Shown piece after piece: positions 1 through 41,501 of a DNA stretch of 41,501 nt (position 1 is the stretch's first letter; each line of letters opens with the position of its first letter). The stretch is taken from assembly GCA_945869845.1 (NCBI GenBank), contig CAMBRG010000017.1, positions 1 to 41,501 of the forward strand. Direction: 5' to 3'. The notes under the pieces are model-generated. The model had not been told where the DNA came from. It worked only from the letters and a program-made list of their open reading frames with translations, and did no database searches. Source of the stretch: Opitutus sp. GAS368. GTDB lineage: Bacteria; Verrucomicrobiota; Verrucomicrobiia; Opitutales; Opitutaceae. The position numbers and the translations under genes were made by a program.

Positions 1-876
1 GAGGAGAAAGCGTCCCGCTTCCCCGCGGCCAAGATCTGGAACGCCAATAAAAAACTCGGCCAGTCCACCGCCTTCCGCGCCATGGACGAGGCCATCCGTC
101 TCGCCGACCACTACGGCGTCGGCACCGTCTCCGTCGACAACGCCTTCCATTACCTTTGGGGCGGCGGCTACGTGATGGACGCCGCGAAGAAGGGTTACAT
201 CGCCTACACCAACTGCACCGCCGCGCTTGCGGAGGTTGTCCCGTTCGGCGGCAAGTTCGCCACCCTCGGCACCAATCCGCACTCGTGGGGCTTCCCCACC
301 ACCGACGCCATCGGCTATCCCATCGTCATCGACTGGGCCACGTCCGTCGTCGCCATGGGCCGCGTCCAACAACTCAAACGCGAGGGCAAACCGCTCCCGC
401 CGCTCGCCGCCGTGGACAAAGACGGCAATCCCACCACCGACGCCAATCTCGCCGTCTCGCTTCTCCCATTCGGAGCGCACAAGGGCTACGGCCTTTCGCT
501 GATCAACGAAATCGTCGGCGGCTTCATCGGCGGTTCGCTCCCGACTCTCCGCAACCGCTGGGCCGAGGCCGAGGGCGACAAGGGCACGTGCTGCTTCTTC
601 TTCCAAGTCATCCACCCCGACGCGATCAGCGGCGGCGCCTTCGCGAAGGGCCGCAATCAATCGGACAACGTGAAGGCCGTCATCGCCGACGTTCTCGGGC
701 ACGGTAACGAGAAGTGCATGTTGCCCGGCCAACTCGAAGCCTCTTGGGCGAAGCACGTCGCCGCCGCCGGCGGCCTGCTCTTCAGCACCGCCGAAGTCGC
801 TGCCTTTAACGAAGTCGCCGCCGAAGCCGGCCTCCCGCTCTGGGACGCAGCCTCCTTCGAAACTGTTACGATCTAA
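1..876 (+). CDS. Ldh_2-family NAD(P)-dependent dehydrogenase, 5' end cut off
   Basis: The reading frame is open from base 1, so the true start lies outside the window; 291 residues are visible. The sequence shows hallmarks of the malate/L-lactate dehydrogenase (Ldh_2) family, which also contains ureidoglycolate, sulfolactate and 2,3-diketo-L-gulonate (YiaK) reductases: the GTNPHSWGFPT segment, the following VIDWATS segment, and LLPFGAHKGYGLSLINEI. These are family signatures for cofactor and substrate binding in a non-Rossmann fold, acting in the cytoplasm on 2-oxo/2-hydroxy acids with NAD(P)H. A 2-keto-3-deoxygluconate kinase-like gene follows on the same strand about 155 bp later, which suggests a sugar-acid (uronate-type) role. 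The substrate cannot be settled from sequence alone; the family call is solid. Confidence 0.85.
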   Translation, partial: EEKASRFPAAKIWNANKKLGQSTAFRAMDEAIRLADHYGVGTVSVDNAFHYLWGGGYVMDAAKKGYIAYTNCTAALAEVVPFGGKFATLGTNPHSWGFPTTDAIGYPIVIDWATSVVAMGRVQQLKREGKPLPPLAAVDKDGNPTTDANLAVSLLPFGAHKGYGLSLINEIVGGFIGGSLPTLRNRWAEAEGDKGTCCFFFQVIHPDAISGGAFAKGRNQSDNVKAVIADVLGHGNEKCMLPGQLEASWAKHVAAAGGLLFSTAEVAAFNEVAAEAGLPLWDAASFETVTI

Positions 877-884
877 ACTATTTC

Positions 885-957
885 GCCCACGGAACCCACA
901 GAATACACAGAAACTAATCTTCAGTTTTCTTCCGTGTATTCCGTGTGTTCCGTGGGC
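885..957. repeat. Long imperfect inverted repeat of the 'ccgtgtattccgtg' family
   Basis: Bases 885-913 pair with 929-957 as an inverted repeat: 25 of 29 positions match, with a 15-base loop. The arms are built from a roughly 9-base unit (cgtgtattc / cgtgtgttc). It lies directly after the Ldh-family stop codon, so it could act as a factor-independent transcription end or mRNA stabiliser, though no T-run follows. The same unit recurs at 970-995, 2348-2368 and 4011-4040, so it is a dispersed repeat family rather than a single hairpin. Confidence 0.75.
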
Positions 958-969
958 AGTTCTCCGGCC

Positions 970-995
970 TTCGTGTATTTCGTGTATTTCGTGGT
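970..995. repeat. Tandem 'tcgtgtatt' units
   Basis: Three near-identical copies of ttcgtgtat / ttcgtggtt follow one another between the Ldh-family gene and the kinase gene. They match the arm of the preceding inverted repeat except that 'tcc' is replaced by 'ttc'. Confidence 0.65.
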
Positions 996-1031
996 TAACC
1001 CATCCTCTTCTTTCTCCATCTCCCTCCCATT

Positions 1032-2126
1032 ATGAGCCTCCAAATCAAACCCGCCGCTTCCTGCGCCTTTGACCAAATCTCCCTCGGCGAAGTCATGCTT
1101 CGCCTCGATCCCGGCGAGGGCCGCATCCGCACCGCCCGGAACTTCCAAGTCTGGGAAGGCGGCGGCGAATACAACACCTCCCGCGGCCTCCGCAAATGCT
1201 TCGGGCTGAAAACCGCCGTTGTCACCGCGTTCGTCGACAACGAGGTCGGCCACCTCGTCGAAGACTTCATCATGCAAGGCGGCGTCGACACGCACTTCAT
1301 TAAGTGGCGCGAAGACGACGGCATCGGCCGCACCATTCGCAACGGCCTCAATTTCACGGAGCGCGGCTTCGGCATCCGTGGCGCCGTCGGCAATCCCGAC
1401 CGCGGCAACACCGCCGCCTCCCAGATCAAGCCCGGCGACATCGATTGGGATCACATCTTCGGCAAACTCGGCGTGCGCTGGTTCCACACCGGCGGCATTT
1501 ACGCCGCGCTCTCCGCGTCCACCGCCGAAGTCACCGTCGAGGCGGTGAAGGCCGCCAACAAATACGGCACGATCGTCAGCTACGATTTGAACTACCGTCC
1601 CTCGCTCTGGAAGACCATCGGCGGCCTCAAAAAGGCCCAAGAGGTCAACCGCGAGATCGCCAAATACGTCGATGTCATGATCGGCAACGAAGAGGACTTC
1701 ACCGCCTCGCTCGGTTTTGCCGTCGCGGGCCAGGAAACTCTCGGCCACATCGAGAACGATGCGTTCAAGGCCATGATCGAGACCGCCGTGAAGGAGTTCC
1801 CAAACTTCAAGGTCGCCGCCACCACGCTGCGCCACGTCATCACCGCCACGAAGAACGACTGGTCCGCCATCCTCTGGCACGCCGGCAAATTCCACGAGAG
1901 CAAGCCGTATCCCGGCCTCGAGATCCTCGACCGCGTCGGCGGCGGTGACTCGTTTGCCTCCGGGGTGCAGTTTGGCTTCCTCGAGTTCAACGACGCCCAG
2001 AAAGCCGTCGAGTATGGCGCCGCCCACGGTGCCCTCGCGTCAACGACCCCCGGCGACACATCGATGGCCACCCGCAAGGAAGTGGAAAAAGCCATCGCCG
2101 GCGGTGGCGCCCGCGTGGTCCGCTAA
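1032..2126 (+). CDS. kdgK: PfkB-family sugar kinase, 2-keto-3-deoxygluconate kinase-like
   Basis: A 364-residue cytoplasmic carbohydrate kinase of the PfkB/ribokinase family, expected to phosphorylate a keto-deoxy sugar acid with ATP. Visible signatures: an N-terminal substrate-binding start (ISLGEVMLRLDPGEGR), the glycine-rich strand (VWEGGGEYNTSRGL), a central YDLNYRPSLW motif typical of KDG kinases, and the C-terminal catalytic/anion-hole motif DRVGGGDSFASG with the catalytic Asp in GGGDS. The length is slightly above the usual 310-350 residues. The start ATG follows a C/T-rich leader with no Shine-Dalgarno. Its position behind an Ldh-family dehydrogenase fits a uronate/sugar-acid catabolic unit (inference). 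2-dehydro-3-deoxygalactonokinase is an alternative specificity. Confidence 0.82.
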   Translation: MSLQIKPAASCAFDQISLGEVMLRLDPGEGRIRTARNFQVWEGGGEYNTSRGLRKCFGLKTAVVTAFVDNEVGHLVEDFIMQGGVDTHFIKWREDDGIGRTIRNGLNFTERGFGIRGAVGNPDRGNTAASQIKPGDIDWDHIFGKLGVRWFHTGGIYAALSASTAEVTVEAVKAANKYGTIVSYDLNYRPSLWKTIGGLKKAQEVNREIAKYVDVMIGNEEDFTASLGFAVAGQETLGHIENDAFKAMIETAVKEFPNFKVAATTLRHVITATKNDWSAILWHAGKFHESKPYPGLEILDRVGGGDSFASGVQFGFLEFNDAQKAVEYGAAHGALASTTPGDTSMATRKEVEKAIAGGGARVVR

Positions 2127-2225
2127 AGCCGGTCCGCCAAGGTGGAACCCGGTTTCCCCATTTGGCTTCCTTCCTCTCTCCCAGCCCGGGCCCAAAACGC
2201 CCGGGCTTTTTTGCGCGCCGCTCTC

Positions 2226-2265
2226 CCCTCTGAAAATCTTTCTCTTTCCTCTTTCTCTTACTCTT
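2226..2265. repeat. 40-bp direct repeat, copy 1
   Basis: Identical over 40 bases to 2370-2409. Both copies begin ccctctgaaaatctttctct and are followed by C/T-rich sequence. The spacing between copies is 144 bp. Confidence 0.9.
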
Positions 2266-2347
2266 GCTTCCACCCACTCAGTTCACTCGCCCCTCCGCCC
2301 AATCGTACCTTACCGCATCGTTCTCGGCGCCCCCTTTCTCCGTTCCC

Positions 2348-2368
2348 TTTTCGTGTGTTCCGTGGGCC
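2348..2368. repeat. Single 'tcgtgtgttccgtggg' repeat unit
   Basis: Matches one arm of the inverted repeat at 885-957 (the outer half, ending gtgttccgtgggc) and stands immediately before copy 2 of the 40-bp direct repeat. Confidence 0.65.
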
Positions 2369-2369
2369 A

Positions 2370-2409
2370 CCCTCTGAAAATCTTTCTCTTTCCTCTTTCT
2401 CTTACTCTT
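2370..2409. repeat. 40-bp direct repeat, copy 2
   Basis: Exact copy of 2226-2265. It runs directly into the long C/T tract ahead of the SGNH/DUF1080 lipoprotein gene. Confidence 0.9.
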
Positions 2410-2491
2410 TCTCCCCCTCCTCTCCCCCTCCCTCTTCTCCCTTCCTCCCTCTCGTCTCCCCTCCCTCTCTTCTCCCCTCCTTTCTTCTCCC
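2381..2491 (+). other. Almost pure polypyrimidine tract in a gene leader
   Basis: Over 111 bases on the + strand only two purines occur (A at 2404, G at 2454). The tract ends 6 bases before the ATG at 2498, so the mRNA leader of that gene has no purine-rich ribosome binding site. Mirror-like polypyrimidine/polypurine DNA can form triplex structures; here that is inference. Confidence 0.9.
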
Positions 2492-2497
2492 ATCCCC

Positions 2498-3886
2498 ATG
2501 CGCCCCACCCCGCTCCTCGCCCTGCTCGCCCTCACCTTCGCCGGCTGCGCTACCGCGCCTCCTGTGCCCACGCCTCCGGTCAACCCGTCGCCCGCCGCTA
2601 CCTCCACCGCCGCCCCCTCCCGCTTCGCCCTGCCCGCCTCCGATGACGGCCTTCCCGGCAGCGGCCCAATCCGCCGATATCCTTGGTTTCAAAAACTCTG
2701 GACCGAGCGTCGCACCACGTGGGCCGGCCAGATCGCCCAAGACCAGCGCGCCGTCGTCTTCCTCGGCGACTCCATCACGCAGGGTTGGAAAGACTCCCTC
2801 GCGACTTCCTTCCCCGGCGTTAAAGTCGCCAACCGCGGCATCAGCGGCGACACCACCCGCGGCGTCCTCCTTCGTCTCCGCGAAGACGTGCTCTCGCTGA
2901 ACCCCTCCGCCATCGTCCTCCTCATCGGCACCAACGACCTCGAGGAAAACGCCACGCCATGGACCGTCGCCGCCAACCTCCGCCTCATCCTCGCCGCGCT
3001 CCACGCCCACGACCCCGCGCTCCCGGTCGTGCTCTGCGCCGTCATGCCCAGCTCCGCCAGCAAGCAGCGTCCCGCTTTCCTCATCCGCCGCGTCAATCAG
3101 CTCTTCCTCGAAGCCACGCTCGACCAACCGCAGGTCACCTTCCTCGACACTTGGAAATTGTTCGCCGACGCGCAAAACGACGCCTTGCCCGCCGAGTTTC
3201 CTGATCTGCTACACCCCAACACCGCCGGGTACACGAAATTCGCCGCCGCCCTCCGCCCCGTCTTCGCCACCCTCGGTTTCACCGAACGCGAGCCTGATAC
3301 CTTCACGCCCGAGCCCGGCTTCGTGAGTCTCTTCAATGGCCGCGATCTCACTGGTTGGGGCTACCGCCCCTCGACCGACGGCGACCTCGCCACCGTCCGC
3401 CGCATCCAGGCCGCCGATATCGCCGCGCCCCACTGGCCGATCGTAAAAGACCCCGTCGCCTTCGACGGTCTCACCGCCAGTCCCGATGCCCGCTTCGTCG
3501 CCAAGCACGGTCGCCTCGTCGTCATGACTCCTCCCGGCGGCCGCCGCGTGCAACAGCTCTGGACCACCCGTGAGTTCCCCAAAAACTTCGTGTTGAAACT
3601 CGAGTTCCGGGCCACGCCCAATGCCGACAGCGGCATCTACGTGCGCGGCCCCCAACTCCAATGTCGCGACTACCTCCTCGCCGGCCCCTATTCAAAACTC
3701 CAGCGCTACCGCGCGCGCGATTGGAACGAGATCGTGATCACCGTCACCGACGGCGTCGCCGTGAGCACCTGCAACGGCGAGATCCTAGAGGCCGCGCAAA
3801 AAGTCCCCGCCACCGGCCCCATCGGCCTAGAAGGCGACCGCGGCCAAATGGAATACCGCCGCATCCGCCTCCAAGAACGCCCCTAA
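2498..3886 (+). CDS. Lipoprotein with SGNH/GDSL esterase domain fused to DUF1080 domain
   Basis: A 462-residue exported protein. It opens with a lipoprotein signal (MRPTPLLALLALTFAGC; lipobox Cys17) and a Pro/Ala-rich linker. Residues about 85-260 form an SGNH hydrolase: block I FLGDSITQGW (nucleophile Ser92), block II NRGISGDTT, block III LIGTNDLEE (Asn146) and block V DLLHP with Asp236 and His239, so the catalytic set is complete. Residues about 274-460 form a DUF1080 (3-keto-disaccharide hydrolase, LamG-like) domain beginning FVSLFNGRDLTGW and including an SGIYVRG motif. The likely role is deacylation plus cleavage or binding of polysaccharide at the cell envelope (inference). The start is fixed by the signal peptide; the leader is a pyrimidine tract. 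The C-terminal domain is shared with the gene at 40458-41492. Confidence 0.9.
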   Translation: MRPTPLLALLALTFAGCATAPPVPTPPVNPSPAATSTAAPSRFALPASDDGLPGSGPIRRYPWFQKLWTERRTTWAGQIAQDQRAVVFLGDSITQGWKDSLATSFPGVKVANRGISGDTTRGVLLRLREDVLSLNPSAIVLLIGTNDLEENATPWTVAANLRLILAALHAHDPALPVVLCAVMPSSASKQRPAFLIRRVNQLFLEATLDQPQVTFLDTWKLFADAQNDALPAEFPDLLHPNTAGYTKFAAALRPVFATLGFTEREPDTFTPEPGFVSLFNGRDLTGWGYRPSTDGDLATVRRIQAADIAAPHWPIVKDPVAFDGLTASPDARFVAKHGRLVVMTPPGGRRVQQLWTTREFPKNFVLKLEFRATPNADSGIYVRGPQLQCRDYLLAGPYSKLQRYRARDWNEIVITVTDGVAVSTCNGEILEAAQKVPATGPIGLEGDRGQMEYRRIRLQERP

Positions 3887-3920
3887 GAATCGTGCTCGTT
3901 CCTCTTTCTCCTTTCCCCCT

Positions 3921-3943
3921 GTGGGAGCGAGCTCGCTCGCGAC
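3921..3943. repeat. REP-like palindromic hairpin
   Basis: Contains the perfect 14-base palindrome gagcgagctcgctc (3925-3938) inside gtgggagcgagctcgctcgc. The layout resembles the REP elements known from Pseudomonas (gggagcgggcttgctcgcga-like). It lies in the 274-bp gap after the lipoprotein gene. No partner copy is visible in this window. Confidence 0.5.
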
Positions 3944-4010
3944 TTCCGAGGTCTCCGTCCGCCCCATCCGATTGTAGGCGGGGTGACCCCAACCCGCATT
4001 CACTCTAAGC

Positions 4011-4040
4011 TTCCGTGTTTTCCGTGTCTTCCGTGGGCAC
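4011..4040. repeat. Tandem 'ttccgtgtttt' repeat units
   Basis: Three successive ttccgtg units (ttccgtgttttccgtgtctt, then ccgtgggc) matching the family at 885-957, 970-995 and 2348-2368. It fills part of the gap before the gene at 4161. Confidence 0.65.
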
Positions 4041-4160
4041 GATTTTCTTTGCCTCGTTTCGCCTCGATTCGCGTCTTTAGCGGGCAACCTCGGTTTTCGA
4101 GCGTCGGGCGTTCAACAGACTCGCCTCCGATTTCCCACCGGCCAACGCTTTACCGACTGC

Positions 4161-4877
4161 ATGCTCTCCGTTGCCCCAACCACCGACTCCACTTGCATCA
4201 AAAACGTCGGTAGTTTCCACGAACTCGCCACCACGCCTCTCGCCCACGGCGTCAACGCGCTCTGCTGGGCGCGCTCGCTCGCCGGTGACTATGCTGAAGT
4301 CGTGCGCCTGCTCGGCGATGGCCACGGCGAGCCGATCACCACGCTCGATGAGGCCGTTCTGCTCGCCCTGCCCTTGAGCCCCGCCGGCCGCGTCGCCGCC
4401 GAGCACATGCTCGCTGATCTGCGACTGCTCCGCGACCACGACCTCGATCCCGTCCTGAACTGCATCCACGGCTACCCGCGCGACGAAGAACCCGGCCCCA
4501 TCCAAACCGACGTTTTTTCTTTCCACGCCGACAGCGCCCCCATCGAGGCCTACACCTGGCTCTGCACTTACTCCGGCCCGCCCAGCGAGGGCCTGCGCCC
4601 CGCCGACGCCCGCCGCAAGGTCGACGACCCCGCGCTCCGCGCCGAACTCTTGAAACTCCACGGCGGCCCCGACGACGCCGATTTCAAGGTGTTCCTCAAC
4701 GAGCACTGCTACGACCTTCACTACGCCCCGGCCCCCGGCGCCCAGCCCTATTCCTTCGGCCACTTCAATCTCTGGCGCATCGCCACCGATTACCCCGGCA
4801 ACCCCGTCCCACCCTGCGTCCACCGCGCCCCCGCCACTAACCCCGGCGACCCCGCGCGCCTCTTGCTCATCAGTTGA
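4161..4877 (+). CDS. Unrecognised protein, possible HxD...H metal site
   Basis: A 238-residue soluble protein without signal peptide or membrane segments. I do not recognise it firmly. The middle holds FSFHADSAPIEAYTWLCTYSGPP and the end PPCVHRAPATNPGDPARLLLI. An HxD followed much later by an isolated HRAP...R is the spacing seen in Fe(II)/2-oxoglutarate-type double-stranded beta-helix oxygenases and in the DUF1826 group (established for those families; its application here is inference). GC and codon use match its neighbours. It stands alone between the lipoprotein and ceramidase-like genes, about 50 bp before the latter, so co-transcription is possible. The ATG at 4161 has no Shine-Dalgarno. 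Confidence 0.6.
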   Translation: MLSVAPTTDSTCIKNVGSFHELATTPLAHGVNALCWARSLAGDYAEVVRLLGDGHGEPITTLDEAVLLALPLSPAGRVAAEHMLADLRLLRDHDLDPVLNCIHGYPRDEEPGPIQTDVFSFHADSAPIEAYTWLCTYSGPPSEGLRPADARRKVDDPALRAELLKLHGGPDDADFKVFLNEHCYDLHYAPAPGAQPYSFGHFNLWRIATDYPGNPVPPCVHRAPATNPGDPARLLLIS

Positions 4878-4928
4878 GATTCCTCTCACCTTTCTTTCCG
4901 CCCCGTTGAACTTTAGCCCCTTCAAAAA

Positions 4929-6326
4929 ATGCCCCCGCTCAACCGCCGCCACTTTCTCCGCCACACCGCTGCCGCCACCGCCGCCGCCGCGCTTTCGCCT
5001 TCGTTGCTCCAGGCCGCGAACGCCGCCAGCGCCACCGGCCAACTCCGCCTCGCCCCATTCCGCTTCGACGTCACGCCGCCCGTCGGCCACTCGCTCTGCG
5101 GTGGCTGGATCAAGCCCGTCGAAGCCGTCGATGATTCCCTCGAAGCCATCGGCCTCGTGCTCCTCGGCGCCGGTGCGCCCATCGTGCTCTGCGCGGTCGA
5201 TTGGACCGGCATTCTCAACGCCTCCCACCTCGCGTGGCGCACCGCGCTCGCCGAGGCGGCCGGCACCACGCCCGACCGCGTCGCCCTGCACTGCGTCCAC
5301 CAGCACAACGCCCTGTTCGTCTGTGCAGCCACCGCGGCCCTCGTCGCGACGCAGCCCGGTTTGCCGCCCACGTTTGATCCCGCCTTCTTTCAACGTTGCC
5401 TCGTCGCCGCCCGCGCCGCCGTCACCGCCGCCTTGCCCCGCGCCCGCCCGGTCACGCACGTCGCAAGCGGCACGGCGCTCATCGCCCAAGTCGCCTCCAA
5501 TCGCCGCATGGCCCGCGATGCCCAGGGCCGCGTCGGTAAAATGCGCGGCAGCAAGTGCGTGGACCCCGAACTGCTCGCGTTGCCCGAGGGCCCGATCGAC
5601 CCGCTCCTGCGCACGGTCGCGTTCTACGACCGCTCCGAGAAAATCGCCGCTCTCCACTACTACGCGACGCACCCGATGAGCTTTTACGGCGACGGCCGGG
5701 TGACCGCCGATTTTGTCGGCCTCGCCCGCAAGCAGCGCCAGCGCGAGGAGCCCGCGTGCACCCACCTCTACTTCACCGGCTGCGCAGGCAACATTGCCCC
5801 CGGCAAATACAACGACGGTTCACCCGCCGCGCGCGTCCGTCTCACCGAGCGCATTTACCGCGGTATCGTCGCCGCCGACGCCACGCTTCGTCCCGTGCCA
5901 TTGAAAAACGTCTCATGGCGCACCGCCAACGTGCACGCCCGGCCCCACCCCGACCTCGACCCGGTCGCGCTGCGCCGCCAACTCGCCGATGCCACCGCGC
6001 TCCCGGTGCGCCGCATCATCCCCGCCTTTCGTCTCGCGCTGCTGGAGCGTTGCGCCCAAGGCGTCCCGTTTCTCCTCAGCGCCCTGCATCTCGACGACAT
6101 CGCCCTCCTGCATCTACCCGCCGAGTCATTCCTCGAGTATCAACTCCACGCCCAATCCCTCCGCCCCGGCCGCCCCGTCGCGGTCGCCGCGTATGGCGAC
6201 GGCGGCCCTTGGTATATTCCCACCCGCGCGGAGTTCCCCAACGGCGGCTATGAAGTCGAAGTCGCCTTCTGCGATCCCGATACCGAAACGCAACTGCACA
6301 CCGCCATCGCCCAACTGCTCGCCTAA
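4929..6326 (+). CDS. Tat-exported neutral ceramidase-like (alkaline ceramidase superfamily) protein
   Basis: A 465-residue protein starting with a twin-arginine signal (MPPLNRRHFLRHTAAATAAA, Arg6-Arg7), so it is expected to be exported folded. The mature part begins FRFDVTPPVGHSLCGGW, the opening signature of the neutral/alkaline non-lysosomal ceramidase superfamily. It also has metal-ligand-type histidines in LHCVHQHN and the YYATHPMSFYGDGRVTADFVG segment, and the FTGCAGNIAPGKYND stretch with the GNIAP-type motif. Members hydrolyse N-acyl bonds of sphingolipids, but many planctomycete and verrucomicrobial members have unknown substrates. The length suits the catalytic domain alone, without the C-terminal Ig-like domain of true ceramidases. 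The start is set by the Tat signal. Confidence 0.8.
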   Translation: MPPLNRRHFLRHTAAATAAAALSPSLLQAANAASATGQLRLAPFRFDVTPPVGHSLCGGWIKPVEAVDDSLEAIGLVLLGAGAPIVLCAVDWTGILNASHLAWRTALAEAAGTTPDRVALHCVHQHNALFVCAATAALVATQPGLPPTFDPAFFQRCLVAARAAVTAALPRARPVTHVASGTALIAQVASNRRMARDAQGRVGKMRGSKCVDPELLALPEGPIDPLLRTVAFYDRSEKIAALHYYATHPMSFYGDGRVTADFVGLARKQRQREEPACTHLYFTGCAGNIAPGKYNDGSPAARVRLTERIYRGIVAADATLRPVPLKNVSWRTANVHARPHPDLDPVALRRQLADATALPVRRIIPAFRLALLERCAQGVPFLLSALHLDDIALLHLPAESFLEYQLHAQSLRPGRPVAVAAYGDGGPWYIPTRAEFPNGGYEVEVAFCDPDTETQLHTAIAQLLA

Positions 6327-6336
6327 AAACCTGGAG

Positions 6337-6356
6337 CCGCGACGCCCCCGTCGCGG
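6337..6356. repeat. Perfect GC hairpin between genes
   Basis: ccgcgacg (6337-6344) and cgtcgcgg (6349-6356) pair perfectly around a cccc loop, 11 bp after the ceramidase-like stop and 15 bp before the next start. There is no T-run, so it is a structured spacer or REP-like unit rather than a classical terminator. It could separate or attenuate expression of the next gene (inference). Confidence 0.6.
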
Positions 6357-6371
6357 TCCTCGTCCGTTCCT

Positions 6372-7385
6372 ATGCGCCACCTCGCCGTCCTTCTCGCCCT
6401 GATCCTCATCGCGCGCGCGGCCGACCCCGCACCGCAACGCTTTCACCTCACCGCCCGCGCCCACGAGATCGACCCGCGGGCCCGCGAGCATCCCGGGATC
6501 GACTTCGTCTTCACCGACAAAGCCGGCAAATCGCAGGACCTCCAACACGCCGTCGTCGACACCCGCGTCACCCCGCGCGGCCAGCTCGTGATCTGGCTCA
6601 TGGATTACAAAGCCCCGCTCTTTGACCGTCTCGGCGACTACGGCCTGCACGCGATCCAAGTCCACTACGCCAACAAATGGTTCGGCCTGATCCCCACCGC
6701 CGCCCGCGACGACGGCACGACCCTAGGTAAGCTGCGCCTCGAGGCCACCACCGGCGAAGATTTTTCCCCGCTCTGCGCGATCCCCCGGCCCGACGGCATG
6801 AAGGAACGCGCGCTCCAATTCGTCCAGCACCTCGCAAAAACTCACCCCGCCGGCCGCTGGGCACAGTTCATCAACGCCACCGGTGACGACCTGCTCTGGG
6901 AAAAAGTCATTATGGCCGGTGCCTCCCACGGCGCGACCAGCGCCACGCGTTTTGCCGTCCACCAACGCGTCGCCCGCGTCGTCGCCTTCTGCGGTCCACG
7001 TGACCAACACGAAAGCTGGCAGGGGTTTCCCTCGGCCACGCCGCCCGAGCGTATTTTTGGTTTTACCCACGTCCTCGACGACGGCTGGCCCGGCAACCAC
7101 TACCCGCGCTCGTGGCTCATGCTCGGTCTCAACCGCTTCGGTCCGATTGTGGACGTCGATTCTACCACCCCGCCCTACGGCCACTCGCGCCGTCTCACCA
7201 CCCGCTTCGACGTCAACGGCGACCTCAAACGCGCGCACAGCTCCATCACGCCCGGCCCTGCATCAGCCAAAGACGCCGCCGGCAATTTCCTGCACGAGGC
7301 CGTGTGGCGTTACCTCTTCACGTCGCCGATCGAAAAAACGGGCGCACCGGTCCCGCCCGAGGCTCCGCCCACCCGTGCGCGGTGA
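6372..7385 (+). CDS. Exported alpha/beta-hydrolase-like protein (BPSS1187-like)
   Basis: A 337-residue protein with a Sec signal peptide (MRHLAVLLALILIARAADP). A nucleophile-elbow-like GASHG motif is present (MAGASHGATSATRFAVH), followed by a stretch resembling the Asp/His end of serine hydrolases (FTHVLDDGWPGNHYP). The overall pattern resembles the exported BPSS1187-type proteins of the alpha/beta-hydrolase fold; that assignment is from memory of the family and is moderate. The likely location is the periplasm or outside, and the substrate is unknown. It is the last gene of the same-strand set, 45 bp after the ceramidase-like gene, with a strong hairpin in between. The ATG is chosen because it leads straight into the signal peptide. 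Confidence 0.6.
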   Translation: MRHLAVLLALILIARAADPAPQRFHLTARAHEIDPRAREHPGIDFVFTDKAGKSQDLQHAVVDTRVTPRGQLVIWLMDYKAPLFDRLGDYGLHAIQVHYANKWFGLIPTAARDDGTTLGKLRLEATTGEDFSPLCAIPRPDGMKERALQFVQHLAKTHPAGRWAQFINATGDDLLWEKVIMAGASHGATSATRFAVHQRVARVVAFCGPRDQHESWQGFPSATPPERIFGFTHVLDDGWPGNHYPRSWLMLGLNRFGPIVDVDSTTPPYGHSRRLTTRFDVNGDLKRAHSSITPGPASAKDAAGNFLHEAVWRYLFTSPIEKTGAPVPPEAPPTRAR

Positions 7386-7389
7386 CCAC

Positions 7390-7506
7390 GCGAACCATCT
7401 CCGCTCCGTCTCTTTCATCCCTCGCCTCGCCGTCGTTATCGCCCTCGTCGCCGCCCTCCGCGCCGGTCAAGCCGCCACACCGACGACCGCCCCGCAAAAA
7501 AAATAA
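7390..7506 (+). pseudogene. Signal-peptide-like relic without a start codon
   Basis: An open frame ends at the taa at 7504-7506 and encodes a typical export signal (FIPRLAVVIALVAALRAGQA) followed by ATPTTAPQKK and a stop. No ATG, GTG or TTG precedes it in frame after the upstream gene. It looks like the front of an exported protein whose start and body have been lost, or a chance frame; low confidence. Confidence 0.3.
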
Positions 7507-7574
7507 GGCCGAGTCTCCGACCCACCCCCGCGCCAGCCCCGCTTCCCTGCGAGCGCAGCCAACCGCTCGCCCAC

Positions 7575-7604
7575 AAAAAAACCGCGCCCGGTTGGGCGCG
7601 GTTT
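7575..7604 (-). terminator. Factor-independent terminator of the Cys-rich mini-gene
   Basis: An 11-bp perfect stem (aaaccgcgccc / gggcgcggttt, loop ggtt, 7579-7604). On the minus strand it is followed by a run of seven T (complement of 7575-7581). It lies 27 bp after the stop codon of the minus-strand gene at 7631-7858. Confidence 0.88.
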
Positions 7605-7630
7605 GAAACTAATTCGAAGCTCGCAGTCGC

Positions 7631-7858
7631 TTACTTCTTGGCCTCTGCGACATTGGTGCCCTTGCACTTCTCGCAGTTTTTGCCGGCTTTTGCGGCCTCG
7701 ACGCAGCATCCATGGGTGCAAGCGGCGCCAGCGCCTTCAGCTTTAACGCAGCAGCCGGCTTTCTTGCCCACGGGAGCGGCCGGCTTGGTATCAGCAGCAA
7801 ATGCGAAGCTGGCACCCAGCAACGCAATGATCACAAACAGTTGTTTTGAGGTCTTCAT
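7631..7858 (-). CDS. Cys-rich exported mini-protein
   Basis: A 75-residue product with a clear Sec signal (MKTSKQLFVIIALLGASFAFA, then ADTKPAAP). The mature part of about 54 residues contains seven cysteines in the pattern AGCCVK, AACTHGCC, NCEKCKG. The repeated CC and CxxC motifs suggest metal binding (copper, zinc or Fe-S) or disulfides in the periplasm, but no family is recognised. An in-frame extension upstream would read into the tRNA gene, so the ATG at 7858 is the start. It is only 21 bases after the CCA end of tRNA-Gly on the same strand, and the leader is A/C only with no Shine-Dalgarno, so it is probably co-transcribed with the tRNA. A strong terminator follows. Confidence 0.8.
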   Translation of the reverse strand: MKTSKQLFVIIALLGASFAFAADTKPAAPVGKKAGCCVKAEGAGAACTHGCCVEAAKAGKNCEKCKGTNVAEAKK

Positions 7859-7879
7859 TTTTTTGTTTTGTTTTGGGAT

Positions 7880-7953
7880 TGGTGCGGGCGGAGGGAATCG
7901 AACCCTCTTCTCATGCTTGGGAAGCACACATAATACCGGTATACTACGCCCGC
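7880..7953 (-). tRNA. tRNA-Gly(CCC) with encoded CCA
   Basis: On the minus strand the 7-bp acceptor stem GCGGGCG/CGCCCGC, discriminator A and encoded CCA (7880-7882) frame a 74-base tRNA. The anticodon loop TTCCCAA gives anticodon CCC (complement of 7919-7921), and the T arm is GAGGG-TTCGATT-CCCTC. The D arm (GTAT ACCGGT ATTAT) is closer to the glyT-type D arm than to glyU. It lies downstream of recR and directly upstream of the Cys-rich gene, all on the minus strand. Confidence 0.95.
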
Positions 7954-7994
7954 ATCGAACACCGGCATCGAAGCGGAAAAATTCCCCGCCGCAA

Positions 7995-8591
7995 TCACGA
8001 ATAATTTCGCCGACCGTCCAACGCGCTCTTCAGCGTCACCGAGTCGGCGTAAAGCACCCCGCCGCCGCTCGGCAAACCGAAGCCGATACGCGTGACCTTG
8101 ACCCCTCGCTCCGGCGGCAATTGCTCAGTCAGATAATGACAGGTGGCCTCGCCTTCGACGTCGTTGGACAGCGCCAAAATCAACTCCGTCACCTCGCCCG
8201 CATCCAACCGCGCTCGGAGCGAAGCCAGGTTCAGCTGCTCGGGTCCGATGCCTTGGATCGGCGACAGCTTTCCATGTAACACATGGTAGGAGCCACGATA
8301 CGCTCCACTCCGCTCCAGCGCCACAAGGTCGGGCACATGCTCGACCACGCACACCACGGCCCGGTCACGCCGTTCATCCGCACAGATCGCACAGTGTTCG
8401 CCTTCGGCAATATTCCCGCAGCGTTCGCAACGCCGCACGCCGGCGGCCGCCGCGGCTAAGGCCTCGACGAGGGCCGGGAGTTGCGCCGGCTTTTCGACGA
8501 GCAAATGCAAAGCGATGCGTTCCGCCGAACGGTAACCGAGTCCGGGCAATTGTTTCAGCTGCCTTTGCAACCGCTCAAACGCTGGCGTCAT
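7995..8591 (-). CDS. recR: Recombination protein RecR
   Basis: A 198-residue protein, the normal RecR length. RecR forms a ring clamp with RecO/RecF that loads RecA on gapped DNA. Visible: an N-terminal helix-hairpin-helix (LKQLPGLGYRSAERIALHLL), a C4 zinc finger (CERCGNIAEGEHCAIC), a Toprim domain starting AVVCVVEHVPDLVALE, and the conserved YHVLHGKLSPIQGIGPE and LALSNDVEGEATCHYL segments. It is downstream of ybaB on the same strand, the widespread ybaB-recR order. dnaX is not upstream here. Confidence 0.97.
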   Translation of the reverse strand: MTPAFERLQRQLKQLPGLGYRSAERIALHLLVEKPAQLPALVEALAAAAAGVRRCERCGNIAEGEHCAICADERRDRAVVCVVEHVPDLVALERSGAYRGSYHVLHGKLSPIQGIGPEQLNLASLRARLDAGEVTELILALSNDVEGEATCHYLTEQLPPERGVKVTRIGFGLPSGGGVLYADSVTLKSALDGRRNYS

Positions 8592-8691
8592 AGAGATGCG
8601 AAATCCTGATGCTCGAATCTAGACTTCGGAGCGCCCCAAGCCCGCGGACTTTCACGGGCCCCAAAATTCGAGAATCCAAAATCGAAAATCC

Positions 8692-9000
8692 TCACATCAT
8701 GCCCGGCATTTGAAACGCAGACGTCACCTTTTGCATTTCGGCATCGTTGAAGTCCTTCGCCTGCTTGGCGGCGTCCTGCACGGCGGCGAGCACGGTGTCG
8801 CTCACGAGCTTCGCATCTTCCTTCAAAAACTCCGGATCGAGCGCGAGCGAGGTAAACTGGCCCGCGCCGTTGATCTTGATCTTCACCGCACCGCCGCCGG
8901 CCGCGACGTCGATTTCCTTCGCCGCCAGCTGGCTTTGGAGCGACTCGATCGAGCGCTGCATTTTCTGAGCTTGTTTGAGGAGTTTGCCTACGCCGGCCAT
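8692..9000 (-). CDS. ybaB: YbaB/EbfC nucleoid-associated protein
   Basis: A 102-residue protein of the YbaB/EbfC family, a small dimeric DNA-binding protein. It starts MAGVGKLLKQAQKMQRSIES, carries the VKIKINGAGQFTSLALDPEF central beta strands, and ends with the Met-rich FQMPGMM tail typical of the family. It is followed by recR after 100 bp. That spacer contains short A/T-rich repeats (aatccaaaatcgaaaatcc) but no gene. Confidence 0.95.
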   Translation of the reverse strand: MAGVGKLLKQAQKMQRSIESLQSQLAAKEIDVAAGGGAVKIKINGAGQFTSLALDPEFLKEDAKLVSDTVLAAVQDAAKQAKDFNDAEMQKVTSAFQMPGMM

Positions 9001-9061
9001 GGTGGAGAAAAATTAAGGGTGGAAGGTTTCGAACGTGAACTGTCGAGAGACGACCCTGCGC

Positions 9062-9958
9062 CTAAAGTGACAAGATTTTTTCGTAACCGTCCCGAAACGT
9101 CGGGCAACCGGGCCGCCAGCCCAGCTCGGTCTTGAGACGGTCATTGGCGATAATCCGATCCGGCGTAACCGCCCTGCGTCCGCCTGCCGGCACGCCGGTA
9201 AAATGCGGCAAGCCCACGCCGAGCCGTGCCGCCAACCATGCCACCACCTCGCCTTTGGTCGCCGCCCCGTCGTCGGCGACATTGTAAGCCCTCGCGCCCG
9301 CCGGCGCCCGCCAAGCCGTCCACACTGCCGCCGCGATATCGTCCCGGTAAGCCAGATTGAGGTGCGACTCCGCCCGTCCCGCCGCTTCGCCGGATTTCAC
9401 CTGCTCCAGCAGGTGATGGCGCCCCGGCCCGTAAATCCCCGCGAGCCGCAGCACGACCCGCGTCACCGCAGCGTCTTCCGCCGCCAGCAGAGTGTGCTCA
9501 GTCGCCAACAGCACCTCGGCCCGCTCGGTTCCGCCCGTCGGCGCCGACTCGTCGACCCGCACCCCGCCGTCCTGCGGATAGACCGAAGTGCTGCTGGTAT
9601 AAACCACGGCGCTCACCGCCCGGGTGCCCCGGAGCCACGTCACCACGCTGTTCATGCCTTCAAGGTAGTTGCGCCGGTAATCCTCGATTCCCCCGCCGCC
9701 CGAGCTCACGCAATTCAAAACAAAGTCCGCTCCGCCCGCGATGCGCCCGTGCCAGTCATCCTGGGTGAGGTCGGCGACGATCACCTGCGCCACGCCGTCC
9801 GCCTTGAGCGCGGCTGCCTTCGCTTGGTTTCGGGTCAGCGCGGTCACTTCCAGCCCTTGCGCGATCGCCTGTTTCGCCACCGCCGCGCCCACATAGCCAC
9901 AACCGAAAATCACCAATCGCTTTCCTGCAAAAAATTTACCGTGGGCAACGCCGTCCAT
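9062..9958 (-). CDS. NAD-dependent epimerase/dehydratase-like (extended SDR) protein
   Basis: A 298-residue cytoplasmic extended short-chain dehydrogenase-like protein. The Rossmann start is LVIFGCGYVGAAVAKQA (GxGYVG), with D at the end of strand 4 (VIVADLTQDD), a YTSSTSVYPQ serine/tyrosine region and RLAGIYGPGRH, as in the YeeZ/NAD(P)-binding epimerase subfamily. The classical YxxxK is not seen, as in other members of that subgroup. The chosen ATG at 9958 is 18 bases from the divergent DJ-1 start. A TTG at 9916 preceded by aggaa would start right at the Rossmann fold and is a serious alternative. Function unknown. Confidence 0.8.
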   Translation of the reverse strand: MDGVAHGKFFAGKRLVIFGCGYVGAAVAKQAIAQGLEVTALTRNQAKAAALKADGVAQVIVADLTQDDWHGRIAGGADFVLNCVSSGGGGIEDYRRNYLEGMNSVVTWLRGTRAVSAVVYTSSTSVYPQDGGVRVDESAPTGGTERAEVLLATEHTLLAAEDAAVTRVVLRLAGIYGPGRHHLLEQVKSGEAAGRAESHLNLAYRDDIAAAVWTAWRAPAGARAYNVADDGAATKGEVVAWLAARLGVGLPHFTGVPAGGRRAVTPDRIIANDRLKTELGWRPGCPTFRDGYEKILSL

Positions 9959-9976
9959 GACTGCCAATCTTCTCTC

Positions 9977-10516
9977 ATGCCCACTGTCCTGGCAATCCTC
10001 GCCGAGGGTTTTGAAGAAATCGAAGCCGTCACCCCCATCGATTTGCTCCGCCGCGCCGGCGTCGAAGTTATCACCGCCGCGCTGGGCGAGCGCCTTGAAG
10101 TCACGGGCCGTAGCGCCCTCACCCTTCACGCCGACACCACACTTTCGAAGATCGCGGGCCGTGACTTCGACTGCATCTTTCTGCCCGGCGGGCCGGGCGT
10201 CGCTTTGCTGCGGGCCGATCCGAGAGTTCGCGCGCTCGTCCTCGCCCAGCACGCGGCCGGCCGCTGGCTCGCCGCGATTTGCGCCGCGCCGGCCGTGTTG
10301 CACGATGCCGGCCTCCTCGCCGGGCGGCGTTACACGGCTCATTTTTCCGTCGCCGCCGAGTTGCCGGCGATTCTTTCGGATTATCGCACCGTCGCCGACG
10401 GCCGGTTGCTGACCGGCCGGGGAGCCGGCACCTCGCTCGATTTTGCTTTGCTCATGGTCGCGTCGCTGGTTTCGGCCGAAAAAGCGGCGATGATCTCAGC
10501 CGCCGTCGCGGCGTGA
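9977..10516 (+). CDS. DJ-1/PfpI family protein
   Basis: A 179-residue class I glutamine amidotransferase-like protein of the DJ-1/YajL group. It shows AEGFEEIEAVTPIDLLRRAG with the conserved glutamate, FLPGGPG, and the nucleophile elbow AAICAAPAVL containing the reactive cysteine, followed by the AHFS region. YajL/DJ-1 proteins have been linked to oxidative or carbonyl stress protection; the precise reaction is debated. The ATG at 9977 is the only start that gives a family-length product. It is divergent from the SDR gene with just 18 bp between the start codons. Confidence 0.92.
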   Translation: MPTVLAILAEGFEEIEAVTPIDLLRRAGVEVITAALGERLEVTGRSALTLHADTTLSKIAGRDFDCIFLPGGPGVALLRADPRVRALVLAQHAAGRWLAAICAAPAVLHDAGLLAGRRYTAHFSVAAELPAILSDYRTVADGRLLTGRGAGTSLDFALLMVASLVSAEKAAMISAAVAA

Positions 10517-10690
10517 GAACGGCTGGGCGCAGGGCGATTACCCCGCTGGAGCCAAGGTGAAGGACACCCTTGGAAAACTCGAAGACGACCTCTAGTAAAT
10601 CCGTCATTTTCCATTTCTACTCGACGCCTCTTCCCTCTTACAAAGGATCCACGCCATGATTTTTTGCCTGCGACGCTGAACTGTAAACCG

Positions 10691-12082
10691 ATGAAGTTTG
10701 ACTATGATTTTGTGGCCATCGGCGGCGGCAGCGCCGGCTTCAACGCCGCCCGGGTTGCCGCCGATTTGGGCCTGAAGACTGCAATCGTGGACGGCGCCGA
10801 AGACCTGGGCGGTCTTTGTATTCTGAAGGGCTGTATGCCCTCGAAGACGCTGCTCTACATGGCCGAGGTGCTCCACCTTGCCCAAAAGGCCAAGAGCTTT
10901 GGTCTGAAGATCCCGTCGGCCCGGGCCGACATGAAGGCGATCCACGCCCGCAAGCAACGGATTATCGGTGAGTTCGCGTCCTATCGTCAGGCAGCGCTCA
11001 ATTCCGGTAAGTTTGATCTGATCCGCGCGCACGCCCGCTTCACCGATCCGCACACGCTCGCGCTGAGCAACGGTCGCTCGCTTCGAGCTCGGCATTTTTT
11101 GATTGGGACCGGTTCCAAAATCAGCCTGCCCGCCGTGCCCGGGTTGGCAGAAACCAAGTTTTGGACCAGCGACGACGTGCTCGATCTCGATTTCATTCCT
11201 CCAAGCGTGATCGTCCTCGGAGGTGGTATCGTCGCTTGCGAACTCACCCAGTTTCTCAACCGCATCGGCACCCGCGTTGTCCTAATTCAGCGCAGCGCGC
11301 ACATTCTCCGGGATCACTCCGAAGCCGCAGCCAAAGTGGTGCAGCAAGCACTCGTCGATGAGGGCGTCGAGCTGTTCGCCGGCACCCAAATTCAGTCACT
11401 TCGCAATGATGCAAGAGGCGTGGCCGCAACCTTCCTCCACGACGGAAAAATCCTGACCCGTCGGGCGGCCTTTCTCTTCAACGCGCTGGGCCGCGAGCCC
11501 AACACCGCACCGCTCAATCTCGCCGCCGCCGGCGTCACCAGCCGGGCTGATGGCCAAATCCTCGTCAACCGCTGGCAACAGACCAGCGCTCCCCACATTT
11601 ACGCGGCCGGCGATTGCTCGGGCCCCCACGAGATCGTGCACACCGCGATTTTACAAGGCGAGCTTGCCGCCCGTCATGCGGCGAAGGTCAAGGCCTTGAA
11701 ACCGGTTGATTGGTCGTTGCTCCTGAACGTCGTTTTCACCGATCCACAGCTCGCAACCATCGGACGGCTCGAACGCGAGCTCGATGAGGCCGGGACGCCT
11801 TATCTGGTCGCGAGCTATCCGTTCAACGATCACGGAAAATCAATCCTGATGGAGGCCAACTACGGCTACGTGAAGGTGATTGCTGAACCGAAACGCGGCC
11901 GAATTCTCGGCGCGGAAATCGTCGGCAAAGATGCCGGTGAACTCATTCACGCGTTCAGTGGTCCATTAGCGATGAAAGCCACGGTCTTCGATTTGTTACG
12001 CGCCCCTTGGTATCATCCCACTCTGGCTGAGATCGTGACGTATCCGCTGGAAGAACTCGCTGGGAGCATTTCTCCGCCTTGA
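10691..12082 (+). CDS. Dihydrolipoamide dehydrogenase/mercuric reductase-like flavin disulfide reductase
   Basis: A 463-residue FAD protein of the class I pyridine nucleotide-disulfide oxidoreductases. Visible: the FAD-binding FVAIGGGSAGFNAARVAA, the redox motif GGLCILKGCMPSKTL (CxxxxC active-site pair), the NAD(P)-binding VIVLGGGIVACELTQFL, the FAD-contact IYAAGDCSG, and the C-terminal dimer/His motif WYHPTLAE. This complete set argues for a working enzyme using a disulfide or similar substrate. Neighbours give no 2-oxo-acid dehydrogenase subunits, so a true E3 role is doubtful. An in-frame ATG at 10664 would add nine residues. It is the last core gene before the accessory island. Confidence 0.88.
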   Translation: MKFDYDFVAIGGGSAGFNAARVAADLGLKTAIVDGAEDLGGLCILKGCMPSKTLLYMAEVLHLAQKAKSFGLKIPSARADMKAIHARKQRIIGEFASYRQAALNSGKFDLIRAHARFTDPHTLALSNGRSLRARHFLIGTGSKISLPAVPGLAETKFWTSDDVLDLDFIPPSVIVLGGGIVACELTQFLNRIGTRVVLIQRSAHILRDHSEAAAKVVQQALVDEGVELFAGTQIQSLRNDARGVAATFLHDGKILTRRAAFLFNALGREPNTAPLNLAAAGVTSRADGQILVNRWQQTSAPHIYAAGDCSGPHEIVHTAILQGELAARHAAKVKALKPVDWSLLLNVVFTDPQLATIGRLERELDEAGTPYLVASYPFNDHGKSILMEANYGYVKVIAEPKRGRILGAEIVGKDAGELIHAFSGPLAMKATVFDLLRAPWYHPTLAEIVTYPLEELAGSISPP

Positions 12083-12526
12083 GCCGACTGCGGCCCGGAT
12101 CATTGACCGTGTCCGCGGTAGCAGCCGCCTCTCCTAATTGCCCGGAGATTAAAAGCAGGCATTGCGGCCCGCGCCCGCTGAACGCACTGCCCTTGGTCCT
12201 GCTACTGACGCGACGGCTTTTTGAAGACGAAACTCAGTATATTAAACATAAAAGATTTATTTCGATTGTAAATAGTTAATAAAAACAGTTTACCGCTTGT
12301 CGGAAACACCGTAACGCCCGTGCCAGTCCAATTCATTGGCCTTCCAACACCGGCGAAGCCCGCATCAAGCTTCTCCGACCTTACCCGAAACTATAACGGC
12401 TTCAGGATACTAGTTAGCGCTTTACAACCGATACGACTGTTTAAATTATTGAAACAGGATTTTTAATTCCTATAATTATTGTCTAAGAATAAAAAAACTC
12501 AATTCATTTGAAAAACAACAATCAAT
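12083..12526. other. Gene-free spacer with a sharp drop in GC
   Basis: No supported gene in 444 bp. The first about 120 bases keep the high GC of the core; from about 12210 the sequence becomes AT-rich (for example around 12236-12300 and 12440-12526). The composition change marks the left edge of the accessory island. No obvious attachment-site repeat was found. Confidence 0.6.
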
Positions 12527-12985
12527 ATGTCTAAAAAAAATAAAATCCTAAACGCAGAAAGAATCAAAGAATTTGACGAAAAATATCCATGGACCGAAAA
12601 GGGGCCCAATCATGGAAAAGAAAAAATCAGGGCCTTCATGAACCACTGGTCTAGCATATCAGAAGATACCGCTACACTAGATTATCTAGATGCTCTGACC
12701 ACCACATATAGTGAAGATCTTCAGGATGGAACAGAATTAAATAATCTTGAAATAATAAATCCTAAGTCTTTTATAATAATATTAAAAAATATATGTTCGT
12801 GCGACTTTGAATTGAAAAAAATAACTAATATAGACTCAAAAATCGCATCCTTATTAGGAAAATCAGGCTGTAGTTTTATTCAATTGGGAAAAGTCAAATT
12901 CCTACCAAGAAAAGCAATTAAAAATCTTTCGCCGTTCGATATCATAATCAATAAAGACGGACTTCGATTAGACAGACCAAATTAA
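12527..12985 (+). CDS. AT-rich orphan protein of unknown function
   Basis: A 152-residue, lysine/isoleucine-rich soluble protein (starts MSKKNKILNAERIKEFDEKY) with no signal peptide or membrane segment. I recognise no domain. Codon use is strongly AT-biased (aaa, ata, tta, aat) in contrast to the high-GC flanks, so it was probably acquired from a low-GC donor. A central acidic stretch (SEDTATLDYLDAL) and two cysteines in CSCDFE are visible. The leader is A/T-rich (aaaaacaacaatcaat) without a Shine-Dalgarno. It sits alone ahead of IS debris; small orphan genes in such places are often antitoxins, immunity or anti-phage proteins, but nothing here proves that. Confidence 0.7.
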   Translation: MSKKNKILNAERIKEFDEKYPWTEKGPNHGKEKIRAFMNHWSSISEDTATLDYLDALTTTYSEDLQDGTELNNLEIINPKSFIIILKNICSCDFELKKITNIDSKIASLLGKSGCSFIQLGKVKFLPRKAIKNLSPFDIIINKDGLRLDRPN

Positions 12986-13282
12986 GCAAGGTAGCAAAAA
13001 ATTGAATCGGAGGGCACCCTAACCTGGGCTCAACAGGAGTCGACCTTCCGCCGCGGGGAAAGGCCGTTGAGCTCGATCTCACATATTTAAGTTACGCGGC
13101 AACTGAAATTCTTTGTGTTTGCTCAAACCATTGGGAAAATTGCCCTACACATACCTAGGGAGTGACGAACCCAAACTAACCCGACGAAACAAGCTCAAGC
13201 GATTGGCCGAACTCGTTAAGCGTGAGTAAATCCGAAGAAGTAAAACCTCGAACGTTTAAGCTTAAGCCGCCTTCCAGTTATC

Positions 13283-13438
13283 ATGGTATCATTTAATTTA
13301 AATCAAGTTGAGACATTATGGCCCGCGCATTATTTCCTCGAAAAATTTCATAGATCACACTGGAACTCAATGCAGGGTTATTTGCTTGGACCCACGGCTG
13401 TCCAGTTAAGGGCTGATCTGATTTTCTCATACCATTAA
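13283..13438 (+). pseudogene. N-terminal gene fragment cut by the IS4 element
   Basis: A short frame from ATG 13283 encodes about 37 protein-like residues (MVSFNLNQVETLWPAHYFLE, then KFHRSHWNSMQGYLLGP). It crosses into the left inverted repeat of the IS4 element at 13393 and stops at 13436-13438. The aromatic-rich, balanced composition looks like a real protein start. The rest of the gene is not found to the right of the IS, where an IS5 remnant stands. The parent family is not recognised. Confidence 0.4.
13393..13412. repeat. Left terminal inverted repeat of the IS4 element
   Basis: cacggctgtccagttaaggg matches the complement of 14681-14700 at 17 of 20 positions. Confidence 0.75.
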
Positions 13439-13550
13439 TTCCTAACGAGAAAGGAGAAAAATAGGGTGTCTTCGAGCTGGCAAAAAAAGGCGCATTTCGT
13501 GCATTTCCGGCCCGAAGATAAAAAATGCACCGACGGTTTTCGCGCAGATC

Positions 13551-14687
13551 ATGGCGGGGCTGGATGCGACGGAGCTGTCGCGAATCGCAGCGCGCCGTCC
13601 GATGCCGCGGGCGTCCAAGACGCTCAGGGTCTACGACCACTTTGCGGCAATGGTGTTCGCCCAGCTGACATATCGGGAGAGCTTGAGGGGAATCGAGACA
13701 TGCCTGAGTGCGCGCCCTTCGTTGGCTTATCACATGGGCATCCGAGGTAGAGTCACCCGAACCAATCTGGCGTACGCCAACGAACATCGCGACTGGCGCA
13801 TTTTCTCCGACGTTGCGGCGGTCTTGATGCGCCGAGCCCAACGATTGTCTGCCGAGATCCCCGCACCACTCGGACTGGAGGCCGACTTGTTCGCCTTGGA
13901 TGCGACGGTGATCGAACTGAGTATGGCGTTGTTTCCGTGGGCCCGATGGAAGCAATCCTTGGCTTCGGTCAAACTCAACGTGCTGCTCGACCTGCGGGGC
14001 GATATTCCTGTCTTTGCGAGCCTGCACGAGGGGAAAAAGCACGAGGTGGCGTCGCTTGATGACATCCCAGTGCATCCGGGCAGCTACTACGTTATGGACC
14101 GCGGCTATTTGGATTTCGCCCGCCTGTATCGGTTGCATCAAGCCGGTGCATTCTTCGTTACCCGACTCAAATCGAACACCTGCTTTTATGTCAGCGAAAG
14201 TCGCCCAGTGGACGAGTCGACCGGGCTGCGCTCCGACCAGACGATCACACTCAACTCCGCGATCGGCCGTCGAGACTATCCAGAGAAACTCCGCCGCATC
14301 CGCTTCATCGATCCGGAAACCGCCAAAACGCTGGTTTTCGTCACGAACCAATTCGATTTGGAAGCGTTGCTTGTCGCTCAGATCTATCGACGCCGCTGGG
14401 CGATCGAACTGTTCTTTCGGTGGATCAAGCAGCACCTGCGGCTTCGCGGCTTTTATAGCACATCGGCCAACGGTGTCCGTGTACAAGTGTGGACCGCTAT
14501 CTGTGCCTACCTCTTGGTGACCATTGCCAAACGGCGGTTGAACCTGCCAAACAGCCTCTGGGAAATTTTGCAGGTGGTCAGCATCGCCTCGATGGAGCAA
14601 ATTCCTATTGGAGAGCTTCTTACGAAAGTTGATACAAGCATCGACCATGTTGACTCGTGTAAACAGTTGGAAATCAACTACTCATAA
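13551..14687 (+). CDS. IS4-family DDE transposase
   Basis: At least 378 residues with the complete IS4 catalytic set: first Asp in LFALDATVIEL, second Asp in YYVMDRGYLDF, and the Y-R-E-K signature YRRRWAIELFFRWIKQ. The N-terminal FAQLTYRESLRGIETCL is also typical. The frame is open upstream to 13446 and reads NAPTVFAQI just before the ATG, matching the usual family N-terminus, but no ATG/GTG/TTG occurs there. The true start may be non-canonical, or a frameshift has removed it; another frame starts at a GTG at 13466. Codon use is high-GC and unlike the AT-rich gene to its left. Confidence 0.88.
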   Translation: MAGLDATELSRIAARRPMPRASKTLRVYDHFAAMVFAQLTYRESLRGIETCLSARPSLAYHMGIRGRVTRTNLAYANEHRDWRIFSDVAAVLMRRAQRLSAEIPAPLGLEADLFALDATVIELSMALFPWARWKQSLASVKLNVLLDLRGDIPVFASLHEGKKHEVASLDDIPVHPGSYYVMDRGYLDFARLYRLHQAGAFFVTRLKSNTCFYVSESRPVDESTGLRSDQTITLNSAIGRRDYPEKLRRIRFIDPETAKTLVFVTNQFDLEALLVAQIYRRRWAIELFFRWIKQHLRLRGFYSTSANGVRVQVWTAICAYLLVTIAKRRLNLPNSLWEILQVVSIASMEQIPIGELLTKVDTSIDHVDSCKQLEINYS

Positions 14688-14700
14688 CTGGACGGCCGTG
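14681..14700. repeat. Right terminal inverted repeat of the IS4 element
   Basis: ctcataactggacggccgtg; its complement matches 13393-13412 at 17 of 20 positions. It contains the end of the transposase stop codon (14685-14687). Confidence 0.75.
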
Positions 14701-15207
14701 AAAGCCGGTAAGAAATACGAGTTTGGTCAGAAGGTGAGTGTAGCCGTGACCAGTAAAGGCGGATGGATGCTCGGGGCTTTGTGTGTAGCAGGTAATCCGT
14801 ACGATGGGCACACCCTACAACAACAGTTAGACCAAGTGGAGCGGCTTTGTATCAAAAAAACGGGTGAGAAAACGGTTCACGTCGACATGGGCTACCGGGG
14901 CCACAATTACGGAGGCGATCACGGGGTGATCGTGGATAAACGCCGACGAGGTGAAACCCCGAAACGGATCTGGCGCTGGATGAAACGCCGCGCCGCTGTC
15001 GAACCTACGATCGGACACCTCAAAACAGATCACCGCCTCGACCGAAATCAACTCCGCGGTACCCTCGGAGACTCGATCAACGCCATCCTCAGCGCTGCGG
15101 CGATGAACTTCGGGAAGCTCATGGGCTTCCTTTGGCCCATTTTGTTTCAAATCCTAAAATCGCTTTTGCCGACATCACCTACCGATCGAAAATGCCATGC
15201 GGCGTAA
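14698..15207 (+). pseudogene. IS5-family transposase, C-terminal remnant
   Basis: About 169 residues of the C-terminal catalytic part of an IS5-family transposase: KKYEFGQKVSVAVTSKGG, the GNPYDGHTL segment, the second Asp in VHVDMGYRGHNYGG, and the glutamate in AAVEPTIGHLKTDHRLDRN. The N-terminal half with the first catalytic Asp is missing: upstream sequence is the right end of the IS4 element. Continuing the frame upstream reads through the IS4 tail and makes a chimeric frame from 14608. The right end of the old element is probably near 15240. Not functional. Confidence 0.85.
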
Positions 15208-15246
15208 AAGAGCGTTTTTCAGGACCGACTAACTATCCAGGCGCAT

Positions 15247-16377
15247 TCACTTTTTCACAAAGCTTTTGGCGCTATCACAGGCGCTTAAAATAAAGTATTT
15301 GGACAAATACTTGAAAGCATCATCTACTTTTGGGAAACATAAGTGCCCAATATAGTCGTTACTTCCACCAACGTTTATGTTGGGTCCAACCAGGAAATTT
15401 TTCTCTTCTTCAAAGTCGCCACCCGCATCCGCGATAAAATCTATTGCTGGTTGTTTTAGCGAAACAATACCAGACTTGCCTTTTTTTCCGTTTGATACGT
15501 TCCCCCAGTAGTTTCCGCCATCTGCTTTTCCTTTGCCGCAGGTCATTCTAAGTCCCCAATACGATTTCGGATGACCACTGACACAAATAAACTCTCTAAT
15601 TCCATTTTGCTGAATTGTTTGGGTCTTAACATGCTCTACTGTAGAGTCAGTTCTAATAGGCGGAATCTTTTGGAATACAGAATCTGTAATGGGTTTAAAA
15701 ATATCGTTAACAGCTTCGTCATTCTGAGCGTATAAAATCAAGAATTTGAAAAGGACGGTTCTATCGTTAAATGAACTATACTCATACCAATCAATGACTT
15801 GAGTGGTTGGCACAATAATTGGAACATAGGGCGGCATGCCTCGAACTCCGACATTGCCCCGGTCCACTTCACCGTGCCATAATAACTCTTGGTCTCTTTC
15901 CAATTTTCGTTGTTGGTGAAGGCTGAAATACCGACCAAGTTGATTTTTATTTAGGGTATTTTTTTCCCAGGCGTCAGATACACTGACAATTGATATCGAG
16001 TAGCCCCGGTGGGCTTGGCCCTCTTTCACCAGTTGCCCGACTCTATGCAAATCCTTAAGAATCCCGAAACGCGACATGTTAGTACCCCAGTTAGCTCCAT
16101 AAACTATCTCGGTGCCCTTGTGGTTAACCTCTACCTTTGAAGCTATATATTTCAATTCTATAGCTGTCCGAAGTTCATCCTTCTCCGCTAGTATATCGAC
16201 GCGGATAGGAATTTTTTTCCCGTTGATAGTAATTTTTGTTCGTCGTTCTAGTTGCGTGAAATACCCCGCATCATTTAGTTTAATCCGAAGACTTCTCTGA
16301 AATTCGCTTTCATTACGAAAGATCGGAGCTATACATGCTAAGTCTTTAAGTATAGTACGGAGGTTTTCTATGTTCAT
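15247..16377 (-). CDS. PD-(D/E)XK nuclease-like protein, otherwise unknown
   Basis: A 376-residue soluble protein. Residues 55-78 hold KIPIRVDILAEKDELRTAIELKYI, which fits a restriction-like PD-(D/E)XK core with Asp61, Glu74 and Lys76, preceded by an acidic helix (NESEFQRSL, Glu23/Glu25). After this N-terminal domain come about 250 residues I do not recognise (WYEYSSFNDRTVLFKFLILY, a GNYWGNVSNGKKGKSGIVS region), perhaps a target-recognition domain. Composition is more AT-rich than the genes to its left on the same strand, suggesting a separate origin. It is the last of six co-oriented minus-strand genes and stops close to the IS5 remnant. A restriction or abortive-infection nuclease role is inference from fold and context. 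Confidence 0.65.
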   Translation of the reverse strand: MNIENLRTILKDLACIAPIFRNESEFQRSLRIKLNDAGYFTQLERRTKITINGKKIPIRVDILAEKDELRTAIELKYIASKVEVNHKGTEIVYGANWGTNMSRFGILKDLHRVGQLVKEGQAHRGYSISIVSVSDAWEKNTLNKNQLGRYFSLHQQRKLERDQELLWHGEVDRGNVGVRGMPPYVPIIVPTTQVIDWYEYSSFNDRTVLFKFLILYAQNDEAVNDIFKPITDSVFQKIPPIRTDSTVEHVKTQTIQQNGIREFICVSGHPKSYWGLRMTCGKGKADGGNYWGNVSNGKKGKSGIVSLKQPAIDFIADAGGDFEEEKNFLVGPNINVGGSNDYIGHLCFPKVDDAFKYLSKYFILSACDSAKSFVKK

Positions 16378-16462
16378 GATTCTAAGCTGATAGCCAGGAG
16401 GTTGATAGTAACTAATATGCTAAAAAATATCTCAGGATTGGCTTTTTATTTCTGATGGAAAG

Positions 16463-18583
16463 CTAGTTTGATAATATCCATTGAAAAGTTCCAAGAATGG
16501 TTTTCTGCTTAGCTACTTTGTGTTTCCACTGCTCATGGAGCTTAACATCCCGGCCAAATCCCTCCGGAGCTATCGCGGCAGCTGCGGGATACTCGTCGAT
16601 GATTACGCGCCACGCCGCTGCGATCGCTTCTTTGCAGCCAGTATCGGCGATCTGCTGGGCCGAAACGAACTGCACGTCGTGGGGCGTCGCCAGCAATCGG
16701 GACGCGAGCGCGGCGGCATCTAGTTTCTCAACCAACAGTTTTCGTTGCTCCGCGTAATGCCGCGCAGCTCCCCCTCGCGCGCTTGAAAACCCTCCGTTTC
16801 CCAAGTGGAATGGCAGGCGGCGTACCGCCGAGTAGAGCAGCGCGCGTGGCCAATGTTCACCTGGATCCTCGTTATTGGGTCCTTGGCACTCTACGATGGC
16901 GTCATCGAACACTACCAGTGCAACGCGGGCCCGACCGTTTATCTTTAAGATATGGAAAAATGAGGAGTTTTGGAGGTAGTCTTTAGCGTGGTGCTCATGC
17001 CCCACACACCAACCGGAGCCTTGGGATTCGGCCGCCATAATTTTCGCCTCCTCTTGCCAGTTCTTCCCTTCGAAGACGAGCCATCGCGCGGGCTCCACCA
17101 AATGATCGCCGGACTCCGCGGATTCCAGCAGTGCTTTGTACTTATCAAGGAGGTTGTCGTTTGTCCGCACCGTCCCGTCGAAGATACCCCTGTGCAGGAG
17201 CGCGAGGGCTTCGGCATTGAGCCTGACTGGCGGGTCTACCCTCCCCTCCTTTGAAGACTTCACCACGAAATCTAGCACCATGTACTGGAACGCGGGACTG
17301 ACCCGGTACATTGGATTATCGCTTCTAAGGTAAGAATACCAGAGGCTGGTTTGTCGGTCTTTCTCCGCAAGCAGGCACCGAAGGAGTTTCAGCTCCGCTT
17401 TTTCAACCCGCGCTGGCCCGTATAGATCGTAGGCCAAATACAGTTCCTCCACGGCCGAGGAGAACGGCTCTCCCCTTGCGGCGTAATCGTCAGCATCCTC
17501 CAACAGCCCTCGGTAATGCGCGGGATCAGGGGAGTCCTTTGTTTTTTTCCGGAGGGCTGGCAGAAGTACTCGCCTGAGCTCATTCACGAGGATCTTTTCA
17601 CTCTTTATCCGACCGCTTCTCCATGTAATGCGGTTTTCATACTTCGCGACGAAGAAGGCCAGATAGGGGTCGGTGATACCGAAACGCCTGACCTTAGAAT
17701 GTTGGCGCCAAGAGCAACGATTCACGGCCGTTTCCGCCTTTTCAAGGGGAAGCTGGAACGCCTCGATCCACGCCCGAAACACGTTCCAACCGGCGCGGAC
17801 CATTCCTGGGTCCGGAATTCCCGTCAGCGAAAGGCAAACCCGCTTCGGGACGTTCCCCTCCCCCAACAGAATGTTGAATCGCTCAGTCTTAAAACCCTGT
17901 CCGCTCACTTTACGACGGAGCAAACCGAAGGCCGCTTGATCCTGACGAGCACAGGTGATCTTCAACTCAAGCTTGGGGTTGGCTCCTTGAATCAGCTCAA
18001 GCCGGCCTTTAAGGCACGGGTGAAATCCCCCCTTCATCGTGAACCAGGCCTTGAGGGCAGCCACAGAGGACTCGTTGGCGACCGTGGACAATATACGGCT
18101 GCGGATCTCGACCGGATTCCCAGCGTCGAAGTCGACGCGACCGCGTTTCCAACGGGCTTTTTCAGGATGCCCTTTGGGCAGTTCCTCGACCATTTGCTTC
18201 GTGAGCAAGTCTCGCTGGAGGTCCCATTGGAAACCCCGGGAGGTCCTTCGCGCGGGTCCCAGCCAGACCTCATCGGGAGTGAAGCCGTCCAAATTCCCTT
18301 TTTCAATCCGTCCGGTGCCCGCCTCGGCGACCTGATCGAAAAGAGCGGCGAGCGCCTCGGAATCGGATGTGAAAGCAGGGCTCGTAAAAGACGTGGGCGC
18401 GGAACTCAAACCGGCCAGCGCAGCCGCTCCCTGAGAAATCCGGGTCGGGAAGTACTCCCCCAGCAGTTCCTTGAGCGCGGTACCTGGCCCCATGGCTCGC
18501 TGCTGGTTTTCTGGCTGACGCGTTTGCAGTATCGCCAGCGCGCAAAGAAATTTGAACAGAGGTGGCGGAGGGGAATCATGCAT
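16463..18583 (-). CDS. Large PcfJ-like domain protein (first of two in the island)
   Basis: A 706-residue soluble protein. Most of it is unfamiliar. Near residues 495-590 a block reads ARWLVFEGKNWQEEAKIMAA, then GSGWCVGHEHHAKDYL, then IVECQGPNNEDP. This is the layout of PcfJ-like proteins (PF14284): an arginine/lysine helix, a G-x-x-x-CVG..Y core, a beta-strand pair and a final QGxxN. Length is greater than typical PcfJ. A GTG at 18613 is a possible earlier start; the ATG at 18583 is chosen. It lies 172 bp behind the DUF2779 nuclease gene and 85 bp before the PD-(D/E)XK-like gene on the same strand. Function unknown; PcfJ itself was named from a conjugation operon. Confidence 0.6.
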   Translation of the reverse strand: MHDSPPPPLFKFLCALAILQTRQPENQQRAMGPGTALKELLGEYFPTRISQGAAALAGLSSAPTSFTSPAFTSDSEALAALFDQVAEAGTGRIEKGNLDGFTPDEVWLGPARRTSRGFQWDLQRDLLTKQMVEELPKGHPEKARWKRGRVDFDAGNPVEIRSRILSTVANESSVAALKAWFTMKGGFHPCLKGRLELIQGANPKLELKITCARQDQAAFGLLRRKVSGQGFKTERFNILLGEGNVPKRVCLSLTGIPDPGMVRAGWNVFRAWIEAFQLPLEKAETAVNRCSWRQHSKVRRFGITDPYLAFFVAKYENRITWRSGRIKSEKILVNELRRVLLPALRKKTKDSPDPAHYRGLLEDADDYAARGEPFSSAVEELYLAYDLYGPARVEKAELKLLRCLLAEKDRQTSLWYSYLRSDNPMYRVSPAFQYMVLDFVVKSSKEGRVDPPVRLNAEALALLHRGIFDGTVRTNDNLLDKYKALLESAESGDHLVEPARWLVFEGKNWQEEAKIMAAESQGSGWCVGHEHHAKDYLQNSSFFHILKINGRARVALVVFDDAIVECQGPNNEDPGEHWPRALLYSAVRRLPFHLGNGGFSSARGGAARHYAEQRKLLVEKLDAAALASRLLATPHDVQFVSAQQIADTGCKEAIAAAWRVIIDEYPAAAAIAPEGFGRDVKLHEQWKHKVAKQKTILGTFQWILSN

Positions 18584-18755
18584 GGGGTGAAAGGACTGGG
18601 CGAAAACGCACAACTAAAATCGAGGCAATAAGGGTCCAGGAGGTTGGACCGATAAACAGAATGAGCTGCCCAATCCGAACTGTAACGAAAATCAATTTCC
18701 ACAGAAATAAAAGAATTCCTTCAGGGCGATGGCTAACTCTCCTTCGAACTTAGCC

Positions 18756-20699
18756 CTATGAGCTAAACTGCTCACTCCAGTGCGTCCAAATCATCACCAT
18801 CGCGGCCGTGTCGAGCTGGCAGTATTGAAGGAGCAGACGACGGCGGTTTTCGCGGAATTGTGGGTCGGTTTCGTGACGAAAAATTAGGTCTTGGTAGACG
18901 CGGATTGCACCGGTGCCGTCGGTGATGGCGTCCTCGTCGCCTTCGGCGTCGCCGAGTGGGAGCGGTGGTAATGATTTGTAGGGATCGCACGGGATGCCTT
19001 GGGCATCGAGTTGCAGGTAGGCGGCGAACCACGGATGGCCGCGCAGGGCGGCCGATGAGCGCCACACAGCGGGGAGCACGACTTTGATCGAGGTGCGGCC
19101 CAGCATCGCGGGATGAAAGTAGTGCGCGAGCGCGAGTTGGTGCAGATCGCGGATGCGGGGTGAGTGTCGTTTGCCCTTGGAGTCTTCCGGGCCGAGGAGG
19201 CAGTCGATCCAATCGGCAAGCTCATCGAGGGCCGCGCCGTTTGGGAGTCCGGATACCCGGAGCGCCTCGCAGGCGTCGCGCTGCACCCACTCCTCGATTT
19301 GGGCGAGTACGCGGTTGAGCGTGGATTGTTCGTACGGTGACCAGACATAGACGGTGCCATGCTCGCCGAGGTGCTGGCGGAGACTGGCGGCAAAGGCGAA
19401 ATTCGGGAAATCACGCTCGGTGTTGAGCCATTCGGCGTGCGCGAGTTCTCCCGACGAGTCCACCGTGTGGCAGCTCCACTGAAACGCCACGCGCTCGTAG
19501 GGGCGAAGACCCGCATGATAAGGCAGCGCGACGTTGCATGCTTCGAAGTCCAGAAAATACAACGGCCAGCCCGGGGAAGTTTGGTGGGTGCGGAGGGTCT
19601 CCGGCAAAACGCTCGGGAGATATTCGCTACCGCCGTCAGAGGAGTGCGACCACTGGATCTGACGGCGTTCTTGGCGAGTGCCCGCTTTGCCCAATTCATC
19701 TTCCTCCAAGTCGAGCAACGAGGCGCGACCCCGCGCGAGGAGACCTGACACCGGATCGGGAAACGTGCTGGAGCCGATCTGGCCGACGCGGTGTAGATTC
19801 AGGATATGCGGCGAGGCCTCAGCCAGTTGGCCCCAGCATTCAGCAAAGCCGTGGCCATGGGCGGGGCGACCATCCTGGAATCGGTATTCGCAGGTCCGGC
19901 AGGTTTTATAGTGTTCAGCGATGGGTTCCTGCACGCGGGTCACCCCGCCGCGACCATCGAGCAGCGAGGCTAGGTTTTCGGATCGGGTAGTGACTTCGTC
20001 GGCCAAGAGGTCGGTCTCGGCGGTGACATCGCGAAACGCGAGTAGTCCGGTGCCGCGTAGGGCGGAAAGATCGCCCTCGTAGATCACCTCGGGTCGGGAG
20101 CGCGGGTTCTGCTCGTCGCGCACGACGCGGAAGTGGGCCATTGTCTCGTGGGCGACCGCGCGATGGCCTTTGTTCACGACGCAGAGCCAAGGCTTCACAC
20201 GAAACGCCGGGAAGGCCTGTCGCAGCAGCCGCGCCTGAAACGCGACATCCAGGAGATACTCCCGCCAATTGGAGCTGACGGCGCCCTTGGCGTTGAGGAA
20301 GGGAGACGCAGCATCGTCCTCGGGATCTTCGGCATTGATCGAGGAGGATTTCACCTCGATGAGATGCAGGGTGTTGCCCTCGCGGCGGAGGACGTCGATG
20401 CGCGCGTAGAATTTCCCCCAAATCGTCGCAGCTTCGAAGATGACGGCATCGGGGGCGGCATTGAGTAATTCCGTCGTGCGGGCGAAGGCTCGCGAGGGAT
20501 CGCGTTCGTCGACGAGATCAACGCCGGCGGGGTATTGGGCCTTGGCGACGGTCTCGATCATGAAGCCGCCGTCGGCGAGAAATTTCAGGTATTCGTTTTC
20601 GTCAAGATTGGTGGCATAGGCGCGTTTCCGGTAGAAGAGCTTGGTCCGACAGTCGAAGCAGGCTTTGAAGTCGGATTTTGAAAGGTAGGGGCTGGGCAT
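18756..20699 (-). CDS. DUF2779 protein: Cas4-like PD-(D/E)XK nuclease fused to DEDD exonuclease-like domain
   Basis: A 647-residue protein. The N-terminal part has two cysteines (Cys14, Cys17), a PD-(D/E)XK core (YARIDVLRREGNTLHLIEVKSS: Asp102, Glu115, Lys117) and a later CRTC...C group (Cys267, Cys270, Cys288). One Cys cluster before and one after the nuclease core is the arrangement of Fe-S nucleases such as Cas4 and AddB. From about residue 380 comes the DUF2779 domain, RNase H-fold-like, with motif I YFLDFEACN (Asp385, Glu387) and the terminal YCQLDTAAMV (Asp630). Both nuclease sites look intact. Role unknown; a DNA-end-processing defence or repair function is inferred. It is 30 bp from the GIY-YIG-like gene. 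A fossil of a related gene lies at 29114-29175. Confidence 0.82.
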   Translation of the reverse strand: MPSPYLSKSDFKACFDCRTKLFYRKRAYATNLDENEYLKFLADGGFMIETVAKAQYPAGVDLVDERDPSRAFARTTELLNAAPDAVIFEAATIWGKFYARIDVLRREGNTLHLIEVKSSSINAEDPEDDAASPFLNAKGAVSSNWREYLLDVAFQARLLRQAFPAFRVKPWLCVVNKGHRAVAHETMAHFRVVRDEQNPRSRPEVIYEGDLSALRGTGLLAFRDVTAETDLLADEVTTRSENLASLLDGRGGVTRVQEPIAEHYKTCRTCEYRFQDGRPAHGHGFAECWGQLAEASPHILNLHRVGQIGSSTFPDPVSGLLARGRASLLDLEEDELGKAGTRQERRQIQWSHSSDGGSEYLPSVLPETLRTHQTSPGWPLYFLDFEACNVALPYHAGLRPYERVAFQWSCHTVDSSGELAHAEWLNTERDFPNFAFAASLRQHLGEHGTVYVWSPYEQSTLNRVLAQIEEWVQRDACEALRVSGLPNGAALDELADWIDCLLGPEDSKGKRHSPRIRDLHQLALAHYFHPAMLGRTSIKVVLPAVWRSSAALRGHPWFAAYLQLDAQGIPCDPYKSLPPLPLGDAEGDEDAITDGTGAIRVYQDLIFRHETDPQFRENRRRLLLQYCQLDTAAMVMIWTHWSEQFSS

Positions 20700-20729
20700 G
20701 GCGTAAGGGCGAAAGCGTAATTCACTGAT

Positions 20730-21377
20730 TCAGTTCCCATCGCGGTTTAGCAATTGTGGACCATAACCCGCTGATTTTAGGGTCCAAAGTCGGAGCATTT
20801 CCTCGACGTAAAGAGGAGCGTTGGGGACTTCAGGTAAAATGCGATGGGCACTAGGGTTCCATAATTCAAAATGCACAAACACGGGTTGAAGCAACCGAGG
20901 TGCGACCAAACCTCCACTGGATACACCAGGACCGAAAAGCTTAGTAACCCAGTTTGCGTAGCCTTTGTGCCCTTCGAACAAAGAACGGCTCAAGCAATCC
21001 ACATGACCATTGCTCTCGTAACCATCGCAGAAACGAGCGGCCCGAATTCGCCAGAGTCCACTGGATTTTACCCCTTTTTTGTTCGAGCTATTAGCGATGC
21101 CGACATATAGCGGGTCTGGGTCGCCCATGCTATCACGACGGTAGACAAAGTACGAGACACCTTCGATCAAGCGAGGGCCTTTCCAGTCGGCGATGATGGT
21201 GGCCGCCAGCGCAGCGACGGCGTTCACAAGGGGTTGAGAGCAGCATAGCCGCGGTTGTGGTCCTGCAGCAATAATGGGAGTCACACCATCGGATTTTACC
21301 TCGAGGAGTGGTGAATCGTTTTTTTGTATCGAGGCAAACCAAGCACGAGCGTGTTTAGAGGATTTATTGGGATTCAT
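20730..21377 (-). CDS. GIY-YIG-like nuclease domain protein
   Basis: A 215-residue soluble protein. The core IEGVSYFVYRRDSMGDPDPL then YVGIANSSN fits a GIY...YIG pair (GVSYFVY / YVG). A downstream LWRIRAARF supplies an arginine and NGHVDCLSRSLFEGHKGY a His/Arg segment, the usual order G-Y, Y-G, R, H of this superfamily. The terminal glutamate is not obvious, so catalytic competence is uncertain. The C-terminal third (PVFVHFELWNPSAHRILPEV, then PNAPLYVEEMLRLW) may form the rest of the domain. It lies 38 bp after the tandem AAA+ gene and 30 bp before the DUF2779 gene, all on the same strand, so it is likely one transcript. Alternative: a non-catalytic DNA-binding GIY-YIG relative. Confidence 0.55.
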   Translation of the reverse strand: MNPNKSSKHARAWFASIQKNDSPLLEVKSDGVTPIIAAGPQPRLCCSQPLVNAVAALAATIIADWKGPRLIEGVSYFVYRRDSMGDPDPLYVGIANSSNKKGVKSSGLWRIRAARFCDGYESNGHVDCLSRSLFEGHKGYANWVTKLFGPGVSSGGLVAPRLLQPVFVHFELWNPSAHRILPEVPNAPLYVEEMLRLWTLKSAGYGPQLLNRDGN

Positions 21378-21415
21378 GAAAGAAATTTACAGCTGGAAGT
21401 GAGACATATGAGGTC

Positions 21416-23650
21416 CTAGTCGCTCAAATTTGCCCCAAACCCAATCAATTGTTTTCGGGCTCCCGGTTTACGGCTACATTCACTCTCCAATGCAGCGACC
21501 CAACCCGCGGCGACGGGCATGGGCTTAAAACGATGCTGGCGGGCTACCGCAGCGAAATCACCCGGTGTTAAGTTTGAAAGACTCTGCAACTGCCGGAGAT
21601 CTTCAGGGAGCGCCGGATCCAAACGCGTAGCACTGAGGTGCGCGGTGAGAAGGCTAGCTGACTGAGCCGGTTTCAAGAATCCGAAATTGGCTTTGTAGTC
21701 GAAACGTCGTAACGAAGCCGAATCTAGACCCTCCATAAAATTGGTGGATGCGATAAATATTCCTTCGAACTCCTCCATGCGGGTTAGGAACTCGTTTACC
21801 TGGGTTACTTCGTAGGTACGCTGCGCCTTGGAACGGTCCTGCAGAAAACTATCACACTCGTCGATGACGAGCACGGCTCCGCTCTCGGTCGCTTCGGCGA
21901 AGGCCGCCGCGATGTTTTTTTCCGCTTCGCCAACATAGCGGCTCAGTAACTCGCTCACGCGTTTGATCATGATTTTCTTACCCAGTTGTTCGGCGAGCCA
22001 CCGCGCGTACGCACTTTTGCCAGTGCCGGGCGGCCCCCAGAATAACAGCCGGGCCGATTTAGCTTCGCGGATGCCCCCGACGAGGGCAACGGGATCGAAG
22101 TCGGTGTTCACATAGGTTGGATCGTAGACCGCATCCGCCGCGCGCGTTAGCTTAAGCGGACGGTGACCTTGCGCCAACAGGGTCTGGTTCACGAGCAACT
22201 CCATCACTTGATTGGTTTGATCCGGGGCCATTTCTTTCTGGATAGCGCTGATCACCCCCGCGGCGCGACTCACCACCGCAGGTGAAAGATCGTCGCATGA
22301 GGCTAATGTGCTAATGGCCTGTGAAGACAACTCCACGGGGAGCTGCCGCAACTGGACCTCTCGCACCACGGACGGAGGATTTTTCATCTCGATGGCGAGG
22401 TCAAACCGGCGAACAACGGCTGGGTCCAATGCATCGATCGCATTCGTAATCCAGACGCAGGGATTTGGATTTTTCTCCAAGACCCGATTGATCCAGCCCT
22501 TGAACCGCATCGAGGGCTTACCGAAAATCGGATGGGGCCGTGGAAAAATATCTTCGATCTCGTCGAATACGAGAAGGCAGGGACGGGCCGACGAAAAGCC
22601 CTGCAGAACCCGCAGCGCTTGCAGTCTCCGTGGACCATCCATCGGATCTCCGTCCTCATCTTGCGACGCGACTTCAAAGCTATCGATTTTAAGTTCGCTG
22701 GCGAGCGCTCGACTAAATTCGCTTTTACCCGTCCCGGGGACGCCGTGCAAAAGAACGTTAACTCCGGGCTTCTTCAGGGCGAGCGCCTGACGCAAATAGC
22801 TAAGTGGAAGACTAGCCAATTGACCCATATGGGCAAAACTCACCCAGTCCAAAGTAGGAGCCAAAGCTGGACAAATTCGGTCACGCATCGCACGAAATGG
22901 GTCGAAGTCGGGAAGCATCATTTGATGCGAAAAACTACGGGACACCCACCGGAACTTGGCTTGGAGAAGGTTCAAGTCGTGGTCCCAGCAGATCAACTGG
23001 GAGCCGACGAGAGACCCGCTCGAGGCAAATACTTTATGCACATCCTCCAGCGGCAAAGCGGTCGCTTTTGCCACGATTTCGACGGCGTGCAGGTCGGAGA
23101 GCTCTGGGCCAAACAAGGAAGCTGCGGAGCCGATGGATCCGTCGCAAGATAGGTGGAGCAGGAAGGCCAATACCATTGTTTCATTGTCACTGAGCGCCAG
23201 TAAACGTGCCACAGCGCCAAGGCTAAACCTTGCATTTTGATCGATCACCTCGAGCCAAGGCGCCTTCAATTTTTTCTCCAGCGCACTGATTTGCCGCAGG
23301 GACTCACCGCGAAAAAGACGGTGGGTCTCGGACGAGCCTAGATCTTCATTGGGTGCTGTTAGGCCTAAGATCGTGCCGACATTGTTCGCCATCTGCTCAG
23401 ACCAGTTGATTGCGCTACGGGGCGTTTTGCTACTCGCTCGTCGGCCGATTTTTGGAAACCGTGGATCAGGAAAAGCAGCGCCTGAAGTCGTCTTCAAATA
23501 GTGTTCAACCATCCGTAACGCCCAAATGCGTGGAATCAGATCGGGCTCAACCCCGGCACGCACTTGACGACGAGAAGGCGGTCGCGATTTTTGCTGAGGG
23601 CTCGAGCTAGATTCGGACGTTTGGATATTTAGAAGACTCGGAAGATTCAT
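21416..23650 (-). CDS. Tandem AAA+ ATPase
   Basis: A 744-residue protein with two complete AAA+ modules. Module 1: Walker A GVPGTGKS (residues 303-310), Walker B LLVFDE (359-364), sensor/arginine region ITNAIDALDPAVVRRFD. Module 2: Walker A GPPGTGKS (539-546), Walker B VLVIDE (593-598), sensor 1 STN and arginines in SASLRRFD. The N-terminal 300 residues are helical and unrecognised. The second module resembles spastin/SpoVK-type ATPases. Such tandem proteins remodel proteins or nucleoprotein complexes; here the GIY-YIG-like and DUF2779 nucleases right behind it are candidate clients (inference). An in-frame ATG at 23764 exists but its extra 38 residues look non-coding; MNLPSLLNIQ is chosen as the start. 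Confidence 0.85.
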   Translation of the reverse strand: MNLPSLLNIQTSESSSSPQQKSRPPSRRQVRAGVEPDLIPRIWALRMVEHYLKTTSGAAFPDPRFPKIGRRASSKTPRSAINWSEQMANNVGTILGLTAPNEDLGSSETHRLFRGESLRQISALEKKLKAPWLEVIDQNARFSLGAVARLLALSDNETMVLAFLLHLSCDGSIGSAASLFGPELSDLHAVEIVAKATALPLEDVHKVFASSGSLVGSQLICWDHDLNLLQAKFRWVSRSFSHQMMLPDFDPFRAMRDRICPALAPTLDWVSFAHMGQLASLPLSYLRQALALKKPGVNVLLHGVPGTGKSEFSRALASELKIDSFEVASQDEDGDPMDGPRRLQALRVLQGFSSARPCLLVFDEIEDIFPRPHPIFGKPSMRFKGWINRVLEKNPNPCVWITNAIDALDPAVVRRFDLAIEMKNPPSVVREVQLRQLPVELSSQAISTLASCDDLSPAVVSRAAGVISAIQKEMAPDQTNQVMELLVNQTLLAQGHRPLKLTRAADAVYDPTYVNTDFDPVALVGGIREAKSARLLFWGPPGTGKSAYARWLAEQLGKKIMIKRVSELLSRYVGEAEKNIAAAFAEATESGAVLVIDECDSFLQDRSKAQRTYEVTQVNEFLTRMEEFEGIFIASTNFMEGLDSASLRRFDYKANFGFLKPAQSASLLTAHLSATRLDPALPEDLRQLQSLSNLTPGDFAAVARQHRFKPMPVAAGWVAALESECSRKPGARKQLIGFGANLSD

Positions 23651-23842
23651 ATGAACGTAGCTTCGTTGATTCAGACGCCCAACGAGCGTCCTACTAAAAA
23701 TATTGTTTGCGCATCGGTCGCACGTTTTCAGACGTCGCTTTTTATTAGCGAGATGACTTCGCACAGAAACCGGGCGATTTCGGACGGTCCTAATCTCCCG
23801 GTTCTGGGATTCCTAATCCTCGCTTTGCCTTAGCCTGATTTC

Positions 23843-24871
23843 TTACAAAAGCACCGCTCCTCGTGGGACCTGCTTTTCCCAATATTCCGCCTGACTCGCC
23901 TTGTTGACATACTGCAAGAACCGCAGTTTCCCCGGTTGGCTTTCATAGACTTTCGCATGAGCTTCGAAGGTTTTTCGAGCATACGCTTCCCACGCTGCTT
24001 TATCGTAGGTCACCGCTTCTAACCATCCCGCTTCCGCATTAAACCCCGCTTCCTTCAATGCCGTTTTTGTCCGCTCGAAGCTTTCACCCCGCACATTGAT
24101 GACTTCAGCCCAAATATGCTCGCAGCGATCCGCTCGAATCGCCTTCGCACAGTCTTCCGCAAAACGATCGTAGTCCGAATCACTTCCCAAGGGTAACGAC
24201 GGACATACCATTCCGAAAGTTCGATACCCACTATCTTGGAGCCACCATAACGACTCGATCCGTTTTGATACCTTAGGTGTCCCTTGTTCGTACGCCGCCG
24301 CTAGCCGATCATCGAGGTTTCCGGTCGACACCCCATAAATCATTCGACTCCGATACCCCGATAACGACTCAGCTATTTTCGGCAACAGGTTGGATTTCGA
24401 CAACAACCTGATTTCCCAATTCGTAAGCTCGAGAATGACCTTACAAATTTCGACGGTTTCACGAGCCAACTCCATGTTCGCCGCCACATCGACCAACGGA
24501 CTCGCATAGATCACTCGACGATCTTCTTCATTCAAAAATTTAGGTTCGCCGTTCCCTCTGGTTAGTTGCTCTTTCACGATTTCAACTGGATTTCGACGAC
24601 GGATTACGATTTTCGTATGATCCTCTGGATTCGCGATCCGATGAGGGTTCTTCCGCATGAGATCTTCCACATAGCAAAAGGAACAACTGTAACCGCAACT
24701 GCTTCCGGAAGATAAGGTTAGTCCATCGCATAACAACTTATGACTAAAGTTGCTTTTGAAATTTATCACACTTTTCGCCTCAACCCAGATGACCGGTTTT
24801 CCGTTCATCGTAGTCCGATTTACAAGGGCTGCTTCAACGCCCGAATTTTGATCTAGTTTTGAGTTTTGCAT
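23843..24871 (-). CDS. Radical SAM enzyme, SplB-like
   Basis: A 342-residue protein with the CxxxCxxC cluster CGYSCSFC (Cys59, Cys63, Cys66) that binds the [4Fe-4S] cluster cleaving S-adenosylmethionine. The following YVEDLMRKNP, VIYASPLVDVAANMELA and WEIRLLSKSNLLPKIAESL segments match the radical-SAM group related to spore photoproduct lyase and DNA-repair-photolyase-like proteins (COG1533 type). The substrate is unknown; a nucleic-acid or nucleotide target is inferred from that relationship. It is the first of the six co-oriented minus genes, 192 bp upstream of the AAA+ gene, and divergent from the second PcfJ-like gene. A small palindrome lies 14-30 bp upstream of its start. Confidence 0.8.
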   Translation of the reverse strand: MQNSKLDQNSGVEAALVNRTTMNGKPVIWVEAKSVINFKSNFSHKLLCDGLTLSSGSSCGYSCSFCYVEDLMRKNPHRIANPEDHTKIVIRRRNPVEIVKEQLTRGNGEPKFLNEEDRRVIYASPLVDVAANMELARETVEICKVILELTNWEIRLLSKSNLLPKIAESLSGYRSRMIYGVSTGNLDDRLAAAYEQGTPKVSKRIESLWWLQDSGYRTFGMVCPSLPLGSDSDYDRFAEDCAKAIRADRCEHIWAEVINVRGESFERTKTALKEAGFNAEAGWLEAVTYDKAAWEAYARKTFEAHAKVYESQPGKLRFLQYVNKASQAEYWEKQVPRGAVLL

Positions 24872-24884
24872 AGCGCCGATAGTA

Positions 24885-24901
24885 TCTCACGGCTAGTGAG
24901 A
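24885..24901. promoter_or_regulatory. Palindrome in the divergent intergenic region (possible operator)
   Basis: tctcac-ggcta-gtgaga is a perfect 6-bp inverted repeat with a 5-base centre, 14 bp upstream of the radical-SAM start and 183 bp upstream of the PcfJ-like start at 25084. A WYL regulator is encoded 1.7 kb away. Operator function is inference. Confidence 0.4.
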
Positions 24902-25083
24902 CATATCATTGGCTAGATCTTTATTTTCTTCTTTTTCCGGCCTCTAAGCCGCCTTTGCCATTAACGATCAGGCTGAGCCAACGATCGCGGAGGACTCATA
25001 AAAACGAGCCTGAAATTTTGGGTGTACCCCACTGCCTGTCCGTGTGCTTCAGACAAAATCGGTTCAAACTATTCGCTCCTTTT

Positions 25084-26523
25084 ATGAACTATTTTAGCCA
25101 TCGTCGCGACCGCTACCACCATCGCAATCCCCGGTTCTCCCGCGAGGGTGTGTTTTTTTCAAAAGTGGGGCGCGAGACCTTCGCCCTCACCGCGTGGCCG
25201 GATCTGGCTTCCTTTCGTCATAGCGGTTGGCAAGGGTCGACTTGGGAGCCAGACCGCCAGGCCGGTAATCGAGTTTACGCGGCCTTTCACGTCGCTAAAC
25301 CTAGCTATCACTTCTGGGCAGATACGCTGTGCGAAGCTGCAACCGGTCAGGTCGTGATTCCATCGTTCTTAACTACGGGTGAAGCCCGCGCCACTGAATC
25401 TGAACTCGCCGCGCAAGCTGCCAGCCACGTGCATACCCAGTGGCAGCATTTCATTGCGACGATTCCGCCCGCCTTGTACGCGACCGCCTTTCCTTTCCTC
25501 CATAACCGCCTTGCGGTGCTGCGCCTGCTTGCAGTGTGCCCTGAGGCCAAAACTTTGGCGGATGAAAACCCAAGTGTGTTTTTCGAGCTGTGCTGCCACT
25601 TTGACCGCTCGATCAGTCCGAAAGCCCTCCGTCCTCAAATCCTCGAAATGCTACGTGGTCCACAAAGCGATATCCTCGCTGTTCGCGGATTGCCGAACTC
25701 AGAATCGGCGCGCCGGCTCTTTCGCAAACTGCCGAAAGCCCATATTTGTTCGCCACATCTGCTCAATCTCGGCCGAGCGCTTGCGGACAAAGCCATTGGA
25801 AAATGGCTTCCGCACATCACCCCTCCTTCTAGCCATATCGCCCACTTGTTGAGCGACTCGAGTCTTTGGACCTACCTTACCCCGCAACTAACGACCGATC
25901 TAGTCAAACCCTGCGGCTACGAGGAAGACCCGGAAGTCGCCGAAATTTTCCAACGCTTCGCAATTCGTGATGCCCTGAAGCAACTTCGCTGGTTTGATCG
26001 TCAGGTCCGCCGCGGGCTCGCCGCGCGTCGTCGTTTTCGCACCTCCAAAGAACTTGCGAGCCTCCCCGACCTGCCAGAACAGCTGTGCGGTTTGGCGATC
26101 CCTATTCGCACCAAACCCGCGCCTTTTCGGAAGCCTTTTCCAGCTGCACCAATTCCGGGTACCGAAGAGGTGGTGCCCATCACTTCTTACGAGGAACTAT
26201 TGGCCGAGGGCGCGAGCCAGAAAAACTGTGCAGGTGCACCCTACCACGTCCTCTTGCTTAAGGAGCGCAAAGCGTACTTTTATCGCGTCCTGGAGCTTAA
26301 CGGCCTCGAACGGTGCACGGCGATGATTGAGCGTCGTTCGGTAATAGGCAAAAAGCTAAGTTGGGTAATCACGGAACTACGGGCTTATTCGGGCGCAATT
26401 CCTCGCCGCTCGACCCTTCAGAGGGTCGCGAACGCTCTAGGCTTGCCGGCTCGGCCCGACTGGTTTCCTCAGGGCGCGTGGTTTTGCGAAGATGAAAATT
26501 ATGTGTGCGTTCCACGAAAATAA
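25084..26523 (+). CDS. PcfJ-like protein (second of two in the island)
   Basis: A 479-residue soluble protein. The N-terminus is rich in His/Arg (MNYFSHRRDRYHHRNPRFSR). The C-terminal 120 residues show the PcfJ pattern more clearly than the first copy: PITSYEELLAEGASQKNCAGAPYHVLL, then RKAYFYRVLELNGLERCTAMIER, then SWVITELRAYSGAIP, ending with a helix (TLQRVANAL). The canonical HCV motif is NCAG here. An earlier in-frame ATG at 24955 gives 43 unlikely residues. The gene is divergent from the six-gene minus cluster and convergent with the WYL regulator, with a hairpin between. Function unknown; whether the two PcfJ-like proteins work together is open. Confidence 0.7.
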   Translation: MNYFSHRRDRYHHRNPRFSREGVFFSKVGRETFALTAWPDLASFRHSGWQGSTWEPDRQAGNRVYAAFHVAKPSYHFWADTLCEAATGQVVIPSFLTTGEARATESELAAQAASHVHTQWQHFIATIPPALYATAFPFLHNRLAVLRLLAVCPEAKTLADENPSVFFELCCHFDRSISPKALRPQILEMLRGPQSDILAVRGLPNSESARRLFRKLPKAHICSPHLLNLGRALADKAIGKWLPHITPPSSHIAHLLSDSSLWTYLTPQLTTDLVKPCGYEEDPEVAEIFQRFAIRDALKQLRWFDRQVRRGLAARRRFRTSKELASLPDLPEQLCGLAIPIRTKPAPFRKPFPAAPIPGTEEVVPITSYEELLAEGASQKNCAGAPYHVLLLKERKAYFYRVLELNGLERCTAMIERRSVIGKKLSWVITELRAYSGAIPRRSTLQRVANALGLPARPDWFPQGAWFCEDENYVCVPRK

Positions 26524-26539
26524 TCCGTCATCCCCCTTG

Positions 26540-26563
26540 AGTCTGACTCCGTTGGGTCAGACT
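26540..26563. terminator. Hairpin between convergent genes
   Basis: agtctgac (26540-26547) and gtcagact (26556-26563) pair perfectly around an 8-base loop; flanking atccc/gggat can extend it. It lies between the PcfJ-like stop and the convergent WYL stop. T-runs are weak, so a bidirectional terminator is probable but not certain. Confidence 0.6.
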
Positions 26564-26580
26564 GGGATGGCCTGTTCGTT

Positions 26581-27615
26581 CTATTTATTTTTTGCCATGC
26601 TTTTCTTACCCTCAGCCGCAATCACAACACGCAACTCAGCTGGCTTGAGGACCTCGATATCCCCGCCAAATCCCAGAATCCAGCGCGTGACATCATTCAG
26701 GTCACTCAAAGCAAAGGTCACCTTAACCGCTCCTCCGGGGAGTGATGTCACGTGCTGTGTGTCGTGCCAGTGACGCTCGGTCACGTGGTGGCTGCCTTCA
26801 GCGCTGATCTCCAACTCGACAATCGTTTCACCTTTTCCCGTCCAGACGCCGAACGCAGTACCGAGGTGCTTAACCGGATCAAACCCGATGGGTCGTTCAA
26901 ACTTGGTCCCCGGAGTGAGAGGATTCCTCATGCGGGCGAGGACATACGTTCGCACCTCTTTCTTCTCAACGTCTAGAGCCACCAATATCCATCGGCTTTC
27001 AACACAGGCGAGGTGGTAGGGGTGAAGTCGGCGCTCGGTAAAAGCCGGTCGACCTTTGGCCTGATACTCGACGTGCAAGTCCTGATGATTCAGCAGCGCG
27101 CGACGCACCGCATTAAAGAGCTTCTGGTCTCGCACGATTCCAGCTCCCGGAGTTCTTACCGAAAAATAAACATCAAGCGATTCGCTTTGAAGATCTTCCC
27201 CGTCGATCAGCAGTCCACCGGTGATTTTTTGAAAAGCCGATGTCAGCTCCTCTCCGAAGCCCATGCCGGAAAAAACATTCAAGGTCTTGCTGGCGACCAC
27301 GAGAGCCACGCGCTCTTCGTAACTCAAATTGTGGCCGAGCGGAAAGTTCAGCACCTCATGGGTATAGACAAAACTCTTGTCCGTATAGTCGTACTCAATG
27401 GGCAAGTCCAAGGTATCGCGCATGTAGTTCACATCGCGCTGAATGGTCTTCGGGCTCATCCCGCATATTTCGCCAAGAATGCGGCAATTCACTCGGTCCC
27501 CGTTTCGATACGAACGGTTAAGGTAATCGTGAATCTTCAGAAGTCGGGGCACCTGGGGCTTCCCTATTTTTTTTCGGGCGGTAGGGGCGGACCGTTTGGC
27601 AGTTTTCTTTTGCAT
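26581..27615 (-). CDS. WYL-domain transcription regulator
   Basis: A 344-residue regulator. After a basic N-terminal tail, a winged helix-turn-helix of the DeoR type spans about residues 25-90 (RLLKIHDYLNRSYRNGDRVN, then SPKTIQRDVNYMRDTL). The WYL domain follows, with HLACVESRWILVALDVEKK and RTYVLARM matching the ligand-binding WYL core; a C-terminal WCX-like segment completes it. WYL proteins sense nucleic acids or nucleotides and commonly regulate phage-defence loci (for example BrxR/CapW; established knowledge). Its place inside this nuclease-rich island supports it as the local regulator. It is divergent from the OGG-fold-like gene with 67 bp between starts, a likely autoregulated promoter. 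Confidence 0.9.
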   Translation of the reverse strand: MQKKTAKRSAPTARKKIGKPQVPRLLKIHDYLNRSYRNGDRVNCRILGEICGMSPKTIQRDVNYMRDTLDLPIEYDYTDKSFVYTHEVLNFPLGHNLSYEERVALVVASKTLNVFSGMGFGEELTSAFQKITGGLLIDGEDLQSESLDVYFSVRTPGAGIVRDQKLFNAVRRALLNHQDLHVEYQAKGRPAFTERRLHPYHLACVESRWILVALDVEKKEVRTYVLARMRNPLTPGTKFERPIGFDPVKHLGTAFGVWTGKGETIVELEISAEGSHHVTERHWHDTQHVTSLPGGAVKVTFALSDLNDVTRWILGFGGDIEVLKPAELRVVIAAEGKKSMAKNK

Positions 27616-27682
27616 CGAAGAAGGCTAATTTTGGTACACGGCCATCGTTTGGGGGTCTGAGTACTTTAGGGTTGTAACCACT

Positions 27683-28312
27683 ATGCCTTACCTTTGTCAC
27701 CCGCCTATCAAGCTTATGATTCAAGCCCTGCCGGTCACCGAACACTCGGTTGAAGTTGAAGCCGATTTCTGGCTCCCTTTTTTCGCCCACGCTCAACGCC
27801 TGCCCATTCACGAAGCGATCTTCGCCGGTAGACCCACGGTCCGCATTTCACGCTCTTGGCTGCGTTCGGAGAATTTAAATTCTGAAGTGCGCGCCGCGGC
27901 CACAATTTTGTGGGGCTACCCGAAGGGGGCTCGTGGCGCACGCCACTCCCACTGGCTCGCTAACCTAGCGCAAATCGCTGAAGCGGCTGATACTCGGGAT
28001 CTCTGCTGGGCCGACTATTACCAAAAACTACACGCAATTGGTGAACTCGGCATTCCGACTATATCTAAGCTCGCGTATTGTTTCTCACAAAAATTTCAGG
28101 GACATCCTGCCTTGATTTTAGATCAGCGAATCCTGGCCGTACTTTCTTCGGGTCGGTGGTCAGATTTAGTCGGGCTCCATAACATAAATTATGTCACCGC
28201 TAGTGCTCACTACGTTGATTATTTGGCGTTGTTAGCCGGGATTGCAGTCTTGGGTAGTTTCTCGAGCGAACAGCTAGAATTTTTCTTATTCACACACGGT
28301 AATAGCTTCTAG
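27683..28312 (+). CDS. Possible OGG-fold (8-oxoguanine glycosylase-like) protein
   Basis: A 209-residue protein (198 if started at the in-frame ATG 27716, MIQALPVTEH, which looks better). The second half reads LGIPTISKLAYCFSQKFQGHP, then LILDQRILAVLSSGRW, resembling the 'OGG fold' group in which S-K-x-x-Y-F and a conserved LDSRVA-type Asp follow the helix-hairpin-helix. DNA lyase/glycosylase activity is not proven: the catalytic lysine is not assignable here. Proteins of this group are seen in defence and mobile loci. It is divergent from the WYL gene and 35 bp ahead of the SIMPL gene. Assignment is from pattern recognition; moderate. Confidence 0.5.
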   Translation: MPYLCHPPIKLMIQALPVTEHSVEVEADFWLPFFAHAQRLPIHEAIFAGRPTVRISRSWLRSENLNSEVRAAATILWGYPKGARGARHSHWLANLAQIAEAADTRDLCWADYYQKLHAIGELGIPTISKLAYCFSQKFQGHPALILDQRILAVLSSGRWSDLVGLHNINYVTASAHYVDYLALLAGIAVLGSFSSEQLEFFLFTHGNSF

Positions 28313-28347
28313 TCTCCCTCTATCTACTTCCTCAACTTTTAACATTC

Positions 28348-29097
28348 ATGTCTAACCAATCTTCCTCCCTCCCATCACGCTACGGTATGATCGCCGGTCT
28401 ATTTCTCGCTGGCGGCATCTGCTTTGGCTCAATCGTTCTGGCTCGAACCTGGATTCATTTGAAAGAATCCGAAATCATCGAAGTTGCGGGCTCGACGCGT
28501 AAGAATGTGCGTTCCGACCTGGCGGTCTGGACCGCCAGGGTCAGCGTCGAAGACACGACCATTCAAGGCGCCTACGCCAAGCTGAAGGTCGACGTCGAGA
28601 AAGTGGATCAATTCCTAAAAGCTCGTAAACAGGTCAATGGTGGCTGGAGCCCTGTCGAAGTCGGCGAACTCACGGCCCCGCGGCACAAGCACGACGATGA
28701 AAACGCCCCGCAAAAGCGCATTGGGTACAGAGTAGCCCAATCCTTCAAGGTATCATCTACTGATGTCGACGGACTGCCGCGGTTGGCCAGGGATTGCACC
28801 GAGCTGCTTGATCAAGGTGTCGTGCTTATGAGCGAGAGCATCCAATACATCTACACCAAAGCGGGCGAAGCCAAAGTCGAGATGGCCGCGGAAGCGACGC
28901 GAGACGCCCGCGCTCGCGCTGAGCAAATCGCTAGCCAAGGCGGCCGTCAGGTCCGCGCCCTGCGAACCGCGAAGATGGGTATTGTTCAAATCAACCCCGT
29001 ATATTCAACGGCGACCTCGGACGGCGGAAATTCCGACGAATCCTCCCTCGAGAAAACGATCGTCGTTACGGTTTCAGCCAAATTTACCCTAAAATAA
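28348..29097 (+). CDS. SIMPL-domain (DUF541) envelope protein
   Basis: A 249-residue protein with one N-terminal membrane anchor (GMIAGLFLAGGICFGSIVLA), then a SIMPL domain: IIEVAGSTRKNVRSDLAVWTA, the central RVAQSFKVSSTDVDGLPRLA, and the end EKTIVVTVSAKFTLK. YggE and relatives bind porin/interleukin-kinase-type partners or protect against oxidative stress; here it is probably periplasm-facing. It follows the OGG-fold-like gene by 35 bp and could share its transcript, but may simply be the first host gene on the right side of the island. Confidence 0.85.
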   Translation: MSNQSSSLPSRYGMIAGLFLAGGICFGSIVLARTWIHLKESEIIEVAGSTRKNVRSDLAVWTARVSVEDTTIQGAYAKLKVDVEKVDQFLKARKQVNGGWSPVEVGELTAPRHKHDDENAPQKRIGYRVAQSFKVSSTDVDGLPRLARDCTELLDQGVVLMSESIQYIYTKAGEAKVEMAAEATRDARARAEQIASQGGRQVRALRTAKMGIVQINPVYSTATSDGGNSDESSLEKTIVVTVSAKFTLK

Positions 29098-29113
29098 ATG
29101 GGGCCGCCCTAGC

Positions 29114-29175
29114 CGACTTTGATCGAGGTGCGGCCCTGCATCGCAGGGTGGAAGTAGGAATCGAGCGCGAGCTGG
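29114..29175 (-). pseudogene. Fossil fragment of a DUF2779 gene
   Basis: 62 bases align without gaps to 19079-19140 inside the DUF2779 gene with 53 matches. Translated on the minus strand it gives QLALDSYFHPAMQGRTSIKV against QLALAHYFHPAMLGRTSIKV in the full gene (17 of 20). A stop follows after one more residue, and similarity fades on both sides. It is a relic of a related, not identical, gene at the island's right edge, 123 bp from the hisA stop codon. Confidence 0.8.
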
Positions 29176-29297
29176 TACTCCGCCACCCGGGTTGTAGCCC
29201 GTCCGGGCAGACCTGCCGGGGCGATTGGCCACGACTTTATTTTCCGACCTGCTGGAGTTTCCCTGCTGCGAACGATCGGTTCAGTTACGCCGCGCTG

Positions 29298-30023
29298 CTA
29301 GCGGGCGATTTCCAGCAGATCCGGCAATTCAACGCGTTTCTCGTAAAGCGCCTTGCCGACGATCACCCCGTCCAAGTTTGCGTATCGGCGCGAAAGCTCC
29401 GTCAGTTTTACCACATCCTCCCGCCGGCTGACGCCCCCGCTCGCGATCACGTTAAAATTTCCGGCGTTCAACATCGCTTCCTGCGCCGCGAAATTCGGCC
29501 CCGTCAACATTCCATCGGTGCCGATATCCGTGTAAATGATCGTGCGCACGCCGAGCCCGTCCATCCACTTCGCCATTTCCAGAGCCCCGGTGCCCGTCGT
29601 ATCGACCCAACCCTTCACCGCAACTTTCCCGTCCTTCGCGTCGATGCCCACCGCGATCTTCTCGCCGAACTGCTGCACCAACTCGCCGACGAAACGCTCG
29701 CTCTCCGCCGCCCGAGTGCCGATCACCACCCGGCTAACACCAAAACCCAACACCCGCTCCACGGTCTCACGCGAACGCATCCCGCCACCGAGTTCTACCT
29801 TCAAACCGGTCGCGACGATTCCTTGAACCGCCGCCAGGTTTTGCGGTTCGCCCGAGAACGCCCCGTCCAAATCGACCACGTGAACCCACGCGCTACCGGC
29901 CGCCTTGAACTCCGCCGCCACCCCAGCCGGCTGCTCGGCATACACCGTCTCCTGATCAGCCCGCCCTTGCAGTAACCGCACGGCCCGTCCGCCTCGGATG
30001 TCGATCGCAGGATAGATAGTCAT
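29298..30023 (-). CDS. hisA: Phosphoribosylformimino-AICAR ribotide isomerase HisA
   Basis: A 241-residue TIM-barrel enzyme of histidine biosynthesis (ProFAR to PRFAR). The start MTIYPAIDIRGGRAVRL carries the catalytic Asp8; VHVVDLDGAFSG, LGGGMRS, VVIGTRA, YTDIGTDGML and ASGGVS are the expected phosphate-binding and catalytic loops, in order and complete. No other his genes are adjacent. It is divergent from the M42 peptidase (49 bp between starts) and forms the right host boundary of the island. Confidence 0.97.
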   Translation of the reverse strand: MTIYPAIDIRGGRAVRLLQGRADQETVYAEQPAGVAAEFKAAGSAWVHVVDLDGAFSGEPQNLAAVQGIVATGLKVELGGGMRSRETVERVLGFGVSRVVIGTRAAESERFVGELVQQFGEKIAVGIDAKDGKVAVKGWVDTTGTGALEMAKWMDGLGVRTIIYTDIGTDGMLTGPNFAAQEAMLNAGNFNVIASGGVSRREDVVKLTELSRRYANLDGVIVGKALYEKRVELPDLLEIAR

Positions 30024-30072
30024 AAAAGAAAAACGCTTTGCTCCCCGGCCCCACGGTGCGAGATTAAATCTT

Positions 30073-31140
30073 ATGTCGAACTACCAAGTCCCCGCTTTTC
30101 TCGCCGATCTTCTGCACGCTCGATCACCCTCTGGTTACGAGGGAGAGGCCCAGGCGGTCTTTGATCGCTACGTAAAACCTGCCGCCGACACCTATGCGAA
30201 CGACGCGTTGGGCAACCGCATCGCTACCCTGAATCCCAAGGGCGATCCGGTGCTGATGCTTGCCGGCCACATGGACGAACTCGGACTCATCATCACTTAC
30301 GTCAACAAAGACGGTTTTATCTACTTCGACACAATCGGCGGCCACGATCGCACCGTGATTTCAGGCCGCCGGGTCATCATTCAAACGGCCTCCGGCCCCG
30401 TCAAAGGCGTCACCGGCAAGCGTGCAATTCACCTCATGAATGAAGCGGATCGGAAGAAAGTCCCGGAGATTCACGAAATCTGGATCGATATCGGGGCCCG
30501 GTCTAAAAAAGAGGCCCTTGAACGCATCGCGATCGGAGACGCCGCCACTTACGACCATGAGCTTGAACTGATCCACGGTAGCATCGGCACCGCTCGCGCC
30601 TTCGACAATAAAGTCGGCGCTTACGTCGTAGGTGAGACCCTCATCCGGCTGGCGAAAGCGAAGAAGAAAATTTTAGCCAAGGTCGTCAGCGTCGCGACCG
30701 CCCAGGAAGAAATCGGAGTCCGCGGGGCCACCACGGCCGCTTACGCGGTGAACCCGCACATCGCGCTCGCCGTCGACGTCGGCCACGCCACCGACCACCC
30801 CGATTGCGACAATCGCAAATACGGCGAGACCAAACTCGGCGGCGGCCCGATCATTTGCCGCGGCGCCAACATCAATCCCAAGATTTTCGCCCGCTTGGTC
30901 GCCGCCGCAAAGAAACTAAAAATCCCTTACCAGATTGAAGCTGACCCGCGACCGACGGGCACTGACGCCCGCGCAATTCAAATTGGCCGAGGCGGTGTCG
31001 CCACCGGCTTGGTCAGCATTCCGCTACGCTACATGCACACCCCAAGCGAAGTCGTGGATCTCGAAGATGTGGAGCGTTGCGTCCAGCTTTTCGTAGAATT
31101 CGCCCAGGGGCTCGAACAAGGCGATTACGCCCACTGGTAA
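30073..31140 (+). CDS. M42-family metallopeptidase
   Basis: A 355-residue cytoplasmic aminopeptidase of the M42 family (FrvX/PepA-TET type), with two metal ions. Visible: AGHMDELGLII (first metal His and Asp), ARAFDNKVGAYVVGETL (bridging Asp), the catalytic glutamate pair AQEEIGVRGATTAA, VDVGHATDHPD, and the C-terminal metal His in MHTPSEVVDLEDV. These form self-compartmentalised peptide-trimming particles (family knowledge). The length is standard. Convergent with clpX with 29 bp between stops. Confidence 0.93.
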   Translation: MSNYQVPAFLADLLHARSPSGYEGEAQAVFDRYVKPAADTYANDALGNRIATLNPKGDPVLMLAGHMDELGLIITYVNKDGFIYFDTIGGHDRTVISGRRVIIQTASGPVKGVTGKRAIHLMNEADRKKVPEIHEIWIDIGARSKKEALERIAIGDAATYDHELELIHGSIGTARAFDNKVGAYVVGETLIRLAKAKKKILAKVVSVATAQEEIGVRGATTAAYAVNPHIALAVDVGHATDHPDCDNRKYGETKLGGGPIICRGANINPKIFARLVAAAKKLKIPYQIEADPRPTGTDARAIQIGRGGVATGLVSIPLRYMHTPSEVVDLEDVERCVQLFVEFAQGLEQGDYAHW

Positions 31141-31169
31141 GCTTCAGAACGGCGCCAGGCTGCTGAGCC

Positions 31170-32462
31170 TCACGCCGCGTTCTCCGTCGGCTCATTTTTC
31201 GCCGCGCGTCTCAGCGTGGGTTTACGACGCCCGGCGACCACGGCTGAATCGATGATGACCTCCGTCACATCGTCTCGCTGGGGCAGCTCATACATCACTT
31301 CCAGCATGATGTTCTCCATGATCGACCGCAGCGCTCGGGCTCCGGTCTTCAGCTCAATCGCCTTTTGCGCGATGGCTTTGACCGCATCCGAAGTGAAGCG
31401 CAGGCGCACCCCGTCCATCGCAAAGAGTTTCGCATACTGCTTCACCGTCGCGTTCTTGGTCTTCAACAGAATCTTCTCCAAATCCGCGACGGAGAGTTGA
31501 TCCAAAACTGAGACGACGGGCAGGCGGCCGATGAATTCGGGGATCATCCCGAAGCGCACCAAATCCTCCGGCGCGATTTTTTTCATCATCTCGTCCGGGG
31601 TGAGTTCGTGATCGGCCACGTTGACGTGAAACCCGAGCGACCGGGAACCCAGTCGCTTCTTGATAATCTGATCGAGTCCCACAAAGGCACCGCCGCAAAT
31701 AAAGAGGATATTGGCCGTATTGACCTGAATATACTCCTGATTCGGATGCTTCCGCCCTCCCTGCGGAGGGACGTTGCAAACCGTCCCTTCAAGGATCTTC
31801 AACAAGGCCTGCTGCACGCCTTCGCCCGAAACATCCCGGGTAATCGAAACGTTTTCCGTCGTGCGCCGAATCTTGTCGATCTCGTCGATGTAAATAATCC
31901 CGCACTCGGCCCGCTTAACGTCGTAGTTGGCGGCCTGCAACAATCGCAGCACCACGTTCTCAACGTCCTCTCCCACGTAGCCCGCTTCGGTCAGGGTCGT
32001 CGCATCGGAGATCGCAAAGGGCACATCCAAAATCCGCGCCAAGGTTCGCGCGAGCAGAGTTTTGCCAGAACCAGTCGGACCGGAGAGCAAGATATTGCTC
32101 TTCTCCACCTCCACCTCGGTGAACTCCGGCGAAAGCGCGATCGATTCCCGTGGTGACTGACCGGAGTCGAACCGCAGTCGCTTGTAGTGATTATAAACCG
32201 CGACCGAGAGCACCTTCTTCGCGTGATCTTGCCCGATCACGAAATCGTCGAGCGTCCGCCGAATTTCCGCGGGCTTGATTAAGCGAATCATCGGTTTCGC
32301 GTCCGCCGTGGACGCGGGCTTAATCTCTCGGTCGATGATCGTTTTGCAGACGTTGACGCACGAATCGCAAATATACACGCCGGGCCCCGCGATGATCTTT
32401 TTGACCTCGGCCTGCGATTTTCCGCAGAACGAGCATAAGGTGACGCGTGACGATTTGGCCAT
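31170..32462 (-). CDS. clpX: ClpXP unfoldase subunit ClpX
   Basis: A 430-residue AAA+ unfoldase that feeds ClpP. N-terminal C4 zinc-binding domain (CSFCGKS...CDSCVNVC), Walker A GPTGSGKT, Walker [11 protein letters not shown], pore-loop region and a [13 protein letters not shown] segment, all at the expected positions. A GTG three codons upstream (32471) is in frame, but [10 protein letters not shown] is the usual start. The gene follows clpP (92 bp gap) in the classical tig-clpP-clpX order, all on the minus strand. Confidence 0.97.
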
Positions 32463-32554
32463 GAGGAGCACGTTGCTCAGGCCAACATCTGAGTCCAGTG
32501 CGGAGTTCGCCGCTTCAGCGTTCCTCGCGCGATCCCGGCCTGCTTGCCCTTAAA

Positions 32555-33181
32555 TCAAGCCGCGCTCGGCACCACGATCTTTTGAGCTTCGCGGGTCGAA
32601 GCGATCACGTGATCGACGATCCCGTAAGCTTTGGCCTCGTCCGCCGCCATGTAGTAATCGCGATCGGAGTTCGCTTCCACATCGGCTACGGGCTTGCCCG
32701 TGTGCTTCGCCAAAACCCCGTTGAGGGTCTCGCGCCAACGAATGATTTCGCGGGCCGCGATGGCGATGTCCGCCGTTTGTCCGCCCGCGCCACCGCTGGG
32801 TTGGTGAATCATAACCCGGCTGTTCGGCAGCGCGAACCGCTTCCCCTTGGTCCCCGCGGCGAGCAGCACCGTGCTCATACTCGCAACCATGCCGATGCAA
32901 TAGGTGACGACGTCGAATTGCATAAAATTCATCGTGTCGTAAATCGCCATGCCGGCAGTCACGCTGCCGCCCGGAGAGTTGATGTAAACATGAACGTCTT
33001 TTTTTGCGTCCTCCATTTGGAGATACAGCATCTGCGCGATAACCAAGTTGGCGACCTGGTCATCAATGGGCGTGCCGATGAAAATAATTCTGTCCTTCAG
33101 CAGTCGCGAGTAGACGTCCATGGCCCGGGTCTCGCGGCCGTTACTGTCATAAATGGTGGGATTCGGCAGGTAATAGCTCAC
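32555..33181 (-). CDS. clpP: ATP-dependent protease subunit ClpP
   Basis: A 208-residue serine protease. Catalytic Ser lies in [17 protein letters not shown], His in [11 protein letters not shown] and Asp in [14 protein letters not shown] is the oxyanion-loop motif. The start is set at the GTG of [10 protein letters not shown] (33181): a longer frame would run into the tig gene. The Ser context is ASMS rather than the more common ASMG/ASMA. Forms the ClpXP protease with the next gene. Confidence 0.95.
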
Positions 33182-33197
33182 GGTGTTTTTGATTCGC

Positions 33198-34520
33198 TCA
33201 AGCCTTCGGCTGAGTCGTGGAAACGCTAGCCTTCGAGACCAAGAAATCAACCGCCTTGTCGAAAATGATGTTCTGCTGAATGGCGCGAAGTTGATCACGG
33301 TCCTTCGTCAAATCCTTCACGAGCTTATCGGGTTTTTGACCGGTGCGGCTGGCCTCCCGGTAGATAAAATTGTCGATGTCGCGCTCGCTCACCGTGATTT
33401 TTTCCGCGACGGCAATCTTGGTGAGGATGAGTTGGACTTTGACCCGCTGGGCGGCTGCTTTTTGGGCACCGGCAAACAATTCCTTTTTGTCCTTCTCGAA
33501 CTGATCCTGCGGCACGCCGCGGCGCATGTTTTCCTCGATGAACTGACGCAGAACGCTCTGGGTCTCGGAATCGATCAAGCTTTGAGGAACAGGAAATTCG
33601 ATCTTGCCCGCAATCGCCTCGGTCACTTGGCGACGCTGCGCCGTCTGATTGTCGTAGTCTTTGCGCAACTTCAGATTGTTTCGAACGCTGGCTTTGAGCG
33701 CGTCAAGACTGTCGACCTGCTGGGACTTGAAAAACTCCTCGTTCAATTCGGGCAACATGCGCTCCCGAATTTCCAAAACCTCGATCGCATAACTCGCCGC
33801 TTTTCCCGCCAGCGCGGGAGCCGGTGCGAAGTCTGACGGAAATGTGATCGTCACCGTTTTTTTATCGCCGGTTCTTAGCCCGGCCAACTCCTTCCCCAAG
33901 CCCGGCAGCACCCCTTCGTTGGTGCCCTCAACTTCTTCCCAAGTCTGCGGGACTTTACCGTAGATCTGTTTTTCTGGGACAATCTCGGCCACCGGCTTTC
34001 CATCAAGCGTGCCCTCGTAGGACAACTTCACGTAATCGGTCTTTTGGGCGGCGCGATCCGCCACCTTGAAGTCGGCGCGTTCACCGCGAAGCCCCTCGAT
34101 CACCGCCTCGACTTCAGCATCGGTCGCCTCGGTCGGCGCGATCTCGGTCGGCAAGCCGACGTAGTCGGGCAAAGTGAACTCCGGACTGACATCGACGGTC
34201 ACCGTCACCGCCGCAGACAGCCCCGCTTCAATCGTCCCCTCCTCGAGGTTCACGACGTTCAACACTTCTAATTTTTCCTGATCGAGCGCGCTTTTGTAGG
34301 CTTTAGACACGACCTTCTGCTTAAATTCACCCGCGATCTCCTTGGCGTAACGCTTTAAGATCATCGACGCCGGCGCCTTGCCCGGACGAAAGCCCGGCAA
34401 CTGCGCAAACTTCGAAAATTCGACCACCGTTGCCTGATGTTCGGCGTCGACCTCGCTTCTGTCCAAGGTGACGACGATACTTTTGCGCGTTTCGGAGACG
34501 TTATTGAGTTGGATGTTCAC
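33198..34520 (-). CDS. tig: Trigger factor
   Basis: A 440-residue ribosome-bound chaperone/prolyl isomerase. The ribosome-binding loop GFRPGKAP follows an N-terminal domain starting [19 protein letters not shown]. The FKBP-type domain contains [16 protein letters not shown] and [14 protein letters not shown]-type segments, and the C-terminal chaperone domain is helical. The frame extends upstream to 34664 but would overlap tsaB. The GTG at 34520 gives the canonical family N-terminus. It is 16 bp ahead of clpP. Confidence 0.95.
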
Positions 34521-34648
34521 AGTGAGATTCTTAACGGTAATTTCGCTAAATGAATCGGGCAACCTACGAAGCAGCCCAGCACGGTCAATGCCGGATTCCG
34601 CCATGCTGAGCGCTTGCAGGGCAAGGTCTCGAATCATTTGTATGGGGT

Positions 34649-35296
34649 ATGCTTTGCCTCTCAAATTTGCGTCGGGATCACGCGCCGCTGCTGCTAATCG
34701 ATGCCGCTTCTTGCAACGTTCAAGTGGGGGTTTTTGCAGCCGACGGCGTTTCCCATTGGGCCACGCAGGAGGCCGAAGCGGGGGTCGCCATCTTTCGCTG
34801 CATTGAAAAACTCGGGGTCAATTTGGACCGTATTCGTGGCTTTGTGTTTTGCGAAGGACCCGGCTCTACGCTCGGCATCCGGACTTCGGCGATGGCCATT
34901 CGCACTTGGCAGGCTCTGGCGCCCCGTCCCGCCTTTGCATACGGCAGTCTGGCGTTGTTGGCTCACGCAATCGGCCAGCCAGACGTCACCATCATCGCCG
35001 ATGCGCGGCGCAATTCTTGGCACGCCCAAAAACTGGGTCAGCCCCTCAGTCGGTTGCTTGCCGAAGAATTGAAAGGTCCGCTGGTAACGCCCAGGCACTT
35101 CCGCACCTGGTCGCCCGAACCGGCAGGTACGACCGTTCACGACTACGCTGTGGAACAACTGATCGAGACAACCAAGGAGCTGTCGCTCTTTCGCCCAATC
35201 GAATCGCCCGACGCCTTTCTTCATCACGAGCCAAGCTTCGTGATGTGGTCTCCCACCATTCACCGGGCGCCGGTGAGTAGCACCCGGGAAAGTTGA
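34649..35296 (+). CDS. tsaB: tRNA threonylcarbamoyladenosine biosynthesis protein TsaB-like
   Basis: A 215-residue ASKHA-fold protein. LLLIDAASCNVQVGVF, then GPGSTLGIRTSAMAIRTWQA match the TsaB signatures (LaiDTS and GPGSFTGLRIG); TsaB is the partner of TsaD in making t6A37. The C-terminal half is divergent, as is common. The start lies 128 bp from the divergent tig start, so both promoters share that interval. Confidence 0.85.
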   Translation: MLCLSNLRRDHAPLLLIDAASCNVQVGVFAADGVSHWATQEAEAGVAIFRCIEKLGVNLDRIRGFVFCEGPGSTLGIRTSAMAIRTWQALAPRPAFAYGSLALLAHAIGQPDVTIIADARRNSWHAQKLGQPLSRLLAEELKGPLVTPRHFRTWSPEPAGTTVHDYAVEQLIETTKELSLFRPIESPDAFLHHEPSFVMWSPTIHRAPVSSTRES

Positions 35297-35361
35297 GAGC
35301 TTGCCTGAGTTATGCGAAGCGGCAGGGGCGAAAGGTTTCGCGCTTTCCGGTGGAGCGTTAA

Positions 35362-35577
35362 GTTCGTTTATCACCGAACGAAGCTTACAATTATTTCCCG
35401 CAAGCAGTTAATTATACGGGAAATAACGACTCGTCTACTCAGACCGCGTGGCAGTCAAATGATCTCCAAATCGCGCCCGTTTCCGCGCCCGCGACTTACG
35501 GCGCGATTTTCACGGGTGCCTGCTGCGTCGCCCTGATCTACTGGCGCCGGCGGCGATCCTCTCGCCCGAAGCCCTAA
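35362..35577 (+). pseudogene. PEP-CTERM protein relic (C-terminal sorting tail only)
   Basis: An open frame with no start codon runs from just after a stop (35359-35361) to the taa at 35575-35577. It ends PVSAPATYGAIFTGACCVAL then IYWRRRRSSRPKP: a degraded PEP motif, a hydrophobic helix and an arginine-rich tail. That is the tripartite PEP-CTERM/exosortase sorting signal (canonical VPEPATYG...RRRR). Upstream residues (EAYNYFPQAVNYTG, NNDSSTQTAWQ) look like the surface-protein remnant. A 10-bp perfect inverted repeat (35391-35400, 35417-35426) lies inside. It abuts miaA. Confidence 0.6.
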
Positions 35578-35580
35578 AGG

Positions 35581-36504
35581 TTATCCGGGAATATTGATGA
35601 CCGGAAAATCGGCCCCAGCGTCGACCACCGAAACGGCCCGATGCGGAGGAACTTGAGTACGGAACCACGTCCGTTGCTTCCGAACCAAGCCTTTCGTGTT
35701 CTTGACGATCTCATCAACCAAGTCGCGTTCCGCGATCCGTCCATCGAACAACGCCAAAACTTCCCGGTAGCCGATGGCGCGCGCGGCGCTGAGATTTTGC
35801 TCAAGACCAGCGGCTCGTAGACGACGCACTTCGTCGACCAGCCCGGCCCGGATCATGGCTCTTACCCGGGCCTCAATTCGTTGGGCCAGATCGTCGGCCG
35901 GGCGGGTAAGTTCCAGCAATTCGACGGGCCAATCGGCAAACGCGCCCGGCTTCGCCGAAAACTCCGCCTTCAACTGCTTCAGCGTTCGCCCCGTCGCCAA
36001 GCACCGCTCCAACGCCCGCGTTACCCGGCGCGGATTGTCGACATCCAGCGAACCCAAATCATCCGCATTCAGTTCGCGCAACTCTCCCACCAGCGCCGCA
36101 AGCCCAAGCTTTGCCCTGCGGGCTTCTACCTCCGCGCGCAGTTCTGCCGGCACCGTCACATCGTCGGCCACCGGCGCCAAAAACGACTTCAGGTAAAATC
36201 CGCTTCCACCCGTCACCAACACCGCCCGACCCCGCGCCTCGATCTGCTTCACCGCCTCCCGCGCCAATCCGATGTAGCGGGCCACATCCATCGCCTCGGT
36301 CACCCCGCAGATGTCGATCAGATGATGCGGTACCCGGGCCAACTCGTCGGCACTGGGTTTCGCCGTGCCGATGTCCATGCCCCGGTAAAACAAAAGCGAA
36401 TCGCATGAAACAATCTCCGCCCCGTGGGACTCCGCCCAGCGCAGCGCCCACTCCGTCTTCCCTACCGCCGTGCAGCCGGTGAGAACGTGAATCGTAGATT
36501 TCAT
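35581..36504 (-). CDS. miaA: tRNA dimethylallyltransferase
   Basis: A 307-residue enzyme that prenylates A37 of tRNAs reading UNN codons. P-loop GCTAVGKTEWALRWAE (usual GPTGVGKT; Cys replaces Pro), the DSLLFYRGMDIGTAKPS substrate loop, VPHHLIDI, VTGGSGFYLKSFL, and the C-terminal SAARAIGYREVLALFDG and RKQRTWFR motifs are all present. Standard length and start. Confidence 0.96.
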   Translation of the reverse strand: MKSTIHVLTGCTAVGKTEWALRWAESHGAEIVSCDSLLFYRGMDIGTAKPSADELARVPHHLIDICGVTEAMDVARYIGLAREAVKQIEARGRAVLVTGGSGFYLKSFLAPVADDVTVPAELRAEVEARRAKLGLAALVGELRELNADDLGSLDVDNPRRVTRALERCLATGRTLKQLKAEFSAKPGAFADWPVELLELTRPADDLAQRIEARVRAMIRAGLVDEVRRLRAAGLEQNLSAARAIGYREVLALFDGRIAERDLVDEIVKNTKGLVRKQRTWFRTQVPPHRAVSVVDAGADFPVINIPG

Positions 36505-36592
36505 GCCCTAAGCTCAATACTCTTTCCCGTGCCGGGCGAGCCGAAGGATCAGGTCGCGCAAACCCGTTCGGGCCGTTCCCGTTCGCTGCTTC

Positions 36593-36787
36593 TTAAACCC
36601 CTCCGGCCAATTCGGCGCGAGTCATCACCCGATTGCGTCCGCCGCCCTTGGCCGCAGGGAGCGAACGGTCGGCCGCGACGCTCAACCGCTCGAGCCAAGA
36701 CCCATCTTCGGGCAACGCCGCCACTCCGGCGCTGATCGTCAGCCTCAACGCCACGCCGCGCTCGATCATCACCGGGTTGGCCGCCAC
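36593..36787 (-). pseudogene. GGDEF-domain (diguanylate cyclase) C-terminal relic
   Basis: About 64 residues match only the last third of a GGDEF domain: LRLTISAGVAALPEDGSWLE followed by ADRSLPAAKGGGRNRV (family: AD.ALY.AK..GRNRV; here Tyr is Pro). The GGDEF catalytic loop and N-terminal part are absent. A GTG is in frame at the 5' end but the product could not make c-di-GMP. It overlaps the end of the small frame at 36769-36897. Confidence 0.7.
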
Positions 36788-36897
36788 AGCTGACCGTCTT
36801 CATCGGTCGACGCCCACTCGAGTTCGTAGAGCTCGCCCTGGAAGTTCGTAAAATTCGCCGGCGTGACCCGAAGCTGCCGCCGGTCGGCGTCAATCAT
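36769..36897 (-). CDS. 42-residue small ORF with strong ribosome binding site
   Basis: On the minus strand the ATG at 36897 is preceded by ctaggaggaagaacctc, with aggagg at near-optimal spacing. This is one of the best Shine-Dalgarno sites in a window where most genes lack one. The product MIDADRRQLRVTPANFTNFQ, then GELYELEWASTDEDGQLWRP and TR, is acidic and soluble, with no recognised family. It overlaps the GGDEF relic by 19 bases in another frame, so translational coupling or a frame break is possible. Either a true small protein or the surviving front of a broken gene. Confidence 0.5.
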   Translation of the reverse strand: MIDADRRQLRVTPANFTNFQGELYELEWASTDEDGQLWRPTR

Positions 36898-36995
36898 GAG
36901 GTTCTTCCTCCTAGCCCGCCAGCGCACCGATCCCGCATCCGCCGGGAAAATTTAAATCCCGCCCCACTTTTTTTATCCAGTTTCGGCGCGTGAGC

Positions 36996-37796
36996 TTAGC
37001 GACGGGTCCCAGCGACCAAATCGACCGCCTTTTCCTCCATCATGGCCGCGATCCGCGCGGGTGTCGCCAAGTTATCCTTGATCACATTCACCAAGGCGCT
37101 GCCCACGACCACCCCGTCGGCAAGCGCGGCCACTTGGGCCACTTGGGTGCGGCTGCCGATCCCGAAACCCACGGCGATCGGCAAGCGTGTATGGAGCCGA
37201 ATGCGGGCCACCGCCTCCGCAATCCCGCCGGCCACATCCGAGCGCACCCCGGTCACGCCTTCGCGTGACACGTAGTAAATAAAACCGGTGGTTGCCGCCG
37301 TGATTTTTTCGATTCGCGCCGCCGGGGTCGTAGGAGCCACGATGCACACCGTATCCACTCTGTGTTGGGCGGCAGCCGCAGCGAACTCTGCGCCCTCCTC
37401 GGGCGGCAAATCGAGCACCAACATGCCGTCAACCCCGGCCGCTTTCGCCGCTTTCACGTAGCCATCGATCCCGTTCGAAAACACGAGATTGTAGTAGGTG
37501 TAAAATACAACCGGCACGTCGCTAAACTCGCGGATGCGCCGCACAAACTCGAAGACTCTCGCTGCCGTCATGCCGCCTTCCAACGCCCGCTGCGCCGCCA
37601 GTTGGTTCGTAAGTCCATCCGCCAACGGGTCCGAAAACGGCACCCCCAGCTCCAACACGTCGATGCCGCTTTTGATCAACGCCCGGCAGGCCTCCAATGA
37701 GGTGTCGAAACTCGGGTCTCCCGCGCACAAGTAAGCAACGAAGGCGGCGCGGTTTTGTTCACCGGCACGGGAGAAAGCATGGGCGATTCGAGACAT
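36996..37796 (-). CDS. trpA: Tryptophan synthase alpha chain
   Basis: A 266-residue TIM-barrel that splits indole-3-glycerol phosphate. LELGVPFSDPLADG carries the catalytic Glu and Asp; YYNLVFSNGIDGY, LDLPPEE, VAPTTPAARI, FIYYVSREGVTG and VGFGIGSRTQ are the expected loops. The ATG at 37796 (MSRIAHAFSR) is preceded by ggaaggt; a longer frame to 37988 is not credible. No trpB lies in the window next to it. It is divergent from the PPK2 gene (168 bp between starts). Confidence 0.95.
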   Translation of the reverse strand: MSRIAHAFSRAGEQNRAAFVAYLCAGDPSFDTSLEACRALIKSGIDVLELGVPFSDPLADGLTNQLAAQRALEGGMTAARVFEFVRRIREFSDVPVVFYTYYNLVFSNGIDGYVKAAKAAGVDGMLVLDLPPEEGAEFAAAAAQHRVDTVCIVAPTTPAARIEKITAATTGFIYYVSREGVTGVRSDVAGGIAEAVARIRLHTRLPIAVGFGIGSRTQVAQVAALADGVVVGSALVNVIKDNLATPARIAAMMEEKAVDLVAGTRR

Positions 37797-37964
37797 ATTA
37801 CCTTCCATCGGCGCAAAAACCCTGCCACGGAGCAAAGAGAAATTTTTTCGTCCCGAAAACTTAACCCGGCCTCGGGGTGTCGGAATCGTTACAATTCTCC
37901 GCCCGTTCCCGACCCGCTTGCGTGTAACGAATCGCTCCCATTGCGTCACTCTTCTCTGTTTCAT

Positions 37965-38966
37965 ATGCCCTCTATCCGCCCAAAACAAAAGTCGCCGTCT
38001 GCTCCGAAGGTCCGCCGTCGGTCAGCGCCGAAGCCTCAGCCGTCGTCGTCAGCATCACCGCAGGACCTGCTCTATCAACGAATCCGGCATGAGATCATCG
38101 ACGACCTCGACGAAGAGGTGGAGATGGAGCGCGCCGACTGGGATCCGAAGGCCGCCGGCAATGCCTCGTCCGCTGCGGGCACCAAGGCCGAGCGTGCCCA
38201 GCGCGACTTCTACTTCAAGGAACTCTACCGCCTCCAAACGCAGCTTGTATCGTTGCAGGACTGGGTGGTTCAGACCGGTCATCGGATGGTCATCGTCTGC
38301 GAAGGCCGGGATGCCGCAGGCAAGGGCGGCACCATCAAGCGGATCACCCAGCACCTGAATCCCCGAGTTTGCCGCGTGGCCGCCCTGCCTGCGCCCACCG
38401 ACCGCGAAAAGACCCAATGGTATTTCCAACGCTACATCGCCCACTTGCCGGCGGCCGGCGAGATCGTGCTCTTCGACCGCAGTTGGTATAACCGGGCCGG
38501 CGTCGAGCGGGTGATGGGCTTTTGCAGCGATCACGAATACGAGGAGTTTTTCCGCACGGTGCCCGAATTCGAAAAAATGCTGATCCGCTCCGGTATCCAA
38601 GTGGTGAAATATTGGTTCTCCATTTCGGACGAGGAGCAGGAGTTTCGCTTCCGCGCCCGGATCAACGATCCCCTCAAGCAGTGGAAACTCAGCCCCATGG
38701 ATCTCGAATCCCGCAAGCGCTGGGAACGCTACACCAAGGCCAAAGAAATCATGCTCCGGCGCACCCACATTCCCGAGGCGCCGTGGTGGGTCGTCCCCGC
38801 CGTGGACAAAAAGAAGGCGCGCCTCAATTGCATCCGGCATCTTCTCTCCCAGGTAAACTACCGGGAGATTAAGCACCCCCGGATCGTCCTGCCAAAACGC
38901 GTCCATTCCCCCGACTACCTCCGGGTGCCGGTGCCCGAGGAGATTTTCATCCCCCAGTTCTATTGA
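37965..38966 (+). CDS. ppk2: Polyphosphate kinase 2 family protein
   Basis: A 333-residue PPK2, which transfers phosphate between polyphosphate and nucleoside (di)phosphates. Walker A CEGRDAAGKGGTIKR, the FDRSWYNRAGVERVMGFC lid/Walker B region, SISDEEQEFRFRARINDPLK and RTHIPEAPWWVVPA are all standard. A basic, Ser/Pro-rich tail of about 45 residues precedes the domain. The ATG at 37965 is chosen because the longer frame overlaps the trpA region. Confidence 0.95.
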   Translation: MPSIRPKQKSPSAPKVRRRSAPKPQPSSSASPQDLLYQRIRHEIIDDLDEEVEMERADWDPKAAGNASSAAGTKAERAQRDFYFKELYRLQTQLVSLQDWVVQTGHRMVIVCEGRDAAGKGGTIKRITQHLNPRVCRVAALPAPTDREKTQWYFQRYIAHLPAAGEIVLFDRSWYNRAGVERVMGFCSDHEYEEFFRTVPEFEKMLIRSGIQVVKYWFSISDEEQEFRFRARINDPLKQWKLSPMDLESRKRWERYTKAKEIMLRRTHIPEAPWWVVPAVDKKKARLNCIRHLLSQVNYREIKHPRIVLPKRVHSPDYLRVPVPEEIFIPQFY

Positions 38967-39015
38967 GAAAAACGCCCCGTTGACCTCGGAGGGCAACCCG
39001 ACCAACTCACCGGTC

Positions 39016-39297
39016 ATGGAACTTCCCGTCGTCGACCAAGACTTTCTCCGCGAGCTCATCAAGGTTTCCCGCCAAAAGCACCATCACGTGAAATGGGTGG
39101 ATCGCGACGGCACGGATCGCGTCACCACCGTGAGCCAAACTGAGGTGGTCCGTCTCAACGCGCTCGCCCAGCGCCTTCGGATCGGCAAGACCGAACTCAT
39201 GCGCCAAGCCGCCCACTTACCCGTGGCCCGAAAAATCCCGGCTGTTTCCAGCCACACAAAAATTGACAGCGCCGGAATCAGTGCGACCAATCTTTGA
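39016..39297 (+). CDS. Small protein of unknown function
   Basis: A 93-residue soluble protein starting MELPVVDQDFLRELIKVSRQ. Basic and His-rich (KHHHVKW) with a helical segment RLNALAQRLRIGKTELMRQA that resembles a helix-turn-helix, so DNA binding is possible but unproven. An in-frame TTG at 38980 could add 12 residues. It lies 49 bp after the PPK2 gene and 55 bp before the exported Dabb-like gene, all on the + strand. Confidence 0.55.
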   Translation: MELPVVDQDFLRELIKVSRQKHHHVKWVDRDGTDRVTTVSQTEVVRLNALAQRLRIGKTELMRQAAHLPVARKIPAVSSHTKIDSAGISATNL

Positions 39298-39352
39298 GGT
39301 GGGTGCCGCGTTTGGCATCCGCACAAACATCAACGTCTCCGCTTCAGCCCAA

Positions 39353-39721
39353 ATGAAAAAAACCCTGCTCGCCCTCGTCACCGCCGGCCTCCTTGCGCTC
39401 GGCACCGTCAACGCCTCGGCTCAAACTGCGCCGAAGTCGGTCATCCACGTCGTCACTGTTTCATGGAAAGAGGACGCCAAGCCTGAGCAGATCAAAGCCG
39501 CCCTCGACGGTGTCACCGCCATGCCGGCCAAGTTCAAGGGCATGACCCGCACCTGGGTGAAGGCTATCAAGGTTCAAGGCACTGCGACCCATGCGATCGT
39601 CATGGAATTTGCCGACGAAGCCGCGCTTAAGGCTTACACCGGCAGCGACGCCCAAAAAGAGTGGTATAAATCCTACCTGTCGATCCGCGGGAAGAGCACG
39701 ACCTTCGATATCACCAACTGA
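39353..39721 (+). CDS. Exported Dabb (stress-responsive alpha/beta-barrel) protein
   Basis: A 122-residue protein: Sec signal MKKTLLALVTAGLLALGTVN followed by ASAQTAP, then a Dabb-domain pattern (VIHVVTVSWKEDAKPEQIKA, HAIVMEFADEAALKAYTGSD, and KEWYKSYL). Dabb domains form dimeric barrels, some enzymatic; the exported form is of unknown role. The start follows from the signal peptide. A strong terminator comes 28 bp after the stop. Confidence 0.8.
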   Translation: MKKTLLALVTAGLLALGTVNASAQTAPKSVIHVVTVSWKEDAKPEQIKAALDGVTAMPAKFKGMTRTWVKAIKVQGTATHAIVMEFADEAALKAYTGSDAQKEWYKSYLSIRGKSTTFDITN

Positions 39722-39749
39722 GCCGACTGGTCCTGGTCAGTTTTAGCCG

Positions 39750-39777
39750 GAGCCGCCCTGCAGGCGGCTCTTTTTTT
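39750..39777 (+). terminator. Factor-independent terminator
   Basis: gagccgcc-ctgca-ggcggctc: an 8-bp perfect stem (39750-39770) followed by seven T (39771-39777), directly after the Dabb-like gene. The stem lies 19 bp from the convergent ankyrin gene's stop. Confidence 0.95.
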
Positions 39778-39795
39778 GTGCCTCGATTCCGGGAC

Positions 39796-40461
39796 TCAAC
39801 GCACGGTCTCCAGCAGTGCAATCACGTCAGCGTTCTTGTACTCCTTCGCCAAATCCAGCGCCGTCACCCCGGGCTTTGACCGCACCTTCGGATCCGTGCC
39901 GCGCTCGAGCAAGAGCTTCACCATCTCCACGCCGCCACCCGCCGCCGCCTCGTGCAACGGGGTGCCACCCAGCTCGCTCAACGCATTGGGCGGTGCGCCC
40001 CGATCCAAGAGAATCCGCGCCAACTCCACCTGATTCTTCGCTGCGGCGTGGTGCAAGGCCGTCCAGCCAATCCGGTCGCGGCGCACCAGCTCAGCTTTAC
40101 GGTCAAGCAGTGCGACCAGCACCGCCCGGTCGTTGCGTTCCACCGCGAGGTGCAACGGCGTTCGCGCCGCGTTATCGGGCGCGTTAATGTCCGCCCCGCG
40201 CTCGATCAGAAAAAGGGCGATGGCCGTCTTGCGCCGCAAAATCGCCTGATGCAGCGGAGCGAGCTTCGTGCCCCCTGCCCCTTGCAGGATCTTGGGGTTG
40301 CTCTCGATAAATTTCTTCACGTCCTCCACGCCGCCCTTGGCGATCGCTTCATCAATGGTCGCGTAGCTCGCCGTCGCCGCCGGCGCGGCCGCGCTCAACC
40401 CGACCACCGCGCAACCCATCAGGGCCGCTCCCAAAAAAACTAGCCAGGCCTTAGCGCTCAT
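39796..40461 (-). CDS. Exported ankyrin-repeat protein
   Basis: A 221-residue protein with an N-terminal export signal (MSAKAWLVFLGAALMGCAVV; the Cys could be lipidated) followed by about five ankyrin repeats. Examples: TPLHLAVERNDRAVLVALLD, TALHHAAAKNQVELARILLD, TPLHEAAAGGGVEMVKLLLE. Ankyrin stacks bind proteins; the partner is unknown. Its ATG overlaps the stop of the upstream DUF1080 gene (tcat on the + strand = ATGA on the minus strand), so the two are translationally coupled. Confidence 0.9.
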   Translation of the reverse strand: MSAKAWLVFLGAALMGCAVVGLSAAAPAATASYATIDEAIAKGGVEDVKKFIESNPKILQGAGGTKLAPLHQAILRRKTAIALFLIERGADINAPDNAARTPLHLAVERNDRAVLVALLDRKAELVRRDRIGWTALHHAAAKNQVELARILLDRGAPPNALSELGGTPLHEAAAGGGVEMVKLLLERGTDPKVRSKPGVTALDLAKEYKNADVIALLETVR

Positions 40462-41492
40462 TTGACGACGGGCCTGAGCATCAGCTTGCGATACGAAACC
40501 GAGCCATGGTCTCCCTGCAGAAAGATCGGTCCGGGACGAAACTCGTCCGCCCACAGGGCCCCACCGGTGCAGCCTTTGATCGGCTGATTGGCGATGATCG
40601 TCGTGCCGTTGAGCACCACCGTGAGATGACGATCGACCAACGTGATGTCCAAGGTCTGCCACTGGGACGCAGGCTTCTCCGCGGCCACGCTTGGTGTGAT
40701 CCGACTGTAAAGGGCGCCCAGGTGGTGCGAATCGAGCGCCTTTCCGAAAGAATCGAAAACCTGGATCTCGTAGATTCCGCGCAGGTAAATGCCGCTGTTG
40801 TTCTTTTCCGGCACGTTAACTTCGAGCGTGAGATTAAAGTCCTCGAATTCGCGCTCCGTGCGCAAATTTCCAAATCGACGCACCGGCTGTCCCTCCACTT
40901 TAGGGGCCGGCCGATTGATCAACTCCCCATTCACCGCCGACCAACCGTTCTCGAATTTTGCCTCGATCAGCCGCCACCCCGTGAGATCACGGCCATTGAA
41001 CAACTCGACCGGCGCACCGAATTTCACCTTCGCCAAATCGGGCGCGGCCGGGAGCGCCGGGATGCGTTTTCCGGTGAACTCCTCGCGCTCGATCTTGGTG
41101 CCCGCCGCATTGAACGCCGTTCGCGTCAGCTTGAGTACGTCGCCCTCCAACCGGCCTGAAATCGTCTCCGTCGCCTGCTGCGTGCGCACCACTTTTCCGG
41201 CCGGATCTTTGCGCGGCACCTCCCGCACGCGGGTCACCGTCAACACCCCATCCACGATCGCGACGCTCGACAGCGGCACCACGCTGCCGCCACCCCAGAG
41301 GATCGAGCCGTCAAACCATCCAGCGTCACGCCGGACTTCCAACCAACCGGCCCGGTCGCCGGGCAGCGAAAGCGCCCAACGGCCAAGCAAAGGATCGACG
41401 GGCGCCGCCGCCCGCAGTCCGATGATGGACAGGGCGATCAGCATCAACCCGCGCATTAAGTTTATTCCGGGAAACGTAGGGGATTTTTTCAT
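40458..41492 (-). CDS. Exported DUF1080 (3-keto-disaccharide hydrolase-like) protein
   Basis: A 344-residue protein. A signal peptide ends near RAAAPVD. Residues about 30-150 form an unrecognised beta-rich N-terminal domain. From about 165 comes the DUF1080/3-keto-disaccharide hydrolase domain: VELFNGRDLTGWRLIEAKFE, NNSGIYLRGIYEIQVFDSFG, then GPIFLQGDHGSVSYRKLML. The family includes glycosidases acting on 3-keto sugars and many domains of unknown substrate. The domain is shared with the C-terminus of the lipoprotein at 2498-3886. The start could be ATG 41492 or the in-frame ATG 41456 at MRGLMLIALS, which fits the signal peptide better. Coupled to the ankyrin gene. Confidence 0.88.
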   Translation of the reverse strand: MKKSPTFPGINLMRGLMLIALSIIGLRAAAPVDPLLGRWALSLPGDRAGWLEVRRDAGWFDGSILWGGGSVVPLSSVAIVDGVLTVTRVREVPRKDPAGKVVRTQQATETISGRLEGDVLKLTRTAFNAAGTKIEREEFTGKRIPALPAAPDLAKVKFGAPVELFNGRDLTGWRLIEAKFENGWSAVNGELINRPAPKVEGQPVRRFGNLRTEREFEDFNLTLEVNVPEKNNSGIYLRGIYEIQVFDSFGKALDSHHLGALYSRITPSVAAEKPASQWQTLDITLVDRHLTVVLNGTTIIANQPIKGCTGGALWADEFRPGPIFLQGDHGSVSYRKLMLRPVVK

Positions 41493-41501
41493 AGTGGAGG
41501 G

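What the first reader, a model, noticed from the sequence alone, without database searches (positions are those of the whole stretch)
15247..28312. Unnamed nuclease/ATPase island: candidate new anti-mobile-element system
Eight of nine consecutive genes carry modules typical of conflict systems: PD-(D/E)XK-like, PcfJ-like, DUF2779 double nuclease, GIY-YIG-like, tandem AAA+, divergent PcfJ-like, WYL regulator and OGG-fold-like; the radical-SAM gene is the least typical. Six are co-oriented, and the GIY-YIG/AAA+/DUF2779 genes are 30-38 bp apart. I cannot match this set to any named defence system. That it is one system rather than several nested ones is inference.
Basis: partly seen in the sequence, partly recalled or inferred. 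Interest (0 to 1): 0.85.

Follow-up and report, generated by a model that had tools for sequence, protein, structure and literature searches.

The report
ClpP-linked unfoldase island with nucleases
A cluster of DNA-cutting and repair genes in a bacterium is built around a switch protein and a ring-shaped motor whose tail looks made to plug into the cell's ClpP protein shredder, which, if confirmed, would be a new type of protein-destroying machine tied to bacterial defence or damage response.

Summary
The genes are real and the island is more than chance, but it is not one nine-gene system. A core recurs: a tandem AAA+ ATPase (21416-23650), a WYL regulator and sometimes a DUF2779 double nuclease. 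In 69 loci of the AAA+ family WYL occurs in 29 and DUF2779 in 8; in 62 control loci, neither. DUF2779 and radical SAM also occur without the AAA+ gene (7 of 15 and 6 of 9 loci). A SIMPL gene outside the finding (28348-29097) belongs; the two leftmost genes do not recur.

The main new result is mechanistic. The AAA+ protein is Cdc48-like, with two intact motors, an aromatic pore loop and a disordered C-terminal tail carrying IGF, the tripeptide by which Clp ATPases dock on ClpP. The motif lies in the last 25 residues of 60 of 66 members (upstream windows 0 of 66; other AAA proteins 9 of 63), and a clpP gene adjoins the AAA+ gene in 6 of 69 loci. I read the core as a WYL-controlled ClpP-partner unfoldase with variable nuclease and repair cargo. 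Anti-mobile-element function is plausible but untested; damage response is the main rival.

The parts
21416..23650 (-). Core: tandem AAA+ ATPase, Cdc48-like, 744 aa from the ATG at 23650 (ORF open to a GTG at 23764)
   Evidence: PF00004 twice; phrog_10401 1.8e-103; model pLDDT 80.5; p97/Cdc48/Rix7/NVL fold matches
21437..21445 (-). IGF tripeptide (residues 736-738) in the C-terminal tail, ClpP-docking-like
   Evidence: 60 of 66 members in the last 25 aa, 0 of 66 upstream; tail mostly under pLDDT 50
26581..27615 (-). Core: WYL-WCX regulator
   Evidence: best match in G458, G075, G001 and G333 lies in the AAA+ or 215 aa locus
18756..20699 (-). Frequent partner: DUF2779 protein, Cas4-like plus DEDD exonuclease-like
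   Evidence: PF11074; motifs in 11 sequences; beside AAA+ in 8 of 69 loci
20730..21377 (-). 215 aa protein, GIY-YIG-like by eye
   Evidence: 50% identical copy beside WYL in G001; no Pfam hit, model failed
23843..24871 (-). Radical SAM protein
   Evidence: also near AAA+ in G458 and G333
27683..28312 (+). OGG-like glycosylase-fold protein
   Evidence: PF21790 1.2e-15; near WYL and AAA+ in G333; no match in 140 other genomes
28348..29097 (+). SIMPL (DUF541) protein, outside the finding, 35 bp after the OGG-like gene
   Evidence: PF04402 4.5e-22; in 6 of 69 AAA+ loci
29115..29177 (-). 21-residue relic of a second DUF2779 gene, right edge of the island
   Evidence: 81% identity to residues 520-540, E 1.9e-8 in a 281 bp target
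24955..26523 (+). 522 aa protein, weakly PcfJ-like; cargo, link uncertain
   Evidence: relatives near WYL or DUF2779 in L146, L147, L170, L196, none near AAA+
16463..18613 (-). 716 aa protein, PcfJ-like claim not supported; probably extra cargo
   Evidence: no Pfam hit; only in the window's genome of 141
15247..16377 (-). 376 aa protein, PD-(D/E)XK-like by eye; probably extra cargo
   Evidence: no Pfam hit; weak C-terminal matches in 2 other genomes of 141
32555..33298 (-). Housekeeping-type clpP outside the island, the presumed partner protease here
   Evidence: translation; matches the AAA+-linked ClpPs at 1e-48 to 1e-68

Best explanation
The island is built on a WYL-controlled tandem AAA+ unfoldase that works with ClpP. 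Proposed steps: the WYL protein controls the cluster and responds to damaged or foreign nucleic acid or a nucleotide derived from it (inferred from the WYL family). The Cdc48-like ring grips a target protein with the aromatic pore loop of its second motor (motif shown) and docks on ClpP through its C-terminal IGF tail (motif and gene linkage shown, docking inferred), so that the target is unfolded and degraded. Alongside, variable nuclease and repair partners (here the DUF2779, 215 aa, OGG-like and radical SAM proteins, with SIMPL) act on nucleic acids or the envelope. The result is a two-armed response, regulated proteolysis plus nucleic-acid processing, most likely against invading DNA or the damage it causes. 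The target protein is unknown.
For: Both motors invariant in 67 of 67 sequences, pore-loop aromatic in 66 of 67. Tail motif in 60 of 66, 0 of 66 at six upstream offsets, 9 of 63 other AAA proteins; 6 of 9 in plasmid homologues not used to find it. clpP adjacent on the same strand in 6 of 69 loci, two lineages, 0 of 62 controls. WYL in 29 and DUF2779 in 8 of 69 loci, 0 of 62 controls. AAA+, DUF2779 and WYL together on Rhodoferax, Diaphorobacter and Sphingobium plasmids. Restriction-type and ADP-ribose-processing neighbours.
Against: 63 of 69 loci have no clpP beside the AAA+ gene, the window included. The control set also has the motif in 9 of 63, and 3 of the 66 members lack even GF near the end. 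WYL was not found in 40 of 69 loci. None of 7 DUF2779 loci fetched from the DUF2779 side has the AAA+ gene. The tail could dock something else. No experiment.
Confidence: 0.5

Rival explanations
1. A WYL-triggered damage-repair or stress regulon rather than immunity: the OGG-like, radical SAM and exonuclease proteins repair DNA, SIMPL answers envelope or oxidative stress, and the AAA+/ClpP machine clears damaged complexes.
For: OGG-like, radical SAM (weakly similar to spore photoproduct lyase, 9.3e-5) and SIMPL genes recur with the core in the window's family. AAA+-SIMPL stands without detected nuclease or WYL in three loci of one genus. WYL proteins that answer DNA damage are known (DriD, PafBC; passage of PMC9122601).
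Against: Plasmid carriage (7 of the 69 loci and 9 more), patchy spread (12 of 252 genomes of the family), turnover of cargo, GmrSD- and REase-type neighbours.
Confidence: 0.35
2. Several independent defence or mobile modules nested in one hotspot, with the AAA+/WYL pair as just one of them and no functional link to the nucleases.
For: WYL and AAA+ stand alone in G075 and G550; DUF2779, radical SAM and the 522 aa family occur without AAA+ (7 of 15, 6 of 9 and 8 of 9 loci); transposase-like ORFs at the left edge (by eye).
Against: DUF2779 next to AAA+ in two distant groups, in close same-strand gaps in the window and on plasmids.
Confidence: 0.3
3. The AAA+ protein is a Cdc48-like segregase whose conserved tail packs in the ring or binds a partner other than ClpP; clpP adjacency is incidental.
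For: Fold matches p97, Rix7 and NVL; most loci lack clpP.
Against: Tail is disordered in the model, matches the docking consensus of Clp ATPases, and clpP is adjacent in two lineages and in both orders.
Confidence: 0.25
4. One reading: all nine genes are one anti-mobile-element system.
For: One locus, mostly one strand, close gaps.
Against: No other locus held has the full set; the 716 and 376 aa genes are not found with it elsewhere.
Confidence: 0.04

Closest known systems
ClpA, ClpC, ClpX: ATPase partners of ClpP
   Same: AAA+ motor with aromatic pore loop and an (L/I/V)-G-(F/L) docking tripeptide (passages of PMC8745299); clpP beside the gene in 6 of 69 loci
   Different: Classic AAA (PF00004), Cdc48-like; the Clp-type AAA_2 match is below cut-off; the tripeptide sits in the C-terminal tail, not in an internal loop (loop position in Clp ATPases)
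Cdc48/p97, Rix7, NVL tandem AAA unfoldases
   Same: Two AAA rings, best fold matches
   Different: Different helical N-domain as predicted (not searched alone), conserved IGF tail, WYL, nuclease or clpP neighbours
IetAS
   Same: AAA domain similarity to IetA, 3.4e-38 over about 160 residues
   Different: 122.5 bits against a cut-off of 510; no subtilase among the nine proteins
BrxR-type WYL regulators of defence islands (PMC9122601, passages)
   Same: WYL-WCX protein beside variable nucleic-acid enzymes
   Different: No BREX or other named system found here by PADLOC
ADP-ribosylglycohydrolase conflict systems with WYL (PMC9503650, passages)
   Same: WYL and ADP-ribosylglycohydrolase next to the AAA+ gene in L018 and L236
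   Different: The passages seen name no AAA+ unfoldase and no ClpP; the window has no such glycohydrolase in the nine proteins scanned

Membership tests
ClpP-partner unfoldases (by function) | Active AAA motors with a substrate pore loop | tested here: met
   Walker and Arg residues 67 of 67; pore-loop aromatic 66 of 67, Gly 67 of 67
ClpP-partner unfoldases (by function) | (L/I/V)-G-(F/L) docking tripeptide | tested here: met
   60 of 66 with (I/L/V/M/F)GF in the last 25 aa, in the tail rather than a loop; consensus
ClpP-partner unfoldases (by function) | Binds ClpP and feeds it substrate | not testable with these tools
   Needs biochemistry; only gene adjacency in 6 of 69 loci
Clp/Hsp100 family (by descent) | Clp-type AAA_2 (PF07724) above cut-off | tested here: not met
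   17.4 bits against 27
IetAS | IetA equivalog score | tested here: not met
   122.5 against 510 bits
IetAS | Subtilase partner IetS | tested here: not met
   No subtilase match among the nine proteins
BREX, DISARM and other PADLOC systems | System core proteins detectable by PADLOC models | tested here: not met
   Ten proteins scanned; only WYL models, AAA-domain matches and weak hits
WYL regulators | WYL and WCX domains | tested here: met
   55.7 and 60.7 bits, above cut-offs
WYL regulators | N-terminal DNA-binding HTH | tested here: inconclusive
   No Pfam HTH listed for the protein; whole-length PADLOC WYL model matched
Cas4-like nucleases | D, ExK and four cluster-binding Cys | tested here: met
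   Motifs in 11 sequences, E115/K117 nearly invariant; no structure made
GIY-YIG nucleases (215 aa protein) | Profile match or fold | tested here: not met
   No Pfam family; model pLDDT 32, unusable
PcfJ family (522 and 716 aa proteins) | PF14284 above cut-off of 25 bits | tested here: not met
   11.2 bits and no hit; best relatives 21.4 and 20.9 bits
OGG-like (PF21790) | Profile above cut-off | tested here: met
   58.2 against 27 bits
OGG-like (PF21790) | Catalytic Lys and Asp of 8-oxoguanine glycosylases | tested here: inconclusive
   K129 and D147 invariant in the two sequences aligned; equivalence to OGG1 is recalled
SIMPL/DUF541 | PF04402 above cut-off | tested here: met
   79.8 against 25.2 bits

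The most novel reading that the evidence does not exclude
A previously unnoticed class of ClpP unfoldase, of the Cdc48 rather than the Clp branch and docking through its C-terminal tail, spread by plasmids and islands under WYL control, gives bacteria a dedicated protein-destruction arm that works together with swappable nucleases against invading DNA.
Probability: 0.35. Interest if true: 0.85.

Novelty: new variant of a known kind. Interest (0 to 1): 0.66.

Why it matters
The ClpP partners I know of (ClpX, ClpA, ClpC, ClpE; recalled) all belong to the Clp branch. A Cdc48-type partner, found in 63 of 387 sampled genomes of the window's phylum (some matching only over the second AAA domain) and on plasmids, would extend the set of bacterial ATP-dependent proteases and link regulated proteolysis to WYL-controlled nuclease islands. 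It is directly testable with a single tail substitution and a ClpP pull-down.

Tried and rejected
Rejected: one nine-gene system (no other locus held has it). Rejected: IetAS or another PADLOC or NCBIfam system. Led nowhere: promoter scan (6 sites, shuffles 7.8) and terminator scan (28 sites, shuffles 18.2), which do not define operons here; PDB sequence searches with three proteins gave no useful match. Failed: structure of the 215 aa protein, so no fold search was made with it. The viral-contig scan for the 215 aa protein found no relative; the AAA+ scan there gave 10 loci, one in the family as I cut it (L111). I first took the SIMPL gene for flank and reversed that. A search of the phages collection gave 30 records, one covering 75% of the query. 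The organism was not identified; from a Kiritimatiellae contig nested among 'same phylum' genomes in the tree I infer Verrucomicrobiota in the GTDB sense.

Of the 77 match rows I fetched a part, chosen by score and spread. Controls are other AAA genes. The WYL, DUF2779 and SIMPL profiles were built from hits in the same collection, which favours this clade. Loci end at contig ends, so absence of a neighbour is often not shown. Genes in relatives were called by simple ORF scripts, so some gaps and overlaps are rough. The tail motif was noticed and counted before the neighbour cluster was identified as ClpP. The first tree display failed and was repeated.

Full report
Observation. Pfam supports DUF2779, tandem AAA, WYL-WCX and OGG-like domains; radical SAM is below cut-off, but its CxxxCxxC is invariant in the six aligned sequences, window included. 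PD-(D/E)XK (376 aa) and GIY-YIG (215 aa) are motif readings only; PcfJ is weak for the 522 aa protein and unsupported for the 716 aa protein. The gaps of 30 and 38 bp around the 215 aa gene are correct. Transposase-like ORFs (by eye) lie at 13551-15207. GC drops against the left flank but not clearly against the right. The right border lies further out than reported: a SIMPL gene (28348-29097), then a 21-residue relic of a second DUF2779 gene at 29115-29177, then hisA (29298-30023, by eye).

Conservation in the window's family. G458 carries radical SAM, DUF2779 (E 7.5e-223), AAA+, SIMPL and WYL within 11 kb, SIMPL and WYL overlapping by 4 bp as called. G333 carries a GIY-YIG-like gene (by eye; no Pfam support and not detectably related to the 215 aa protein), AAA+ and WYL with OGG divergent, in the window's order and orientation, and radical SAM elsewhere in the locus. 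G001 has WYL beside a 50% identical copy of the 215 aa gene on a 5 kb contig. G075 and G550 show only WYL and AAA+ of the window's set. In genus g7, SIMPL directly follows AAA+ in three loci (44 and 46 bp; overlapping as called in the third). In the window's AAA+ clade of 8 (support 100), SIMPL is in 6; one of the other two contigs ends inside the AAA+ gene. The family search found the AAA+ gene in 12 of 252 genomes. By contrast the 716 aa gene was found in the window's genome alone of 141, and the 376 aa gene has only C-terminal matches in 2 others. I therefore take 18756-29177 as the island proper and 15247-18613 as extra cargo (inference).

Results against linkage. Taken from their own side, the cargo genes often stand alone: of the loci held, DUF2779 is without an AAA+ family member in 7 of 15, radical SAM in 6 of 9, the 522 aa family in 8 of 9 and SIMPL in 1 of 7. 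The DUF2779 loci without AAA+ are those fetched by the DUF2779 search; most of those with it came from AAA+ searches, so 8 of 15 is not a fair rate. The OGG-like gene had no match in 140 other genomes; G333 was not among them.

Conservation beyond the family. tblastn against plasmids gave 729 records, none covering 80% of the query; the best six have 35-44% identity over 74-76%. Rhodoferax and Diaphorobacter plasmids have AAA+, DUF2779, WYL in a row. Sphingobium has DUF2779 and WYL divergent from AAA+, and Azospirillum has both near it. WYL adjoins AAA+ in Pantoea, Fuscovulum, Sphaerotilus, Novosphingobium, Leisingera and Desulfosarcina and lies near it in Thiodictyon and Methylomonas. Counter-examples: Pseudomonas luteola has WYL only 7.8 kb away, and Variovorax and Croceicoccus have none within about 6 kb. 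Over 69 family loci (E under 1e-40) WYL is present in 29 (26 within 3 kb), DUF2779 in 8 (all within 3 kb), SIMPL in 6, radical SAM in 3 and OGG-like in 2; in 62 control loci around other AAA genes, none of these. The AAA+ gene was found in 63 of 387 genomes of the phylum at E 1e-40, some matching only over the second AAA domain.

The AAA+ protein. Walker A and B residues and both arginine pairs are identical in 67 of 67 sequences; the second ring has a pore loop with an aromatic residue in 66 of 67 and an invariant Gly two residues on. The model (16 sequences, mean pLDDT 80.5) has a helical N-terminal region, two AAA domains and a mostly disordered tail. It matches p97/Cdc48, Rix7 and NVL: best Z 18.9 with 435 residues at 9.7 A rmsd for both rings, and about 215-220 residues at 2.6-2.9 A for one ring. 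The tail carries IGF. In 66 complete members the motif (I/L/V/M/F)GF lies in the last 25 residues of 60, in the last 12 of 58 and in the last 5 of 41; at six upstream offsets it is found in 0 of 66; in other AAA proteins, in 9 of 63. Of the six misses, three keep GF with another residue before it and three lack it. In nine further plasmid homologues 6 have it; a seventh has IGF just outside the 25-residue window. PMC8745299 (passages) gives (L/I/V)-G-(F/L) as the tripeptide by which Clp ATPases bind hydrophobic pockets of ClpP; the window's own ClpX (by eye) has LGF.

ClpP linkage. A neighbour cluster listed proved to be ClpP: two of its members were scanned, PF00574 1e-81 and 4.3e-82. A search with the window's ClpP found clpP beside AAA+, same strand, in L035, L138, L140, L141, L143 and L169: 6 of 69 loci, four with gaps of 17-148 bp and two with overlapping called ORFs. 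clpP comes before AAA+ in L035, L141 and L169 and after it in L138, L140 and L143. In the tree these are two lineages, four rows of one family and two sister rows. The window's own clpP is 8.8 kb away, beside clpX. Controls: 0 of 62. Other recurrent neighbour clusters among 55 loci, with one protein of each scanned: RtcR-type regulator in 10, ADP-ribosylglycohydrolase 8, MoxR-like and vWA-like pair 6, GmrSD-type restriction 5, Sir2 3.

Mechanism and function. Shown: recurrent gene linkage, intact motors, pore loop, tail motif, clpP adjacency. Inferred: docking, degradation, control by WYL, cooperation with the nucleases. Whether the response is immunity or damage repair is open. Plasmid carriage, cargo turnover and restriction-type neighbours favour immunity; OGG-like, radical SAM and SIMPL genes, and the AAA+-SIMPL loci of genus g7, favour a stress role. 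I put the ClpP-partner step at about 0.7 and anti-mobile-element function at about 0.5; the full statement stands at 0.5.

Literature. Ten searches showed no listed paper whose title or abstract start joins this AAA+ family, WYL and ClpP. Two listed papers hold the words ClpP, WYL and AAA+ ATPase; passages of both (PMC7824862; PMC12707154) treat them apart, as phage-encoded ClpP and ClpXP control of restriction. Seen as passages: PMC8745299, PMC4012209, PMC9503650, PMC9122601, PMC7824862, PMC12707154. Seen as listing and abstract start only: PMC9122588, PMC9122589. The 2016 paper on RNA-repair conflict systems (10.1093/nar/gkw722) is recalled and not held, so a description there or in subscription literature is not excluded.

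Noticed in passing
31170-34664: A housekeeping-type tig-clpP-clpX run (by eye; clpP also by similarity) lies about 2 kb right of the island, so a ClpP is encoded near by.
   Followed up: partly
19079-19141 and 29114-29176: A 63 bp direct repeat, 86% identical, is a piece of the DUF2779 gene and a relic of a second copy beyond SIMPL; the island may once have had DUF2779 next to SIMPL.
   Followed up: yes
L190 and L191 (same genome, G055): Two copies of a radical SAM relative sit in near-identical surroundings of the same genome, with an integrase-like ORF (by eye) beside one, as if the gene rides a mobile element.
   Followed up: no
L146 3745-8389: 522 aa-family (PcfJ-like), WYL and DUF2779 genes side by side in the window's genus without an AAA+ gene, perhaps a parallel module.
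   Followed up: partly
L138, L139, L141, L143, L152, L155, L158, L162, L164, L165: A cluster of RtcR-type sigma-54 regulators (one member scanned) lies within 7 kb of the AAA+ gene in 10 of 55 loci, perhaps an alternative regulator where WYL is missing.
   Followed up: no
L156, L157, L165, L167, L168, L169: A MoxR-like and vWA/metallopeptidase-like (DUF2201) gene pair accompanies the AAA+ gene in 6 of 55 loci.
   Followed up: no
L223 869-6665: Genome G522 holds two AAA+ family loci; the second has DUF2779, a calcineurin-like phosphoesterase and SIMPL beside it.
   Followed up: no
13551-15207: Two transposase-like ORFs (by eye) that overlap each other abut the left end of the island.
   Followed up: no
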